Shown here: in pieces, positions 1 to 64,000 of the stretch | How positions within the stretch are numbered: the first letter of the stretch is position 1 | How the letters are laid out: every line of letters starts with the position of its first letter | NCBI RefSeq assembly: GCF_027158205.1 | Contig: NZ_JAPVLU010000025.1 | Coordinates: 1-64,000, forward strand | DNA: 64,000 nucleotides | Reading direction: 5' to 3' | Source: Streptomyces sp. H39-S7 | GTDB taxonomy: Bacteria; Actinomycetota; Actinomycetes; Streptomycetales; Streptomycetaceae | Notes under the pieces: model-generated | What the model was told of the DNA's origin: nothing | Database searches by the model: none | Seen by the model: the letters and a program-made list of their open reading frames with translations, nothing else | Made by a program: the position numbers and the translations under genes

Positions 1-83
1 CGCTTCACGATCGAGCCCACCCAGGCATAACAGCGGCAACCCGCCGCTTCACCCACCCCAACACCCCAACCAGCAGCGGGTTC

Positions 84-434
84 GTGCTCAGACAGCTCTC
101 AGAATCTGCGAACCCGCTGCTTTCCGTGCATCGGTGGCGGCTGGCCCCTGACGGGCTGGCCACCCGCCGCCAGCTCCGCGCGATGGGGCTGCGCCCGGGT
201 GGCCAGGACGTAGCCGCCGAAGTCCAGCGCCCTCGCCGTCGGCGGGGCCCGCTGGTCGCTTACCTCTACCGCGTTGACCTGGCGAAACCGGTCCGGCCGA
301 TGACGTCCCGCAAGTGGGGTGCTCTCGCGCTGGCGATGCTGGCCCGACGCACCTGCCCCGTCTGCCAAGTCGATGCCGGGTACTGCATACCGCGCTCCCT
401 TGGCATGTGCGTGACCTGCGCAGACTCCCACTGA
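84..434 (+). CDS. RRQRL-motif zinc-binding protein of AICE
   Basis: This 116-residue basic protein is encoded near the left edge. Its central sequence TRRQLRAMGLRPGG (residues 28-41) is the motif that gives the RRQRL family its name. The C-terminus has a probable zinc site made by Cys91, Cys94, Cys101, Cys109 and Cys112. Members of this family are common passengers of Streptomyces conjugative elements and are usually encoded a short distance upstream of the FtsK-like transfer gene, as here. Their function is unknown; the basic middle and zinc site would suit nucleic-acid binding, which is inference. The GTG start at 84 is the first in frame; no convincing ribosome site precedes it, so the start is uncertain. 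Confidence 0.7.
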   Translation: MLRQLSESANPLLSVHRWRLAPDGLATRRQLRAMGLRPGGQDVAAEVQRPRRRRGPLVAYLYRVDLAKPVRPMTSRKWGALALAMLARRTCPVCQVDAGYCIPRSLGMCVTCADSH

Positions 435-451
435 CCTGAGGGAGAGTCCTG

Positions 452-760
452 ATGGCCCGTCGTGACCCACCGGGGATCATCGCCCCGCACATACCCGCAG
501 ACGCCTACCGCCGCGCCGAAGCCACCGGGCAACCGGTCGTCATCGTCGTGCACACCACCGATCAGGACGGGCGCCCGTTGCGCCACTACCTGTTTCCCCT
601 CGTCATCGCGGGTGCCGGCGTCGTGGGGATGTTCGGCCTCGTGGCCGCGTTCGTCGCACTCCTCGACTTCGCAGCCCACACCGCCATCGCCATCGGCAGC
701 GTGGCCGGACCGGTCAGCGTCGGCGGCATCACCCTCAAACTCGCTCGCACCAAGGACTGA
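452..760 (+). CDS. Small membrane protein (Spd-like position)
   Basis: The product is 102 residues with a hydrophilic N-terminus of about 45 residues and two hydrophobic stretches at roughly residues 47-68 and 74-95, so it is predicted to be a small integral membrane protein. The ATG at 452 follows a GGGAGAG ribosome site and lies 17 bases after the preceding gene, so the two are probably co-transcribed. In Streptomyces conjugative elements, small membrane proteins beside the transfer gene are often Spd proteins, which help the element spread through the recipient mycelium. That role is inferred from position and topology only; no specific Spd motif is recognisable. Confidence 0.6.
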   Translation: MARRDPPGIIAPHIPADAYRRAEATGQPVVIVVHTTDQDGRPLRHYLFPLVIAGAGVVGMFGLVAAFVALLDFAAHTAIAIGSVAGPVSVGGITLKLARTKD

Positions 761-776
761 ACGGATGGAGCCCCGC

Positions 777-1031
777 ATGATCCGCCTGCGTATCCATACG
801 GCAGTCTGCCCGCGCTACGCGCTCGTCCTCACCGACACCCCCCGCCCCAACTGCCCCGATTGCGGCGGCACGGGCGGCATCCTCCACCACTACGGCGATG
901 ACTCGGGCGAGTACGCCGGCACCGAGTGTGAGCCCTGCGGCTGCTGGACCCACTGGCGCATGACCCTGCTGCCCCTGCTGTCCTGGTTCCGCCGACCGCG
1001 CGTCGGCTACAGCAGCGAACCGCCTTTCTAG
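777..1031 (+). CDS. Small Cys-rich AICE protein
   Basis: This 84-residue product contains CPDCGGTGG and later CEPCGC, two CxxC knuckles that resemble half of a DnaJ-type zinc finger and probably bind one zinc ion. The C-terminus is basic and aromatic. The ATG at 777 is preceded by GGATGGAG at good spacing; an in-frame ATG at 765 is an alternative that would add four residues. It follows the membrane-protein gene by 16 bases and is followed by a strong hairpin, so it closes the small-gene operon. Similar short CPDC proteins recur in Streptomyces AICEs without an assigned function. It is too small to assign further. Confidence 0.6.
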   Translation: MIRLRIHTAVCPRYALVLTDTPRPNCPDCGGTGGILHHYGDDSGEYAGTECEPCGCWTHWRMTLLPLLSWFRRPRVGYSSEPPF

Positions 1032-1047
1032 TCCCGCCCCGCCCAAA

Positions 1048-1078
1048 GCCTCCCGCCCACCCCAAACGGGCGGGAGGC
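1048..1078 (+). terminator. Hairpin terminator after small-gene operon
   Basis: A perfect 11-bp stem (1048-1058 with 1068-1078, GCCTCCCGCCC paired to its complement) and a 9-base loop lie 16 bases past the stop at 1031. There is no U-tract, as is usual in this GC range. Confidence 0.7.
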
Positions 1079-1386
1079 CGTAGGGGGCCCGCAGGGCGTC
1101 CGATCCCCCTCGCATGTGGGGCATGACCCCCCGGGTCGCGAACGGCCGTTGAGGCCCCCACGAGGGGGCTGCACGGGCCTGATTTGCGGTGCTCTTCGCG
1201 CGCGTGCGCGTAGAGGCCCCCTCCCTGAAACGGCGCAACTCCGCAACTTCGCAGGTCACAGGCGGTTGTGGAGGCTCAACCTGCGGTGCCGACGCAACCG
1301 GCAGCGCAACCCCCGGTCATTGAGGTGGGCCGGTGACGCCACGCAACGGCGCACCGGCCCTATCCACGGTCTTGGAGGACCTTTTC
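1079..1386. other. Non-coding leader of the transfer gene
   Basis: No gene is supported in these 308 bases. They hold an imperfect hairpin near 1151-1170 (GCCCCC/GGGGGC arms), GCAGGTCA at 1251-1258 and ACCTGCGGT at 1279-1287, two oppositely oriented pieces of a motif that recurs around the repeat field at 6.6 kb. The transfer promoter and its operator are expected here; I cannot place -10/-35 boxes with confidence. Confidence 0.4.
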
Positions 1387-3282
1387 GTGGACTGGAAACA
1401 AGCATGGTCGAACACCACCACCACAACCAACACAGCGCTGGACGCGCTCGCACCGATGTGCGCGCCGTTCGCGGTCCGCTGGGACCGGGACGCCGAGCGC
1501 CGGACACAACTGCGGACCCCGGAGCACCTGAAAGCGCTCATGAGTGCGCAGCGGGAGCACAACTCTGCCCGCTCCACCGCTGTCATGGCGCGCAATCAGC
1601 GCAGTGCGGCCCGTAAGGCGACGAACAATCCGCTGTCGCAGAACCGCCGGGCCGCGCGGACCGCGCACAAGGCCGCACGGCAGCATCACAGCCAGGCCCG
1701 CGCGGTGTTGAAGGCGGCGCAGAACAACTACCCCGCCACTCTCACCACCCGTGCGGTGCAGGCGCATGCCGCGCACGCGGTGCCGGGCGGGTTGGCGTCT
1801 TGGCTGATGTCGGAGACCGCCCACACGCTCACGGTGTGGCCGGCGTCCCTGTCCGCCGGGCTGATCGTCCTGAACGCGGCCGGTCTGTGGCTGGGGCGTC
1901 GTCAGCCGTCGGTGCGGCTCGATGACGGGATGAGCCCTGAGGAGCGTCGGTTGGCCTCCCGGCTGGACCCCTCGTTCTGGGTCCAGAACGCCGACGCCCG
2001 GGGCTTGTCGGGCACGGTGCCCACCCCGGCCAAGCTCACCCAAGCCGGGCTGGTCGCACACGTGCGTCTCGACGGCCGGTGGACACCGAAATCGTTCCGC
2101 GCGAAGGCTGATGAGATCCGGGCCTTGCTGGGGGCGCGGACGGCCCTGCGCATGGAGATCACCTCCGGCAGCCACGGCGACCGGGCCACGATCACGCTGC
2201 GCACCCGCAGCGCGGCCGACGGCATCGACCTGACCGGCTGGGCCCCCGGCGCCCCATGGGGCATCGACACCATCACCGGCGACCCGGTCATGGTCCCGCT
2301 GGGCCGCCGGATGCTGATCGCGGGAACCTCCGGATCAGGCAAGTCCTGGTCCACCCGGGCGCTTCTCGCAGACGCCTCCGAGCCTGCCGACCACCGCCTT
2401 ATCGTCATCGACCCGAAGCGGGTCGAGGCCCTGAACTGGCAGCACCGAGCCCGCACGGCGGTCCGCCGAGACGACGTCCTTGAGGTGACCGATGAGCTGG
2501 TCGAGGAGATGCACGAGCGGCTGGAGGAGATCCCGCGCGGCAGCGACGTCATCGCCATCAGCGCCCGCCGCCCCCGCATCACGGTCTTCGTCGACGAAGG
2601 GGCCGAGGTCATCGCCATGGCCCGGCACAAGGCCCCCCGCACCGAGGACGGGCCCGGCACGGACTACGTCCGGATCATGGAGAACCTGCGCACCCTGGCC
2701 CGCATGGCACGGGCAGGGGAAATCATCCTGATCTGGGCAACGCAGAAGCCCACTATGGACGGCAAGAGCCCCGGTCTGGACCCGCAGATCAGCGCGCAGA
2801 TCACCTACCGGGCCTCGCTCGCCCTCTCCACATCCTCAGAGTCCCGGGTGGTGTTCGGGGAGGACGCCACCGAGGACGGATGGCACGCACACAAGCTGCC
2901 CATGCCCGGTATCGCGATGCTGCGCTCCGGACCCAAGTCCCAGCCCCACCCGGTCAAGACCCGGGCGTTCTCCCCGGCCGACGTCATCGCCCTGCCCGAC
3001 CGCCCCATCTGGCACCGGACAGCAACCTCCCAGCCGACCCGGAGCCCGCTGCACCTGGTCAAGGAGCCGACCACCGCCCCGGCGGCCGCGCCCGTGCCGG
3101 CCAGCAACCGGGACCGGGTGCGACAGGCAGTCGCGGACGGGGCTCGGACCCTGCGGGACATCACCGACCGGACCGGCATCAACAAGGGAACCGTCTCCCG
3201 CGAACTCAAAGCCCTCATCGCCACCGGAACCCTGCTCAGGACCGATGACGGCATGGTCCTGCCCGGCCAGCAAGCGGCCTGA
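1387..3282 (+). CDS. traB: FtsK/SpoIIIE-type conjugative DNA translocase (TraB family)
   Basis: This 631-residue protein is the transfer motor of the element. In Streptomyces, a single TraB-type hexameric ATPase moves double-stranded DNA between hyphae. The first 130 residues are basic and helical, followed by a hydrophobic segment (about residues 145-170) that would anchor it in the membrane. The motor domain has Walker A GTSGSGKS (about residues 313-320) and Walker B VFVDEG (about 400). The last 60 residues form a winged helix-turn-helix (RDITDRTGINKGTVSRELKAL), the position where TraB and FtsK proteins carry their sequence-reading gamma domain. GTG 1387 is chosen because GGAGGA sits seven bases upstream; an in-frame GTG at 1333 lacks a ribosome site. 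It is followed by its own hairpin. Confidence 0.9.
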   Translation: MDWKQAWSNTTTTTNTALDALAPMCAPFAVRWDRDAERRTQLRTPEHLKALMSAQREHNSARSTAVMARNQRSAARKATNNPLSQNRRAARTAHKAARQHHSQARAVLKAAQNNYPATLTTRAVQAHAAHAVPGGLASWLMSETAHTLTVWPASLSAGLIVLNAAGLWLGRRQPSVRLDDGMSPEERRLASRLDPSFWVQNADARGLSGTVPTPAKLTQAGLVAHVRLDGRWTPKSFRAKADEIRALLGARTALRMEITSGSHGDRATITLRTRSAADGIDLTGWAPGAPWGIDTITGDPVMVPLGRRMLIAGTSGSGKSWSTRALLADASEPADHRLIVIDPKRVEALNWQHRARTAVRRDDVLEVTDELVEEMHERLEEIPRGSDVIAISARRPRITVFVDEGAEVIAMARHKAPRTEDGPGTDYVRIMENLRTLARMARAGEIILIWATQKPTMDGKSPGLDPQISAQITYRASLALSTSSESRVVFGEDATEDGWHAHKLPMPGIAMLRSGPKSQPHPVKTRAFSPADVIALPDRPIWHRTATSQPTRSPLHLVKEPTTAPAAAPVPASNRDRVRQAVADGARTLRDITDRTGINKGTVSRELKALIATGTLLRTDDGMVLPGQQAA

Positions 3283-3293
3283 CCGAACGACAA

Positions 3294-3329
3294 CGGCGGC
3301 CCCAATCCGACCAAGAGCCGGGGCCGCCG
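3294..3329 (+). terminator. Hairpin after traB
   Basis: The 10-bp perfect stem CGGCGGCCCC (3294-3303) and GGGGCCGCCG (3320-3329) with a 16-base loop begins 11 bases after the traB stop. It may terminate traB transcripts or partly shield the replication genes downstream. Confidence 0.55.
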
Positions 3330-3369
3330 CCAATCCAGCACGCTCACACGAGAACTGGAGACACCCAGC

Positions 3370-4056
3370 ATGACCCAACCCACCCCCATCCGGCGACCCC
3401 ACCGGCCCCGTTTACTGGACGCCTATGGCTGCCAGGGCGGCGCCGGCAAAGGCTACGACGACGCCGGATTCGACGTCACCGGCCTCGACCACGAGCCGCA
3501 GCCCCGCTACCCGTTCACCTTCGTCCAGGGTGATGCGGTCGCGTTCATCCGGGAGCACGGGCACGAGTTCGCGGCGATCCACGCTTCTCCGCCGTGCCAG
3601 CACGACAGCGACTGCCAGCGCATCCAGGGCCGCGACCACCCGGACCTGATCGCCCCTACCCGCGCAGCGCTGGAGTCCACTGGCAGGCCGTGGGTGATGG
3701 AGAACGTCAAGGGTGCCCTGCCCAAGCTCCGCGAGCCGGTGATGCTGTGTGGGGCGATGTTCGGGATGGCGACCTACCGCCACCGTTGGTTCGAGACTGG
3801 CGGCGGCTTCACCCTTACCGCACCCGCCCACCCCGCGCACATCGCACCGCAGGCCAAGATGGGCCGCCCCGTCCCGGACGGCTGGTACGGGCAGTTCGTC
3901 GGGAACTTCTCCGGCGTCGACCTGGCCCGCCGCGTCATGGGCGTGCCGTGGATGAACCGCGACGGCATCCGCGAGTGCATCCCACCCGCCTACGCGGCGT
4001 GGATCGGTGCCCAGCTCCTGGCCAGCATCACGCCGGCACTGGGGGTGGCGGCATGA
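3370..4056 (+). CDS. Orphan C5-cytosine DNA methyltransferase-like protein
   Basis: The 228-residue product has the core motifs of C5-cytosine methyltransferases: an AdoMet-binding start (LLDAYGCQGGAGKGY, motif I), SPPCQ with the catalytic cysteine at about residue 76 (motif IV), and ENV at about 111 (motif VI). It is much shorter than a typical 300-450 residue enzyme, and there is little room for a target-recognition domain, so its specificity may be relaxed or unusual. No restriction endonuclease gene is nearby. Such stand-alone methylases occur in actinobacterial phages and AICEs, where protection from host restriction is the usual suggestion. The stop overlaps the next start (ATGA at 4053-4056), which couples it to the primase-polymerase gene. 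Confidence 0.8.
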   Translation: MTQPTPIRRPHRPRLLDAYGCQGGAGKGYDDAGFDVTGLDHEPQPRYPFTFVQGDAVAFIREHGHEFAAIHASPPCQHDSDCQRIQGRDHPDLIAPTRAALESTGRPWVMENVKGALPKLREPVMLCGAMFGMATYRHRWFETGGGFTLTAPAHPAHIAPQAKMGRPVPDGWYGQFVGNFSGVDLARRVMGVPWMNRDGIRECIPPAYAAWIGAQLLASITPALGVAA

Positions 4057-4889
4057 ACGCCCTGCTGGCCACCGCCCTGGACCTGGCCGCCGCCGGGGTA
4101 CCGGTGCTGCCGCTGCGGGCGGGGAAGGTCCCGTTCGGGAACTGCCGGGCCTGCGCCGGCAACGTGTGCGGCGGGCGGCCGAACATGAAGACCCCCGGCC
4201 CCTGCACCTGCCCGAACCTGTGCCACGGCTGGGCCGCTGCCACCACCGACCCGAACGTCATCTCCTCGCCTCCGTGGGAGCGGGCGTGGCGGCAAGCGGC
4301 GGGTGTGGCCTACCACCCGGGCGGCGCCGGGCTCACCGTCGTGGACCTCGATAACCCGGCCGCCATCGCCTGGGCCCGTGCGAACCTGCCCGCCACCCGG
4401 ACCGTGCCGACGACCCGGGGCGAGCACTGGCTCTACCAGGGCGCCATGCAGGGCGCCAACGGCGTACGGCCCGGCGTCGACATCAAGTCGACCATGGCCT
4501 ACGCCCGCTGGCTCGGTGCCGGCACCGGCACGATGGCGGCGCTGCCGGACGTCGTGCGCGCGCTGACCGCCAAGGAGTCCGCGCCCGTACGACCGGCGCC
4601 GCCCATCGCCGTGCCCGCTCAGGCCAGGGACAGCCAGTGCCCGCACCGCACACCCGCCTATCTCGCCCGTGGCCTGGCCATGGCGGAGCAGCGCATCACC
4701 GAGGCCCGCGAGGCGGTGCACGCGACCGTGTACCGAACGTTCCTCGCAGTGCTGTCCGCGCACGGCCAGTGCGGCTGCCTCACCGAGGCACACATGGCCC
4801 GGCTGTTCACCGCCGCACAGGTCAAGGGCGAATCGGCACGGCACTGCACCGACGCATGGACCAACGCCCTGAACCGATTGGGGATGTGA
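4053..4889 (+). CDS. Bifunctional primase-polymerase (prim-pol), AICE replication
   Basis: This 278-residue protein is an archaeo-eukaryotic type primase-polymerase. It opens with the family signature AAAGVPVLPLRAGKVP. A Cys-rich insertion follows (starting at Cys31, CRACAGNVCGG then CTCPNLCHG), probably a zinc site. Next come VVDLDNP, whose two aspartates at about 98 and 100 are the expected metal ligands, and the GEHWLY segment that corresponds to the conserved histidine motif. The C-terminal 90 residues look helical. Together with the downstream ATPase it should initiate element replication, replacing RepSA of pSAM2-like elements. Its ATG overlaps the methylase stop by four bases, and the next gene starts one base after its stop. 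Any larger reading frame beginning upstream in this frame is an artefact. Confidence 0.85.
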   Translation: MNALLATALDLAAAGVPVLPLRAGKVPFGNCRACAGNVCGGRPNMKTPGPCTCPNLCHGWAAATTDPNVISSPPWERAWRQAAGVAYHPGGAGLTVVDLDNPAAIAWARANLPATRTVPTTRGEHWLYQGAMQGANGVRPGVDIKSTMAYARWLGAGTGTMAALPDVVRALTAKESAPVRPAPPIAVPAQARDSQCPHRTPAYLARGLAMAEQRITEAREAVHATVYRTFLAVLSAHGQCGCLTEAHMARLFTAAQVKGESARHCTDAWTNALNRLGM

Positions 4890-4890
4890 C

Positions 4891-6366
4891 ATGCCCGAGG
4901 ACGAGAAGACCCCCGCCCGCGAGATCATCACCGACTACGCGCAATCCCACTTCCGGTACTTCCGCACCGCCGACGGCACCGTATACGCACAGCGCAACGG
5001 CCACCCCGTGGCCCGCCCGATCCGCTCGCAGGGCACGACCGGCAGCCACCGCCAGGAACTCATCGTCGGTATGTACCGCGACGGGATCGGGGTGTTCAAC
5101 GGCACCGCGCTCAAAGAGGCGCTGGATTTGATCGAGGCGCTGGCGCTGTACGAGGAGACGCAGGCGGTGCACATCCGGGTGGCACCGGGGTTCGACGGGG
5201 CGACGTGGCTGGACCTCGGGCGGGATGACGGGCAGTCCGTCCGCATCCACCCCACCGGCTGGGACATCCTCACCCCCGACCCCCGCGAGGTGTGCTGGCG
5301 GCGCACCCAGCTCACCGGGGAACTGCCCCTGCCGGCCAAGGACACCGGCGGTAAAGGCATCGACCTGCTGATGCGGTTGTGCAACTTCGCCACCGCTGAG
5401 ACCGAGTGCTTGGCCATCGCCTGGCTGATCGGCTGCCTCAGGCCGTTCGCGCCCGTCCCCGCACCGTTCCTCACCGGCCCCCAGGGTGCGGGCAAGTCCA
5501 CCGCCGGGCGGATGCTCCTGCGGATCATTGAGGGCATGAGCGGAGACCTGCGCCGGGCACCGAAGGACGAAGGCGACCTGATCACGGCCGTGGCCGCCGG
5601 ATGGATCACCGCCCTGGACAACCTCTCCCACATGACCCCGGAGCTGTCCGACGCGATGTGCTGCATCGTCACCGGCGCCGAAAGCGTCAAGCGCGCCCTG
5701 TTCAGCGACGGGGACGTCTTCCGTCTGGGCTTCCGCCGCCCCCTGCTCCTGACCGGCATCGACGTCGGAGTCATCCGCCCCGACCTCGCTGAACGGCTCC
5801 TGCCGCTACGCCTGGTACGGCCCCGGATCCGGCGCACCGAGGCCGAACTGTGGGCCGAGTACGCGGAAGTGCTGCCGGTCATCCTCGGCTCGCTCCTGGA
5901 CCTCACCGTCAAGGTCCGCGCCATGGAGGTGGAGACCCCCACCGACCTGCGGATGGCGGACTTCGCGCACCTGTGCGCGCAGCTCGACGCAGCCGCCGGC
6001 CTCGGAGCACTCACCGCCTACCTGGCCAGCCTGGACGAGCTGAACGACGACGTGATCGAGGGCGACCTGCTCGCGCAGACCGTCCTGAAGCACGCCGAGA
6101 CCCTCGCCCCGGGCACGGAGCAACGGATGACGTCCACGCAGTGGCTGCACTGCCTCAGCCGCCTCCACAGCGGCGACGACTGCCGCCCCCTGCCCAAAGG
6201 CTGGCCGACCACCGGCAAAGTCCTCTCCGACCGCCTCAAGCGCCTCCAACCAACGCTGGCCGCACGTGGCGTGCTCATCGACACCGGCCGCACCAGCGAA
6301 GGCCGCTACCTCGAAATGACCCGCCCGGCAGCCCCGCCGCCACCTGAACAGCAGCGGGCGTTCTGA
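4891..6366 (+). CDS. AAA ATPase / replication helicase-like Rep protein
   Basis: The 491-residue product carries Walker A GPQGAGKST (Lys about 202) and an acidic Walker B-like site in WITALDNLSH (Asp about 243), followed by GIDVGVIRPDLAERLLPLRL, an arginine-rich sensor region. The layout resembles the D5/P4-type helicases that accompany prim-pol enzymes in plasmids and AICEs. The C-terminal 100 residues include a predicted winged-helix stretch (LPKGWPTTGKVLSDRLKRLQP) that could bind the origin. ATG 4891 starts one base after the primase-polymerase stop, so the two subunits are made from one message. The repeat field at 6540-6744, just downstream, is the best candidate for its binding site. 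Helicase activity is inferred, not visible from a complete motif set. Confidence 0.75.
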   Translation: MPEDEKTPAREIITDYAQSHFRYFRTADGTVYAQRNGHPVARPIRSQGTTGSHRQELIVGMYRDGIGVFNGTALKEALDLIEALALYEETQAVHIRVAPGFDGATWLDLGRDDGQSVRIHPTGWDILTPDPREVCWRRTQLTGELPLPAKDTGGKGIDLLMRLCNFATAETECLAIAWLIGCLRPFAPVPAPFLTGPQGAGKSTAGRMLLRIIEGMSGDLRRAPKDEGDLITAVAAGWITALDNLSHMTPELSDAMCCIVTGAESVKRALFSDGDVFRLGFRRPLLLTGIDVGVIRPDLAERLLPLRLVRPRIRRTEAELWAEYAEVLPVILGSLLDLTVKVRAMEVETPTDLRMADFAHLCAQLDAAAGLGALTAYLASLDELNDDVIEGDLLAQTVLKHAETLAPGTEQRMTSTQWLHCLSRLHSGDDCRPLPKGWPTTGKVLSDRLKRLQPTLAARGVLIDTGRTSEGRYLEMTRPAAPPPPEQQRAF

Positions 6367-6382
6367 CCCGCACGCACACCCG

Positions 6383-6430
6383 GAACAGCAAGAAGAGCAC
6401 CGGCCCCGGGGGGTGCTCCTCTTGCTGTTC
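6383..6430 (+). terminator. Strong hairpin terminator after rep
   Basis: A 19-position stem (6383-6401 with 6412-6430) pairs at 18 positions around a 10-base loop, 16 bases after the rep stop. It separates the replication operon from the repeat field and xis-int. Confidence 0.8.
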
Positions 6431-6520
6431 GGCGGAACGCCGCTCGAAGGTCGTGCCGCGCAGCGGCTCCTTCTTCGCTCTGTGAGGCGCACCGGACCAC
6501 AACAGACAGGCCCTTCTTTT

Positions 6521-6744
6521 TTCCTAAGTAGGAAGAACCTGCGTCATCTGCGTCATGCGGGCCGAAATACGGGCCTTGACCTGCGGTGACAGCCATGACG
6601 CAGACGGCGGCGCCTGCGTCATCCTGCGTCATCTGCGTCATGCGATGACGCAGCCCATGACGCACCCATGACGCACCCCCAACCGCTACGTCACTAAAAA
6701 CCGCAGGTCAGAGGCCCGCATGACGCCAATGACGCAATGACGCA
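6521..6744. repeat. Iteron-like octamer field, candidate AICE origin
   Basis: The octamer TGCGTCAT or its complement ATGACGCA occurs eleven times without a mismatch. Forward copies start at 6540, 6549, 6615, 6625 and 6634. Reverse copies start at 6595, 6645, 6657, 6668, 6729 and 6737. A one-mismatch copy starts at 6720. Spacing is 8-12 bases within clusters, and the central cluster switches orientation near 6643. On the left is an AT-rich patch with a perfect palindrome TTCCTA-AG-TAGGAA (6521-6534) and a T-run. No coding frame explains the repeats. The region from 6367 to 6828 is otherwise empty of genes. Confidence 0.85.
6577..6710. repeat. 11-bp inverted repeats flanking the iteron core
   Basis: TGACCTGCGGT at 6577-6587 and its exact complement ACCGCAGGTCA at 6700-6710 bracket the central cluster of octamers. 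The core nine bases recur in the traB leader (1279-1287), which suggests one DNA-binding protein acting on both regions. Confidence 0.7.
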
Positions 6745-6828
6745 GAAATCCCCACCTCGGACAGGTGCGACGGCCCCACGAGCGCGAGCCGCCCAAAACG
6801 CGCCCACCCCGCCACCCAAGGAGCCGCA

Positions 6829-7020
6829 GTGACCACCGCTCCCATCCCCGAAGCACTGACCGTGCCAGAGGTCATGGCTGCACTGCGGCTCGGCCGCAGC
6901 AAGCTCTACGACCTGCTCCGCTCCCGCGAGCTGGACAGCTTCAAAATCGGCCGCAGCCGCCGCATCACGGTCGACAGCCTCACCGCCTATCTCCGCAACC
7001 AGACCAATCAGGAGTACTGA
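6829..7020 (+). CDS. xis: Excisionase (helix-turn-helix, MerR/Xis type)
   Basis: This 63-residue protein is almost entirely one winged-helix DNA-binding domain: VPEVMAALRLGRSKLYDLLRS is the recognition helix-turn-helix, followed by FKIGRSRRITVDSLTAYL, the wing. That is the usual form of Xis in pSAM2-like elements, which together with integrase drives excision of the element. GTG 6829 follows AAGGAG at 6818-6823 with five bases of spacing. The integrase starts two bases after its stop, so expression is coupled. The octamer field ends about 85 bases upstream and could also act on the xis-int promoter. Confidence 0.85.
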   Translation: MTTAPIPEALTVPEVMAALRLGRSKLYDLLRSRELDSFKIGRSRRITVDSLTAYLRNQTNQEY

Positions 7021-7022
7021 CC

Positions 7023-8174
7023 ATGGCTAAGCGCAGGCCGAACGGTGCGGGCAGCATCACCCGCCGCAAGGACGGCACCTATCACGGGCGTGCCTACGTG
7101 ACGACGACTGAGGGCGTGCTCAAGCGGGTGTCCCGCTACGGCAAGACCTATGACGAAGTTGCCGAGAAGCTGGCCAAGCTGCTGGAGCTGGAATCCAAAG
7201 GCGTGCCGACACCGGATAAGGCGTGGAAGGTCGGCCCCTACCTCACGTACTGGCTGGCAGAGATCGTGCAGCCGAACCAGCGGCCCACTACCTACGACAA
7301 GTACGAGTCCATGGCGCGGCTGCACCTTATCCCCAAGCTGGGGACAAAGCGGCTGACCAAGCTGGGCATCGCCGACGTGCGTACCTTCCTGCGGCAGACC
7401 AAGGCCGAGGGCGTGGGGGCGTCAACGCGGCTTGAGTGCATGAAGGTGCTGCGGAACGCCCTCAACCGGGCGATGCGGGAAGAGCTGCTGCTCCGCAACG
7501 TCGCATCGCTGGTGGACATGCCCTCCGTCGACTCGAAAGAGATCATCCCGTGGAGCGCGCAGGAAGCCATCGACTTTCTGCGGTCAACGCGTCCGCACCG
7601 CATGCACGCCGCGTTCGTCCTGGCGCTGGTGCTGGGCCTGCGGCGCGGGGAGCTTCTGGGGCTGCGCTGGATCGATCTGGACCTCGATCAGGGGGTCGCG
7701 CACCCGCGCAAGCAGGTACAGCGGCAGAAGGGCGCTGGGCTGGTCCTGGTGGACCTCAAGACAGAAGCCTCCAAGGGCGCTCTGCCGCTCCCCCTGCTGT
7801 GCATCGAGACCTTGGGAGAGTGCCGGCGCCTGCGGGAGCTGGAGAAGGCCAAGGCAGGGGAGAAGTGGACCGAGCTGGGATTGGTGTTCGGCACCGAGAC
7901 CGGGGGTCTCTTTGATCCGGATCACTTCTCCCAGACGTTCCAGCGCCGGGTGAAGCGCTCCCGGCTCCGGCGGGTGCGGCTGCATGACACACGTCACACC
8001 TGCGGCAGTCTGCTCGCTTGGCTGGGGGTCCACCCCAAGGACGCTCAGAAGATCCTGCGTCACAGCCAGATCAAAACGACGCTGGACATCTACACCCACG
8101 TCACCACGGAGTCCCAGCGGGCCGCCGCAGCCAAGATCAGCGCCAAACTCCGGGACGGCATGCAGGGCCGCTGA
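7023..8174 (+). CDS. int: Tyrosine site-specific integrase
   Basis: This 383-residue tyrosine recombinase integrates and, with Xis, excises the element. It has an N-terminal arm-binding domain (about 1-60), a SAM-like core-binding domain (about 70-160) and the catalytic domain. The catalytic residues are visible: Arg207 in LGLRRGE, His321 and Arg324 in HDTRH, His347 in LRHSQ and the nucleophile Tyr357 in DIYTHV. The chosen ATG 7023 gives the normal family start (MAKRRPNGAGSI), two bases after xis. The gene ends 76 bases from the 3' end of tRNA-Ile, the classic position for an integrase beside its attachment site. Confidence 0.95.
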   Translation: MAKRRPNGAGSITRRKDGTYHGRAYVTTTEGVLKRVSRYGKTYDEVAEKLAKLLELESKGVPTPDKAWKVGPYLTYWLAEIVQPNQRPTTYDKYESMARLHLIPKLGTKRLTKLGIADVRTFLRQTKAEGVGASTRLECMKVLRNALNRAMREELLLRNVASLVDMPSVDSKEIIPWSAQEAIDFLRSTRPHRMHAAFVLALVLGLRRGELLGLRWIDLDLDQGVAHPRKQVQRQKGAGLVLVDLKTEASKGALPLPLLCIETLGECRRLRELEKAKAGEKWTELGLVFGTETGGLFDPDHFSQTFQRRVKRSRLRRVRLHDTRHTCGSLLAWLGVHPKDAQKILRHSQIKTTLDIYTHVTTESQRAAAAKISAKLRDGMQGR

Positions 8175-8213
8175 TCGCCTACTGGCGTAAGCCGTGGGGG
8201 TACGGGACGCAAG

Positions 8214-8245
8214 AACGCCCCGGAAGGAGATCCTTCCGGGGCGTT
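8214..8245. terminator. Bidirectional terminator between int and tRNA-Ile
   Basis: A perfect 15-bp stem, AACGCCCCGGAAGGA at 8214-8228 and its complement at 8231-8245, lies five bases from the tRNA 3' end. It can end int transcripts (plus strand) and the gyrA-DUF3566-tRNA transcripts (minus strand). Confidence 0.8.
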
Positions 8246-8250
8246 TGCGC

Positions 8251-8327
8251 TGGTGGGCCTAACAGGACTTGAACCTGTGGCCTCTTCCTTATCAGGGAAG
8301 CGCTCTAACCGTCTGAGCTATAGGCCC
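8251..8327 (-). tRNA. tRNA-Ile (GAT), probable AICE attachment site
   Basis: Read on the minus strand, the 77 bases fold as a cloverleaf. The acceptor stem pairs GGGCCTA with TAGGCCC, the D-arm contains AGCTCAGACGGTTAGAGC, the anticodon loop is CTGATAA with anticodon GAT, the T-arm contains GGTTCAAGTCC, and CCA is encoded. It lies downstream of gyrB-gyrA-DUF3566, where Streptomyces keeps tRNA-Ile, usually followed by tRNA-Ala. Here the AICE occupies the position after the 3' end. Confidence 0.97.
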
Positions 8328-8389
8328 TCGCTGCAACGAAAGATTAGCGCACCACAGGCCATGTCCCAAAATCGGTATCCGACGCCCGG

Positions 8390-9094
8390 TTACTCGTCCT
8401 CCGCGAGCGTCAGCTCGACGCCGCCGACGAAGCCCGCGGACATGTTGTAGATGAAGGCTCCGAGGGTGGCCAGAGCCGTCGCGAGGACCACGTCGATCAC
8501 CGAGATGACCGTGGTGATGACGAGGACGCGGGACAGCGACAGGAAGGACACCAGGTCGAAACCACCGCTGGCGCCGCCCTCCGCCGTCGTCGCGTCGCTG
8601 ATGGTGCTGCCGACCGTGCTGAAGACGCCGATCGCGTCCAGCACCATCCACAGCACCGCGACCGCCACGATCGTGCAGATGCCCAGCGCGATGGAGAGCA
8701 GGAAGCTGACCTTCATCACCGACCACGGGTCGGCCCTGGCGACCCGCAGCCGCGCCTTGCGCGTCCGCGGCACCGTACGGGCGGCGGGACGCGGCCGGCG
8801 GACGCCCGCGGCGGCCGGCGCCCCCGCACCGGCCCCCTGGGGGCCCGGCGGCGGGTAGGCCTGCGCGGGCTGGTGCGGCGGCTGCTCCGGCGCACCGGGA
8901 ACCCCCGCGCCATAGGTCTGAAGCGGGCCCGCACGATGCGGCGGACGGGTGTCGGTCACGATGGATCCCCCCTGCTGCGGGCTGCTGCTCGTGGAGGAGC
9001 CAGGGGCACCGCCGCCGGCACCGGCCTGGGTGGCCGCCTGCGGCCGGTCCGGACCTGTCGTCCCGCCGGCAGCGGCGCCCGTGGCTCCACTCAC
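8390..9094 (-). CDS. DUF3566 transmembrane protein
   Basis: The product is 234 residues. Its first 110 are low-complexity (Ala, Gly, Pro, Thr), followed by a basic stretch (RTRKARLRVARADPWSVMKVSFLLS) and two membrane segments: the first at about residues 130-152 (LSIALGICTIVAVAVLWMVL) and the second at about 190-215. This is the DUF3566 architecture, found beside gyrA throughout Actinobacteria, including mycobacteria. Function is unknown; an envelope role has been proposed from its topology. GTG 9094 lies two bases after the gyrA stop, and its ribosome site GAGGAG lies inside the gyrA end, so the genes are translationally linked. tRNA-Ile follows 62 bases downstream on the same strand. Confidence 0.9.
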   Translation of the reverse strand: MSGATGAAAGGTTGPDRPQAATQAGAGGGAPGSSTSSSPQQGGSIVTDTRPPHRAGPLQTYGAGVPGAPEQPPHQPAQAYPPPGPQGAGAGAPAAAGVRRPRPAARTVPRTRKARLRVARADPWSVMKVSFLLSIALGICTIVAVAVLWMVLDAIGVFSTVGSTISDATTAEGGASGGFDLVSFLSLSRVLVITTVISVIDVVLATALATLGAFIYNMSAGFVGGVELTLAEDE

Positions 9095-9096
9095 GG

Positions 9097-11682
9097 TTAC
9101 TCCTCGATTTCAGCGGCCACGGGCTCGTCGCCCACGGCCTCGTCGGCGTCGGCCTCTTCGGCCTCCACCCCAGCCTCGGCATTGCGCGCGATGCCCACGA
9201 CGGCATCCCGCTTGCCAAGATTGATCAGTTGGACGCCCATGGTGTCACGGCCCGTCTCCCTGACCTCGTTGACCCGCGTACGAATCACTCCGCCGCTGAG
9301 GGTGATGGCGAGGATCTCATCGCTCTCCTCGACCACCAGCGCCCCGACGAGGGAACCGCGGTCCTCGACAATCTTCGCCGCCTTGATGCCGAGTCCGCCA
9401 CGCCCCTGGACGCGGTACTCGTCCACCTTGGTGCGCTTGGCGTACCCGCCGTCGGTGGCGGTGAAGACGAACGTACCCGGCCTGACCACATTCATCGAGA
9501 GCAGTTCGTCGCCCTCTCGGAAACTCATGCCCTTCACACCCGACGTGGCACGGCCCATCGGCCGCAGCGCGTCGTCCGTGGCGGTGAACCGGATGCACTG
9601 CGCCTTGCGGCTCACCAGCAGCAGATCGTCCTCCGCCGAGACCAGCTCGGCACCGATCAGCTCGTCGTCCGAGCCGTCCTCGGCCTCGCGCAGGTTGATG
9701 GCGATGACGCCGCCGGCCCGCGGGGAGTCGTAGTCCTTGAGCGCGGTCTTCTTGACCAGGCCCGCCCGGGTGGCGAGCACCAGGTACGGAACGGCCGAGT
9801 AGTCCCGGATCGCCAGGATCTGGGCGATCTTCTCGTCCGGCTGGAACGCCAGCAGGTTCGCGACGTGCTGGCCGCGGGCGTCCCGCCCGGCGTCCGGCAG
9901 CTCGTACGCCTTCGCCCGGTAGACCCGGCCCTTGTTGGTGAAGAACAGCAGCCAGTGGTGCGTGGTGGAGACGAAGAAGTGGTCGACGAGGTCGTCCTGC
10001 TTCAGCTTCGCGCCGCGTACGCCCTTGCCGCCGCGCTTCTGCGACCGGTAGTCCTCGGTCTTGGTGCGCTTGACGTAACCGCCGTGCGTGATCGTGACGA
10101 CGATGTCCTCTTCGGCGATCAGGTCCTCGATGGACATGTCACCGTCGAAGGGGATCAGCTTGCTGCGCCGGTCGTCGCCGAACTTGTCGACGATCACCGC
10201 CAGCTCCTCGCTGATGATCTGCCGCTGCCGCTCGGGCGAGGCCAGGATCGCGTTGTACTCGTTGATCTTCTGCTGCAGCTCGTCGTGCTCCGCGACGATC
10301 TTCTGCCGCTCCAGGGCCGCGAGGCGCCGCAGCTGCATCTCCAGGATCGCGTTCGCCTGGATCTCGTCGATCGACAGCAGGCCCATCAGGCCCTCGCGGG
10401 CGATGTCGACCGTGTTGCTGCGCCGGATCAGCGCGATGACCTCGTCGATCGCGTCCAGCGCCTTGAGCAGGCCGCGCAGGATGTGCGCCCGCTCCTCGGC
10501 CTTGCGCAGCCGGAAACGCGTGCGGCGGACGATGACCTCGACCTGGTGCGTCACCCAGTGCCGGATGAACGCGTCGATCGACAGGGTGCGCGGCACCCCG
10601 TCGACCAGGGCCAGCATGTTCGCCCCGAAGTTGGTCTGCAGGTCGGTGTGCTTGTACAGGTTGTTCAGCACGACCTTGGCGACCGCGTCGCGCTTGAGCA
10701 CCACGACCAGGCGCTGCCCGGTGCGCGAGCTCGTCTCGTCGCGGACATCGGCGATGCCGGCGACCTTGCCGTCCTTCACCAGGTCGGCGATCTTCTGCGC
10801 GAGGTTGTCCGGGTTCACCTGGTACGGGAGCTCCGTGACCACCAGGCACTGGCGGTTCTGGATCTCCTCGACGTTGACGATCGCGCGCATCGTGATCGAG
10901 CCGCGGCCCGTGCGGTACGCGTCCTCGATGCCGCTCCGGCCCACGACCAGCGCGCCGGTCGGGAAGTCCGGGCCCTTGATCCGCTCCAGGAGCGCTTCCA
11001 GCAGTTCCTCGTGCGAGGCCTCGGGGTTCTCCAGGTACCACTGCGCGCCCGCCGCGACCTCGCGGAGGTTGTGCGGCGGGATGTTGGTGGCCATACCGAC
11101 CGCGATGCCCGCCGAACCGTTCACCAGCAGGTTCGGGAAGCGCGCCGGGAGGACCGTCGGCTCCTGGTTGCGGCCGTCGTAGTTGTCCTGGAAATTGACG
11201 GTGTCCTCGTCAATGTCGCGGACCATCTCCATCGACAGCGGCATCATCTTGCACTCGGTGTACCGCATGGCGGCGGCCGGGTCGTTGCCCGGGGAACCGA
11301 AGTTGCCGTTGGAGTCCACGAGCGGCATCCGCATCGACCAGTGCTGGGCGAGGCGGACCAGGGCGTCGTAGATCGAGGAGTCGCCGTGCGGGTGGTACGT
11401 GCCCATGACGTCACCGACGACGCGGGCGCACTTGTAGAAGCCCTTCTCGGGCCGGTAGCCGCCGTCGTACATCGCGTACAGCACACGGCGGTGCACCGGC
11501 TTGAGGCCGTCACGGACGTCGGGCAGCGCACGCGACACGATGACGGACATCGCGTAGTCGAGGTAGCTGCGCTGCATCTCCGTTTCGAGGCCCACCGGCT
11601 CGATGCGCACGGTGGAAACCTCGGCATCGGCGGCCACGGCCGCCTCGTCGTCGGGCGTCACAGGGGGATTCTCGTCGGCCAT
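9097..11682 (-). CDS. gyrA: DNA gyrase subunit A
   Basis: This 861-residue protein is the breakage-reunion subunit of gyrase, which introduces negative supercoils with GyrB. The catalytic tyrosine is Tyr141 ([10 protein letters not shown]). The quinolone-determining region reads [12 protein letters not shown], with Ser102 and Asp106 at the positions equivalent to E. coli Ser83 and Asp87, so no classical quinolone-resistance substitution is present. The C-terminal half contains the beta-pinwheel blades, and the GyrA box appears as [10 protein letters not shown]. The acidic tail (residues about 840-861) is typical for Streptomyces. It follows gyrB on the same strand with a 41-base gap. Confidence 0.98.
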
Positions 11683-11723
11683 TGCTGGTCAAAGTCCTTT
11701 CGGGCGGCGGCGGTGGGGCCGAC

Positions 11724-13940
<2,217 letters not shown>

Positions 13941-14014
13941 TCACGCAGGCGTCCAGGGCTTCTGGCTGTCAACCCACGATTACGGTGAGCAGGGTCTCAG
14001 CAGACGCAGGGTCC

Positions 14015-14677
14015 TCACCCGTATGTGTCGCCCGGGCCCTTGCTGCCGGGCGCCCGCAGCCGGCCGTACGTACGCGGCGGCCCCATCGGGCCCAGCACCT
14101 TGATCAACTTCACCGTGCCGTGCCCCAGATCACTGTTCAGCCGCGCCACCAGCGTCGGAGCCAGCAGCCGCAGCTGCGTCGCCCACGCCGTCGAGTCGCA
14201 CTGCACCGTCAGGACGCACTCCTCCTCGTCGTACTTGGCAGGCTCGCAGTGCTGCGCCACGTCCTCGCCCACGATCTGCGGCCAGCGGCCCATCACACCG
14301 CCCACGGCGGCCGGCGCCTCCCAGCCGCGCTCGGTGATCAGCCGGCTGATCGCGGCGCCCAGCGGCAGCGGATCGCGGCCGTCGGCGCGCGCACCGCTGC
14401 GCAGGCCCCCTCTGCGCGCCTGCTTCTTCTGCTGCGTCGCCGCACCCCGCGCCCGCGCCTGCTCCTTGGCCGCGCGCAGCGCGACCCGCGCCAGGTCGAC
14501 ACCGGACAGGCCGTCCCCGGGGCCGGCGGCGTCCTGGCCCTGGGTGCCGGACGCCGCTCCCGGCGCGGGCACCGCCCCCGGCGACCTGGAGGGGGGCACC
14601 GCTCCCGAGGCCCCTGATGTCTTGGAGGCGGGCGCCTTTCCCGCGCCCCCACCGCCCGACGGCAGCTGCCCGCTCAT
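14015..14677 (-). CDS. DUF721 (DciA-like) protein
   Basis: The 220-residue product has a disordered Gly/Pro/Ser-rich N-terminus of about 55 residues. A conserved linker with a basic Gln-Lys stretch ([10 protein letters not shown]) follows, and then the DUF721 domain (about 105-205), seen as [34 protein letters not shown] and [23 protein letters not shown]721 is the fold of DciA, the ancestral protein that loads the replicative helicase in bacteria lacking DnaC. That role fits its place between recF and gyrB and the absence of a DnaC gene in the window, but it is inference for this protein. Its ATG overlaps the recF stop by four bases (ATGA). Confidence 0.88.
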
Positions 14678-15807
14678 GACACACGCTCCGCTGCGCCCTG
14701 CTCGACGGCGAACCGCGCCCCTGCCAGCAGATCCGGCACATCGTCCTCCACAGCCGCCGTGACCAGCACCTGCTCGCCCGGCGCCACCAGCTCCGCCAGC
14801 CGCCGGCGGCGCTTGGCGTCGAGCTCCGCGAAGACGTCGTCCAGGATCAGCACCGGCTCCCTGCCGTCCGCGCTCAACAGCTCGTACGACGCCAGCCGCA
14901 GCGCCAGGGCGTACGACCAGGACTCGCCATGGCTCGCGTACCCCTTCGCCGGCAGCCGGCCCAGGTGCAGCAGCAGGTCGTCACGGTGCGGGCCGACGAG
15001 CGTCACCCCGCGCTCGATCTCCTGCTTGCGGGACTCGCCCAGCGCCTCCAGCAGCAACCCCGACAACTCCTCGCGGCCGCTCGCGCCGGCAAGTCGTTCG
15101 CCGATCGAACTGCGGTACTCCAGGGCGACGGGACCGCCCCCGGGAGCCAGCTGCTCGTACGCCTTGTCCGCCAGCGGCTGCAGCGCGGCCGTCAGGTCCA
15201 GGCGCTGCGCGAGCAGCTCCGCGCCGACGCCCGCCAGATGCTGGTCCCAGACGTCCAGGGTCGACAGGTCGCCGCCCTTGCCGCCGTGCCTGCGGGCCAT
15301 CGCCGCGCTCTTCAGCAGCGTGTTCCGCTGTTTCAGCACCCGCTCGTAGTCCGACCGGGTACCCGCCAGGCGCGGGGTGCGGGTGGTGAGCAGCTCGTCG
15401 AGGAAGCGGCGGCGCTCACCGGGGTCGCCCTTCACCAGGGCGAGGTCCTCGGGAGCGAACAGCACGGACCGCAGGATGCCCAGCACATCGCGCGGCCGGA
15501 CCTGGTTCGAACGGTTGATCCGGGCCCGGTTCGCCCGGCCCGGGTTGATCTCCAGCTCGATGAGCTGCTGGCGGTCGCCCTGCACCACCTGGGCCCTGAC
15601 CACCGCGCGCTCCGCCCCCGAGCGCACCAGCGGTGCGTCGGAGGCCACCCGGTGGCTGCCCAGCGTGGCCAGGTACCCGACCGCCTCGACGAGGTTGGTC
15701 TTGCCCTGTCCGTTGGGGCCCACGAAAGCGGTGACGCCCGGGTCGAGCGGTACCTCGACCCGGGCGTAGGAGCGGAAGTCGGCTAGCGACAGGTGCGCTA
15801 CGTGCAT
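14674..15807 (-). CDS. recF: DNA replication/repair protein RecF
   Basis: This 377-residue SMC-like ATPase helps load RecA at gaps and stalled forks. Walker A is GPNGQGKTN at about residues 30-38, the Q-loop region follows, and the C-terminus has the ABC signature-like segment and Walker B ([21 protein letters not shown]). The length is normal for the family. It starts with the standard [15 protein letters not shown]. It is separated from gnd by 28 bases and overlaps the DUF721 gene, forming one leftward transcription unit. Confidence 0.97.
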
Positions 15808-15835
15808 GGCTGTGCGCCGGCCTCCCCGGTAATGA

Positions 15836-16714
15836 CTACTTCTTGTTCTCGACCGCGTGGCCGCCGAACTGGTTGCGCAGCGCGGCGATCATCTTCATCT
15901 GCGGGGAGTCGTCCTGGCGGGACGCGAAACGGGCGAACAGCGACGCGGTGATCGCCGGCAGCGGCACCGAGTTGTCGATCGCGGCCTCCACCGTCCAGCG
16001 GCCCTCGCCGGAGTCCTGCGCGAAGCCGCGCAGCTTCTCCAGGTGCTCGTCGTCGTCCAGCGCGTTGACCGCCAGGTCGAGTAGCCAGGAGCGGATGACG
16101 GTGCCCTCCTGCCAGGAGCGGAAGACCTCGCGGACGTCGGTGACCGAGTCCACGGCCTCCAGCAGTTCCCAGCCCTCGGCGTAGGCCTGCATCATCGCGT
16201 ACTCGATGCCGTTGTGAACCATCTTGGCGAAGTGGCCGGCGCCGATCTTGCCCGCGTGGACCGAGCCGAACTCGCCCTCGGGCTTGAGGGCGTCGAAGAC
16301 CGGCTGCACCTTGGCGACATCCTCGGCGGAGCCGCCGTACATCAGCGCGTAGCCGTTCTCCAGGCCCCAGACGCCACCGGAGACGCCGCAGTCGACGAAG
16401 CCGATGCCCTTGGCCTTCAGCTCCTCGCCGTGCTTCTCGTCATCGGTCCAGCGGGAGTTCCCGCCGTCCACGACGATGTCGCCGGGGGAGAGCAGGCCGC
16501 CGAGCTCGTCGATGGTCGACTGGGTGGCCGCACCGGACGGGACCATCACCCACACGACCCGCGGACCCTTGAGGCTGTCCACAAGCTCCTTGAGGCTGTG
16601 GACATCGGCGACGTCCGGGTTCCGGTCGTAGCCGATGACGGTGTGGCCCGCGCGGCGGATGCGCTCGCGCATGTTGCCGCCCATCTTGCCGAGACCGATG
16701 AGACCGAGCTCCAT
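15836..16714 (-). CDS. gnd: 6-phosphogluconate dehydrogenase (short, YqeC/Gnd-like)
   Basis: This 292-residue enzyme oxidatively decarboxylates 6-phosphogluconate in the pentose phosphate pathway. The N-terminal Rossmann fold is clear ([13 protein letters not shown]), as are the substrate loop [14 protein letters not shown] and the catalytic helix [24 protein letters not shown] with Lys and His-Asn. It belongs to the shorter homodimeric type of about 300 residues, not the 470-residue E. coli type. The ATG at 16714 is preferred to a GTG one codon upstream because GAAGGA is six bases before the ATG. Its insertion between dnaN and recF is characteristic of Streptomyces. Confidence 0.95.
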
Positions 16715-16799
16715 CACAGATCCTTCGTTCGAAGCGTGCCTGACCTAGACCGAGCCTACGACGGCCCCGCGCGACCGGCTCAGCCGGTGACGCGTCAGG

Positions 16800-17930
16800 T
16801 CAGCCGGAGAGACGCACCGGCATGATCAGGTACTTGTAGGCGTCGTCCGCCTCCGCGTCCACGGCCGGGCGGCCGCTGAGCAGCGCGGGCTTGGTGGACG
16901 TGGTGAAGGAGAGCTGGGCGACCGGCGAGTCGATCGCGCTCAGCCCGTCCAGCAGGAACGTCGGGTTGAAGGCGATCGAGATGTCGTCGCCGTCGAGCTT
17001 GGAGTCGACGCGCTCCACAGCCTGTGCGTCGTCGCTGGAGCCGGCTTCCAGGGTGAGGACGCCCTGCTCGAAGCTCAGCCGCACCGGGGTGTTCCGCTCG
17101 GCGACCAGCGCGACGCGCTTGACCGCCTCCACGAAGGGGGCGGTCTCGATGACGGCGACCGAGGCGAACTCGGTCGGGAAGAGCGTGCGGTACTTCGGCA
17201 GGTCGCCTTCGAGCAGCCGGGTGGTGGTGCGGCGCCCGGCGCCCTCGAAGCCGATCAGGCCCTCACCGGAGCCGGAGCCCGCCAGCGCGATGGAGACGGT
17301 GTCTCCGCTGGTCAGGGACTTGGCGGTGTCCAGCAGAGTCTTGGCGGGCACCAGGGCGACCGCGGAGATGTCCGCCTGCTCGGGCTTCCACATGAACTCG
17401 CGGACCGCGAAGCGGTAGCGGTCGGTGGCGGCGAGGGTGACGGTGTCGCCCTCGATCTCGATCCGCACGCCGGTCAGCACCGGCAGCGTGTCGTCACGGC
17501 CGGCGGCGATGGCCACCTGGGCGGCCGCGGCGGCGAAGACCTCACCGGGCACCGTCCCCGAGGCGACCGGCATCGCCGGCAGTGCCGGGTACTCCTCCAC
17601 AGGCAGGGTGTGGAGTGTGAATCGCGAGCTGCCGCAGACCACGGTGACGCGGGATCCCTCGGTGGAGATCTCCACAGGCCTGTTGGGAAGTGCCCGCGTG
17701 ATGTCGGCGAGGAGCCGGCCGGAAACGAGGACCGTGCCGTCCTCCTCGACCTCCGCGTCGACCGCGACCCGGGCCGAGACCTCGTAGTCGAAGCCGGAGA
17801 GGCTGAGCCTGCCCTCCTCCGCCTTCAGCAGCAGTCCGGCGAGGACCGGTACCGGGGGACGGGCCGGAAGGCTGCGGGCTGCCCAAGCCACTGCCTCGGC
17901 GAGTACGTCGCGCTCCACCCGGATCTTCAC
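16800..17930 (-). CDS. dnaN: DNA polymerase III beta sliding clamp
   Basis: This 376-residue protein is the ring-shaped processivity clamp of the replicative polymerase. The three repeated clamp domains can be followed from KIRVERDVLAEAVAWAARSLP at the start to the C-terminal YKYLIMPVRLSG, the usual clamp ending. The open frame runs on to 18062, but GTG 17930 is chosen because AGGAGG sits eight bases upstream and the resulting N-terminus matches the family exactly. The promoter lies inside or next to oriC, so expression may respond to DnaA. Confidence 0.97.
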   Translation of the reverse strand: MKIRVERDVLAEAVAWAARSLPARPPVPVLAGLLLKAEEGRLSLSGFDYEVSARVAVDAEVEEDGTVLVSGRLLADITRALPNRPVEISTEGSRVTVVCGSSRFTLHTLPVEEYPALPAMPVASGTVPGEVFAAAAAQVAIAAGRDDTLPVLTGVRIEIEGDTVTLAATDRYRFAVREFMWKPEQADISAVALVPAKTLLDTAKSLTSGDTVSIALAGSGSGEGLIGFEGAGRRTTTRLLEGDLPKYRTLFPTEFASVAVIETAPFVEAVKRVALVAERNTPVRLSFEQGVLTLEAGSSDDAQAVERVDSKLDGDDISIAFNPTFLLDGLSAIDSPVAQLSFTTSTKPALLSGRPAVDAEADDAYKYLIMPVRLSG

Positions 17931-18047
17931 CGGAACCGCCTCCTGCTTGTTGCTGGCTGTCGGTGAACAGTCTGACAGCCGGCGCAGACAGTCGGTGCTG
18001 GTTGAGGTCAAGCCGGGCAGGACGGTGCCGGGCGGCTCCGGCCCGAG

Positions 18048-18611
18048 TTGTGCACACCCCATGCTTCCAAGCAGGTTCCCAGTTATCTATACGTAGTCGT
18101 AGTAATAGGTGTTGTGGATACCGTGGATAAGTGGTTCCTGCGCAGGTCAAGGCCTGTTTTTTATCCACCGAGCCTGTGGGCGGGGCCGGTGCATAACCAA
18201 CCGCTTCTGTGGACAGCCAGAAGTTGTGCACACCGCGTACACAGGGGACCCCCACTTCTCCCCAGCACCGTCCCCAGAAATACCCGGGTTCTCCCCAGCC
18301 CAATCCACCCCCCTGGTGTGACGCGGTTCACTCTCTCCGGGGACAGACGCCGTTTTGTTGCCGAACAGTGGACAAACGTGTGGAGAAGCTGTGCACAACC
18401 CTCTCCAGCCTGTGGGCGGGCGGTGGACAACCCTCGGACCGTCCATTGCCCACAATCTTTGTCCACACCCTGTGGACAAAGGTTTCCCACAAATCCACAC
18501 CCGGCTGACCTCGTCTGATGAGTATGCAGCGGGCCTGCCTGTGGAGGCAGTTGGGACAACTTCCCAGTCCCCAGGGTGTGGACGGCCGTTTCCGGCCCAA
18601 CCTGTGGAGAA
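18048..18611. other. oriC: Chromosomal replication origin oriC
   Basis: The 842 bases between dnaN and dnaA contain no gene but many DnaA boxes of the Streptomyces type TTGTCCACA. Perfect copies are at 18459-18467 (plus) and 18471-18479 (minus). TTGTGCACA copies are at 18048-18056, 18224-18232 and 18390-18398 (minus). Others with one to two mismatches start at 18113, 18122, 18161, 18208, 18367, 18379, 18422, 18446, 18483, 18491, 18577 and 18603. That is about 17 boxes, in two groups separated by a C-rich gap (18241-18340). An AT-rich patch (TTATCTATACGTAGTCG, from 18083) beside the dnaN-proximal boxes is the likely unwinding site. Confidence 0.95.
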
Positions 18612-18646
18612 GCCCCGGTCGGGGCCTGGCATTCGAACAAAAAGAA

Positions 18647-18675
18647 GCGCCCCGGGAGTTCGACTCTCGGGGCGC
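18647..18675 (-). terminator. Rho-independent terminator of dnaA
   Basis: A 13-position stem (18647-18659 with 18663-18675, one mismatch) and a TCG loop are followed on the minus strand by TTCTTTTTGT, a rare real U-tract. It lies about 100 bases past the dnaA stop and keeps dnaA transcripts out of oriC. Confidence 0.85.
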
Positions 18676-18772
18676 CACGTGTTTCAACCGCAGGATTCGG
18701 TTCTGGATCGGCCCAGAAGCGGCTCCGGAACGGCTCCGGAAGGGCTTAGGAACGGCTCCGGACGAGCCCGGA

Positions 18773-20518
18773 TCAGCTCTTGATGCGGTTCGTCAGCTCG
18801 GTCACCTGGTTGTAGATGGACCGCCGTTCGGCCATCAGCGCCCGGATCTTCCGGTCCGCGTGCATCACCGTGGTGTGGTCGCGGCCGCCGAACAGCGCGC
18901 CGATCTTCGGCAGCGACAGGTCCGTCAGCTCGCGGCACAGGTACATGGCGATCTGACGGGCGGTGACCAGCACCCGGCTGCGCGAGGATCCGCACAGGTC
19001 GTCCACGGCCAGGCCGAAGTACGCCGCGGTCTCCGCCATGATCGCGGGCCCGGTGATGTCCGGCACCGAGTCCTCGCCGCCCGGGATCAGGTCCTTGAGG
19101 ACGATCTCCGTCAGCTGCAGGTCCACCGGCTGCCGGTTCAGGCTCGCGAACGCGGTGACGCGGATCAGCGCGCCCTCCAGCTCGCGGATGTTCCGCGAGA
19201 TGCGCGACGCGATGAACTCCAGCACCTCGGGCGGGGCGTTGAGCTGCTCCTGCACCGCCTTCTTGCGCAGGATCGCGATCCTGGTTTCCAGCTCGGGCGG
19301 CTGGACGTCCGTGATCAGGCCCCACTCGAAGCGGTTGCGCAGCCGGTCCTCCAGCGTGACCAGCTGCTTGGGCGGCCGGTCGGAGGAGAGCACGATCTGC
19401 TTGTTCGCGTTGTGCAGGGTGTTGAAGGTGTGGAAGAACTCCTCCTGCGTCGACTCCTTGCTCGCGAGGAACTGGATGTCGTCGACCAGCAGGATGTCCA
19501 TCTCGCGGTACCGCTTGCGGAAGGTGTCGCCCTTGCCGTCGCGGATCGAGTTGATGAACTCGTTGGTGAACTCCTCCGAGCTCACGTACCGCACCCGGGT
19601 GCCGGGGTAGAGGCTCCGCGCGTAGTGCCCGATGGCGTGCAGCAGGTGGGTCTTGCCGAGCCCGGACTCCCCGTAGATGAAGAGCGGGTTGTAGGCCTTG
19701 GCCGGCGCTTCGGCGACCGCCACGGCCGCGGCGTGCGCGAACCGGTTCGACGAACCGATGACGAAGGTGTCGAAGAGGTACTTGGGGTTCAGCCGGGCCG
19801 TGGGCTCGTTCGGGGGGCTGCCCTGCCCGCTGCGGCCGGGGGGCGACTGGTCGTGGCGGACCTGGTCGCGGTGGCGGCCCGGGTCGTGCCGGTCGCGCTC
19901 CGGCGGCGGGGACCGGTAGTCGTTCTGCGGCGCCGGAGCGTAGGACTCGCGACTCCGGTCCGTCGAGTAGCGGTCCCGTTCGCCCTGGTAGCTGTCGCGC
20001 TCCTGGAAACCGCCGAGCCGCGGCTGCTGCCAGGGGTCGTCGGCGGCCGGCCGAGGAGGCCACTCGTCGACGCCGGGGCGCCCGGACTGGTGGTCCGGGT
20101 ACGCGCGGCGCATACGGGGGCCGTCGTCGTGGGAGGGCCGCTCCGACTGGGGGCGGTCGTAGGACTCGTCGTACTCCCGCCGGTGCTGTCCGTACGGGGA
20201 CGGCTCCTGGACCGGCTCCTGCGGGGCCGGCGGGGGGCCGTCCTGGTCGCCGCCGGACGCGACGGCGATGGCGATGCCCACGGGGTGCCCGAACTCACGG
20301 CTGAGGACTTCGGTGATCAGTGGCAGCAGGCGCCCCTCGAGGACGCTCTTGGCGAACTCGTTCGGGGCGGACAGCACCGCGGTGCCCGCGACGAGGGCGA
20401 GCGGCTGGGTGCGCTTGAGCCACTCCGCGTCCTTGGGCTTGAGGTCCTCGCTCTCCGCCAGGATCTTCTGGAGTACGCGTGGCCACACTGCGGCAAGATC
20501 GGCAGATACGTCAGCCAC
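18773..20518 (-). CDS. dnaA: Chromosomal replication initiator DnaA
   Basis: This 581-residue initiator binds DnaA boxes and opens oriC. Domain I (about 1-90) is followed by an unusually long, Pro/Asp/Arg-rich domain II (about 90-240), the Streptomyces hallmark that makes this DnaA longer than the 470-residue E. coli protein. The AAA+ domain has Walker [10 protein letters not shown] (about 281-289) and Walker [11 protein letters not shown]. Domain IV ends with the DNA-reading signature [18 protein letters not shown] 20518 gives the usual start [17 protein letters not shown]. The promoter region contains two DnaA boxes (20666-20686), so autoregulation is expected. Confidence 0.98.
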
Positions 20519-20915
20519 AGTGCACGCTCTCTCAGTCGCTGGTGGTGCCGAGGAATCCCACGAAGGTGTGGTTCTTGGGACGGGCGGGAAGGATGTCGGG
20601 TCGGGTGTGCGGTAGATGCCCGAGTTCGGCCACGGTAGTCAGCGCAGGCCCAGTGGTTCAAGTCGTTGTCCACAGCCTGTGCACAAACGGCGCCCCAGGT
20701 GACCCCGGTTTGACCGGATGGGTCAACCGCACGTACCGTATCGAGGTCGAGTTGTCGATGGCTGCTGCCGCCTGCCTACCGATGGGCGAGGATCAACCGG
20801 GACCCCCTGGAAGATCGTCAAGCGGTGCACCTAAATGGTCCGCGAGTTTTTCGTGGGCGCACGGTGACAGCCAGGCGACGTCCCGCCTTCACCCGATTTT
20901 CCCTGGAGCCCCCGA
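20519..20915. promoter_or_regulatory. Divergent dnaA-rpmH promoter region with DnaA boxes
   Basis: No gene is supported in these 397 bases. A perfect DnaA box TTGTCCACA (20666-20674) and an opposed TGTGCACAA (20678-20686) lie about 150 bases upstream of dnaA, as expected for dnaA autoregulation. For rpmH, TTGACC (20710-20715) and TACCGT (20734-20739), 18 bases apart, make a plausible promoter. TTGACC is also half of an inverted repeat with GGTCAA (20721-20726). Confidence 0.65.
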
Positions 20916-21053
20916 GTGAGCAAGCGCACCTTCCAGCCGAACAACCGCCGCCGCGCCAAGACCCACGGCTTCCGTCTGCGTATGCGTACGCGTGCGGGCC
21001 GCGCCATCCTGGCGACGCGCCGTGTTAAGGGCCGCGCCCGCCTGTCCGCCTGA
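20916..21053 (+). CDS. rpmH: 50S ribosomal protein L34
   Basis: This 45-residue, strongly basic protein begins [19 protein letters not shown] and ends GRARLSA, the complete L34 sequence pattern. GTG 20916 is preceded by GGAG at 20904-20907. It is too short to be found by length alone. It stands divergently from dnaA and directly upstream of the RNase P protein gene, the order conserved in nearly all bacteria. Confidence 0.98.
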
Positions 21054-21072
21054 TCGCAACAGGTCACATGCC

Positions 21073-21444
21073 GTGCTGCCCACCGAGAATCGGCTGAGGC
21101 GGCGCCAGGACTTCGCGGCAGCGGTACGCCGAGGACGCCGAGCGGGTCGCCCGCTTCTGGTTGTCCATCTGCAAGCAGAGACCATGGACCCGCACGTGCC
21201 GGGGGGGATCACTCCCCCGGCACGTGCGGGTTTCGTCGTGAGCAAAGCGGTCGGCGGAGCCGTGCAGCGCAACCTCGTGAAGCGCAGGCTGCGGCACTTG
21301 ATACGCGAGCGGCTGGCCCTGCTGCCCCCCGGTAGCCTGGTAGTCGTACGAGCGCTGCCCGGAGCGGGTGGTGCTGACCATGCACAGCTGGCCCGCGACC
21401 TGGACGCCGCCCTGCAGCGGCTGCTGGGAGGGGTTGCGCGATGA
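21073..21444 (+). CDS. rnpA: Ribonuclease P protein component
   Basis: The 123-residue basic protein subunit of RNase P assists the RNA enzyme in maturing tRNA 5' ends. The start [20 protein letters not shown] and the RNA-binding motif [15 protein letters not shown] (about residues 74-88) are diagnostic. GTG 21073 is chosen over the upstream frame because it gives the usual family start; the upstream part overlaps rpmH. Its stop overlaps the yidD start (ATGA at 21441-21444). Confidence 0.96.
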
Positions 21445-21773
21445 AGTACCCACTGCTGGCACTGATCAAGGTGTACCAGTGGACCATCAGCCCGTTGCTG
21501 GGACCGGTCTGCCGGTACTACCCCTCGTGCTCGCACTACGGGTACAAGGCCATCGACGTCCACGGAGCGGTCAAGGGATCGGCACTGACCGCCTGGCGCA
21601 TCCTGCGGTGCAATCCGTGGTCGCCCGGCGGCGTCGACCATGTTCCGCCACGTAAACGACCCCCGTGGCACGATCGGCTGCGCACTATGTTGCGCGACAG
21701 CAAGGGCGGTCCCTCCGCCGTCGCTGAGACCAGCCCGGCCGCAGAGACCTCGCCCCATGCTCAAGGAGCCTGA
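21441..21773 (+). CDS. yidD: Membrane protein insertion efficiency factor YidD
   Basis: This 110-residue protein has the full YidD core: [37 protein letters not shown] then [19 protein letters not shown], with three conserved cysteines. YidD proteins are amphipathic, sit at the inner membrane face and assist YidC-dependent insertion. A variable Ser/Ala-rich tail of about 35 residues follows the core. It overlaps rnpA by four bases and is three bases from yidC. Confidence 0.95.
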
Positions 21774-21776
21774 TTA

Positions 21777-22916
21777 GTGGACACGATCTCGAATCTGTTC
21801 AGTTTTATCACCACACCGGTCTCCTGGATCATCGTCCAGTTCCACTCGGTGTACGGGAAGATCTTCGGCGCCGACAGTGGCTGGGCCTGGGGCCTGTCCA
21901 TCGTGTCGCTCGTGGTCCTGATCCGGATCTGTCTGATCCCGCTGTTCGTGAAGCAGATCAAGTCGACCCGCAACATGCAGGCGCTCCAGCCGAAGATGAA
22001 GGCGATCCAGGAGCGCTACAAGAGCGACAAGCAGCGACAGTCCGAAGAGATGATGAAGCTGTACAAGGAGACGGGTACCAACCCGCTCTCCTCGTGCCTG
22101 CCGATCATCGCCCAGTCGCCGTTCTTCTTCGCCCTGTACCGCGTGCTGAGCAGCATCGCCAGCGGCGACACGATCGGTTCGATCAACCAGCCGCTCCTGG
22201 ACAGCGCCAAGAAGGCGCACATCTTCGGCGCTCCGCTGGCGTCCAAGTTCACCGATAGCGCCGACAAGGCCGCGGCGCTCGGTGCCTCCATCACGGACGT
22301 CCGGGTCGTCACCGCGATCATGATCGTCATGATGTCGGCGTCGCAGTTCTACACGCAGCGCCAGCTGATGACGAAGAACGTCGACATGACGGTGAAGACG
22401 CCGTTCATGCAGCAGCAGAAGATGCTGATGTACATCTTCCCCGTCATGTTCGCCGTGATGGGCGTCAACTTCCCGGTCGGTGTCCTCGTCTACTGGCTGA
22501 CCACCAACCTGTGGACCATGGGCCAGCAGATGTTCGTCATCCGCCGGAACCCGACGCCGGGCAGCCTGGCCTTCACGCAGCGCCAGGACCGGCTGCGGGC
22601 CAAGGGCAAGCTGGTGGAGCCGCCCGAGGAGATCGCGGCCAAGGAGGCCGTCGAGGTCGCCCGGGCCAACCGCCAGCAGCCGAAGCGGCAGACCAAGGCG
22701 CGCCGTACGACGGCCGCCGGCACCGCGCAGGGCTCCGGGTCCGGATCGTCGGCCACGGCCGCTTCGGACAAGACGGCAGACAAGCCGAGCCTGACGAAGA
22801 AGGAACCCGGGGATGCCCAGCCGTCCGGCGGCTCCGGCACGTCCGGCTCCCCCAGAACGTCCAAGGGCGGACAGCGCAAGGGTCAGCAGCGCCCCAAGCA
22901 CCCGTCCAAGAAGTAG
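21777..22916 (+). CDS. yidC: Membrane protein insertase YidC
   Basis: This 379-residue insertase folds and inserts membrane proteins, alone or with SecYEG. It is the Gram-positive form without the large periplasmic domain. A first membrane segment lies near residues 5-25. The conserved core follows: [26 protein letters not shown], the cytoplasmic hairpin [35 protein letters not shown], and two closing helices up to about residue 250. The last 110 residues are a basic, disordered tail (Lys/Gln/Gly-rich) that may contact the ribosome. The start is GTG 21777. Confidence 0.96.
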
Positions 22917-22942
22917 TGCAGAACCTGATGAGGAGCCCATCC

Positions 22943-23461
22943 GTGACGGAAGGCAACAGCACCACTGTGACCGACGGCGGCTCCGCCGATCGCCTGTCCC
23001 GCCTTGAGCAGGAAGGCGAGGTCGCCGCCGACTACCTGGAGGGTCTGCTCGACATCGCGGACCTCGACGGGGACATCGACATGGATGTCGAGGGCGAGCG
23101 AGCTGCTGTCTCGATCGTCGGCGAATCCTCCAGCCGCGACCTGAACAAGCTGGTCGGGCGGGACGGCGAGGTGCTCGAGGCACTGCAGGAGCTGACCCGT
23201 CTCGCGGTGCACCGGGAGACCGGCGACCGCAGTCGGCTGATGCTGGACATCGGTGGCTTCCGGGCCCGTAAGCGGACCGAGCTGGCGCTGCTGGGCGCCA
23301 AGGCGGCGGACGAGGCGAAGGGCACCGGGCAGCCGGTCAAGCTCGACCCGATGACGCCGTTCGAGCGCAAGGTCGTGCATGACGCGGTCGCGGCCGCCGG
23401 GCTGCGCAGTGAGTCCGAGGGCGAGGAGCCCGAGCGCCGGGTGGTCGTGCTCCCGGTCTGA
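22943..23461 (+). CDS. jag: Jag/KhpB-type RNA-binding protein (KH and R3H domains)
   Basis: This 172-residue protein has an acidic N-terminus, a KH domain (about 60-115: VSIVGESSSRDLNKLVGRDGEVLEALQELTRLAV) and a C-terminal R3H domain (MTPFERKVVHDAVAAAGLRSES). Jag/KhpB proteins bind RNA and influence cell envelope growth in Gram-positives. It lacks the N-terminal Jag_N domain of firmicute versions. GTG 22943 follows AGGAG at 22931-22935 with seven bases. The larger open frame that begins inside yidC is discarded. Confidence 0.93.
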   Translation: MTEGNSTTVTDGGSADRLSRLEQEGEVAADYLEGLLDIADLDGDIDMDVEGERAAVSIVGESSSRDLNKLVGRDGEVLEALQELTRLAVHRETGDRSRLMLDIGGFRARKRTELALLGAKAADEAKGTGQPVKLDPMTPFERKVVHDAVAAAGLRSESEGEEPERRVVVLPV

Positions 23462-23491
23462 CCGGGCCGAGCACGGCCCAGTACGGCTCAG

Positions 23492-23521
23492 TCGGCCCCG
23501 TCTGCTCGCGGACGGGGCCGA
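23492..23521 (+). terminator. Hairpin between jag and rsmG
   Basis: A perfect 11-bp stem (TCGGCCCCGTC with GACGGGGCCGA) and an 8-base loop, 30 bases after the jag stop. It separates the rpmH-jag unit from rsmG-parAB or attenuates read-through. Confidence 0.75.
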
Positions 23522-23581
23522 TCCTTGTAAGCCTGGAGTCGCCGGTGTGCGGCAACGGGATCGACGGAAAGGACAGTCCTC

Positions 23582-24328
23582 GTGACGGAGGCAGCGGCGG
23601 AGGCGGCGGCGGAACTTCCCGCACCGCCCGAGCAGGCGCAGGCAGTGTTCGGCGAGCGTTTCGCCGATGCGGTCCGCTATGCGGAGCTGCTGGCCGACGC
23701 GGGGGTGCGCCGGGGTCTGATCGGTCCTCGTGAGGTGCCCCGGCTGTGGGAGCGGCATCTGCTGAACTGCGCGGTGCTGTCCGAGGTGATCCCTCGGGAC
23801 ATGACGGTGTGCGACGTGGGCTCCGGCGCCGGGCTGCCGGGCATCCCGCTGGCGCTGGCCCGGCCGGATCTGCACATCACCCTGCTGGAGCCGCTGCTGC
23901 GACGGACCACGTTCCTGGACGAGGTCGTCAAGCTGCTGTCGCTGTCCAACGTCACCGTGGTGCGGGGACGTGCCGAGGAGATGGTGGGCAAGCTCCCGGC
24001 GGTGGACGTGGTGACCGCCCGTGCGGTGGCTCCGCTGGAGCGGTTGGCCGGCTGGGGTCTCCCGCTGCTGCGGCCGCACGGCGAGATGGCCGTCCTGAAG
24101 GGGGACACGGCCGAGGAGGAGCTGAAGGCGGCGCGGGCCGCGCTCGGCCGGCTCGGGGCGGTGGAGACCTTTGTGGTGCAGGTGGGGGACGGCGTGGTGG
24201 ATCCGCTGTCGACGGTGGTGCGGGTCGTGGTCGGGGAGAGCCCCGGCGGGGTGCGGGCGGCTACCCGCAGGGCGAAGGCGGCGCGGGCGAGCCGTGCCGC
24301 GAAGAACCCCGGCCGGCGTCGTCACTGA
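23582..24328 (+). CDS. rsmG: 16S rRNA (guanine527-N7)-methyltransferase RsmG
   Basis: This 248-residue AdoMet-dependent enzyme methylates G527 of 16S rRNA; its loss gives low-level streptomycin resistance and, in Streptomyces, altered antibiotic production. Visible motifs are [16 protein letters not shown] (substrate helix), [17 protein letters not shown] (AdoMet loop, about residues 78-94) and [14 protein letters not shown] basic tail of about 25 residues is a Streptomyces extension. GTG 23582 is used. Confidence 0.96.
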
Positions 24329-24410
24329 GGCGCGTTCTACTCCATACAAACGGCCAAAACGACATAATTCGGAGTGTCTCCGGGATAACGGGCATATCGC
24401 TGTGCATCGT

Positions 24411-24424
24411 GTTCCACGTGAAAC
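24411..24424. other. parS: parS site (one mismatch)
   Basis: GTTCCACGTGAAAC, upstream of parA, differs at one base from the perfect Streptomyces parS GTTTCACGTGAAAC. Confidence 0.85.
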
Positions 24425-24561
24425 GTCGCTCCCTGCTCCCAGGAGTCCTGAGTCGCGGTCGTGCCGCGGCTGAGGCGCGCGCCAAGAAGCCCCCAAAGTC
24501 GGCCCATGAGGTGGATTCATCCACAGGCAGCCGGGCCTCGCTGGTTCACGACCCCGAAAGC

Positions 24562-25611
24562 ATGGCAGGCTCTGTGCATTGCGAGCCTGTAGTCGAGGAG
24601 AGTGAATCCTTGCGGTCCGACGCCAACATCGCGGGACCGATGACCGATCCGGTCCCCGGTCCCCGTTCGGAATCATTCGGGGGTGATGTTTCACGTGAAA
24701 CATTGCCCCCGATGGACGACACCCCCATCGGTCGCGCCGCCCAGCTGGCGGTCGAAGCGCTCGGTCGGGCCGGCGAGGGCCTCCCTCGGCCGGCTCAGAC
24801 CCGCGTGATGGTGGTGGCCAATCAGAAGGGCGGGGTCGGGAAGACCACGACCACGGTCAATCTCGCTGCCTCGCTCGCCCTGCACGGTGCGCGCGTGCTG
24901 GTCATCGACCTCGATCCCCAGGGCAACGCCTCCACGGCGCTGGGCATCGACCACCATGCCGATGTGCCGTCGATCTATGACGTCCTGGTGGAGAGCCGAC
25001 CGCTCTCCGAGGTCGTCCAGCCGGTCCTCGATGTCGAGGGTCTGTTCTGCGCTCCGGCCACGATCGACCTCGCCGGTGCGGAGATCGAGCTGGTCTCCCT
25101 GGTGGCACGGGAGAGCCGGCTGCAGAGGGCCATCGAGGCCTACGAGCAGCCGCTGGACTACGTCCTCATCGACTGCCCGCCCTCGCTCGGCCTACTCACC
25201 GTCAACGCGCTGGTGGCCGGCGCCGAGGTGGTCATCCCGATCCAGTGCGAGTATTACGCGCTGGAAGGCTTGGGACAGCTGTTGAAGAACGTGGATCTGG
25301 TCCGCGCTCATCTCAACCCCAAGCTGCATGTATCAACCATCCTGTTGACCATGTACGACGGCCGGACCCGGCTCGCCGCCCAGGTCGCAGACGAGGTGCG
25401 TACCCACTTCGGCAAGGAAGTGCTGCGCACGAGCATCCCCCGCTCGGTCCGGATCTCGGAGGCACCCAGCTACGGCCAGACCGTGCTGACCTACGACCCG
25501 GGCTCCAGCGGGGCCCTGTCCTACCTCGAAGCGGCGCGTGAGATGGCCTTGCGTGGCGCCGAGGGCACCAATGAGCATGATCAGCACAGCATGTCGGAGG
25601 GGATCCAGTGA
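24562..25611 (+). CDS. parA: Chromosome partitioning ATPase ParA
   Basis: This 349-residue Walker-type ATPase moves ParB-bound origins, in Streptomyces especially during sporulation and at the hyphal tip. The deviant Walker A is [12 protein letters not shown] in [15 protein letters not shown], with the signature lysine. [10 protein letters not shown] and LIDCPPSLG (Walker B) follow. The first 95 residues are a non-conserved extension that encloses a parS site (24688-24701). ATG 24562 gives the extension seen in relatives; TTG 24610 is an alternative because GAGGAG lies nine bases before it. The stop overlaps parB (GTGA). Confidence 0.93.
24688..24701. other. parS: parS site inside parA
   Basis: Perfect palindrome GTTTCACGTGAAAC within the N-terminal coding part of parA, read there as codons for VSRET. 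Confidence 0.95.
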
Positions 25612-26702
25612 GTGATCGACGCAGAGGGCTCGGCCGTGGTCTAGGCGCGCTGATCCCGGCGGCACCGTCATCGGCGACTACATCGCCGTCGGCGGTACCG
25701 CTCCTGACAGCGGACCGGAGCCTGCTGGCGGCCACCAAGGTCGCCGGTCTGGTCCCCCGGGCCCAGGATGCTCCGCCGGTGGTGGACATCCCAGTTTCAC
25801 GTGAAACGGAACCGGATCCGCCCGCAGCCGAGGCGCCCGCAGCGCCGAGCGCGTACTTCGCCGAGCTGCCGATCGACTCGATCACGCCGAACTCGCGTCA
25901 GCCCCGCGAGGTGTTCGATGAGGACGCGCTCAACGAGCTCATCACTTCCATCAAGGAGGTGGGCCTGCTCCAGCCTGTCGTCGTACGGCAGGCAGGGCCC
26001 GAGCGCTACGAGCTCATCATGGGCGAGCGCCGGTGGCGGGCCTGCCGGGAAGCCGGTCTGGCGAACATCCCGGCGATCGTCCGGGCCACCGAGGACGAGA
26101 AGCTTCTCCTGGACGCGCTCCTGGAGAACCTGCACCGCGCCCAGCTGAACCCGCTGGAGGAGGCGGCGGCCTATGACCAGTTGCTGCGCGACTTCTCCTG
26201 CACGCACGAGCAGCTGGCCGACCGCATCGGCCGTTCCCGCTCGCAGGTCTCCAACACGCTGCGCCTGCTGAAGCTCTCGGCGCCTGTGCAGCGACGCGTG
26301 GCGGCCGGGGTGATCTCCTTCGGGCACGCTCGCGCGCTGCTCTCCCTGGAGGACGGGGAGGATCAGGATCTGCTGGCGCACCGCATCGTGGCCGAGGGGT
26401 TGTCGGTGCGGGCGGTGGAAGAGATCGTGACCCTGATGAACGCGGAGCCGAAGAGCGCGAAGAAGGCCGCCGGCCCGCGGGCCGGTCGGCGGGTCTCGCC
26501 GGCGCTGACCAACCTCGCGACGCGGCTGTCGGACCGGTTCGACACCCGGGTCAAGGTCGACCTGGGGCAGAAGCGCGGAAAGATCGTGGTGGAGTTCGCC
26601 TCGATAGAGGATCTGGAGCGAATCCTGGGGACGATGGCCCCCGGTGAAGGCAAGGTCCTGGAGAGCCGGCTCGACGAGGAACCCGACGACGACGTCGAGT
26701 GA
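25608..26702 (+). CDS. parB: Chromosome partitioning protein ParB
   Basis: This 364-residue CTP-dependent clamp loads at parS and spreads along DNA to form the segregation complex. The N-terminus [13 protein letters not shown] is the ParA-contacting segment. The CTPase domain shows [29 protein letters not shown] and [12 protein letters not shown]. The parS-reading helix-turn-helix is at about residues 195-220 ([22 protein letters not shown]), and the C-terminal dimer domain follows a basic linker. A perfect parS lies inside its own gene at 25794-25807. GTG 25608 overlaps the parA stop. Confidence 0.97.
25794..25807. other. parS: parS site inside parB
   Basis: Perfect GTTTCACGTGAAAC within codons 63-67 of parB, in the linker before the CTPase domain. 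Confidence 0.95.
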
Positions 26703-26717
26703 GTCCGGAGCTTGAGG

Positions 26718-26753
26718 GAGCGGGTGGTGTTCCGACCGGAACACCACCCGCTC
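26718..26753 (+). terminator. Terminator of the parAB operon
   Basis: A perfect 16-bp stem (26718-26733 with 26738-26753) and GACC loop, followed by TTTGCTT, begins 15 bases after the parB stop. Confidence 0.9.
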
Positions 26754-26965
26754 TTTGCTTGTCCTCCATGTCCAGGAACTGGGGGCGAGACTACGATGCA
26801 AAGAAGTAGGGAGCCTCTCTGGGGAGGGAAGCCCATGCGTGCGGCGAAAGTCGGACTGGAGCACGAGCGTCACATGGCCGCTCTCGTGGCCGCGGGACTG
26901 GGCTTGGGGGCGGTGGGGGGATTCGTGGGCAGTTTGGTTCGCGACAGAAATGAGGGCCTGGCCAT

Positions 26966-27583
26966 ATGGGGCGTCGGCTCGTTCCGCTCACGTTGGACAA
27001 CCTCTCGGATCTCCCCAAGCGCTGCAGATCGTGCGTCTTCTGGGAACTCGATCCGGTAAGCGGTGAGGCCGCCGTCCAGGCGGGCAAGCCGGAGCTGGAA
27101 AAAGAGGCGTGGATCTCCGCAGTCCTGCTGGAGTGGGGTTCGTGCGGCCGGGTGGTCTACGTCGACGACGTCCCGGCCGGCTTCGTTCTCTACGCGCCAC
27201 CGGCGTACGTCCCGCGCTCGATGGCTTTCCCCACCAGCCCGGTGTCACCGGACGCCGTGCAGCTGATGACCGCCAGGATCATGCCCGGGTACCAGGGGCA
27301 GGGCATCGGGCGGGTTCTGGTGCAGACCGTCGCCAAAGATCTGGTGCGGCGCGGAGTCAAGGCGATCGAGGCGTTCGGCGACGCAAAGTGGGCCGAGCCG
27401 GGATGCGTCCTGCCCGCCGACCACCTCCTGGCGGTGGGTTTCAAGACGGTACGCGCCCATCCGCGCTATCCCCGGCTGCGGCTGGAACTGCGATCGACGA
27501 TCTCCTGGAAGGAAGACGTCGAGATGGCGATCGACCGACTGCTGGGAGCAGTGCAGAAGGAGCCGATTCTCAGGCCGCTGTGA
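26966..27583 (+). CDS. GNAT family N-acetyltransferase
   Basis: This 205-residue protein has a GNAT fold with acetyl-CoA motif A in ARIMPGYQGQGIGRVLVQTVAKDLVRRG (the QGQGIG loop binds the pyrophosphate). A Cys pair (CRSC, about residues 20-23) near the N-terminus and the FWELDP segment are conserved-looking features of the Streptomyces homologue located beside parB. The substrate is unknown. The ATG at 26966 gives the usual start MGRRLVPLTLDNL. It stands alone between the parAB terminator and a strong bidirectional terminator at 27608-27640. Confidence 0.88.
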   Translation: MGRRLVPLTLDNLSDLPKRCRSCVFWELDPVSGEAAVQAGKPELEKEAWISAVLLEWGSCGRVVYVDDVPAGFVLYAPPAYVPRSMAFPTSPVSPDAVQLMTARIMPGYQGQGIGRVLVQTVAKDLVRRGVKAIEAFGDAKWAEPGCVLPADHLLAVGFKTVRAHPRYPRLRLELRSTISWKEDVEMAIDRLLGAVQKEPILRPL

Positions 27584-27607
27584 GGCGCCTCGGCACCCCG
27601 GAACGCC

Positions 27608-27640
27608 AACGGGCCCGCTCCTTCGAGGAGCGGGCCCGTT
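27608..27640. terminator. Bidirectional terminator between GNAT and trxA
   Basis: A perfect 15-bp stem (27608-27622 with 27626-27640) with a TCG loop lies between convergent genes and overlaps the first three bases of a parS site. Confidence 0.9.
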
Positions 27641-27651
27641 CCACGTGGAAC
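27638..27651. other. parS: parS site next to trxA terminator
   Basis: GTTCCACGTGGAAC, a symmetric two-substitution variant of parS, shares bases with the end of the terminator stem. Confidence 0.88.
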
Positions 27652-27682
27652 AGCGAACGGCGGAACGCCGCACGGCGTCGTC

Positions 27683-28021
27683 TCAGACGGTGTCGCCGAT
27701 GAAGTCCGCGAGGTCGCGCTTGATGGCGGCCTTCGGCTTGGCGCCCACGATGGTCTTCACGACCTCGCCGCCCTTGTAGACGTTGAGCGTCGGGATCGAC
27801 ATCACGCCGTACTTGGCGGCGGTGACCGGGTTCTCGTCGATGTTGAGCTTCACGATGGTGATGTCATCGGCGTGCTCCTCGGCGATCGCCTCCAGGGAGG
27901 GGGCGATCTGCCGGCACGGGCCGCACCACTCGGCCCAGAAGTCGACCAGCACGGGCTTGTCGCTGGCGAGGACCTCCTCGGCGAAGGTCGCGTCGGTCAC
28001 AATCTTGGTCTTGCCGGCCAC
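27683..28021 (-). CDS. trxA: Thioredoxin
   Basis: This 112-residue thioredoxin has the redox site WCGPC (Cys33, Cys36) in [20 protein letters not shown] and the cis-proline loop MSIPTLNVY. It is reduced by the thioredoxin reductase encoded immediately upstream and keeps cytoplasmic proteins reduced. GTG 28021 follows AGGAGA; the gap to trxB is 48 bases, consistent with one trxBA message from the SigR-type promoter at 29081-29106. Confidence 0.97.
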
Positions 28022-28069
28022 GGCAGTCTCCTCAGGCTTGATACGTGTGGGGGAGAGGGTCTTTGACGG

Positions 28070-29020
28070 TCAGGCGGTCTTCTCGGCGTCCGCGAGGGCG
28101 GCGAGGAAGCGTTCGGCGTCCAGCGCGGCCGAGCAGCCGGTGCCGGCTGCCGTGATCGCCTGACGGTAGGTGTGGTCCACGACGTCACCGGCGGCGAAGA
28201 CACCGGAGACGTTCGTCCGCGTGCTGGGCGCGTCGACGGTGAGGTACCCCTCGCCGTCCAGCTCCAGGACGCCCTTGAACAGCTCGGTGCGCGGGTCGTG
28301 GCCGATGGCGATGAACAGCCCGGTGACGGGCAGCTCCGAGGTCTCACCGGTCTTGGTGCTGCGCAGCGTCAGGCCGCTCAGCTTGTTCTCGCCGTGGATC
28401 TCGGCGACTTCGCTGTCCCACACGAACGAGATCTTCGGGTCGGCGAAGGCACGCTCCTGCATGGCCTTCGAAGCACGCAGGCTGTCGCGACGGTGGACGA
28501 TCGCCACGGACTTGGCGAAGCGGGAGAGGAAGGTCGCTTCCTCGATCGCCGTGTCGCCGCCGCCGATGACGGCGATGTCCTGGTCCTTGAAGAAGAAGCC
28601 GTCACAGGTGGCGCACCAGGAGACCCCGCGGCCGGAGAGCTGGTCCTCGTTGGGGAGGTTCAGCTTGCGGTGCTGGGAGCCCGTGGTGACGATGACTGCC
28701 TTAGCCCGGTGGACGGTGCCTTCGGTGTCGGTAACGGTCTTGATGTCACCGCTGAGGTCGACCGCGACGATGTCGTCCGGGACGAGCTCGGCACCGAAGC
28801 GCTCCGCCTGAGCACGCATGTTGTCCATGAGGTCCGGGCCCAGGATGCCCTCACGGAAGCCCGGGAAGTTCTCCACCTCGGTGGTGTTCATCAGCGCACC
28901 GCCTGCGGTGACCGATCCCTCGAAGACCAGCGGCTTCAGGGCGGCACGCGCTGTGTACAGCGCGGCTGTGTAGCCCGCAGGCCCGGATCCGATGATGATC
29001 ACGTTACGGACGTCGCTCAC
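28070..29020 (-). CDS. trxB: Thioredoxin reductase
   Basis: This 316-residue flavoenzyme passes electrons from NADPH to thioredoxin. FAD binding is shown by [17 protein letters not shown] at the N-terminus, the redox disulfide is CATC (Cys136, Cys139) and NADPH binding is [13 protein letters not shown]. The C-terminal FAD motif [24 protein letters not shown] is intact. GTG 29020 follows GAGGAAG. In S. coelicolor the trxBA operon belongs to the disulfide-stress regulon of SigR, and a matching promoter is present here. Confidence 0.98.
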
Positions 29021-29080
29021 GGGTGTCTTCCTCGTCTCTACCGACTACTGCGGGGCCCTGGCGGGACTCTCGTCCTGCCT

Positions 29081-29106
29081 AACGGATCCTAAGGGTCCAG
29101 CATTCC
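29081..29106 (-). promoter_or_regulatory. SigR-type promoter of trxBA
   Basis: Read on the minus strand, GGAAT (29106-29102) and GTT (29083-29081) are separated by exactly 18 bases, the published SigR consensus. The site lies 61 bases upstream of the trxB start and just beyond the stop of the anti-sigma gene. Confidence 0.85.
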
Positions 29107-29121
29107 CGCACCAGTACGCCG

Positions 29122-30027
29122 TCAGCGCGCGTACGTGTCCTGGCGGAGCACCCGGCCCGGCTCGGTGGTGCAGGCGGCGTCCACGACATACAGGTCGACG
29201 TGCGCCGGATCACCGGCGCGGGGAAGGACCACCAAGTACGCGTCGGTGCCCTCGTAGGCTTCGTGCGCGGAGGCGAGCGGCTGCTCGGAGCGGTGGACGG
29301 CGTTCCGCACACACGGCGGCAGCGGGACGGAGTGGGTGCGCAGCGGCATGAGGGCGGGGGTGTCGGAGCCGAGCGCCGGGGACTGCGGCTGGGCGCCCGA
29401 GGCGGTGAGGGGTGTCCCCAGGAGTTCCCGGACACGCGTCTGCAGGTCGCCGGCGGCCGCGGTGTCCCTCTTCGCCTCGGCCGAGTCTCCCGGCTGCTGT
29501 GCGGCGCCCTGGGTGGCCGTGCTCTTCTGGGCGGCGGCGTCGTGCTGGGTCGAGCTCGTGTCGAGGGAGTGCAGCAGGATGCCGCCGAAGCCGAGGACCG
29601 CGACCGTGGAGGCCGTGACGACCAGTGTCCTGGTCCAGCGGCGGCGGGCGTGGCCGCGGCCGGGTCCTGTCGGGGCCGGAGCGTGGCCGCTGGGGCGATC
29701 AGCGGTGGGAGGCTGAGTTTCCCGGGCCGCCGACGCGCCGGATGTTCCACGTGGAACATCGGCGGGCGCCGTCGAGTCGAGCAGCGCTTCGGCGGCGAGT
29801 GCGGCATCGATGCGGCCGGCGATGTCCGCGGGCATGCGCGGAGGGCCGGGAAGCGTCCCCAGCAGGTTGCGGATCTCGTCCAGCGACGTGCGCACGTCGG
29901 CGCAGAGCTCGCAGCTGTCGAGATGGCCGCGTACGTCCGCGGAGCGGCCTGGTGGAAGGAGGCCTTCGGCCAGGTCCGAGATCTCTGAGACCTCGGGGTG
30001 TGCGTCCATCCCCGTCGTCGAAGTCAC
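29122..30027 (-). CDS. Zinc-finger anti-sigma factor, partner of SigM
   Basis: This 301-residue membrane protein has the ZAS-type motif H35xxxC39xxC42 in its N-terminal domain, a linker rich in Ala, Pro and Thr, one membrane helix at about residues 133-154, and an extracytoplasmic domain of about 145 residues. The N-terminal domain would hold SigM inactive until an envelope or redox signal arrives. GTG 30027 overlaps the sigM stop, so the pair is made in equal amounts. A parS site (29744-29757) is in frame inside the gene and encodes VPRGT in the linker, apparently tolerated because the linker is variable. Confidence 0.87.
   Translation of the reverse strand: MTSTTGMDAHPEVSEISDLAEGLLPPGRSADVRGHLDSCELCADVRTSLDEIRNLLGTLPGPPRMPADIAGRIDAALAAEALLDSTAPADVPRGTSGASAARETQPPTADRPSGHAPAPTGPGRGHARRRWTRTLVVTASTVAVLGFGGILLHSLDTSSTQHDAAAQKSTATQGAAQQPGDSAEAKRDTAAAGDLQTRVRELLGTPLTASGAQPQSPALGSDTPALMPLRTHSVPLPPCVRNAVHRSEQPLASAHEAYEGTDAYLVVLPRAGDPAHVDLYVVDAACTTEPGRVLRQDTYAR
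29744..29757. other. parS: parS site inside the anti-sigma gene
   Basis: GTTCCACGTGGAAC, flanked by GAT and ATC to give a 20-bp palindrome (29741-29760). Confidence 0.88.
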
Positions 30028-30701
30028 TGGTGGCCACCTCCGCCCTTTTCCGTTGCCGTCTCTGGGACGGATGTCCCCTCCGTCCGGTTCCTTCCCCGGC
30101 TGGGGTCCGCGTTACTCCCCTGGTCGGCGCGCAGATGAGTGAGGAGTGGGAGGAGCCGTGCACGGCCGCGAGCGCATCTGCTCTTGACGGTGCCGGTCGG
30201 CACATCGAGTACGGCGGCGGCTTCGGCGACCGGGTAGCCCTGCATGTCCACCAGGACAAGGGCGGCGCGCTGCTCCGGAGGCAGAGTGGCCAGTGCCGTG
30301 ACCAGTTCGCGGTGGAGTTCGCCGCGCTCAGCGGGGGCGGCGGCGGACTCGTGCGGTTCGAGGAGCGTCTCGAAGCGGTCCTCGTCGACGACGGGGGAGG
30401 TACGGCGGGAAGCGGTCTTGCGCGCCCGGTCGAGGCACGCGTTCACGGTGATCCGGTGCAGCCAGGTCGTGACTGCGGACTGGCCCCGGAAGGTGTGGGC
30501 GGCACGGAAGGCGGACACCAGAGCGTCCTGGACGGCGTCGGCGGCTTCCTCGCGGTCCCCCAGGGTGCGCAGAGCGACCGCCCACAGGCGGTCGCGGTGG
30601 CGGCGGACGATCTCCCCGAAAGCGTCGGGGTCTCCCGCGACGTGCCGGGCGAGGAGCTCGGCGTCGCCCGCCTCCTCCCCCGGCCTGCTGCCTTCGTCCA
30701 C
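30024..30701 (-). CDS. sigM: ECF RNA polymerase sigma factor SigM
   Basis: This 225-residue ECF sigma factor has region 2 (about 15-85: DPDAFGEIVRRHRDRLWAVALRTLGDREEAADAVQDALVSAFR) and region 4 (about 130-185: LPPEQRAALVLVDMQGYPVAEAAAVLDVPTGTVKSRCARGRARL). The variable C-terminal 40 residues are disordered. Its position upstream of a zinc-finger anti-sigma gene and trxBA matches S. coelicolor sigM. The gene starts 21 bases after the pseudokinase gene's stop, so read-through from murJ is possible. Confidence 0.93.
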   Translation of the reverse strand: MDEGSRPGEEAGDAELLARHVAGDPDAFGEIVRRHRDRLWAVALRTLGDREEAADAVQDALVSAFRAAHTFRGQSAVTTWLHRITVNACLDRARKTASRRTSPVVDEDRFETLLEPHESAAAPAERGELHRELVTALATLPPEQRAALVLVDMQGYPVAEAAAVLDVPTGTVKSRCARGRARLLPLLTHLRADQGSNADPSRGRNRTEGTSVPETATEKGGGGHQ

Positions 30702-30722
30702 AAGCGCCTCCCCGTTCGCCGC

Positions 30723-32426
30723 TCAGCTGGTGCCGAGGACCTTTATCTCCTTGATGCCGCCACGGAAGCCGCCGCCCGACTCGGGCGGCAGGTCGGTGAT
30801 GTGGATCAGAACGTAGCGCGTCTCCACCGGTACGGGGACGGTCACCCGCACAGTGCTTCCCGCCTTGGACGCCGGGGAGATCCGTTGCGGGAAGGCCGAC
30901 AGGGCGGTGGGCTGGGAGGCGTCCGGTGCCGCGGCCAGCACCTCCACGGTCTGTCCTGGCGCCCACATCGTGACGTCGACGCCGGTGACCTTCCGACGGC
31001 TGCCCAGGTCGACGATGATGCCACTGCCCTGGATGCGGTTGGAGAGATTGCCGAAGTTCGACTGGCCCTTGTAGTTGCTGGTGATCCAGGCGGTGTCGGT
31101 CCTGCCGTCGATGGCGAGCGGGACCTTGTCGGGCCAGGTCGGCTTGTCCAGGGGCGAGAACTCACCGGCCGAGGAGATGGCCAGCGGCGTGCCGGGAGCG
31201 GTGCTGGTGGGATCCTGGCCCGCTCGCTGGGAGGTACCGGAGTCCTCCTTGCTCTGTGCCTCACGGCCCATGAGCGTCTCGGCGAGCTGCCAGCTGCCCA
31301 GACCGAGCGCGACGATCAGCAGCGCGGATACGGCCCACTTCAGTGCCTTGCCGGTGCGGCCGGGAAGGGCCGGCGGCGGAGCGGGAGGCGCGGGGGCCGG
31401 CCGGGGCGTGGCGGGCGCCTGGCGGTAGGGGCCCTGCTGGTACGTGGTGCGCTGGTACGGCGAGATGTCGGGCTCGGGGGGCCGGATCCGGGGGAGGCCG
31501 GCGACCGCTCGGGCCAGCTCCTCCGGAGTGGTGCAGGGGGTTTCCTCACGGGAGGCGGTGGCGCCCTCGTTGACGAGTGCGCGCATCGCGATCTCGGACA
31601 GCCCGCGGTGGACCCCGGCACGTACCTGGTCGGGCGCGACGAGCCCGACGTCCTTGGGGAGCCCGGTGAGGCCGTACACGTTCTCCTCGTACGGCCAGCG
31701 CCGGGTGAGCGAGGCGTACAGCAGCGCGCCGATCGCCTGGGTGTCCTCGCGCTGCGGTCGCTCGGACTTCAGGCCGCGCAGGGCGGCGGTGACGGCCAGT
31801 CCGCGGATGCGGTACTGCCCGGAGCCGGTGCGCAGTACGGAGCCGGGGCTGAGCCGCAGGTGAGCCAGCCCCTCGCGGTGAGCGGCAGCCATGGCCTGGG
31901 AGACCTGGCTGACCATCTGGTAGGCGTCGTGGGGCTCCAGCGGTCCGGCGGTCAGGCTGTCGCTGAGCGCGGTCGCGTCGGGGAGCCATTCGTGGATGAC
32001 ATAGACGAGTTCGTTCTCCTCGACCGCGTCGAGGACCTGGACGAACCGGGGATCGCCCAGGAGAGCGGCCGAGCGGGCGGCGGCGAGCACCTGGCGTGCT
32101 CTGGGGTGGTCGGCGGGCAGGAGGTGGATGCCGACGGCACGCCGCAGCTTCTCGTCGACCGCCCTCCAGCTGCTGAAGCCGTCGAGACGGGTGACGCACT
32201 CCTCCAACTGGTAGCGGCGGGCGAGCGTGTGTCCGCTGTGGAGTTCCGGCGGCTCGCTCTTGCCCTGGTGCTCTTCCGCTGCCTCGTCCTGTGGTTCGTC
32301 CCGCGCGTCCTGGGGGTTGTCCTGATCCGTTGTCTCGTCGGGTGTGGCCCCGTCCTGCTGGACGGCGGGCGGCGGTTCGCCGCCCTCGTTGGCCACTCCG
32401 ACGGCAGCCGTACTCCGATCCGCCAC
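30723..32426 (-). CDS. Membrane pseudokinase with discoidin-like extracellular domain
   Basis: This 567-residue protein has an N-terminal disordered stretch (about 1-60), a kinase-like fold (about 65-320), Pro-rich linker, one membrane helix (about 368-388) and an extracellular C-terminal domain resembling F5/8C discoidin (IDGRTDTAWITSNYKG, GIIVDLGSRRKVTGVDV). The kinase core has lost catalytic residues: the beta3 lysine position reads VGIHLLP, the HRD loop reads HLRLSPGSV and no DFG is seen. In mycobacteria a similar pseudokinase is fused to MurJ; here it is a separate gene 124 bases after murJ. GTG 32426 is chosen because GGAGG and AGGA precede it; the frame is open to 32507. Confidence 0.85.
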   Translation of the reverse strand: MADRSTAAVGVANEGGEPPPAVQQDGATPDETTDQDNPQDARDEPQDEAAEEHQGKSEPPELHSGHTLARRYQLEECVTRLDGFSSWRAVDEKLRRAVGIHLLPADHPRARQVLAAARSAALLGDPRFVQVLDAVEENELVYVIHEWLPDATALSDSLTAGPLEPHDAYQMVSQVSQAMAAAHREGLAHLRLSPGSVLRTGSGQYRIRGLAVTAALRGLKSERPQREDTQAIGALLYASLTRRWPYEENVYGLTGLPKDVGLVAPDQVRAGVHRGLSEIAMRALVNEGATASREETPCTTPEELARAVAGLPRIRPPEPDISPYQRTTYQQGPYRQAPATPRPAPAPPAPPPALPGRTGKALKWAVSALLIVALGLGSWQLAETLMGREAQSKEDSGTSQRAGQDPTSTAPGTPLAISSAGEFSPLDKPTWPDKVPLAIDGRTDTAWITSNYKGQSNFGNLSNRIQGSGIIVDLGSRRKVTGVDVTMWAPGQTVEVLAAAPDASQPTALSAFPQRISPASKAGSTVRVTVPVPVETRYVLIHITDLPPESGGGFRGGIKEIKVLGTS

Positions 32427-32550
32427 CGTCGTTCCTGCCTCCCCATCCGTTGCGCGATACCTCTGCAGAGCCAAGGCCAATTGTGCCCACAGTCCAGCTC
32501 TATGCACGACACACGGCGGGAGCCGAAGGTTGCCCGCCGCGTTCTTTCGA

Positions 32551-34656
32551 TCAGCGGCCGAGTCTGCCGCGCACCATTCCGACCATCGCGGTCATTTCCT
32601 CGATCCTCATGCGCTTGGCGGCGATGTAGAAGACGCCGATCAGCAGCGCGCCGCCGATGACCAGGGAGACCAGCGAGCCGGACGCCCCGCTGCCCAGGGT
32701 CCGGGTGATGCCGTAGACGGCGACTCCGGCGGCCAGGGCGGCCGGGACGCAGGCGCCGGTGAGGCGCGCGTACGTCCGGGTGATGCGCTTGCCGTCGAGA
32801 TCGCCGCCGAGCCGGGTGCGCAGCCGCCTGACGGCGACTCCTACGCCGACCGCGTAGGCCAGTCCGTACGAGAACGCCATACCGACGACGGCCCAGCGGG
32901 AGGGAAGCACGACGAAGCAGACCGCGGACGCGGCGGCGTTGACCGCGGCGACGATCACCGTGTTGTAGAAGGGGGTGCGCGTGTCCTCGAAGGCGTAGAA
33001 GCCACGCAGCACGACGTACTGGACCGAGAACGGGATCAGTCCGATCCCGAACGCCATCAGGATGAATCCGATGTTGCGCGCCGAGTCCGTTCCGGTGCCG
33101 GCGTACAGCAGGCTGCACATCGGGACGCCGAGGGCGAGGAAGGCGAACGCGGCCGGGACGATGGCCACGGCCGACGTGCGCAGCCCGTAGGAGATGTCGT
33201 CGCGGACCGCGGGTGCGTCCCCGTCGTGGGCGGCGCGGGAGATCCGGGGCAGCACGGCGGCCATGACGGAGACCGTGATGATCGCCTGCGGCATCTGCCA
33301 GATCAGCAGCGCGTTGTTGTACGCGGTGATGCCGGTGCCCTGGAAGCCGAGCTTGTCGGCCTCGGAGCCGGCCCAGGTGGCGAGCTGGGTGACGACGATG
33401 AGACCGGCCTGGTTGGCGAGGACGAAGAAGAACGTCCACTTGGCCAGCTTCGCGGCGTGGCCGAGTCCGTGGCCGCGCCAGTCGAAGCGCAGCCGGAACT
33501 TGAAGCCCGCCTCGCGCAGGTAGGGCAGCATCGCGATGGACTGCACGGCCAGGCCGAGCAGGGTGCCGATGCCGAGCAGCTGGATGCCCTCGGGGGAGAT
33601 CGTGGTGGCGTCCATGTTGGTGGTGCCGTAGGAGCCGTAGACCCAGATGAACATGCCGAAGGTGAAGATGACGACGATGTTGTTGAGGACCGGGGTCCAC
33701 ATCATCGCGCCGAACTTGCCGCGGGCGTTGAGGATCTGGCCCATCACGACGTGCACGCCCATGAAGAAGATCGTGGGCAGGCAGTAGCGGGCGAAGGTCA
33801 CCGCGACGTCGAAGGTGGCCGGGTTGTCCGCGATCTTCGTGGACATCATGCGGACCAGCAGCGGGGCCGCGATCACGGTGAGCGCGACGATGCCGCCGAG
33901 GATGACCATGACGAGGGTCAGCAGCCGGTTCGCGAAGGCCGTCCCGCCGTCCTCGTCGTCCTTCATCGCGCGGACGAGCAGGGGGACGAAGACGGAGTTG
34001 AGGCCGCCGCCGACGGTGAGGATGTAGATCATCGTGGGCAGCACCATCGCCACCGCGTAGGAGTCGCCGAGGGTGGCGACACCGATCGCCGCGGCGATCA
34101 CCAGGGTGCGGACGAAGCCGGTCAGGCGGGACACCAGCGTGCCGGCCGCCATCAGCGCGCTGGACTTCAGGATGCTGCTGCCACGGCCGCCGGAGCGGGG
34201 CGCGGGCACCGGAGCCCCCTGCTGCTCCGGCGCGGGCGCGACGGGCGGCCCGGCGGGCGCGAGGGGCTCCGCGGCCGGCTGCTGGTCCCGGTACAGGTGC
34301 GCGAACGCGTCGTACGGGGGCGGTTCCTCGGCCGCATGGGTCACCAGGTCGTCCACCCCGACGTACTGCGTGGTGGCGTCGTCGCCGTACGGCATCTGGT
34401 ACTGCTGCTGCGGGGGCCACTGCTGCCCGTAGGGCGGGGGCTGCGGCGGAGGATGCGCGGCGCGGTCGTAGAGGGCCTCGTCCACGGGGTCCTGCGCGGT
34501 CGGATCCTGCTGCTGGTACGGATCGTAGGCGTAGGTGTTCTGCAGATAGGGATCCGGCGGGACCTGGTGGTGGCCAGGGGGTGGCGGCGGTACCTGTGCG
34601 CGCGGATCTCCGGCCGGAGTCTCCCGGTCGCGGTCACCGTCGTACGGCGCGTTCAT
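32551..34656 (-). CDS. murJ: Lipid II flippase MurJ (MviN)
   Basis: This 701-residue protein moves lipid-linked peptidoglycan precursors across the membrane. The first 160 residues are a cytoplasmic, Pro/Gln/Tyr-rich extension (PPPGHHQVPPDPYLQ and similar), followed by about 14 membrane helices beginning SSALMAAGTLVSRLTGFVRT, the MurJ signature. GLRGFYAFEDTRTPFYNT-like residues (VLRGFYAFEDTRTPFYN) are also typical. No kinase domain is fused. ATG 34656 follows AAGGTGG. It lies 43 bases downstream of the DUF6049 gene, probably in the same operon. Confidence 0.95.
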   Translation of the reverse strand: MNAPYDGDRDRETPAGDPRAQVPPPPPGHHQVPPDPYLQNTYAYDPYQQQDPTAQDPVDEALYDRAAHPPPQPPPYGQQWPPQQQYQMPYGDDATTQYVGVDDLVTHAAEEPPPYDAFAHLYRDQQPAAEPLAPAGPPVAPAPEQQGAPVPAPRSGGRGSSILKSSALMAAGTLVSRLTGFVRTLVIAAAIGVATLGDSYAVAMVLPTMIYILTVGGGLNSVFVPLLVRAMKDDEDGGTAFANRLLTLVMVILGGIVALTVIAAPLLVRMMSTKIADNPATFDVAVTFARYCLPTIFFMGVHVVMGQILNARGKFGAMMWTPVLNNIVVIFTFGMFIWVYGSYGTTNMDATTISPEGIQLLGIGTLLGLAVQSIAMLPYLREAGFKFRLRFDWRGHGLGHAAKLAKWTFFFVLANQAGLIVVTQLATWAGSEADKLGFQGTGITAYNNALLIWQMPQAIITVSVMAAVLPRISRAAHDGDAPAVRDDISYGLRTSAVAIVPAAFAFLALGVPMCSLLYAGTGTDSARNIGFILMAFGIGLIPFSVQYVVLRGFYAFEDTRTPFYNTVIVAAVNAAASAVCFVVLPSRWAVVGMAFSYGLAYAVGVGVAVRRLRTRLGGDLDGKRITRTYARLTGACVPAALAAGVAVYGITRTLGSGASGSLVSLVIGGALLIGVFYIAAKRMRIEEMTAMVGMVRGRLGR

Positions 34657-34699
34657 CTGCCCCACCTTATTGATTGTCCGCTGTCGGGACCCGGCCTGG

Positions 34700-37096
34700 C
34701 TATCGGTCCACCTTCTCACTCGGCGGGGACGGCTCCGTGCTTTCGGGTGCGGTGTCCGGGGCCGGGTCACCCGGCTGCCCGGCTTCGGCCCCGTGCGCAC
34801 CGCCGCCCTCTTCCGCGCCGTCCGCGCCACCCTCACCGTTCGCGCCATCGGGGGCGTCGTCGCCGTCACCGGCGGCGTCGGGGCCGTCGTCCCCGCCGTC
34901 TCCGTCGGCATCGTCGTCGGCTCCGGCGGCCGCTTTGCGCTTGCGCTGGTTGTACATCTTCACGCCGGCCAGGGCGAGGAGCAGCAGGCCGCCGGCGATC
35001 ACCAGCATCACGGTGTCGGTGATCGAGGTGACCTTGACGTTGAAGGACATCGGATCGCCGTACTTGACGCCGTCCGGGGTGTAGAGCTGGGCGGTCACCT
35101 GGGCCAGGCCGTTCGCACCGGCCTTGGTGGGGAACTTCAGCGAGCGGGTGTGGCCGCCCTCGACGGTGACCGGCTGGGGGTCGCCGACGTCCAGTCGGAT
35201 CTGTGCGCTGGAGGTGAGCCGCAGTTCCAGGCCGGTGACGGCCTGCCCGAGTTCGTTCTTCACGGTGACCGGGATCGTGGCACTGCGCCCGGACAGGGTC
35301 AGATTGGTCTTGTCCAGGATGTGCACCGCGCCCATGAGGTCGGTGAGATAGGAACCGATCGAGTCACGGAACAGCAAGGCGCCGCCGGGATCGCCGCGCC
35401 AGGCGTTGGACATCGAGCGCAGGACCGCGGCGGTGAAGGGGACGGTGACCCGGTCCTTGCGGCTGAGGATCACCGTGAACCCGTTGAGCTGGCCCTGCGT
35501 CCGCTGGATGTCCTGGAACGCGCTGGTGTTGATCTCCTGCTTGCGCAGGTAGTCGGGGTAGGCCGATGTCCCCGGCACCTTCTGGTTGGCGAGCGGGTCG
35601 GCGGTGGCCCTGGTTGCCGCGTCGAAGCTGATCGTCTGCGCCCAGGGGCTGTGGCCGACCGCGGTGATGCCCCGGGCCATCTCCTGGGCCTGGGACGCGG
35701 TGGGCATGCGCTGGGGGGCGACGACGATGCTGCGCTGCTTGGTCGGCGCCTGCATGGTGATCATCAGGGTCTGGGAGAGGAACTCCTGGACGGCGAGGGC
35801 GGACGCCGAGGCGCCCGTCATGTCGCCCTGGAACGCCTTGGAGAGGACGGCGTCGCTGACTACCGCCGTGGTGCCGCCGCTGATCGGCCGGGCGGACGTC
35901 GGGGTGTAGTCGAGCGAGCCGGTCTCGCCGAAGCTGTCGCTGCGCGCGATGACCTTGTCGGCGCCGCCGGCGGTGGCGACGTCCACGATCGACGGATCGA
36001 CGGCGCCGTCGGCCGGCCAGGCCACATTGGCGATCGGATCGAGACCGAGGATCGTGTCGACGGTCCTGACACCCAGATCGGTGGCCGTCTTGAGGTGGCC
36101 GAGGGTCGCGGGGACGTCCTTGCCGTGATGGGCGATCGAGGCGATGTCGGTGTCGCCGAAAGGCAGTGCGACCACCTCATGGCCCGCGGTCGCGGACTTC
36201 AGGTCGTTGAGCCACTGCTTGGCGTTCTCGGTGCCCGTGCCGGGCGTCGTGTGCGCGATGTCACCGTTCGGACCCAGCACCCGGTAGCTACGGGTCATGA
36301 AGTCGACGGTGGCGAGCAGGTCGGGATCGACGACCCAGGTGATGGGGAGGGTCTTGCCCAGCTCCACGAGCTCCTGCAGCCGGCCGCCGGGGGCGAGATC
36401 CGCCGCGAGGTCGTCGTCGAGGAAGATCGGGCTCTGCTGGTCGTCGGTGTCGCTGCGCACGGCCAGGTGCGGCCGGTCGGTCAGCGGCCACAGGAAGGTG
36501 AACTGCGTCGGCTTGGCCTCGGCCTTCGCGTACCAGGGGAGGAACGTCCGCTGGATCCCCAGGATGTGGTTGTACGCCTCCTCGGGGGTCTGGCCGTTGA
36601 GGGTGACCCCCAGCTGGTAGACGCCGTCAGCACCCAGCTCCAGGGCGCTCACGGGCACCTTCAGGGAGAAGGGGCTGCTCGTGCCGGACGGGATGTCCGC
36701 CAGTTTGGCCGTGTGCTCGGTGATCAGGCTGCCGTCGTCACCGGTGGACCCGGTGCGGGCGGCAGCGGAGCTGATCGCACTGCGGCTCGTCAGCGGGCTG
36801 CTGGAAGAGAGCCGCAGTCCGGCCTCGGCATGGGTGATCGTGCCCCGGCCGGTGTTCGTGACGGTGCCCTCTACGGTGATCGTGCCGTCCTTGGCCGGAG
36901 TGAGGGGGTCCAGGGACTCCACGGAGACCTGGGCGGTCCGTGATCCGGTACCGGGCGCCGCGGCACTGGCGGCGGGTGCGGTGTGCACCTGCAGCAGGCC
37001 CGCGAAGAGGGACGCCCCGGCGATCAGCGCGGCCGCGCGGCGTAGCCGCCGCGGACGAGCCGTGGGTGTACCGGATGACTGTGCCGCCTCGCCCAC
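34700..37096 (-). CDS. DUF6049 secreted membrane-anchored protein
   Basis: This 798-residue protein has a signal peptide (basic RRLRR, then ALIAGASLFAGLLQVHTAPAASA, cleavage near residue 40), a long extracytoplasmic region of mixed Ig-like and alpha-beta character, a C-terminal membrane helix (about 690-712: VMLVIAGGLLLLALAGVKMY) and a highly acidic Asp/Gly/Glu-rich cytoplasmic tail. This is the actinobacterial family encoded next to murJ. Function is unknown; co-location with murJ suggests cell wall assembly. GTG 37096 is chosen because it puts the signal peptide near the start; the frame stays open to 37258. Confidence 0.85.
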   Translation of the reverse strand: MGEAAQSSGTPTARPRRLRRAAALIAGASLFAGLLQVHTAPAASAAAPGTGSRTAQVSVESLDPLTPAKDGTITVEGTVTNTGRGTITHAEAGLRLSSSSPLTSRSAISSAAARTGSTGDDGSLITEHTAKLADIPSGTSSPFSLKVPVSALELGADGVYQLGVTLNGQTPEEAYNHILGIQRTFLPWYAKAEAKPTQFTFLWPLTDRPHLAVRSDTDDQQSPIFLDDDLAADLAPGGRLQELVELGKTLPITWVVDPDLLATVDFMTRSYRVLGPNGDIAHTTPGTGTENAKQWLNDLKSATAGHEVVALPFGDTDIASIAHHGKDVPATLGHLKTATDLGVRTVDTILGLDPIANVAWPADGAVDPSIVDVATAGGADKVIARSDSFGETGSLDYTPTSARPISGGTTAVVSDAVLSKAFQGDMTGASASALAVQEFLSQTLMITMQAPTKQRSIVVAPQRMPTASQAQEMARGITAVGHSPWAQTISFDAATRATADPLANQKVPGTSAYPDYLRKQEINTSAFQDIQRTQGQLNGFTVILSRKDRVTVPFTAAVLRSMSNAWRGDPGGALLFRDSIGSYLTDLMGAVHILDKTNLTLSGRSATIPVTVKNELGQAVTGLELRLTSSAQIRLDVGDPQPVTVEGGHTRSLKFPTKAGANGLAQVTAQLYTPDGVKYGDPMSFNVKVTSITDTVMLVIAGGLLLLALAGVKMYNQRKRKAAAGADDDADGDGGDDGPDAAGDGDDAPDGANGEGGADGAEEGGGAHGAEAGQPGDPAPDTAPESTEPSPPSEKVDR

Positions 37097-37241
37097 TCGT
37101 TTGCCCGTCCTGTCGTCAATCGGATGTGCGTCCTGGCATGTTAACGATCGAGCGAGAGGCAAAGTGCTGCGGACTGCTCCATGCGGCGCTGCGGCATAAC
37201 GAGGAGGCCGGGAGGCCCGCGGCCACGTACCCTTTTGCGTT

Positions 37242-38657
37242 GTGCCGAATGCCAACAATGACCCCCAGACCCAGCAGGCCCCTCACACGGTCGCGCCGGT
37301 CGCCGAAGACCTCGGCCGGCGCTTCCAGGAAGCCGGCTTCAAGCTCGCCCTCGTCGGCGGCTCGGTGCGTGACACCCTGCTCGGCAGGCTCGGCAACGAC
37401 CTGGACTTCACGACCGACGCCCGCCCGGAACAGGTGCTGAAGATCATTCGCCCCTGGGCGGAGGCGGTGTGGGAGGTCGGTATCGCCTTCGGCACCGTCG
37501 GGTGCAGGAAGGACGGCTTCCAGGTCGAAGTCACCACCTACCGGTCGGAGGCCTACGACCGGACCTCCCGCAAGCCCGAGGTCTCCTACGGCGACACCAT
37601 CGAGGAGGATCTGGTCCGCCGGGACTTCACGGTCAACGCGATGGCTGTCGCGCTGCCTGGAAGCGTCTTCGTCGACCCGTACGGCGGCCTGGACGACCTG
37701 GCCGCACGGCTGCTGCGCACTCCCGGCACACCGGAGGACTCCTTCTCCGACGACCCGCTGCGGATGATGCGCGCGGCGCGTTTCGCGGCGCAGCTCGACT
37801 TCGAGGTCGCTCCCGAGGTCGTCGCCGCCATGACGGCGATGGCGGACCGTATCGAGATCGTCTCGGCGGAGCGGGTCCGGGACGAGCTGAACAAGCTCAT
37901 CCTCTCGGACAACCCGCGCAAGGGCCTGCGGCTGCTGGTCGACACCGGGCTCGCCGAGCGCGTGCTGCCGGAGCTCTCGGCGCTGCGCCTGGAGCGCGAT
38001 GAGCACCACCGGCACAAGGACGTCTACGAGCACTCGCTGACCGTCCTGGAGCAGGCCATCGACCTGGAGCAGGACGGTCCCGACCTGGTCCTGCGGCTGG
38101 CCGCGCTGCTGCACGACATCGGCAAGCCGCGGACCCGGCGCTTCGAGTCGGACGGCCGGGTCTCCTTCCACCACCACGAGGTGGTGGGCGCGAAGATGAC
38201 CAAGGCCAGGATGGCCAAGCTCAAGTACCCCAACGACATGATCAAGGACGTCTCGCGCCTCGTCGAGCTGCACCTGCGGTTCCACGGGTACGGCACCGGT
38301 GAGTGGACGGACTCCGCCGTCCGGCGCTACGTACGGGACGCGGGCCCGCTGCTGGACCGGCTGCACAAGCTCACCCGGTCCGACTGCACGACGCGGAACA
38401 AGCGCAAGGCTGCGGCGCTCTCCCGTACGTACGACGGGCTGGAGGAGCGAATCGGAGAGCTCCAGGAACGGGAGGAGCTCGATTCGATCCGCCCGGACCT
38501 CGACGGCAACCAGATCATGCAGATCCTGGATGTCCGCCCCGGCCCGGTGATCGGCAAGGCTTACCAGTTCCTGCTGGAGCTGCGGCTGGAGAACGGCCCG
38601 ATGTCCGAGGAGGACGCGACCGCCGCTCTGAAGGCGTGGTGGGCGGCACAGGGCTGA
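37242..38657 (+). CDS. CCA tRNA nucleotidyltransferase with HD domain
   Basis: This 471-residue class II nucleotidyltransferase adds or repairs the CCA end of tRNAs. The polymerase head shows LVGGSVRDTLLGRLGNDLDFTTDA (GGSVRD and the DLD metal site), then RRDFTVNAMA and DPLRMMRAARFAA, the nucleotide-template region. A C-terminal HD phosphohydrolase domain follows (HHRHKDVYEHSLTV ... LLHDIGKPRT). The S. coelicolor orthologue was once considered a poly(A) polymerase; the sequence supports CCA addition. GTG 37242 is the likely start. It is divergent from the DUF6049 gene. Confidence 0.93.
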   Translation: MPNANNDPQTQQAPHTVAPVAEDLGRRFQEAGFKLALVGGSVRDTLLGRLGNDLDFTTDARPEQVLKIIRPWAEAVWEVGIAFGTVGCRKDGFQVEVTTYRSEAYDRTSRKPEVSYGDTIEEDLVRRDFTVNAMAVALPGSVFVDPYGGLDDLAARLLRTPGTPEDSFSDDPLRMMRAARFAAQLDFEVAPEVVAAMTAMADRIEIVSAERVRDELNKLILSDNPRKGLRLLVDTGLAERVLPELSALRLERDEHHRHKDVYEHSLTVLEQAIDLEQDGPDLVLRLAALLHDIGKPRTRRFESDGRVSFHHHEVVGAKMTKARMAKLKYPNDMIKDVSRLVELHLRFHGYGTGEWTDSAVRRYVRDAGPLLDRLHKLTRSDCTTRNKRKAAALSRTYDGLEERIGELQEREELDSIRPDLDGNQIMQILDVRPGPVIGKAYQFLLELRLENGPMSEEDATAALKAWWAAQG

Positions 38658-38675
38658 CCGTGCGGTAGCCGCGAT

Positions 38676-38689
38676 GTTCCACGTGGAAC
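38676..38689. other. parS: parS site, convergent intergenic pair (1)
   Basis: GTTCCACGTGGAAC at the centre of a 24-bp perfect palindrome (38671-38694), 18 bases after the CCA-enzyme stop. Confidence 0.9.
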
Positions 38690-38720
38690 ATCGCGGTGCC
38701 GAAACGACACCAGGGGCGAT

Positions 38721-38734
38721 GTTCCACGTGGAAC
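38721..38734. other. parS: parS site in a 36-bp palindrome, pair (2)
   Basis: GTTCCACGTGGAAC at the centre of a perfect 36-bp palindrome (38710-38745), 45 bases from the preceding parS. In RNA the palindrome would fold as a terminator-like hairpin between the convergent genes. Confidence 0.92.
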
Positions 38735-38767
38735 ATCGCCCCTGGGTACGTGAGAGGGGTCGGCGGA

Positions 38768-39295
38768 CTACTTGTCCGTCAGGCAGAGCAGGAAGTTCTT
38801 GCCCTTGCCGGTCTCGGTGTAGGCGTACCGGAAGTCCTTGGCCGCGGCCGTGCACTTCGTGTCGGCTTCCGTCTTGCTGAACTCGCCACTGATCTTGGCC
38901 AGGACCTTGTACTGCGCCTTGGAGTCCGTGCAGGCGACGACTTCCAGGTCGGGGTTGCTGTTGCTGGAGCTCCCGCGGTGCATGCAGTCGCCCACCGCGG
39001 CCGTGTCGGCGTCGTCCTGGCTGGATATGTAGCTGCCGACGATGCCGGCGAGGACGACGACGGCGCCCACGACGATCAGGACGACCTTGCCCTTCGAGCG
39101 GCGCGGCGGGGCCGGCGGCGGGAAGGAGCCGGGCGGGGGGAACGCGCCAGGCGGCGGGTAGGCGCCGCCCTGCTGCCCGAAGGGGTTGCCACCCTGCGGA
39201 GGCTGCTGGCCGTACGGGTTGCCGCCCTGGGGAGGCTGCGGCTGCCCGTAAGGGTTGCCGCCCTGCTGGCCCGGCGGTGGCGGTGGAGTGGTCAT
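38768..39295 (-). CDS. LppU/SCO3897-like membrane protein
   Basis: This 175-residue protein has a Pro/Gly/Gln-rich cytoplasmic N-terminus with repeated GGNPYGQ units (about 1-65), a membrane anchor (KVVLIVVGAVVVLAGIVGSYI, about 70-90) and a small extracytoplasmic domain with four cysteines (GDCMHRG, VACTDSKA, TKCTAAAKDF, LLCLTD) likely forming two disulfides. It belongs to the LppU/SCO3897 family. Function is unknown. The start ATG 39295 is clear. It is convergent to the CCA-enzyme gene across two parS sites. Confidence 0.85.
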   Translation of the reverse strand: MTTPPPPPGQQGGNPYGQPQPPQGGNPYGQQPPQGGNPFGQQGGAYPPPGAFPPPGSFPPPAPPRRSKGKVVLIVVGAVVVLAGIVGSYISSQDDADTAAVGDCMHRGSSSNSNPDLEVVACTDSKAQYKVLAKISGEFSKTEADTKCTAAAKDFRYAYTETGKGKNFLLCLTDK

Positions 39296-39343
39296 GGGTG
39301 TCCCCCGATTGGGATGTATGAGCGAGGTAAGAACGGGCGAACA

Positions 39344-40633
39344 CTACTGGAGAGCCCTGACACGGAGCATCGCCAGGGCCACCACCGCGTACAGCAGGGC
39401 CAGCAGGGCCACCAGGAGAGCGGACCGGCCGTCCGGCGGAAGCATCACGGCGGCAACGGCCGCCGCGCCGACGAAGGCGACGTTGAAGGCCACGTCGTAC
39501 AGCGAGAAGACCCGCCCCCGGTAGGCGTCGTCGATCGAGGACTGGACGACGGTGTCGGTGGCGATCTTGGCGCCCTGGGTGCAGATGCCCAGGGCAAAGG
39601 CGGCGACCAGCATGGGCGCGGGGTCGAACGGCAGGGCCAGCGGCGGGAGGAGCACGGCGGCGGACCCGGCACAGACCGTGATCCAGCCGGCGGTGCCGAA
39701 GCGGGTGGTGGCCCAGGGCGTGATCACCGCGGCGGCGAAGAAGCCCGCGCCCGAGACGCCCACCGCCAGCCCGAGCAGGGCCAGTCCGCCGCTGCCGTCG
39801 TCCCCCGGACTGTCCGACCCGGTGTTCCAGGCGTAGCGGCACAGCATCAGCAGGACGACGGTGAGCGCGCCGTAGCAGAAACGCAGGGCCGTCATGGCGG
39901 CCATGGCGCGCACCGCGGCAGGGCGGCCGCGCAGATGGCGCAGCCCCTCGGCGAGTCCGTGCACGGTGCCGGTCAGCGCCGTGGCCAGCCGCGGCTGCAC
40001 GAGATCCGGATCGGGACCGAGCAGATCGCGGTCGAGTGCGAGGGCGGCCAGGCCCGCGCAGAGGTAGACGAACGCGGCGAGCAGCACCACCGTCGCGTCG
40101 GCTCCGGCGCCCTTGGCGAGGCCGAGGTGGACGAGGAAGGCGAGACCGCCGCCGGCTGTCGCCGCCAGCGTCCCCGCGGTCGGCGACAGCGAGTTGGCCA
40201 TCACGAGCCGCTCCCGGTCCACGACGCGCGGCAGCGCGGCCGACAGCCCCGCCAGGACGAAGCGGTTCACGGCGGTGACGGACAGCGCCGACAGGTAGAA
40301 CAGCCAGTCCGGGACGTGGGCCAGGATCAGCGCGGCCGTGCCGCAGGACAGCACCGCGCGCAGCAGGTTGCAGTGCAGCAGGACCTGGCGCCGCCGCCAG
40401 CGGTCCAGCAGGACCCCGGTGAAGGGCCCCAGCAGGGAGTACGGCAGCAGGAGCACCGCCATCGCGGAGGCGATGGCGGCGGGGGACGCCTGCTTCTCGG
40501 GTGAGAAGACGACATACGTGGCGAGCGCGACCTGGAAGACGCCGTCGGAGAGTTGGGACAGCAGGCGCACCGCGAGCAGCCGCCGGAAGTCGCGCAGCCG
40601 CAGCAGCACGCGGAGATCGCGCACAACAGCCAT
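39344..40633 (-). CDS. MFS transporter
   Basis: This 429-residue major facilitator permease has about 12 hydrophobic segments. The loop between segments 2 and 3 carries GVLLDRWRRRQVLL, a variant of the MFS motif A (GxLaDrxGrkxxl). Substrate is not recognisable; most relatives are annotated as drug exporters. ATG 40633 is used because it begins at the first conserved residues (MAVVRDLRVLLRLRDFRRL); the frame extends 14 codons upstream into the ino1 terminator. The gap to the LppU-like gene is 48 bases, so they may share a transcript. Confidence 0.88.
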   Translation of the reverse strand: MAVVRDLRVLLRLRDFRRLLAVRLLSQLSDGVFQVALATYVVFSPEKQASPAAIASAMAVLLLPYSLLGPFTGVLLDRWRRRQVLLHCNLLRAVLSCGTAALILAHVPDWLFYLSALSVTAVNRFVLAGLSAALPRVVDRERLVMANSLSPTAGTLAATAGGGLAFLVHLGLAKGAGADATVVLLAAFVYLCAGLAALALDRDLLGPDPDLVQPRLATALTGTVHGLAEGLRHLRGRPAAVRAMAAMTALRFCYGALTVVLLMLCRYAWNTGSDSPGDDGSGGLALLGLAVGVSGAGFFAAAVITPWATTRFGTAGWITVCAGSAAVLLPPLALPFDPAPMLVAAFALGICTQGAKIATDTVVQSSIDDAYRGRVFSLYDVAFNVAFVGAAAVAAVMLPPDGRSALLVALLALLYAVVALAMLRVRALQ

Positions 40634-40654
40634 GGGCACAGCCTCACATGACGC

Positions 40655-40687
40655 GTCAGGCCCCGGGTGCAACACCCGGGGCCTGAC
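40655..40687 (-). terminator. Terminator of padR-ino1
   Basis: A perfect 15-bp stem (40655-40669 with 40673-40687) and CAA loop lies about 85 bases past the ino1 stop. Confidence 0.85.
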
Positions 40688-40770
40688 GGCTACGCGTCGT
40701 ACGTGATCAACGACTCAGCGGCCATCAGCGGTTGCGTGCCGATGGGCCGACGAGTCCGAGCCGGTTCGGC

Positions 40771-41850
40771 TCAGCGCTCGACCTCGCCCTTGATGAACTT
40801 CTCGACGTTGTCACGGGCCTCGTCGTCGAAGTACTGCACCGGCGGGGACTTCATGAAGTACGAGGACGCCGAGAGGATCGGGCCACCGATACCGCGGTCC
40901 AGGGCGATCTTCGCGGCGCGCACGGCGTCGATGATGACACCGGCCGAGTTCGGGGAGTCCCAGACCTCGAGCTTGTACTCCAGGCTCAGCGGAACGTCAC
41001 CGAAGGCGCGACCCTCGAGGCGGACGAAGGCCCACTTGCGGTCGTCGAGCCACGCCACGTAGTCCGACGGGCCGATGTGCACGTTGTCGGCACCCAGGTC
41101 GCGGTCGATCTGCGAGGTGACGGCCTGCGTCTTCGAGATCTTCTTCGACTCGAGGCGGTCACGCTCGAGCATGTTCTTGAAGTCCATGTTGCCGCCGACG
41201 TTCAGCTGCATGGTGCGCTCGAGGAGGACACCGCGGTCCTCGAAGAGCTTCGCCATCACGCGGTGCGTGATCGTGGCGCCGACCTGGGACTTGATGTCGT
41301 CCCCGACGATCGGCACGCCCGCCTCGGTGAACTTGTCCGCCCACTCCTTGGTGCCGGCGATGAAGACCGGGAGAGCGTTGACGAACGCGACCTTGGCGTC
41401 GATGGCGCACTGCGCGTAGAACTTCGCGGCGACCTCGGAACCGACGGGCAGGTAGCAGACGAGAACGTCGACCTGGCGGTCCTTGAGGATCTTGACGATG
41501 TCGACCGGGGCCGCGTCGGACTCCTCGATGGTCTCGCGGTAGTACTTGCCGAGGCCGTCGTGGGTGTGACCGCGCTCGACGGTGACACCACTCTGCGGAA
41601 CGTCGCAGATCTTGATGGTGTTGTTCTCGCTGGCGCCGATGGCGTCCGCGAGGTCGAGGCCTACCTTCTTCGCGTCGACATCGAAGGCGGCCACGAACTC
41701 GACGTCACGCACGTGGTAGTCGCCGAACTGCACGTGCATGAGGCCAGGCACGCGGCCGTTCGGGTCGGCGTCCTTGTAGTACTCGACACCCTGCACCAGC
41801 GACGCGGCGCAGTTGCCCACGCCAACAATGGCTACGCGAACCGAACCCAC
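40771..41850 (-). CDS. ino1: myo-Inositol-1-phosphate synthase
   Basis: This 359-residue NAD-dependent enzyme converts glucose-6-phosphate to inositol-1-phosphate, the precursor of phosphatidylinositol lipids and mycothiol. The dinucleotide site is [16 protein letters not shown] at the N-terminus. The core motifs include [45 protein letters not shown] and [10 protein letters not shown], all typical of the short actinobacterial type. GTG 41850 follows GGGAG; the larger frame to 41874 adds a non-conserved leader. It is 20 bases downstream of the padR gene. Confidence 0.96.
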
Positions 41851-41870
41851 GGTTGCTCCCTGTGTAATCG

Positions 41871-42521
41871 TCACGCGGTTCCCCGGTCTCCGGGTTGGCC
41901 GCCATGTTCTTGAGTGTTGCGGTCTTGTGTGTTGTCGTCCTGCTCGGCGGACGGGCGCGTGGTGCGCCCGTTGCGCTCGGTCTCGATCAGCTCGTTGAGC
42001 CAGCGGACCTCGCGCTCCACCGATTCCATGCCGTGCCGTTGCAGCTCGAGCGTGTAGTCGTCGAGCCGTTCACGGGTGCGCACCAATGACGCGCGCATCT
42101 TGTCCAGGCGTTCCTCGAGGCGGCTGCGCCGCCCCTCGAGGACGCGCATCCGGACGTCCCGCGACGTCTGGCCGAAGAAGGCGAAACGAGCCGCGAAGTG
42201 CTCGTCCTCCCATGCGTCCGGCCCTGAGTGGGCGAGGAGTTCCTCGAAGTGCTCCTTGCCCGCCGTGGTCAGCCGGTAGACGATCTTCGCCCGGCGGCCG
42301 ACGAGGGGGGCAGCCAGCGGATCCACGTCCGGAACCGCCTCCTCGATCAACCAGCCCTGGGCGACCAGCGTCTTCAGGCAGGGATACAAACTGCCGTAGC
42401 TGAACGCACGGAACACACCGAGCGAGGTGTTGAGCCGCTTGCGCAGCTCGTAACCGTGCATCGGGGATTCGCGCAGTAGGCCGAGGACAGCGAATTCGAG
42501 GATTCCGGAGCGCTTGCTCAC
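41871..42521 (-). CDS. PadR family transcriptional regulator
   Basis: This 216-residue regulator has the PadR winged helix ([23 protein letters not shown] ... [18 protein letters not shown], about 6-55), the wing ([14 protein letters not shown]) and a C-terminal coiled-coil dimer region (about 120-185) followed by an acidic/polar tail. It sits in an operon with ino1 and probably controls it. GTG 42521 is the likely start. A perfect 23-bp palindrome 73 bases upstream (42594-42616) is its probable operator. Confidence 0.92.
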
Positions 42522-42901
42522 AGCCCCCGCCTCTCCGTCCTGGCCACCGCTGAACCCGGGCCGTCCCGGTGTCTGGTGGTGCTTGTGCCGACCCGATGTA
42601 TCGAGTCGATACATCGCGACGATAGAACGGCTTGATCTATCTGGCAAGGCGGCCCGCGGTGACCGGTGTCACATCGGGAAACCTGTGAAGGCCCAGGTGC
42701 CCGTTATGTGGCGAAGGTTGGTGTCACAGGGCTTTTGAGCCTGCGTACTCTGTTCGCCATGCAGAGCACCGGGAACCCTGTGACGCGCGTGAGCGTCTTG
42801 GTCCTGGGTGCAGTGCGGCCTGACACTGCCGCGCTCAGGGGGACCCACGGATATTCATTGCCGCCTTCAGGCGATCCCGCCTGTTCTAGGAGTAGCTGTT
42901 C
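42522..42901. promoter_or_regulatory. Divergent padR-ponA intergenic region
   Basis: No gene is supported in these 380 bases. Besides the palindrome at 42594-42616 there is an inverted repeat GTGAC-CGGT-GTCAC (42659-42672), and the sequence GGTGTCACA occurs twice in direct order (42665-42673 and 42720-42728). Confidence 0.5.
42594..42616. promoter_or_regulatory. Putative PadR operator (23-bp palindrome)
   Basis: CGATGTATCGA and TCGATACATCG are perfect inverted arms around one G. The ATGTATCGA..TCGATACAT layout resembles known PadR-family operators. Its position upstream of padR-ino1 suggests autoregulation. Confidence 0.8.
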
Positions 42902-45661
42902 ATGAGCGATCACCGTCGCAAGCCGCCGCAGTCGCCCGGCGGCGGCCGCGCAGCCGCCCGGCGCGGAGCGCAGCAGCAATCGACGCCGCCGACTTCCGGT
43001 GGCCGGCGCGCCGCCAACTCGCCCTCGCAGGAACCGTCCCCGGGCGGTTCCGCCGCTGACGGGGCTTCCTACCCCGGCCGCGCGGCCGCGCGCCGCGCCG
43101 GGCAGGGCGGACGCCGCCGTGCGGAGAACGCCTCCGAGGGCGCAGGTGCCGCGGAGGGTGCGGGCGGCGCCGGTGGCGGCGGTCGCCGCAGGACCGGTGG
43201 TGGCGGCAGTGGCAGTGGCCCCGGCGGCCGTGGACCCGCTCGCCCCCCGAAGAAGCGCTTCATCGACTACCCGCGCTGGGGCAAGACCGGGTGGCGGCAC
43301 TGGATGCCGTCCTGGAAGCAGGTCACATCGCTGACGATCGCGTTCTTCGGAACGCTGGTCGGAATCGCGGGCATCGCGTACGCGATGGTGCAGATTCCGG
43401 ACGAGAACCTCGCCGCCAAGGCGGAGAACAACGTCTACTACTGGGACGACAACACCCCGATGATCGCGACCGGCGGGGAGATCAACCGCCAGAACGTGAA
43501 AATCGACCAGATCCCGCGGGCGATGCAGAACGCGGTCATCTCCGCGGAGAACAAGACCTTCGAGAGCGACAGCGGCGTCGACCCCCTGGGTATTGCCCGC
43601 GCTCTCAAGAACATGGCCACCGGCGGCGAGGTGCAGGGTGGTTCGACGATCACCCAGCAGTACGTCAAGAACTCCCGGCTCGACCAGTCGCAGACGGTCA
43701 CCCGTAAGTTCAAAGAGCTGTTCATCTCCATAAAGGTCGGCGCCAGTGTGAAGAAGCCGGTGATCATGGCCGGCTACCTGAACACCTCGTACTACGGGCG
43801 GGGCGCCTACGGCATCCAGGCCGCGGCCCGGACGTACTACGGTGTCGACGCCGTGAACCTCGACGCGAGTCAGTGCGCGTTCCTGGCAGCGCTGCTCAAG
43901 GGCCCGACGTACTACGACCCTGCGGGCGCGGTGGACATCGACTCGCGCGCGACTCCCGAGGCCAACAAGGCCAACTCCATGAAGCGCTGGAAGTGGATCC
44001 TCGACGAGGAGGTCACGGACGGCCGCCTGTCCCCCGCGGATCGCGCGAAGTTCACGGAATACCCGATGCCGGGCCCGGTGAAGAAGAACGCGCAGATGGC
44101 CGGGCAGATCGGCTACCTGGTGAGCCTCGCCAAGTCCTACGTCGTCAACAGCACCGGCCTCAAGGTCACGTCGAACGACCTGGCCCAGGGCGGCTACCAG
44201 ATCCACACCACCTTCAACAAGAAGAAGGTGGCGGAGCTGGAGGCGTCGATCAAGGCGGTCCGCGACAAGAACCTGAAGCCGGACACCCGTAAGGACACCT
44301 CGGGGAAGAACACGACCCTGGACAAGGACGGCGGCTTCGTCGACAAGTTCGTGGAGTTCGGCGGCGCCTCGGTCGATCCCAAGGACGGCAAGATCGTCGC
44401 CATCTACGGCGGTACCGACGCCGTGCAGCACTTCACGAACAACGCGAACGAGACCGGCGCCCAGGTCGGATCGACCTTCAAGCCGTTCGTCCTTGCCGCC
44501 GCGATGACACACGGCGCGCGCGACCCCAAGGGCCAACCGGAGCAGAGCGACGACGAGCGCACCAAGGTCTCGCCGAAGAGCGTCTTCAGCGGCAAGAACG
44601 ACCTGGAGATCAACACCTACAACGGCGAGCCCTGGATCAACGGGGACACCAAGAAGCCGTGGAAGCAGCCGAACGACGACGGCGAGTCCGAGGCGAAGGT
44701 CACGTTGCGTGAGGCCATGGAGAAGTCCATGAACTCCCCCTACGTCCAGCTCGGTATGAACGTCGGCACGGACAAGGTCCATGACGCCGCGATCGCGGCG
44801 GGTCTGCTGTCCACGCCGAAGAACGGCCTGGAGGACTACAAGAACAGCGTCACGTACTCGATCGGCACCTCGTCGCCCAGCGCGATCCGGATGGCCGGGG
44901 CCTACGCGACGTTCGCCGCGCACGGTACGCAGAACGACCCGTACTCCGTCACCTCCGTGGTGAAGGACGGTGCGCAGATCTACAAGCACGAGAAGAAGTC
45001 CAAGATCGCCTTCGAGGCGAACGTCGCCGACACCGTCACCGACGTGCTGCAGGGAGTGGTCACGAAGGGCACCGGCAAGCCGGCGAGGCTCGACGACGGA
45101 CGGGAGTCCGCGGGCAAGACCGGAACCACCGACGACAACAAGTCGGCCTGGTTCGTCGGTTACACGCCGACCCTGTCGACCTCGATCGGTATGTGGCGCC
45201 TGGACGACAAGGCCACCGGCAAGGGCTTCCTGTCGATGTACGGGACTGCCGGCAAGGCGAAGATGCACGGTAACTCGTTCCCGGCGCAGATCTGGCACGA
45301 CTACATGGGCCAGGCGCTCAAGGGCACCCCGAAGCAGGAGTTCACCGAGCCGTCGAGCGATCCGGGCGAGATCGTGTACGCCCCCGGCACCAGCCCGACG
45401 CCCACGCCGAGCCAGACGACGCCCACGCCGACGCAGTCGACGACGACCAAGGCTCCGACGACGCCCACGACGACGGCGCCCACGTCGCCGACCGGCACGC
45501 CGACCGGCACGCCGACGACGCCCTGCTCGCCGTTCGACTGGAACTGCAACCACCCGACGACCCCTGGGGGCGGCAGTACGTCGCCGTCGGCCACCACCAC
45601 CCCGACCCGTCCCGGCAACGGCGGTGGCGGGGGGAACAACAACAATGATTCCGCCGACTGA
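42902..45661 (+). CDS. Class A penicillin-binding protein (transglycosylase/transpeptidase)
   Basis: This 919-residue bifunctional peptidoglycan synthase starts with a long basic, Gly/Ala/Arg-rich cytoplasmic region (about 1-140), then a membrane helix (SLTIAFFGTLVGIAGIAYAMV, about 142-162). The glycosyltransferase 51 domain has ISAENKTFESDSGVD (catalytic Glu about 216) and QGGSTITQQYVKN. The transpeptidase domain has the SxxK motif STFK (Ser524), SMN (609-611) and KTG (739-741). The C-terminus (about 830-919) is a Thr/Pro/Ser-rich low-complexity tail, possibly wall-spanning. It is a PonA-type enzyme; the penicillin-binding motifs are complete. Confidence 0.95.
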   Translation: MSDHRRKPPQSPGGGRAAARRGAQQQSTPPTSGGRRAANSPSQEPSPGGSAADGASYPGRAAARRAGQGGRRRAENASEGAGAAEGAGGAGGGGRRRTGGGGSGSGPGGRGPARPPKKRFIDYPRWGKTGWRHWMPSWKQVTSLTIAFFGTLVGIAGIAYAMVQIPDENLAAKAENNVYYWDDNTPMIATGGEINRQNVKIDQIPRAMQNAVISAENKTFESDSGVDPLGIARALKNMATGGEVQGGSTITQQYVKNSRLDQSQTVTRKFKELFISIKVGASVKKPVIMAGYLNTSYYGRGAYGIQAAARTYYGVDAVNLDASQCAFLAALLKGPTYYDPAGAVDIDSRATPEANKANSMKRWKWILDEEVTDGRLSPADRAKFTEYPMPGPVKKNAQMAGQIGYLVSLAKSYVVNSTGLKVTSNDLAQGGYQIHTTFNKKKVAELEASIKAVRDKNLKPDTRKDTSGKNTTLDKDGGFVDKFVEFGGASVDPKDGKIVAIYGGTDAVQHFTNNANETGAQVGSTFKPFVLAAAMTHGARDPKGQPEQSDDERTKVSPKSVFSGKNDLEINTYNGEPWINGDTKKPWKQPNDDGESEAKVTLREAMEKSMNSPYVQLGMNVGTDKVHDAAIAAGLLSTPKNGLEDYKNSVTYSIGTSSPSAIRMAGAYATFAAHGTQNDPYSVTSVVKDGAQIYKHEKKSKIAFEANVADTVTDVLQGVVTKGTGKPARLDDGRESAGKTGTTDDNKSAWFVGYTPTLSTSIGMWRLDDKATGKGFLSMYGTAGKAKMHGNSFPAQIWHDYMGQALKGTPKQEFTEPSSDPGEIVYAPGTSPTPTPSQTTPTPTQSTTTKAPTTPTTTAPTSPTGTPTGTPTTPCSPFDWNCNHPTTPGGGSTSPSATTTPTRPGNGGGGGNNNNDSAD

Positions 45662-45688
45662 CGGATGAGCGCTGAGTAGTGCGGCCGG

Positions 45689-45718
45689 GGCCGCGGAGGG
45701 CCAATGCCCTCCGCGGCC
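45689..45718 (+). terminator. Terminator of the PBP gene
   Basis: A perfect 13-bp stem (45689-45701 with 45706-45718) with CAAT loop, followed by TCTTGCC, lies 27 bases after the stop. Confidence 0.85.
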
Positions 45719-45754
45719 TCTTGCCTTCCGGGGCCATGCGGCAGGATGTCCGGC

Positions 45755-47284
45755 ATGACGAGCGTGCGCGAAGAAGACCACCTGGAGGCCCTCGTGCCAC
45801 CGACCGACGAGGATCCGGTGGCCGAATCCGCCAGCGAGGTCATCGGCGGACCGCTGGGACGACGGGCGGAGACCGGCGGACACCGCTGGTGGAACCCGCT
45901 GCGGGTCCTGGTGATCGTGGTCATCGGCATGTTCGCGCTCGGGATGGCGCAGAAGCTGCCCTGCTACAACAGCGCCTGGTTCCAGCCGGGCGACGCGCAG
46001 TACGCCCACGCCTGCTACTCCGACATCCCGCACCTGTTCGGCGGTCGCGGTTTCTCCACCGGGATCGTGCCGTACTTCGACCGGATCCCGGACGAGATCT
46101 CCACCGACTTCCACTATCTGGAGTACCCGGTCCTGACCGGCCTCTTCATGGAGGCCGCGTCCTGGTTCACCCCGGACGGCGGCACCGAGCAGCACCGCGA
46201 GCAGGTCTACTGGCTGATCAACGCGGGCATGCTGATGATCTGCGCCGTGGTCCTCGTGGTGTGCGTCGCGCGCACCCACCGGCGGCGCCCGTGGGACGCC
46301 CTGCTCGTCGCGCTCTCCCCCGCGCTGGCGCTGAGCGCCACCATCAACTGGGACCTGTTCGCGGTGGCGCTCACCGCGGGAGCGATGCTGATGTGGTCCC
46401 GCAGCCGTCCGCTGGCGGCCGGCATCCTGCTCGGCCTGGCCACCGCCGCCAAGCTCTACCCGCTCCTGCTGCTGGGCGCCCTGTTCGTGCTCTGCCTGCG
46501 GGCGGGGCGGCTGAGGGCCTTCTGGACGGCCGCGGCGGGTGCGGTGGGCGCCTGGCTGGTGGTCAACCTGCCGGTGATCCTCCTGGCACGCGACGGCTGG
46601 GCGAAGTTCTACTCGTTCAGCCAGGACCGCCGGATCGACTACGGCTCCATCTGGCTGGTGGTCAGCCAGCAGACCGGCCGGCCGCTCGACGGCGTCAACG
46701 CGTACGCCGTCGCGCTGATGCTGCTGCTCTGCGCGGCCGTCGCGGGGCTCGCGCTGTACGCGCCACGGCGCCCGCGCTTCGCGCAGCTCGCCTTCCTCGT
46801 CGTGGCCGCCGTAGTGATCGCCAACAAGGTCTACTCGCCCCAGTACGTGCTGTGGCTGCTGCCCCTGGCCGTACTCGCCAGGCCCCGCTGGCGGGACTTC
46901 CTGGTGTGGCAGGGCTCCCAGGTCCTGTACTTCCTGGGCATCTGGATGCAGCTCGCCTACGTGACGGGCGGCAACAAGCACCACGGGCTGCCCCAGGACG
47001 GCTACCACCTGGCGATCGTCGTCCACGTCCTCGGCACGCTCTACCTGTGCGGAGTGGTGGTGCGGGACATCCTGCTGCCGGAACGCGACGCGGTGCGCTG
47101 GGACGGCGAGGACGACCCGTCCGGCGGCGTGCTGGACGGCGCGCCGGACGTCTTCGTGCTCGGCCGGGCCCACGAACCGCGGCACGCGGCGCCCTTCGCG
47201 GGGACGCCGGTGCAGTGGGGCGTGGAACGGCGCGAGCCGGCCGGACAGCCCTCCACGGAGGGTGGAACCGCTACGGGCGGCTGA
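45755..47284 (+). CDS. GT87-family (DUF2029) membrane glycosyltransferase
   Basis: This 509-residue integral membrane protein has about ten hydrophobic helices between residues 45 and 430. Conserved-looking features are HYLEYPVLTGLFM in an early loop (the YP motif typical of GT87/GT-C enzymes), WDLFAVALTAGA, TAAKLYPLLLLGALF and NKVYSPQYVLWLLP. These match GT87 polyprenol-phosphate-mannose-dependent mannosyltransferases that build cell envelope glycans in Actinobacteria. Donor and acceptor are not known for this one. The tail of about 70 residues is cytoplasmic. ATG 45755 is selected over an upstream in-frame codon located in the terminator. Confidence 0.88.
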   Translation: MTSVREEDHLEALVPPTDEDPVAESASEVIGGPLGRRAETGGHRWWNPLRVLVIVVIGMFALGMAQKLPCYNSAWFQPGDAQYAHACYSDIPHLFGGRGFSTGIVPYFDRIPDEISTDFHYLEYPVLTGLFMEAASWFTPDGGTEQHREQVYWLINAGMLMICAVVLVVCVARTHRRRPWDALLVALSPALALSATINWDLFAVALTAGAMLMWSRSRPLAAGILLGLATAAKLYPLLLLGALFVLCLRAGRLRAFWTAAAGAVGAWLVVNLPVILLARDGWAKFYSFSQDRRIDYGSIWLVVSQQTGRPLDGVNAYAVALMLLLCAAVAGLALYAPRRPRFAQLAFLVVAAVVIANKVYSPQYVLWLLPLAVLARPRWRDFLVWQGSQVLYFLGIWMQLAYVTGGNKHHGLPQDGYHLAIVVHVLGTLYLCGVVVRDILLPERDAVRWDGEDDPSGGVLDGAPDVFVLGRAHEPRHAAPFAGTPVQWGVERREPAGQPSTEGGTATGG

Positions 47285-47302
47285 GCGGCCTCCCGCGGCG
47301 GC

Positions 47303-48334
47303 TCAGCGGTCCAGGACGCGGTCGAACTGGGTGGTGGTGTGCCGCAGGTGCGCCACCAGCTCGTCACCGACCGCCGGCGGGGCGACGTCGTTGGGGAGGA
47401 ACAGGATGGAGACCTGCATGTGCGGGGGCTCCGCGAACCACCGCTGCTTGCCGGCCCACACGAACGGCGACAGGTTGCGGTTGACGGTGGCCAGGCCGGC
47501 CCGTGCGACGCCCTTGGCGCGGGGCATCAGGCCGTGCAGGGCCTTGGGCGCCTCGAGACCGACCCCGTGGGACGTCCCGCCCGCGACGACGATCAGGTGG
47601 CCGTCGTCGGAGGCCTTCTGCTGGCGGTATCCGTAGCGCTCGCCCTTGGCGATGCGGGTGACGTCCAGGACCGCGCCGCGGTACTCGGTGGCGTCGTGGT
47701 CGCCGAGCCACATGCGGGTGCCGATCCGGGCGCGGAACTTGGTCTGCGGGAACTGCTGCTGCAGCTGGCCGAGTTCATGGGCCTTGAGGTGGCTGACGAA
47801 CATCGTGTGCAGCGGGAGCCGGGCGGCGCGCAGCCGCTCCATCCAGCCGAAGACCTCCTCCACCGCGTCGGACCCGTCGGTCCGGTCCAGCGGCAGGTGG
47901 ATGGCGAAGCCCTCCAGCCGTACGTCGTCGATGGCGGCGTGCAGCTTGACCAGGTCGTCCTCGGCGACGCCATGGCGCTTCATGCTGCTCATGACCTCGA
48001 TGACGACCCGCGCGCCCACCAGCCCGCGCACACCCTCGACGGAGGACACCGACCGGATCGCACGGTCCGGCAGCGGCACCGGCTCCTCGCCGAGCCGGTA
48101 CGGGGTGAGGACCAGGAGGTCCCCGCCGAACCAGTCCTTGATCCTGGCGGCCTCGTAGGTCGTGCCGACCGCGAGCATGTCGCTGCCGAGCCGGGTCGCC
48201 TCGTCGGCGAGCCGCTCGTGGCCGAAGCCGTAGCCATTGCCCTTGCAGACCGGGACTATGCCCGGGAACTGCTCGGCCACGGACTGCTGGTGCGCACGCC
48301 AGCGTGCGGTGTCGACATACAGGGTGAGCGCCAT
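47303..48334 (-). CDS. Alanine-racemase-like PLP protein
   Basis: This 343-residue protein resembles the N-terminal TIM barrel of alanine racemase. The PLP lysine would be in VCKGNGYGFGH (Lys31), followed by barrel strands such as MLAVGTTYEAARI and VVIEVMSSMKRHG. The normal C-terminal beta domain of biosynthetic alanine racemase is weak or altered, and I cannot place the second catalytic tyrosine. It is encoded right after femX (36 bases), so a role in peptidoglycan amino-acid supply or modification is likely. It is probably not the main Alr of the cell; this is inference. Confidence 0.78.
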   Translation of the reverse strand: MALTLYVDTARWRAHQQSVAEQFPGIVPVCKGNGYGFGHERLADEATRLGSDMLAVGTTYEAARIKDWFGGDLLVLTPYRLGEEPVPLPDRAIRSVSSVEGVRGLVGARVVIEVMSSMKRHGVAEDDLVKLHAAIDDVRLEGFAIHLPLDRTDGSDAVEEVFGWMERLRAARLPLHTMFVSHLKAHELGQLQQQFPQTKFRARIGTRMWLGDHDATEYRGAVLDVTRIAKGERYGYRQQKASDDGHLIVVAGGTSHGVGLEAPKALHGLMPRAKGVARAGLATVNRNLSPFVWAGKQRWFAEPPHMQVSILFLPNDVAPPAVGDELVAHLRHTTTQFDRVLDR

Positions 48335-48370
48335 GGCCTGGTCAGGACCTTTCCTTCGTCTGCTCGCCGG

Positions 48371-49492
48371 TCAGCGGCGGGACATGTAGATGTCGAGTGC
48401 CTTGTGGAGCAGTTTGTTGAGGGGGAAATCCCACTCGCCCAAGTATTCGGCTGCCTGCCCGCCCGTGCCCACCTTGAACTGGATCAGGCCGAACAGGTGG
48501 TCCGTCTCGTCGAGGGAGTCGCTGATGCCGCGCAGGTCGTACACGCTCGCCCCGAGGGCGTAGGCGTCCCTGAGCATCCGCCACTGCATCGCGTTGGACG
48601 GCCGGACCTCCCGCTTGTGGTTCGCGGAGGCGCCGTAGGAGTACCAGACGTGCCCGCCGACGATCAGCATGGTGGCCGCGGCCACCGCTTCGCCCTCGTG
48701 CACGGCCAGGTAGAGCCGCATCCGGTTGGGGTCCTCGTTGTTGAGCGAGGTCCACATCCGCTGGAAGTACGACAGCGGGCGGGGCCGGAAGTGGTCGCGC
48801 TCCGCCGTCACCTCGTACAGCTTCTGCCAGACCGGGAGGTCGTCGTATCCGCCCTGCACGACCTCGACACCGGCCTTCTCGGCCTTCTTGATGTTGCGGC
48901 GCCACAGCTGGTTGAAGCCCTTGAGGATGTCGTCCAGCGAACGGTTCTCCAGCGGCACCTGGTAGACGTAGCGCGGCTGCACGTCACCGAAGCCGGCGCC
49001 GCCGTCCTCGTTCTGCTGCCAGCCCATCCGGCGCAGCCGGTCGGCCACCTCGAAGGCGCGGGGCTCGATGAACGTCGCCTCGACGTCCCGCAGCCGCTTG
49101 ACGTCCGGGTCGGAGATACCGGCCTTGATGGCGGGCGCGTCCCAGCGGCGGATGACGACGGGCGGACCCATCTTCACCGTGAAGGCGCCCTGCTGCTTGA
49201 GGTGCGCCAGCATCGGCTGCAGCCACTCGTCCAGGTTCGGCGCGTACCAGTTGATGACCGGGCCCTCGGGCAGGTACGCGAGGTACCGCTTGAGCTTGGG
49301 GATCTGCCGGTACAGCACGAGGCCGGCGCCGACGATCTGGCCGGTCCTGTCGTCGAACCAGCCGAGGTTCTCGGAGCGCCATTCGTTCTTGACATCCGCC
49401 CATGCCGGAACCTGGCAGTGACTGGCCGAGGGCAGACTCTGGATAAATGCCAGATGCTGCTCACGGCTGATGGTCCTCAGGGTCAAGCTCAT
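48371..49492 (-). CDS. femX: FemX-type peptidoglycan bridge aminoacyltransferase
   Basis: This 373-residue FemAB-family enzyme transfers an amino acid from aminoacyl-tRNA to the peptidoglycan stem peptide; in Streptomyces FemX adds the single glycine to LL-diaminopimelate. The two tandem GNAT-like domains are recognisable, with LPEGPVINW, FNQLWRRNIKKAEKAGVEV (the FemAB LRRxIKKA motif), and YSYGASANHKREVRPSNAMQWRMLRDAYALGASVYDLRGI near the C-terminus. Length and motifs are normal. ATG 49492 is followed by a conserved start. A DnaA box-like sequence lies upstream (49573-49581). Confidence 0.93.
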   Translation of the reverse strand: MSLTLRTISREQHLAFIQSLPSASHCQVPAWADVKNEWRSENLGWFDDRTGQIVGAGLVLYRQIPKLKRYLAYLPEGPVINWYAPNLDEWLQPMLAHLKQQGAFTVKMGPPVVIRRWDAPAIKAGISDPDVKRLRDVEATFIEPRAFEVADRLRRMGWQQNEDGGAGFGDVQPRYVYQVPLENRSLDDILKGFNQLWRRNIKKAEKAGVEVVQGGYDDLPVWQKLYEVTAERDHFRPRPLSYFQRMWTSLNNEDPNRMRLYLAVHEGEAVAAATMLIVGGHVWYSYGASANHKREVRPSNAMQWRMLRDAYALGASVYDLRGISDSLDETDHLFGLIQFKVGTGGQAAEYLGEWDFPLNKLLHKALDIYMSRR

Positions 49493-49589
49493 GCGGGGCG
49501 CTCCCCATCGCTGTGGCTGCGGTCTTATCTGCGCCGAAGCCTACTGCGATCGGGGAACCGCCCCGCCAGCCCTGTGGACAACTCTCCGG

Positions 49590-49892
49590 CTAGCTTCCGA
49601 AGAACCCTCCGTGTGCCATACCCAGGTAGAAGCCGACCGCGGCCGCGCCGAGCCCGATGATCAGCGCGAAGCGCTCGGCGGTGGTGACGGAGATGAATTG
49701 CCCGTATCCGCCGGTGATGATCCCGGCCAGGCCGGTCAGGGAACTGAGCAGGTGCAGGTAGTCGAAGATCGACGAGACGATGGCGATGCCACCGAGGACC
49801 AGGGTGACCGCGACCAGCGTGTTCTCCAGGGGATGGGCCTGGCCGTCGGTGTTGAACGTGAGGTGATGGGTCCGAGCCGCTTGCTGTGCCAT
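49590..49892 (-). CDS. Small conserved membrane protein
   Basis: This 100-residue protein has three hydrophobic segments: about residues 25-45 ([19 protein letters not shown]), 47-65 ([17 protein letters not shown]) and 72-92 ([21 protein letters not shown]). The short polar N-terminus ([21 protein letters not shown]) is probably cytoplasmic. The same gene order, next to rpsF, occurs in S. coelicolor. No function is recognisable. Confidence 0.8.
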
Positions 49893-50148
49893 GGGACACC
49901 TCCGTAACGGAGCAGTGGCGCATCGTAGCGCCGTTCATACCCGATGTGTACAGATTGAGGGCATTAGCGACCGGATTTCAACCGGAGGCGGTTGTCCGGG
50001 TAGTCTGTACGGTCTGCACCGGTGTCTGCGCTGGTCCACAACGATCCACCGTGATTGTCAGTGGTCGGCGCTACCGTTGCGACGCAATGCAAACCCTCCT
50101 GCCACGGAACCGCCGTGGCCGCTGAGTCCAAAGGAGGTGGGTTCCACA

Positions 50149-50439
50149 ATGCGTCACTACGAGCTCATGCTCATTCTCGACCCCGATCTCGAGGAGCGCG
50201 CTGTCTCCCCGCTGATCGAGAACTTCCTCACTGTCGTCCGCAACGGCGGCGGCAGCGTGGAGAAGGTCGACACCTGGGGCCGTCGTCGCCTCTCGTACGA
50301 GATCAAGAAGAAGGCCGAGGGTATCTACTCGGTCGTCGACCTCAAGGCTTCGCCCGAGGTCGTCAAGGAGCTCGACCGTCAGCTCAACCTGAACGAGTCG
50401 GTTCTCCGGACCAAGGTCCTCCGCCCGGAACTGCACTGA
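50149..50439 (+). CDS. rpsF: 30S ribosomal protein S6
   Basis: This 96-residue protein begins [19 protein letters not shown] and contains [24 protein letters not shown], the S6 core. ATG 50149 follows an excellent ribosome site (AAAGGAGGTGG). It heads the rpsF-ssb-rpsR-rplI operon, which joins ribosome assembly with replication. Confidence 0.98.
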
Positions 50440-50504
50440 GCCTGCGGGCTTAGAGCAGTACCGGTTCCGAGAAGCAGCCAGCACACCGCCGAGAGGTCAC
50501 CACC

Positions 50505-51119
50505 ATGGCAGGCGAGACCGTCATCACGGTCGTCGGCAATCTCGTCGACGACCCCGAGCTGCGCTTCACCCCGTCCGGTGCGGCGGTCGCGAAGTTCCGT
50601 GTCGCGTCCACACCCCGCATCTTCGACAAGCAGACCAACGAGTGGAAAGACGGCGACGGCCTCTTCCTCACGTGCTCGGTCTGGCGTCAGGCGGCGGAGA
50701 ACGTAGCGGAGTCGCTGCAGCGAGGCATGCGCGTCATCGTGCAGGGCCGGCTGAAGCAGCGGTCCTACGAGGACCGCGAGGGCGTCAAGCGGACGGTCTA
50801 CGAGCTGGACGTCGAGGAAGTCGGCGCCAGCCTGAAGACCGCGACCGCCAAGGTCACCAAGACGACCGGCGGTGGCCGAAGCGGCCAGCAGGGCGGCTAC
50901 AGCGGTGGCGGTGGCGGTGGCGCACAGAGCGGTCAGGGTGGCGGCAACTGGGGCGGAAGCTCCGGCGGCAGCCAGCAGGCCGGTGGCGGTAACGCTGCCG
51001 ACGACCCCTGGGCGACCAGTGCTCCGGCCGGCGGTGCCCAGCAGGGTGGCGGCGGAAGCTGGGGAGGGAACTCCGGTTCCTCCTCCGGCGGCGGCTTCTC
51101 GGACGAGCCGCCCTTCTAA
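50505..51119 (+). CDS. ssb: Single-stranded DNA-binding protein
   Basis: This 204-residue SSB coats single-stranded DNA during replication. The OB fold occupies about residues 1-110 ([32 protein letters not shown] ... [32 protein letters not shown]). A flexible Gly/Gln/Ser-rich linker of about 80 residues leads to the acidic tip FSDEPPF that recruits partner proteins. Its place in the rpsF operon marks it as the housekeeping SSB. Confidence 0.98.
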
Positions 51120-51162
51120 GGGCGTCACGACACCAACTTCTTGATCAAACAGGAGAGACACC

Positions 51163-51399
51163 ATGGCGAAGCCGCCTCCGCGCAAGCCTAAGAAGAAGGT
51201 CTGCGCGTTCTGCAAGGACAAGACCGTATACGTGGACTACAAGGACACGAACATGCTGCGGAAGTTCATTTCCGACCGCGGCAAGATCCGTGCCCGCCGC
51301 GTGACCGGCAACTGCACGCAGCACCAGCGTGACGTCGCCACGGCCGTGAAGAACAGCCGTGAGATGGCACTGCTGCCCTACACGTCGACCGCTCGCTAA
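51163..51399 (+). CDS. rpsR: 30S ribosomal protein S18
   Basis: This 78-residue protein contains [17 protein letters not shown], with the two cysteines of the zinc-binding S18 type, and [30 protein letters not shown]. The cysteine-containing form suggests the zinc-dependent paralogue pattern seen in Actinobacteria; a zinc-free copy elsewhere is possible. It follows a GGAGAG ribosome site, 43 bases after ssb. Confidence 0.97.
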
Positions 51400-51416
51400 G
51401 GAAGGGTGACCGAATC

Positions 51417-51863
51417 ATGAAGATCATCCTCACCAACGAGGTCTCCGGCCTCGGCGCCGCAGGCGATGTCGTAGAGGTCAAGTCGGGCTACGCCCGCAAC
51501 TACCTGGTCCCGCGCGGTTTCGCGATCGCCTGGACCAAGGGTGGCGAGAAGGACGTCGAGCAGATCCGCCGCGCGCGTCGGATCCGCGAGATCCACACGC
51601 TCGAGGACGCGAACGCCGTCAAGGCGAAGCTGCAGTCCGTCAAGGTTCAGCTGACCACCCGCGCGGGTGACAGCGGCCGACTGTTCGGTTCCATCACGCC
51701 GGCCGACATCGCTGCGGCGATCAAGGCTGCCGGTGGCCCGGACGTGGACAAGCGTCGTGTCGAGGTCGGTACGCCGATCAAGACCCTCGGTGCCCACAAG
51801 ATCTCGGTGCGTCTGCACCCCGAGGTCGAGGTCAAGCTCGACCTTGAGGTTGTTGCTGCCTGA
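51417..51863 (+). CDS. rplI: 50S ribosomal protein L9
   Basis: This 148-residue protein has the N-terminal L9 domain ([37 protein letters not shown]), a central connecting helix, and the C-terminal domain with [14 protein letters not shown] and [17 protein letters not shown]. It is the last gene of the rpsF operon and is followed by a strong hairpin. Confidence 0.98.
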
Positions 51864-51886
51864 TCTGCCGCGCTTCGGCGCAGTGC

Positions 51887-51922
51887 GAAGGACCGGTACC
51901 CCGCAGGGGGTGCCGGTCCTTC
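51887..51922 (+). terminator. Terminator after rplI
   Basis: A 16-bp stem (51887-51902 with 51907-51922, one G-T pair) and a 4-base loop, followed by TTCGTTCG, 24 bases after the stop. Confidence 0.88.
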
Positions 51923-51936
51923 GTTCGTTCCGGGAT

Positions 51937-51950
51937 GTTTCACGTGGAAC
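51937..51950. other. parS: parS site (asymmetric variant), pair downstream of rplI
   Basis: GTTTCACGTGGAAC, one arm of each parS type, inside a 24-bp near-palindrome (51932-51955). Confidence 0.88.
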
Positions 51951-51969
51951 ATCCCATCGCGCACGGCAT

Positions 51970-51983
51970 GTTCCACGTGGAAC
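51970..51983. other. parS: parS site, pair downstream of rplI
   Basis: GTTCCACGTGGAAC, 33 bases from the preceding site; the flanks ATG..CAT extend the symmetry. Confidence 0.9.
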
Positions 51984-52092
51984 ATCGCACCGGACGCCTG
52001 CCCCGCAGCCGGGCGTACTCAGGTAGGTACCGGGTCAGGAGTGAGTAGCGCAGCCCATCCCGGGGCGGGTCGGCGCCGCCAGGATGTGCGGT

Positions 52093-53700
52093 ATGGCAAT
52101 GGGAAGCTTCGCGCGGCAGTGGCTGCTGAGAATCATCAGCTTCGGGCTCACCGCTCTGTACCGGCTCTACCGGGTGCACCCCTTCGTGTGGCGGGTGATG
52201 GCCCGTAACTACCGTCCGTGGATGAGCGGCTTCGCACGTCTTCACGCCTGGATGACCTGCCAGTTCGCGGCCCTGGACGTACCGGCGTACGCGACGCACC
52301 TGGAGCAGGGCGGCTGGCGGTTCCGCTGGTTCCGGCTCGACTCCTACCCGGCCACCGACAAGGAAACGTACGTCAAGGCGTACCCGGAGGAGGCGCGCTG
52401 CTGGAAGGGGCGGGTGGAGATCGCCGGCAGCGTGGTCGACGAGTCCTCGGGTTCGTCCGGCACTCCGTACAACTGGGTGCGCAGCCGCCGGGAGTTGAAC
52501 ACCGTGCACCGCAACGTGGCCGGCTACACCAGCCTCGTCTTCCCCTCGAAGCGGCTCTTCGTGATCAACGCCTACTCGATGGGCGCCTGGGCCACCGGAA
52601 CGAACACCGGCATCGCGATGGCCCGGATCGCCACCGTGAAGAACACCGGCCCCGATCTGGAGAAGATCGTCGACACGCTGCGGCACTTCGGGCCGCGCTA
52701 CGACTATCTCGTCACGGCCTACCCGCCGTTCCTCAAGCACCTGCGGGACCGGCTGGCCGGTGAGCCCTGGTTCGCGGAGAAGAGCTTCCGGCTCGCGGCG
52801 ATGGTCGGCGGCGAGGGGATGACCGAAGCGCTGCGCGACTACGTGGGAGACGTGTTCGGCAAGGTGCGGTCCGGCTACGGGGCGTCCGACCTCACCATCG
52901 GGATGGGCGGCGAGACCACGTTCAGCGTCTGGCTGCGCCGGATGATGCGTGAGGACGCCGCTGTCAGGGCGGCCTTCCTGGGTCCGGACGAACAGCGGCT
53001 GCCGATGGTCTTCCAGTACAACCCTCTGGAGACCTATCTGGAGACCGCCGGCGACGGGCGGACCGGCGAGGTGCTCTGCACCATCAACTCCACCGCGGTC
53101 ATGGCTCCCAAACTGCGCTACAACATCGGCGACGAGGGCACGTTGATGTCCTTCCCCCAGGTCTGGGAGATCCTGCGCGAGCTGTTCGCGGACCGCCCGG
53201 TCCTGCTGCAGCGCGCGGAGGCCGCCGCCCTGCGCGAGAAGATGCGGCTGCCGCTGCTGTTCCTCTACGGGCGGGCCGACTCGACCATCTCCTACATGGG
53301 GGCCAACATCTACCCGCAGGACGTCGAGTACGGCCTGTACGAGGGCAACCCGATGGCGGACCGGATCGAGAGCTTCTGCCTGGCCATCGAGGAGGGCGAC
53401 GACCTGGAGGCGCGGCCCGTCGTGCACGTGCAGTTGCGTGAGGGGACGGTGCTGGACGCCGGCGGGGCCGCGAAGCTCGCCGAGGTGTGCCGGGCGGGCG
53501 TGGTGCGCCATCTCGCCGCCTGCAGCCGGGACTTCGCGCAGTCGCTGACGGAGGACGCTTCGGCCGGTGAGGTGTCTGCGCGGGTGCACCCGTACGGCTC
53601 GGGGCCGTTCGTCAGGGGAACGGGAACCGCGGCCGGCGGCAGCGGTCACGGCATCAAGAACAAGTACCTGCTCGGTGCGACCGCGAAGGGCGGTGCCTGA
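52093..53700 (+). CDS. PaaK/CoF390-synthetase-like adenylate-forming enzyme
   Basis: This 535-residue protein resembles phenylacetate-CoA ligase and coenzyme F390 synthetase, enzymes that activate a carboxylate or phosphate with ATP. The nucleotide loop is DESSGSSGTPYNW (about residues 116-128). Other family features are MVGGEGMTEALRDYVGDVFG, SGYGASDLTIGMGGET, RYNIGDEGTLMSF and FLYGRADSTISYMGANIYPQDVEYGL (the hinge region). There is a hydrophobic, aromatic N-terminus (LLRIISFGLTALYRLYRVHPF). The substrate is unknown. ATG 52093 has AGGA eight bases upstream; ATG 52084 is possible. It is the first gene of a four-gene cassette with overlapping or nearly touching ends. Confidence 0.8.
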   Translation: MAMGSFARQWLLRIISFGLTALYRLYRVHPFVWRVMARNYRPWMSGFARLHAWMTCQFAALDVPAYATHLEQGGWRFRWFRLDSYPATDKETYVKAYPEEARCWKGRVEIAGSVVDESSGSSGTPYNWVRSRRELNTVHRNVAGYTSLVFPSKRLFVINAYSMGAWATGTNTGIAMARIATVKNTGPDLEKIVDTLRHFGPRYDYLVTAYPPFLKHLRDRLAGEPWFAEKSFRLAAMVGGEGMTEALRDYVGDVFGKVRSGYGASDLTIGMGGETTFSVWLRRMMREDAAVRAAFLGPDEQRLPMVFQYNPLETYLETAGDGRTGEVLCTINSTAVMAPKLRYNIGDEGTLMSFPQVWEILRELFADRPVLLQRAEAAALREKMRLPLLFLYGRADSTISYMGANIYPQDVEYGLYEGNPMADRIESFCLAIEEGDDLEARPVVHVQLREGTVLDAGGAAKLAEVCRAGVVRHLAACSRDFAQSLTEDASAGEVSARVHPYGSGPFVRGTGTAAGGSGHGIKNKYLLGATAKGGA

Positions 53701-53703
53701 ACC

Positions 53704-54264
53704 ATGCGCAGTACCGACTTCTCCCTCACCCCGGCACCCGGGCAGGCCGGTGCGATGTTCGTCGGCGCCACCCGGTACTCGGGGTTGCGCGCGATCATCA
53801 CGCTGGGCCCCGGCTACGTGCGGATGGTCCGCGAGATGCGGCGGATGAAGGGGTACGTCTGGCACAAGGTGTACTGGCGCTTCCCCTTCACCCTCGGGAC
53901 GATCGCCTTCTTCGCCGACCGTGACGAACTGCTGAAGTTCGCCCGGGGCAAAGCCCACCACGAGCTCATGTGCTGGCTGACGGACGAGGGAAAGGGCCGC
54001 GCGACCGGCGGCTGGATCCGCATCTACACCGCGGACGCGGCCGGGTACACCAACGGTGTCTGGCGGGCCGAGGACGGTGCGCTGTCCCACGTCGACACCT
54101 TCGAGCCGCTGAGCACCGAGCTCTCCGCAGGGCGCGCACCGCGCCCCGTCAAGCACGTGCGGCACGAGGGACGGCGTGCGCGGCGCAGGGCGGAGCCGCA
54201 CGCGGCGGAGCCCGGCACAGCGCCCGCCGCGCAGTGCCCGGCGCACCGGGACGGCCGACCGTGA
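53704..54264 (+). CDS. Dimeric alpha-beta barrel (DUF4188/monooxygenase-like) protein
   Basis: This 186-residue protein starts three bases after the adenylating enzyme. MFVGATRYSGLRAIITLGPGYVRMVREMRRMKGYVWHKVYWRFPFTLGTIAFFADRDELLKFARGKAHHELMCWL has the secondary-structure pattern of dimeric alpha-beta barrel proteins such as ABM monooxygenases and DUF4188. The C-terminal 50 residues are basic and disordered. Such folds often act on small aromatic compounds without cofactors, but no catalytic residues can be named here. The stop overlaps the next start (GTGA at 54261-54264). Confidence 0.6.
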   Translation: MRSTDFSLTPAPGQAGAMFVGATRYSGLRAIITLGPGYVRMVREMRRMKGYVWHKVYWRFPFTLGTIAFFADRDELLKFARGKAHHELMCWLTDEGKGRATGGWIRIYTADAAGYTNGVWRAEDGALSHVDTFEPLSTELSAGRAPRPVKHVRHEGRRARRRAEPHAAEPGTAPAAQCPAHRDGRP

Positions 54265-55376
54265 CCATCACCGTCAGCAAGGTCGTCGGACGGAACGAGC
54301 TGCGGGAGTTCTGCGAGGTGCCGCTGCGGATCCACCCCCGCGACCGCTACGTGCCGGCCCTGGAACCCCAGATCCGCACATGGCACCGGGAGCGGGCCGC
54401 CGAGCTCCATGTCGCCCGTGACGCGGCGGGTACGCCCGTCGGCCGGATCTGTCTGCACCGCCACTCCGGGTTCGACAGCAGGATCGGGAAGCGCGCCCAG
54501 CTCTTCGGGCTGGCAGAGTTCGCCGATCCGCAGGACGTCGGGGAGGACGTGGCCCAGGAGCTCTTCGCGGCGACCGAACGTGCCGGCGCGGGGACGGATG
54601 TGGCGTTCGGTCCGGTCAGCCTGCTGCCCAACCAGTCGGGCGGCGTCATCACATCGGGGTTCGGCGACCGCGGGTTCATCGACTCCGCCTGGAACCCGGC
54701 GTACTACCCGGCCGCCTACGAACAGCACGGCTTCACCCGGAGGTTCGCCGCCGACACCTGGGTCTGCGAGAACCTGGACGGTCCGGGCGCCGTCGACCCC
54801 GACGAGGCGTTCCTGTTCGACGACAGCCGCATCGCGGCCGAGGGGCTGCGCATCCACCACGGGTCGCGGCGGAGGCTGGCCGAGCAACTGCCGCTGCTGC
54901 GCGGCATGCTCAACGCCTCCTTCGCCCAACTCGGCTACTACACGGAGATCTCCGCGGCGGATCTCGAGGCCCAGACGGACGGGCTGGCGCATCTCCTCGA
55001 CGAGCAGTTGCTGCTCTACCTGACGGTCGAGGGCGAGCCGGTCGCGTTCGTGCTCGCTGTCCCCGACATCTCGCGCTTCGTCATGGCGGCCCGCGGCCGG
55101 ATGGGACTTTCCCGGCAACTGCGGCTGCTGGCCACCCGCGGCCGGTACCGCAGCGAGGCCGTACTGATCATCAAGGGAACGGTGCCGGCTCACCAGGGGA
55201 AGGGCTACCTGACGCTCCTCGCCCGTGAACTGCACCGCAATCTGCGCAGCGGCGGCTACCGGACGTTGCGCAGCACTTTCGTCGAACACGGGAACGCAGC
55301 GTCGGCCGCGCAGTACCGGCGTGTCGGCGGCCGCCCGCTGCACGGCTACACCTTCTACGAGAGGGCAATGCGGTGA
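54261..55376 (+). CDS. GNAT-fold N-acyltransferase
   Basis: This 371-residue protein has two domains. The N-terminal half (about 1-170) begins TITVSKVVGRNELREFCEVPLRIHPRDRYVPALEP and looks like a degenerate GNAT. The C-terminal half has the acyl-CoA loop GTVPAHQGKGYLTLLARELH (about 320-340), followed by STFVEHGNAASAAQYRRVGGRPLHGYTFYERAM, a typical GNAT end. Its partner genes suggest it transfers an acyl group onto, or from, a product activated by the PaaK-like enzyme; this is inference. It overlaps both neighbours by four bases. Confidence 0.72.
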   Translation: MTITVSKVVGRNELREFCEVPLRIHPRDRYVPALEPQIRTWHRERAAELHVARDAAGTPVGRICLHRHSGFDSRIGKRAQLFGLAEFADPQDVGEDVAQELFAATERAGAGTDVAFGPVSLLPNQSGGVITSGFGDRGFIDSAWNPAYYPAAYEQHGFTRRFAADTWVCENLDGPGAVDPDEAFLFDDSRIAAEGLRIHHGSRRRLAEQLPLLRGMLNASFAQLGYYTEISAADLEAQTDGLAHLLDEQLLLYLTVEGEPVAFVLAVPDISRFVMAARGRMGLSRQLRLLATRGRYRSEAVLIIKGTVPAHQGKGYLTLLARELHRNLRSGGYRTLRSTFVEHGNAASAAQYRRVGGRPLHGYTFYERAMR

Positions 55377-56446
55377 GCAATCGGGACTCGGTCCATTGGA
55401 CGGCGGTACTGCGGGAGCGCGAGGAGCTGTGCCGCCGCGCGCCGAGCGCGCACAACACCCAGCCCTGGGTGCTGCGCTACGACAACGACGCCGTGGAAGT
55501 GGGCTGGGACCCGTCCCGGGAACTGCCCGACGGCGATCCCGGCCGGCGCGACCTGTTCCTGTCCCTGGGCGCCTTCGTGGAGACCTGCCTGATCGTCGCC
55601 TCGGACGCCGGGCTCGCGATACGCGCCGAGATCACGGTCGACGAGAAACGGCGGACGGTGGCCCGGCTGCTGCCCGCGCCCGATCTGCACGCGACGCCCT
55701 TCAGCGCGCGGACTGTCGCACTGCGCGGCTGCGCGAGGGGCGCCCACACCGGGGGCCGGCTCACGGCGGCGGACCTGGGCGCCGCCAGGACCGGGCTGGA
55801 ACGGGCGAGCCTGGTGGAGATGCCCGCGCGGGAACTGGCCGGCCTCGCGGTACGCGCCGACCGGTGGCTCTTCGGCACCCCGCCGGTGGTGCGGGAACTG
55901 CGCACCTGGCTGCGTCTGCGCCGGGGCCACCCGCGCTACGCGGACGACGGTCTGACGTACGAGGCACTGGCCATGTCGCGGGTCGAGGCGGCGGCGCTGC
56001 GGGCGGTGCTCGTACCGGGCGTCTACGGAGTGCTGCGGCGCCTCGGGCTGGCCCGGCTGCTGGCGGGCTCACAGAGCGGGCTGCTGCGCTACGAGGGGAG
56101 CGTCCTGGTCCTCACCACGGCCGCCGGGGCCGACGCGTCCGGCGCCGGCGCTCCGGCCGCTCTGGTCCGGGCCGGGCAGGAGCTCGTGCGGGTCTGGTAC
56201 GGGCTGGCGGAGCGGGGCATCGCCGTGCACCCGCTGAGCCAGATCCTCGACTGCCCGCGGACGGAGGAGGAGTTGGCGCGGCGGCTGGGAGGCCGCGAAA
56301 GGCCGCTCGCCGTCTTCCGGGCGGGCCGTCCGACCGGCCCGCCGATACGGTCGGCGCGGCTCGGCGGCACGGCGAACCTGCCCCGACGGTCCGGCACCGC
56401 GTCCCTCGCGCCGGGGAGAGCGGCTATGCCCGTACCGCCCCGGTGA
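55373..56446 (+). CDS. Acg-like nitroreductase family protein
   Basis: This 357-residue protein contains SAHNTQPWVLRYD near the N-terminus, the FMN-binding signature of the Acg/nitroreductase superfamily, and a repeated half further on (LVRAGQELVRVWYGLAERGIAVHPLSQIL). Acg-type proteins of mycobacteria resemble a nitroreductase dimer fused in one chain, with a lid over the flavin. The C-terminal 50 residues are Pro/Arg-rich and variable. GTG 55373 overlaps the GNAT stop. The enzyme would supply an oxidation or reduction step in the cassette. Confidence 0.78.
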   Translation: MSNRDSVHWTAVLREREELCRRAPSAHNTQPWVLRYDNDAVEVGWDPSRELPDGDPGRRDLFLSLGAFVETCLIVASDAGLAIRAEITVDEKRRTVARLLPAPDLHATPFSARTVALRGCARGAHTGGRLTAADLGAARTGLERASLVEMPARELAGLAVRADRWLFGTPPVVRELRTWLRLRRGHPRYADDGLTYEALAMSRVEAAALRAVLVPGVYGVLRRLGLARLLAGSQSGLLRYEGSVLVLTTAAGADASGAGAPAALVRAGQELVRVWYGLAERGIAVHPLSQILDCPRTEEELARRLGGRERPLAVFRAGRPTGPPIRSARLGGTANLPRRSGTASLAPGRAAMPVPPR

Positions 56447-57791
56447 CGATCCAGCGGCCCGAGCGGGCCCGCAGTTGGAGTGCGACGAGCCGGGTCAGCA
56501 TCATCAGCGTCATGGCCCACCACAGCGCGGTGAGGCCGCCCCCCAGGGCGGGTACCGCGAGCGCGACGGGGGCGAAGACGGCCAGAGTGGCGAGCATGGA
56601 CCAGGCCAGGTAGGGCCCGTCGCCGGCGCCCATCAGTACACCGTCGAGGATGAAGACGATGCCGGAGACCGGCTGGCCGAGGGCGACCACCAGCAGGACC
56701 GGCATGAGGGCGCTCCTGACGGCCGGGTCGGAGGTGAAGAGCGTCGCGACCAGCGGGCGGGTCACGACCACCAACAGGCCCAGCAGCACGCCGGAGGCGA
56801 TGCCCCACTGCACCATCCGGCGGCAGGCGGCCCGCGCCCCCGCGGGGTCGTCGGCCCCGAGGTAGCGGCCGATGATGGCCTGCCCCGCGATGGCGATGGC
56901 ATCGAGGGCGAAGGCCAGCAGCGACCAGAGCGTGAGCGTGATCTGGTGGGCGGCTATCTCGGCGTCGCCCAGGCCGGCGGCCACGGCGGTGGCTATCAGC
57001 AGCACCGCCCGCAGGCTCAGGGTGCGGATCAGCAGCGGAACGCCCGCCTGGGCGCAGGCCCGGATGCCGGCGGCGTCCGGGCGCAGCGACGCGCCGTGCC
57101 GGCGCGCTCCGCGGACGACGACGTACAGGTACACCACGGCCATGCCGTTCTGCGCGATGACCGTGCCCCAGGCGGAGCCGGCGATGCCCAGTCCCGCGCC
57201 GTAGACCAGGGCCGCGTTGAGCCCCGCGTTGGCGGTGAAGCCGCCGAGCGCCACGTACAGCGGTGTCCTGGTGTCCTGGAGGCCGCGCAGCACGCCGGTG
57301 GCGGCGAGGACGGCGAGCATGGCGGGGATGCCGAACGCGCTGATCCGCAGGTAGGTCACGGCGAAGGGCGCGGCGGTGTCGGAGGCTCCGAAGAGGCCGA
57401 CGAGCGCGGGCGCGGTGGGGACGACGAGGGCGATGACGGCCACGCCGAGCAGGAGGGCGAGCCAGATGCCGTCCATGCCCTGGCGGATCGCGCCCGGCAG
57501 GTCGCCGGCGCCGACCCGGCGGGCCACAGCGGCGGTGGTGGCGTAGGCGAGGAAGACGAAGACGTTGACGGCGGTGGTCAGCAGGGCAGCCGCGACGCCA
57601 AGCCCGGCGAGCTGCGACGTGCCGAGGTGGCCGACGACCGCGCTGTCGACCATGACGAAGAGCGGCTCGGCGACGAGTGCGCCGAAGGCGGGCACGGCGA
57701 GTGCGATGATCTCCCGGTCGTGCCGCCGCCGGGTCTCCTTGGGGAGGTGGCTGGGGCGGCTCTTCTGCGGGGGCTCGGCGACCGGATTCAC
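56424..57791 (-). CDS. MATE family efflux transporter
   Basis: This approximately 455-residue protein has 12 hydrophobic segments and the MATE signatures PAFGALVAEPLFVMVDSAVVGHLGTSQLAGLGVA at the start and the related QAGVPLLIRTLSLRAVLL, AAHQITLTLWSL in the second half. It belongs to the DinF-like branch that exports organic cations or oxidised lipids by cation antiport. The start is unclear: GTG 57791 gives the length usual in relatives, GTG 57812 is also in frame, and neither has a strong ribosome site. Its last 23 bases overlap the end of the nitroreductase gene on the opposite strand. Confidence 0.87.
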   Translation of the reverse strand: MNPVAEPPQKSRPSHLPKETRRRHDREIIALAVPAFGALVAEPLFVMVDSAVVGHLGTSQLAGLGVAAALLTTAVNVFVFLAYATTAAVARRVGAGDLPGAIRQGMDGIWLALLLGVAVIALVVPTAPALVGLFGASDTAAPFAVTYLRISAFGIPAMLAVLAATGVLRGLQDTRTPLYVALGGFTANAGLNAALVYGAGLGIAGSAWGTVIAQNGMAVVYLYVVVRGARRHGASLRPDAAGIRACAQAGVPLLIRTLSLRAVLLIATAVAAGLGDAEIAAHQITLTLWSLLAFALDAIAIAGQAIIGRYLGADDPAGARAACRRMVQWGIASGVLLGLLVVVTRPLVATLFTSDPAVRSALMPVLLVVALGQPVSGIVFILDGVLMGAGDGPYLAWSMLATLAVFAPVALAVPALGGGLTALWWAMTLMMLTRLVALQLRARSGRWIVTGAVRA

Positions 57792-57978
57792 AGCCTCAGG
57801 ATAATCATCCACAAGTAATACCTGCAAGCCATCCACGACTATTACGGCTGACTGCGTAGAGTGATCTCCTCCGCGTGGTTTGTCGCGATCTTGGCCCAAT
57901 GGCAAAAGTTTTTCTTCTGCACAGCCCGAGGATGTGAAAAGGCCAGGTCAGAGCGGTTCAGGTCGGCTGATTGTGTGT

Positions 57979-58067
57979 TTGTCCACAGTGCTTTCCCAAG
58001 GCCTGTACACAGGTTCAGGCGGCTTCTCCACAGGTTGGATGCCTCCGTCCACAGGGCCTGTGGATAA
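57979..58067. other. DnaA-box cluster upstream of dnaB
   Basis: Within the 422-base MATE-dnaB gap are TTGTCCACA (57979-57987, perfect), TTCTCCACA (58024-58032), CCGTCCACA (58045-58053) and TGTGGATAA (58059-58067, the exact complement of TTATCCACA). A weaker TCATCCACA is at 57805-57813. The rest of the gap holds no gene. Confidence 0.85.
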
Positions 58068-58213
58068 CCGTCTTGGCCAACGGTCTCCGTGGCCCTACCG
58101 TGAGCCCCCTGCCCGACGCGCCGCACGAGGTGCCGGGTGTCTCAATTGTCAGAGCCGTGGCGTAAGAAAGAGACGCACGGTATGGCGCCAGGTCGGACGG
58201 AGGAGGTGGCGGG

Positions 58214-59716
58214 GTGACCCAACCCGAACCCGCGGACGACCACTGGGGGGACGAACCGCCGTTCCCCCCCGACGGCGGTCCTGGTGACCGGCTGCCGGTC
58301 ACCCACTTCCGCTCGGGACAGGGCGGAAAGCGCAACAACAGCAAGAAGGACGACGGCGACGACCGGGGCAACTGGTCCGAGGGCGGCGGCGGCTTCGAAC
58401 GCGTACCCCCGCAGGACCTCGACGCCGAGCAGTCCGTCCTCGGCGGCATGCTGCTGTCCAAGGACGCCATCGCCGATGTCGTCGAGGTGCTCAAGGGCCA
58501 GGACTTCTACCGTCCGGCGCACGAGACCATCTACACCGCGATCCTCGACCTGTACGCCCGCGGCGAGCCGGCCGACCCCATCACCACCGCCGCCGAACTG
58601 GTCAAGCGCGGTGAGATCACCCGCGTCGGCGGCGCCCCGTACCTCCACACCCTGGTCAACGCGGTCCCCACGGCGGCCAACGCCGAGTACTACGCCGAGA
58701 TCGTGCACGAGCGCGCCGTGCTGCGCCGCCTCGTCGAAGCGGGCACCCGCATCACCCAGATGGGATACGCGGCCGACGGCGACGTGGACGAGATCGTCAA
58801 CTCCGCCCAGGCGGAGATCTACGCGGTCACCGAGCAGCGCACGTCCGAGGACTATCTGCCGCTCTCCGACATCATGGAGGGCGCCCTCGACGAGATCGAG
58901 GCGATCGGGTCCCGCAGCGGCGGGATGTCCGGCGTCCCCACCGGGTTCACGGACCTCGACTCGCTGACGAACGGCCTCCACCCGGGCCAGATGATCGTCA
59001 TCGCGGCCCGCCCCGCCATGGGCAAGTCGACCCTGGCACTGGACTTCGCCCGCGCCTGCTCGATCGGGAGCGGCATGCCCAGCGTCGTGTTCTCCCTCGA
59101 AATGGGCCGCAACGAGATCGCGATGCGCCTGCTGTCGGCGGAGGCACGCGTCGCGCTGCACCACATGCGTTCGGGAAGCATGACCGACGAGGACTGGACG
59201 CGGCTCGCGCGGCGGATGCCGGACGTGTCGGCGGCGCCGCTCTTCATCGACGATTCGCCGAACCTGTCGATGATGGAGATCCGCGCCAAGTGCCGGCGGC
59301 TCAAGCAGCGCAATGATCTGCGGCTGGTCGTCATCGACTATCTGCAGCTGATGCAGTCCGGTGGCTCCCGGCGCCCCGAGAGCCGTCAGCAGGAGGTCTC
59401 GGACATGTCCCGAAACCTGAAGCTGCTGGCCAAGGAGCTCGAAGTCCCCGTCATCGCGCTCTCGCAGCTGAACCGTGGCCCCGAACAGCGCACGGACAAG
59501 AAGCCGATGGTCTCCGACCTCCGTGAGTCCGGCTCCATCGAGCAGGACGCCGACATGGTCATCCTGCTGCACCGCGAGGACGCCTACGAGAAGGAGTCCC
59601 CGCGCGCGGGCGAGGCCGACCTGATCGTCGCCAAGCACCGTAACGGCCCCACCGCGACGATCACCGTCGCCTTCCAGGGCCACTACTCGCGCTTTGTCGA
59701 CATGGCGCAGACCTGA
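58214..59716 (+). CDS. dnaB: Replicative DNA helicase DnaB
   Basis: This 500-residue hexameric helicase unwinds DNA ahead of the fork. An acidic/Gly-rich N-terminal extension of about 60 residues precedes the primase-contacting domain (PPQDLDAEQSVLGGMLLSKDAI). The RecA-like motor has Walker A ARPAMGKST (Lys271), LVVIDYLQLM (Walker B) and SQLNRGPEQRTDKKPMVSDLRESGSIEQDADMV. There is no intein. GTG 58214 follows GGAGGAGG. It is divergent from the MATE gene, with DnaA boxes in the shared promoter region. Confidence 0.97.
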   Translation: MTQPEPADDHWGDEPPFPPDGGPGDRLPVTHFRSGQGGKRNNSKKDDGDDRGNWSEGGGGFERVPPQDLDAEQSVLGGMLLSKDAIADVVEVLKGQDFYRPAHETIYTAILDLYARGEPADPITTAAELVKRGEITRVGGAPYLHTLVNAVPTAANAEYYAEIVHERAVLRRLVEAGTRITQMGYAADGDVDEIVNSAQAEIYAVTEQRTSEDYLPLSDIMEGALDEIEAIGSRSGGMSGVPTGFTDLDSLTNGLHPGQMIVIAARPAMGKSTLALDFARACSIGSGMPSVVFSLEMGRNEIAMRLLSAEARVALHHMRSGSMTDEDWTRLARRMPDVSAAPLFIDDSPNLSMMEIRAKCRRLKQRNDLRLVVIDYLQLMQSGGSRRPESRQQEVSDMSRNLKLLAKELEVPVIALSQLNRGPEQRTDKKPMVSDLRESGSIEQDADMVILLHREDAYEKESPRAGEADLIVAKHRNGPTATITVAFQGHYSRFVDMAQT

Positions 59717-59774
59717 GGCTCGTCTGTAGCGTCCCCAAAAGTCCTGGGAGAGCCTCACGGCAGTTGGCAGACGC

Positions 59775-60338
59775 TCAGCGCCTCGTCTCGTACCTGGTCA
59801 GGATCACGCCGCAGGGAAGCGTCCGCGTCTCCACAAGGTTCAGGTTCACCCAGTTGTCCAGTGCGGTGAAGAACGGCGTACCGCTGCCCACCAGGACCGG
59901 CGCGGTGGCCAGCACGTACTCGTCGATCAGCCCGGCCCGCATGGCCGCGCCGGCGAGCGTCGCGCCGCCGATGTCCATCGGGCCGCCGTCCTCGGCCTTG
60001 AGCCGGGTGATCTCGGCGACCGCGTCGCCGGTGACCAGGCGGGTGTTCCAGTCGACCTTGTCGACCGTCGAGGAGAACACCACCTTCGACATGTCCCGCC
60101 AGCGGCGCGCGAACTCGATCTCCGCCGGGGTGGCGTTCGGCTGTTGGTCGCCGGTCGGCCAGTGGGAGCTCATCGTCTGCCACAGCTTGCGCCCGTACAG
60201 CGACAGGTCGGTCGCCTGCAACTGGTCGGACCAGAACTGGAACAGCTCGTCGCTCGGCACGCTCCATCCGATGTCGTCGCCGGGCGCGGCGATGTAGCCG
60301 TCCAGGGTCAGGTTCATTCCGAAGATCAGTTTCCGCAT
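59775..60338 (-). CDS. RibD C-terminal/DHFR-like reductase
   Basis: This 187-residue protein has the dihydrofolate-reductase fold of the RibD_C family: MRKLIFGMNLTLDGYIAAPGDDIGW at the start, LSLYGRKLWQTMSSHWP, FSSTVDKVDWNTRLV and DIGGATLAGAAMRAGLIDEYVLATAPVLVGSGTPFF, which forms the NADPH site. Stand-alone members are numerous in Actinobacteria and mostly unassigned. It faces dnaB convergently. No operon partner is evident. Confidence 0.88.
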   Translation of the reverse strand: MRKLIFGMNLTLDGYIAAPGDDIGWSVPSDELFQFWSDQLQATDLSLYGRKLWQTMSSHWPTGDQQPNATPAEIEFARRWRDMSKVVFSSTVDKVDWNTRLVTGDAVAEITRLKAEDGGPMDIGGATLAGAAMRAGLIDEYVLATAPVLVGSGTPFFTALDNWVNLNLVETRTLPCGVILTRYETRR

Positions 60339-60489
60339 GGCGCCAGCCTTCCGTGTGTCGGTCTCCCACGTACGGACCGGCGCGGCGCGGGAAACTCATC
60401 GGTGCGCGATCCGAACTCCCATGCAGTGCTGTGCCCGGTGGCTCAGCCGCAGACTCATCGTCCCGCCGAGGAAAGGGCATCGATCCAGT

Positions 60490-60536
60490 CCCGGTGGCCC
60501 CGGAGCGGCGGTTCGCGCCGCTCCGGGGCCACCGGG
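60490..60536. terminator. Long perfect hairpin between MerR and RibD_C genes
   Basis: A perfect 21-bp stem (60490-60510 with 60516-60536) and a GTTCG loop lies 19 bases past the MerR gene stop. It terminates the MerR transcript and insulates the reductase gene. Confidence 0.92.
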
Positions 60537-60554
60537 CGCACCGGTCCTGGAGGG

Positions 60555-61379
60555 TCAGTCCTGGGCGATGGGCTCCTGCAGCTCGGTGACCCACTGGGCG
60601 TGGTCCTCCGGGCATTCGAGGTAGAGCTCACGGGCGTAACCGGTGGAGCGGGCGCCGGCGGAGTCGATCCACCGGCCCAGGGTCTGGGCCGTCGACACGA
60701 TGTTCTCCATGGATCCGCGGTGCACGATCGTGGCGGCGCTCCCGATCGCCGGCAGGTCCACGATCGCGAAGTCCCGGCCGGCCGCCGGGTCGGCGGTGAC
60801 GGTCAGGCCCGCGTGGACGGTGATCGCGCCGTCGCCCTGGGGAGCGTCCTCGTAGTAGGCGACCCCCGGCCCGGTGACGGCCACGCCCGCGGCCTCCAGC
60901 CGGCGGGTCAGCTCGTCGTAGAGCGGAGTGATCACCGGCCCGATGTGCTCCGGGCCGAAACCGGCGGCGGTGCCGGTCAGTTCGGCCACCCGGACCGCTG
61001 GAATGCGCTTGACCACGACGTCGTCGGCAGTCATACGTCCCTCACTTTCGATGGTGCGGAGCCTCGCCTCGACATGGGTCAGCCGCGTGGCGGCGGCTGC
61101 CATGGCCTCCTCCAGCTCTGCCCGGCGCAGCCGCAGCATGCCGCGCAACTGCTCGGCACTCACCTGCTCGTCCAGGATCGACCGCACCTGTTCGAGGCTG
61201 AAGCCGAGGTCCTTGAGGGCGATGACGCGATTGAGCCGTGACAGCTGACCGGCTTCGTAGAAGCGGTAGCCGCTGGCGGGGTCGACGCGGGCGGGCCGCA
61301 GCAGCCCGATCGCGTCGTAGTGGTGCAGCATGCGGACCGATACCCGGCCGTGCTTGGCGAAGTCTCCGATGGTGAACAT
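60555..61379 (-). CDS. MerR family regulator with GyrI-like effector domain
   Basis: This 274-residue activator has the MerR helix-turn-helix (MFTIGDFAKHGRVSVRMLHHYDAIGLLRPARVDPASGYRFYEAGQL), the dimer helix (about 75-115) and a C-terminal GyrI/BmrR-like ligand domain (about 120-270) containing ELYLECPEDHAQWVTELQEP, where the conserved acidic residue would contact a cationic drug. This is a multidrug-sensing arrangement. Its promoter with an overlong spacer (61391-61420) fits the MerR mechanism of DNA untwisting. The serine hydrolase gene is divergent and may be the co-regulated partner. Confidence 0.9.
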   Translation of the reverse strand: MFTIGDFAKHGRVSVRMLHHYDAIGLLRPARVDPASGYRFYEAGQLSRLNRVIALKDLGFSLEQVRSILDEQVSAEQLRGMLRLRRAELEEAMAAAATRLTHVEARLRTIESEGRMTADDVVVKRIPAVRVAELTGTAAGFGPEHIGPVITPLYDELTRRLEAAGVAVTGPGVAYYEDAPQGDGAITVHAGLTVTADPAAGRDFAIVDLPAIGSAATIVHRGSMENIVSTAQTLGRWIDSAGARSTGYARELYLECPEDHAQWVTELQEPIAQD

Positions 61380-61390
61380 GACGTCTCCCA

Positions 61391-61420
61391 GTGCAGGTCC
61401 TCACACAGTGTGAGAGTCAA
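61391..61420 (-). promoter_or_regulatory. MerR-type promoter/operator
   Basis: On the minus strand, TTGACT (61420-61415) and a -10 candidate CTGCAC (61396-61391) are 18 bases apart. The palindrome CTCACAC-A-GTGTGAG (61400-61414) lies between them, the classic placement of a MerR operator. Confidence 0.75.
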
Positions 61421-61477
61421 GCGCTGCCGCCGGAAACACTTGGAGGGACCGGCACCGTCTCTGCGAGGCTGTCCCAC

Positions 61478-62911
61478 ATGTCCGAGACACCTGACCCGTC
61501 CGCAGCACCGTCCGCAGCACCGTCGTCCGCGGCACCGGCCGTCGCACCGGCCGCCGAAGAACTGCTTCCCTCCACCCGGCGCGCACTGCTGCACCGGCTC
61601 GCCAGAGCACAGTCCGAGGGCCGGACACCGTCGATGGTGGGCGCGGTGGTGCGGGACGGGGCCACGGTCTGGTCGAGCGGCCGGAGCATGATGGAGGGCC
61701 ACGGCCCCGACGGGAACACCCAGTACCGGATCGGATCGCTGACCAAGACCTTCGTGGCGGTGCTGGTCATGCGGCTGCGGGACGCGGGCCTGCTGGACCT
61801 GGCGGACCCCCTTGAGGCGCACCTGCCCGGGGCCGCGCCGGGCGGTGCGACGATCGCCCACCTCCTCGCGCACACCTCGGGGCTGGCGGCGGAGACTCCC
61901 GGCCCCTGGTGGGAGCGCACCTCGGGTGAGCTGCGGCCGGAGCTGGCGGACGTGCTGGGCACGGAGCCGCTGAAGCATCCGGCCGGCCGCGTCCACCACT
62001 ACTCCAACCCGGGGTACGCCGTGCTGGGCGCGCTCGTGGAGAAGCTGCGGGGGGAGCCGTGGGGCGACGTGCTGCGCGCGGAGGTGCTGGAGCCGCTGGG
62101 TATGGCACGGACGACGCTGCTGCCGCAGGCACCGCACGCGGGCGGCTGGGCCGTGCACCCGTGGGCCGATCTGATGCAGCCGGAACCGCTGCACGACACC
62201 GGGCGGATGGCACCGGCCGGCCAGCTGTGGTCCACGGCGGACGACCTGTGCCGCTGGGCGGTGTTCCTGGCCGGGGGCGACGAGCGGGTGCTGAGCGCCG
62301 CGTCCGTCGCCGAGATGCGCACCCCGGCCGCCGCGCCGGCCGGGAAGGACTGGGACCCCGGCTACGGGCTGGGCCTGCAGTTGCTGCGCCGGGACGGCCG
62401 GCTGCTGGCGGGGCACACCGGGTCCATGCCGGGCTTCCTGGCGGCGCTCTGGGTGAGCGTCGAGGACGGGGTGGGCGCGCTGGTACTGACCAACGTCACC
62501 TCCGGGCCGCAGGTGGCCGCCGCGGCGGCCGACCTGGTGGCGATCGTGGCCGACAACGAGCCGCGCTTCCCCGTGCCGTGGCGCCCGCGGTCTTCGGCGG
62601 ATCCGGCCCTGCTGGCGCTCACCGGCCCCTGGTACTGGGGCACCACCCCCTTCGTGCTGCGACTGGGCGCGGAGCGCGATGTCGAGCTCACGCCGTTGGA
62701 CGGGCGGGGGCGCGGCGCCCGGTTCAGAGCGGAGCCCGACGGCACCTGGACCGGCCTCGACGGCTACTACGCGGGCGAGACGCTGCGCGTGGTGAGCGGC
62801 GACGACGGCGGGGTGCGCCATCTCGACCTGGGGTCCTTCGTGTTCACCCGGGAGCCCTACGACGCGGCCGCCGGCGTACCGGGGGGTGTGGATCCCGACG
62901 GCTGGCGGTAG
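61478..62911 (+). CDS. Beta-lactamase-fold serine hydrolase
   Basis: This 477-residue protein is a class C beta-lactamase/esterase-type enzyme. The nucleophile motif is SLTK (Ser87, Lys90) and the second motif is YSN (Tyr175, Asn177), both intact; the third motif is HTG in LAGHTGSMPG. There is no clear signal peptide: the N-terminus is Ala/Pro/Ser-rich. A C-terminal extension of about 90 residues resembles the DUF3471-type domain of related peptidases. It may be an esterase or D-amino-peptidase instead of a true beta-lactamase. ATG 61478 is taken because earlier in-frame codons overlap the MerR operator. Confidence 0.87.
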   Translation: MSETPDPSAAPSAAPSSAAPAVAPAAEELLPSTRRALLHRLARAQSEGRTPSMVGAVVRDGATVWSSGRSMMEGHGPDGNTQYRIGSLTKTFVAVLVMRLRDAGLLDLADPLEAHLPGAAPGGATIAHLLAHTSGLAAETPGPWWERTSGELRPELADVLGTEPLKHPAGRVHHYSNPGYAVLGALVEKLRGEPWGDVLRAEVLEPLGMARTTLLPQAPHAGGWAVHPWADLMQPEPLHDTGRMAPAGQLWSTADDLCRWAVFLAGGDERVLSAASVAEMRTPAAAPAGKDWDPGYGLGLQLLRRDGRLLAGHTGSMPGFLAALWVSVEDGVGALVLTNVTSGPQVAAAAADLVAIVADNEPRFPVPWRPRSSADPALLALTGPWYWGTTPFVLRLGAERDVELTPLDGRGRGARFRAEPDGTWTGLDGYYAGETLRVVSGDDGGVRHLDLGSFVFTREPYDAAAGVPGGVDPDGWR

Positions 62912-63021
62912 TGCTAGCACCCGTACCAAGAGACCTGATGTCCGGATGGGACGGAGTGACGGCGGACCTTACGTTGGCTGCGGAGCGTCGGACGAGGGTT
63001 CCGGCGATCGGGGAGACTGTG

Positions 63022-63771
63022 ATGACAGCCAAGCGTTCCGCCGTACTGATCGTGTCCGCGCTGGTTCTGGGAGCCGCGCTGACGGGCTGCGACGGAGTGA
63101 GCTTCCACGGCTCTCCGGAGCACAAGTCCGTGGACGACGCGAAGGTCGCGGGCCCGGTCAGCGCCGTCGAGGTGGGCAAGGGAAGCGGTGACGTCCGCAT
63201 CCGGCCGGGCGCGGGCGGCGGCGTCACCATCCACAGGACCGTGCGCTATCACGGGGACGGCAAGCCGACTCCCGGGCAGAAGGTCGAGAACGGCACGCTG
63301 ACGTTCACCGACGGGTGCGACGACTGCTCGATCGACTACGAGCTGACGGTGCCCGCCGGAGCGAGCGTGAAGGTGAGCACCGGCAGTGGGGACGTGGATG
63401 TGCAGGGGGTGGCGTCGGCGAACCTGAAGACGGGTTCGGGCGATATCGATGTCTCGGGGGTCGCGGGGGCGCTGACGACGTGGGCCGGTTCGGGTGATCT
63501 GACCGGCACCGGACTCGGCGGAGCCGACGTCAGCGCTACCGCGTCGTCGGGCGAGATCCGGCTGACGTTCGTCAAGGCGCCGCAGAAGGTCGCGATCAAG
63601 GCTTCATCGGGCGACGTCACCGTCCACGTGCCCGGCGGCCCGTACGCGACCGATGTCAGCACGGGCTCCGGCGACGAGCACGTTTCGGTGCCGGCGGACC
63701 CGTCGGCCACCGCGCGCATCCAGGTGAGGACGGGCTCCGGCGATGTCACGCTCAGCGGCGTGGGGTCCTGA
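63022..63771 (+). CDS. DUF4097 beta-helix lipoprotein
   Basis: This 249-residue protein has a lipoprotein signal (KRSAVLIVSALVLGAALTGC, lipid-modified Cys at about residue 23) and repeated strands of the form GSGDVxVxG (VGKGSGDVRIRPG, VSTGSGDVDVQG, LKTGSGDIDVSG, ASSGDVTVHVPG, VRTGSGDVTLSG), a right-handed beta-helix-like repeat called DUF4097. It would be anchored outside the membrane. Function is unknown in the family. ATG 63022 follows GGGGAGA; the gene is 110 bases downstream of the serine hydrolase and may be in the same unit. Confidence 0.87.
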   Translation: MTAKRSAVLIVSALVLGAALTGCDGVSFHGSPEHKSVDDAKVAGPVSAVEVGKGSGDVRIRPGAGGGVTIHRTVRYHGDGKPTPGQKVENGTLTFTDGCDDCSIDYELTVPAGASVKVSTGSGDVDVQGVASANLKTGSGDIDVSGVAGALTTWAGSGDLTGTGLGGADVSATASSGEIRLTFVKAPQKVAIKASSGDVTVHVPGGPYATDVSTGSGDEHVSVPADPSATARIQVRTGSGDVTLSGVGS

Positions 63772-63797
63772 CCCTGCCCTCGGGGGAGGCCGGCGCT

Positions 63798-63861
63798 GTG
63801 CCACGGTCGCGCCGTTCCACGGGTGCGCTGTTCCACAGGTGCGATGTTCCACGTGGAACAT
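63798..63861. repeat. Four tandem 16-bp units ending in parS
   Basis: GTGCCACGG at 63798, GTTCCACGG at 63814, GTTCCACAG at 63830 and GTTCCACGT at 63846 start exactly 16 bases apart. Units 2-4 share GTTCCAC, and units 2 and 3 also share GGTGCG. The last unit is completed to a full parS palindrome. Confidence 0.85.
63846..63859. other. parS: parS site at right end of window
   Basis: GTTCCACGTGGAAC at the centre of a 24-bp perfect palindrome (63841-63864). Confidence 0.92.
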
Positions 63862-63988
63862 CGCCTGAGCGGGGGTCCGCACGGAAAGCTGCCGCACAAA
63901 AAGGGTGGCCCGATCGGTGGTCCTCGTCGCACGCTGGGAACGCACCCCCGCGCAGGCGGGACCGGCGAAGCAAGAGGGAGACGCCCGC

Positions 63989-64000
63989 GTGGCACGGCTG
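63989..64000 (+). CDS. Possible start of next gene (truncated)
   Basis: GTG at 63989 follows AGAGGGAGA with good spacing and reads VARL before the window ends. Too little remains to name it. Confidence 0.35.

Follow-up and report, generated by a model that had tools for sequence, protein, structure and literature searches.

Iteron arrays of plasmids commonly serve both as the origin of replication and as a regulatory or copy-control site. In the SaPI pri/rep and SCCmec Cch2 systems, an AEP-type primase is paired with a D5-like helicase initiator, short iterons immediately after the helicase gene form the origin, and the C-terminal domain of the helicase reads these iterons (PMC7581432). The Rep protein of plasmid pFP11 is cited in PMC3583192 as binding its iterons, and bidirectional theta replication of this plasmid is cited there as published. 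For pWTY27, RepA was found to footprint the iteron array, and bidirectional replication was inferred (PMC3583192). The pRN1 origin is a stem-loop of ~100 nt located 54 bp after the prim-pol/helicase gene (PMC4234260). SLP1-type prim-pol/RepPP AICEs have an integrase, an FtsK-type Tra, and a prim-pol gene followed by a non-RepAM replication gene; the accessible part of the paper describing them names the RepPP genes and gives no origin (Ghinet 2011, PMC3218068). A search of the non-subscription literature for AICEs and iterons in Streptomyces returned no paper uniting both, and no prior description of a prim-pol (SLP1-type) AICE origin was found. The region at 6515–6744, within a conserved non-coding block at 6381–6772 of a 64,000-nt stretch of DNA from Streptomyces sp. 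H39-S7 (the window), is very probably such an origin, to judge from the sequence comparisons described below, with the 491-aa Rep encoded beside it as the putative initiator.

The element and its octamer array

The gene content is that of a prim-pol AICE, with a tyrosine integrase, an FtsK-type Tra, and a prim-pol adjoining a tRNA gene. On the forward strand lie tra (1333–3282), encoding an FtsK-type DNA translocase with a C-terminal winged-helix match; a 228-aa open reading frame without identification, between tra and the prim-pol gene; the prim-pol gene itself (AEP, PF09250; 4053–4889) and, in the same module, rep (4891–6366), encoding a D5/SaPI-type helicase initiator; xis (HTH_17/excisionase; 6829–7020), which is outside the conserved block; and the tyrosine integrase gene, recognized by family match (7023–8174). 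A tRNA-Ile gene on the reverse strand (8251–8327) is, by its position alone, the probable integration target; a left att site was looked for and not found. Within 8251–20640, the genes to the right of tRNA-Ile are gyrA, gyrB, recF, and dnaN. Next to dnaN, about 12 kb from the AICE, is a TTGTCCACA DnaA-box-like cluster (18048–18611) that is probably the chromosomal oriC, which would thus place a mobile theta-type origin near oriC. Two perfect GATGTTCCACGTGGAACATC palindromes about 44 bp apart, resembling parS-type ParB sites, were seen at 38673–38738.

Exact copies of the octamer TGCGTCAT/ATGACGCA number 11 in the whole window, and all of them fall within 6540–6744. Shuffling of the whole window gave a mean of 1.83 octamer matches and a maximum of 4, while the densest 8-mer of any sequence in 30 shuffled windows reached 6 copies per 225 bp; the runner-up in the real window, outside the octamer field, reached 5 copies per 225 bp. 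A sequence-only reading of this DNA had counted eleven perfect copies and one near-copy, had judged their density to be beyond chance, and had placed a switch of orientation near 6643; all of these observations are borne out, the near-copy being ATGACGCC (6720–6727, reverse strand, one mismatch).

The array contains 12 GCGTCA cores, 11 of them in perfect octamers, arranged as a dyad centred at ~6643. On the left side, forward iterons 1 (6540–6547) and 2 (6549–6556) are followed by a second motif, TGACCTGCGG (6577–6586), by the inverted iteron 3 (6595–6602), and by forward iterons 4, 5, and 6 (6615–6622, 6625–6632, and 6634–6641). On the right side, reverse iterons 7, 8, and 9 (6645–6652, 6657–6664, and 6668–6675) are followed by a degenerate forward iteron with two mismatches, TACGTCAC (6687–6694), which mirrors iteron 3 in position, by the second motif in inverse form, CCGCAGGTCA (6701–6710), by the near-iteron, and by reverse iterons 10 (6729–6736) and 11 (6737–6744). 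The order of orientations is mirror-symmetric, and the two copies of the second motif are placed symmetrically on either side of the centre. A 207-bp self-match of the array in reverse complement (71%, E 4.6e-12) shows the whole field to be a dyad; this self-match is better evidence for the dyad than the shuffling of gaps and strands, a weak test in which 19 of 80 loci exceeded the maximum of 20 shuffles. Neither the dyad nor the second motif had figured in the sequence-only reading.

The sequence-only reading had proposed looking for the octamer beside homologous rep genes and would have counted its lack of conservation there as a refutation; this comparison did not refute the origin. In 80 loci from named genomes (L073–L152), each with a rep 84–89% identical, every one of the rep homologues (80/80) is followed within 600 bp by 10–15 GCGTCA cores, most commonly in the order ++-+++---+---, and orientation strings show that many homologues have an intact core at the position of the degenerate iteron. 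Among 88 near arrays, TGACCTGC is present on the left in 52 and on the right in 61, compared with 2/88 in shuffles. Searched as a string in literature text, the octamer gave chance matches only, and a DNA search with the array gave no phage match and weak plasmid matches.

Abutting the left end of the array is an AT-rich element (6515–6539) that is a candidate strand-opening site. The AT-rich palindrome with a T-run described earlier is indeed present beside the octamers, in the form of a TTCCTA-AG-TAGGAA inverted repeat (6521–6534) with 6-bp arms and a 2-bp spacer, directly preceded by TTCTTTTTT. The GC content is 0.46 in 6500–6549 versus 0.56–0.76 around it, and the element is conserved, at 1.41 bits per column in 6511–6539.

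The predicted fold of Rep and its proposed reading of the octamers

Searches with the Rep sequence (Pfam, PHROGs, PDB) found no family at threshold, and fold comparison alone placed the protein. An AlphaFold2 model built on an alignment of 26 window and locus proteins (pLDDT 84.8, pTM 0.85) had the SaPI5 primase-helicase as its top structural match (Z 20.0, 376 residues, rmsd 5.9); further matches were poxvirus D5/E5 (Z 17–18) and ASFV PrimPol (Z about 12–16). From these matches and a Foldseek comparison, Rep is predicted to have the D5/SaPI-type helicase fold of SaPI/SCC-type initiators, and short repeats lie directly downstream of its gene, as in those systems. No rolling-circle Rep family was found in Rep with Pfam or NCBIfam. 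The "double-strand origin" of the sequence-only reading, a term of rolling-circle replication, is not favoured in view of this fold, and a theta-type iteron origin is more likely because the fold is of the D5/SaPI type. A RepSA-type rolling-circle AICE origin (the pSAM2 dso) was likewise rejected, the initiator having a helicase fold instead of a rolling-circle Rep domain. The C-terminal part of the model has helices at residues 415–427 and 442–457 and a beta hairpin (462–468/471–477) with S469 in its turn. This region is predicted to form a winged helix, with 442–457 as the proposed recognition helix, 462–477 as the wing, and S469 at its tip.

Across dozens of species, residue 469 covaries with the last base of the octamer. 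When 88 reps were typed by the majority base at this position, 40 were T-type and 48 were C-type. Serine at 469 was found in 30 T-type rows and in no C-type row (p 3e-15), lysine in 27 C-type rows and in no T-type row, and arginine in 16 C-type rows and in one T-type row (L098); the remaining residues were F, M, Y, A, and H in the T-type and N, G, and H in the C-type. The switch is imperfect, with arginine accompanying a T-type array in L098 and histidine occurring in both types. In outgroup plasmids carrying TGCGTCAC, lysine occupies the aligned position. Simple linkage is not favoured as the cause, and proximity is a poor explanation, because the association is absent from the DNA that separates codon 469 from the array: none of the nucleotide columns from codon 472 to 6510 fell below p 1e-6, a level that codon 469 and the array do reach. 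For correction by phylogeny, a codon tree of Rep residues 1–395 was used; the protein tree of residues 1–400 had too few supported branches, giving 3 pairs that almost always changed in the same direction. The codon tree implies about 22 changes of octamer type and about 24 of residue 469, and its supported branches provided 7 independent pairs, with a mean of 5.9 in agreement and 0 in disagreement (sign-test p about 0.03). Independent contrasts are few because the reps are closely related, and the tree-corrected evidence is moderate because a crude top-residue scan on the supported tree ranks position 89 level with 469.

On the basis of this covariation, it is proposed that the C-terminal domain of the helicase reads the repeats. 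The sequence-only reading had suggested an origin bound by either the AAA protein or the prim-pol encoded at 4053–6366. The origin is strongly supported, as the array travels with rep, is carried by plasmids beside homologous reps, and covaries with a predicted wing residue of the 491-aa helicase; this covariation points to the helicase, and not the prim-pol, as the reader.

Arrays also accompany more distant relatives of rep. Complete circular plasmids with reps 61–69% identical have the array between rep and parA with no xis or int beside it, and pFP12, whose record is marked linear, has the same layout; the plasmid repeats are CTGCGTCAC in L153–155 and CTGCGTCCCC in L156–158. A homologous Rep with an adjacent iteron array is likewise found in pFP11, with which Rep (P0001) aligns by tblastn at 36% over 95% of its length; pFP11 and two relatives (rep 35–36%) have GTGCGTCCC arrays downstream of rep. 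Distant reps (30–41%) have arrays directly downstream with the drifted repeats TGCGTCCC, ACCGTCCA, AGCGTCCG, and ATGTCCC, and an unbiased 7-mer scan of them returned ACCGTCC, AGCGTCC, ATGTCCC, and TTCACCC arrays, some with counts barely above or equal to those of shuffled controls (e.g., L176–L178, L194, and L196). Distant arrays that are rich in repeats (L170, L179, and L185) retain the mirrored layout and strong fold-back. An apparent array at L206 (CCTCGAG) was excluded as a palindromic 7-mer field of another kind. Several distant homologues had no array within 1.2 kb downstream; these array-less reps (L168, L171–L175, L198, L201, and L202), mostly of 590–680 aa and with 33–36% identity, may represent a subfamily that differs in origin or role.

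The second motif, TGACCTGCGG in the window and often TGACCTGCGNAAA in relatives, persists where the iterons have drifted, and many drifted arrays have it as TGACCTGCGNAAA or close to it. A broader reading, to which we give even weight, is that residue 469 dictates which base ends the octamer, sorting closely related AICEs into compatibility groups. In this reading the core has drifted together with the recognition helix across actinobacteria, and the less variable TGACCTGCGNAAA may have a non-diversifying reader such as the prim-pol or a host factor.

Association of the array with rep and other possible roles

Across loci, the prim-pol stays at 62–81% while Tra, Xis, and Int range from close to undetectable, and the host tRNA genes of related elements are many different ones. 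The genome of H39-S7 has three primpol-rep-array copies, on contigs C64, C66, and C142; similarity among them includes the array and ends at 6776/6779, short of xis, and tra and int differ. The modules of these three elements are near-identical and all T-type, and because of this shared type, cross-talk among them is expected when they are excised. A DNA search of 198 genomes found about 80 near-full-length arrays, which a comparison by eye of part of the list placed roughly 150 bp from rep with one exception in G165; of 392 genomes sampled from the order, 145 contain rep. A full array at L212:7593–7845 (G165:C1 ~2292092–2292344), beside GNAT and GntR/UTRA genes, has no detectable 80%-type rep nearby, and may belong to a decayed element or act in trans. 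A Streptomyces violaceoruber element (L116:9710–9792) is located at tRNA-Tyr, the known site of SLP1, and may be SLP1 or a close relative.

The alternative that survives best is a hairpin or cruciform origin, in which the long fold-back matters and the octamers are a by-product. This overlaps the iteron reading, as the region would still be an origin, and it is considered unlikely. As single-stranded DNA, the array has a predicted fold of -72.7 kcal/mol versus -37.7 when shuffled (z about -10), in one long hairpin, although this score is no proof of a real hairpin because good folding is inherent in any dyad of mirror-symmetric repeats. Drifted arrays fold back too, and the origin of pRN1 is itself a stem-loop (PMC4234260). 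However, the pRN stem-loops keep their structure with little sequence conservation, whereas the octamers show strong sequence conservation as well as covariation with the Rep wing.

It is quite improbable that the array is solely a site of Rep autoregulation, copy control, or incompatibility, with the real origin elsewhere. Rep binding by itself would be no proof of an origin, but the array follows both rep and a 19-bp inverted repeat (6383–6430, forward strand) that precedes the AT-rich element and is probably the rep transcription terminator, an odd spot for an operator. The array is also the conserved non-coding block of the module: conservation is about 1.3–1.6 bits per column over 6381–6775, to the same degree as the rep 3′ end (1.29), versus 0.32 at 6776–6828. 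In SaPIs and SCCmec, moreover, it is the corresponding array, immediately after the helicase gene, that has been described or proposed as the origin (PMC7581432).

A clt/TRS function, in which 8-bp repeats are recognized by the winged helix of an FtsK-type Tra for conjugative transfer, is more improbable still. TraB-type proteins are cited in PMC3583192 as recognizing repeated 8-bp motifs, and the Tra encoded here has the winged-helix match noted above; however, the known clt sites named there are at tra or korB, while the present array is 3 kb from tra. The repeats do not go with the tra gene, the same array being found with unrelated or undetectable Tra: the C66 array is nearly the same (92%) with Tra at only 28%, and the array also stays unchanged among loci in which Tra falls from 86% to undetectable. 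The covariation partner, too, is Rep.

The least probable role, offered in the sequence-only reading, is an xis-int control or recombination site (as arm-type Int/Xis binding sites or as the operator for the xis-int promoter), which would suit an array directly upstream of xis but is already largely refuted, since conservation ends ~60 bp before xis, the array is kept while Int is at 21% to 46% or undetectable, all int/xis clusters with more than one member (7/7) contain both T- and C-type arrays, parA and not xis adjoins the array on plasmids, and octamer type tracks Rep residue 469, so that the array travels with rep and not with xis or int.

Proposed mode of replication and comparison with known systems

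For the favoured iteron origin, we infer the following course of initiation. The C-terminal winged helix of Rep would read the octamers, its recognition helix contacting the constant TGCGTC core and residue 469 at the wing tip reading the last base pair. Each of the two mirror-image groups, of about six iterons, would carry one Rep assembly, the two assemblies facing in opposite directions. Using ATP, the helicase would unwind the DNA, for which the AT-rich element is the candidate entry site, and the element's own prim-pol would prime the exposed strands; the excised circle would then replicate by a bidirectional theta mode. For prim-pol AICEs, the analysis supplies a putative origin location (6381–6772), a consensus, a mirror layout, and a proposed reader domain. 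The covariation bears on how such initiators choose their origins and on how related elements avoid or cause cross-talk, and the compact primase-helicase-origin module is of potential use in Streptomyces vectors.

Among known systems, SaPI and SCCmec share with this locus the AEP-type primase, the D5-like helicase initiator, and the short iterons that directly follow the helicase gene (PMC7581432). Sequence identity to them is only ~10%, however, and the present element is an actinobacterial AICE with a separate prim-pol gene and 12–14 iterons in one dyad. The theta plasmids pFP11 and pFP12 have a homologous Rep (36% and 61%, respectively) and TGCGTC-core iterons downstream of rep, with a prim-pol upstream of rep in pFP11; in contrast to the AICE, they are plasmids with parA, their iterons end in CCC(C/T) and not AT, and the pFP11 array is separated from rep by ~550 bp that include a YozE gene. 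Plasmid pWTY27 has a prim-pol (RepB), RepA, and a ~105-bp inverted-repeat array of the 8-bp unit GTGGGAAC (PMC3583192), a likeness drawn from the published description; its repeat sequence is unrelated. The pRN1 origin, just downstream of the prim-pol/helicase gene and with a long fold-back, is similar in position (PMC4234260), but the protein is fused and the stem-loop shows little sequence conservation, with no iterons recognized. The SLP1-type AICEs agree in their integrase, FtsK-type Tra, and prim-pol followed by a non-RepAM replication gene (Ghinet 2011, PMC3218068). In summary, the principle of a primase and a helicase initiator with downstream iterons is known, while the location and consensus of a proposed prim-pol AICE origin, its conserved dyad and TGACCTGC arrangement, the way the iterons have drifted within the Rep family, and a candidate residue for specificity are new.
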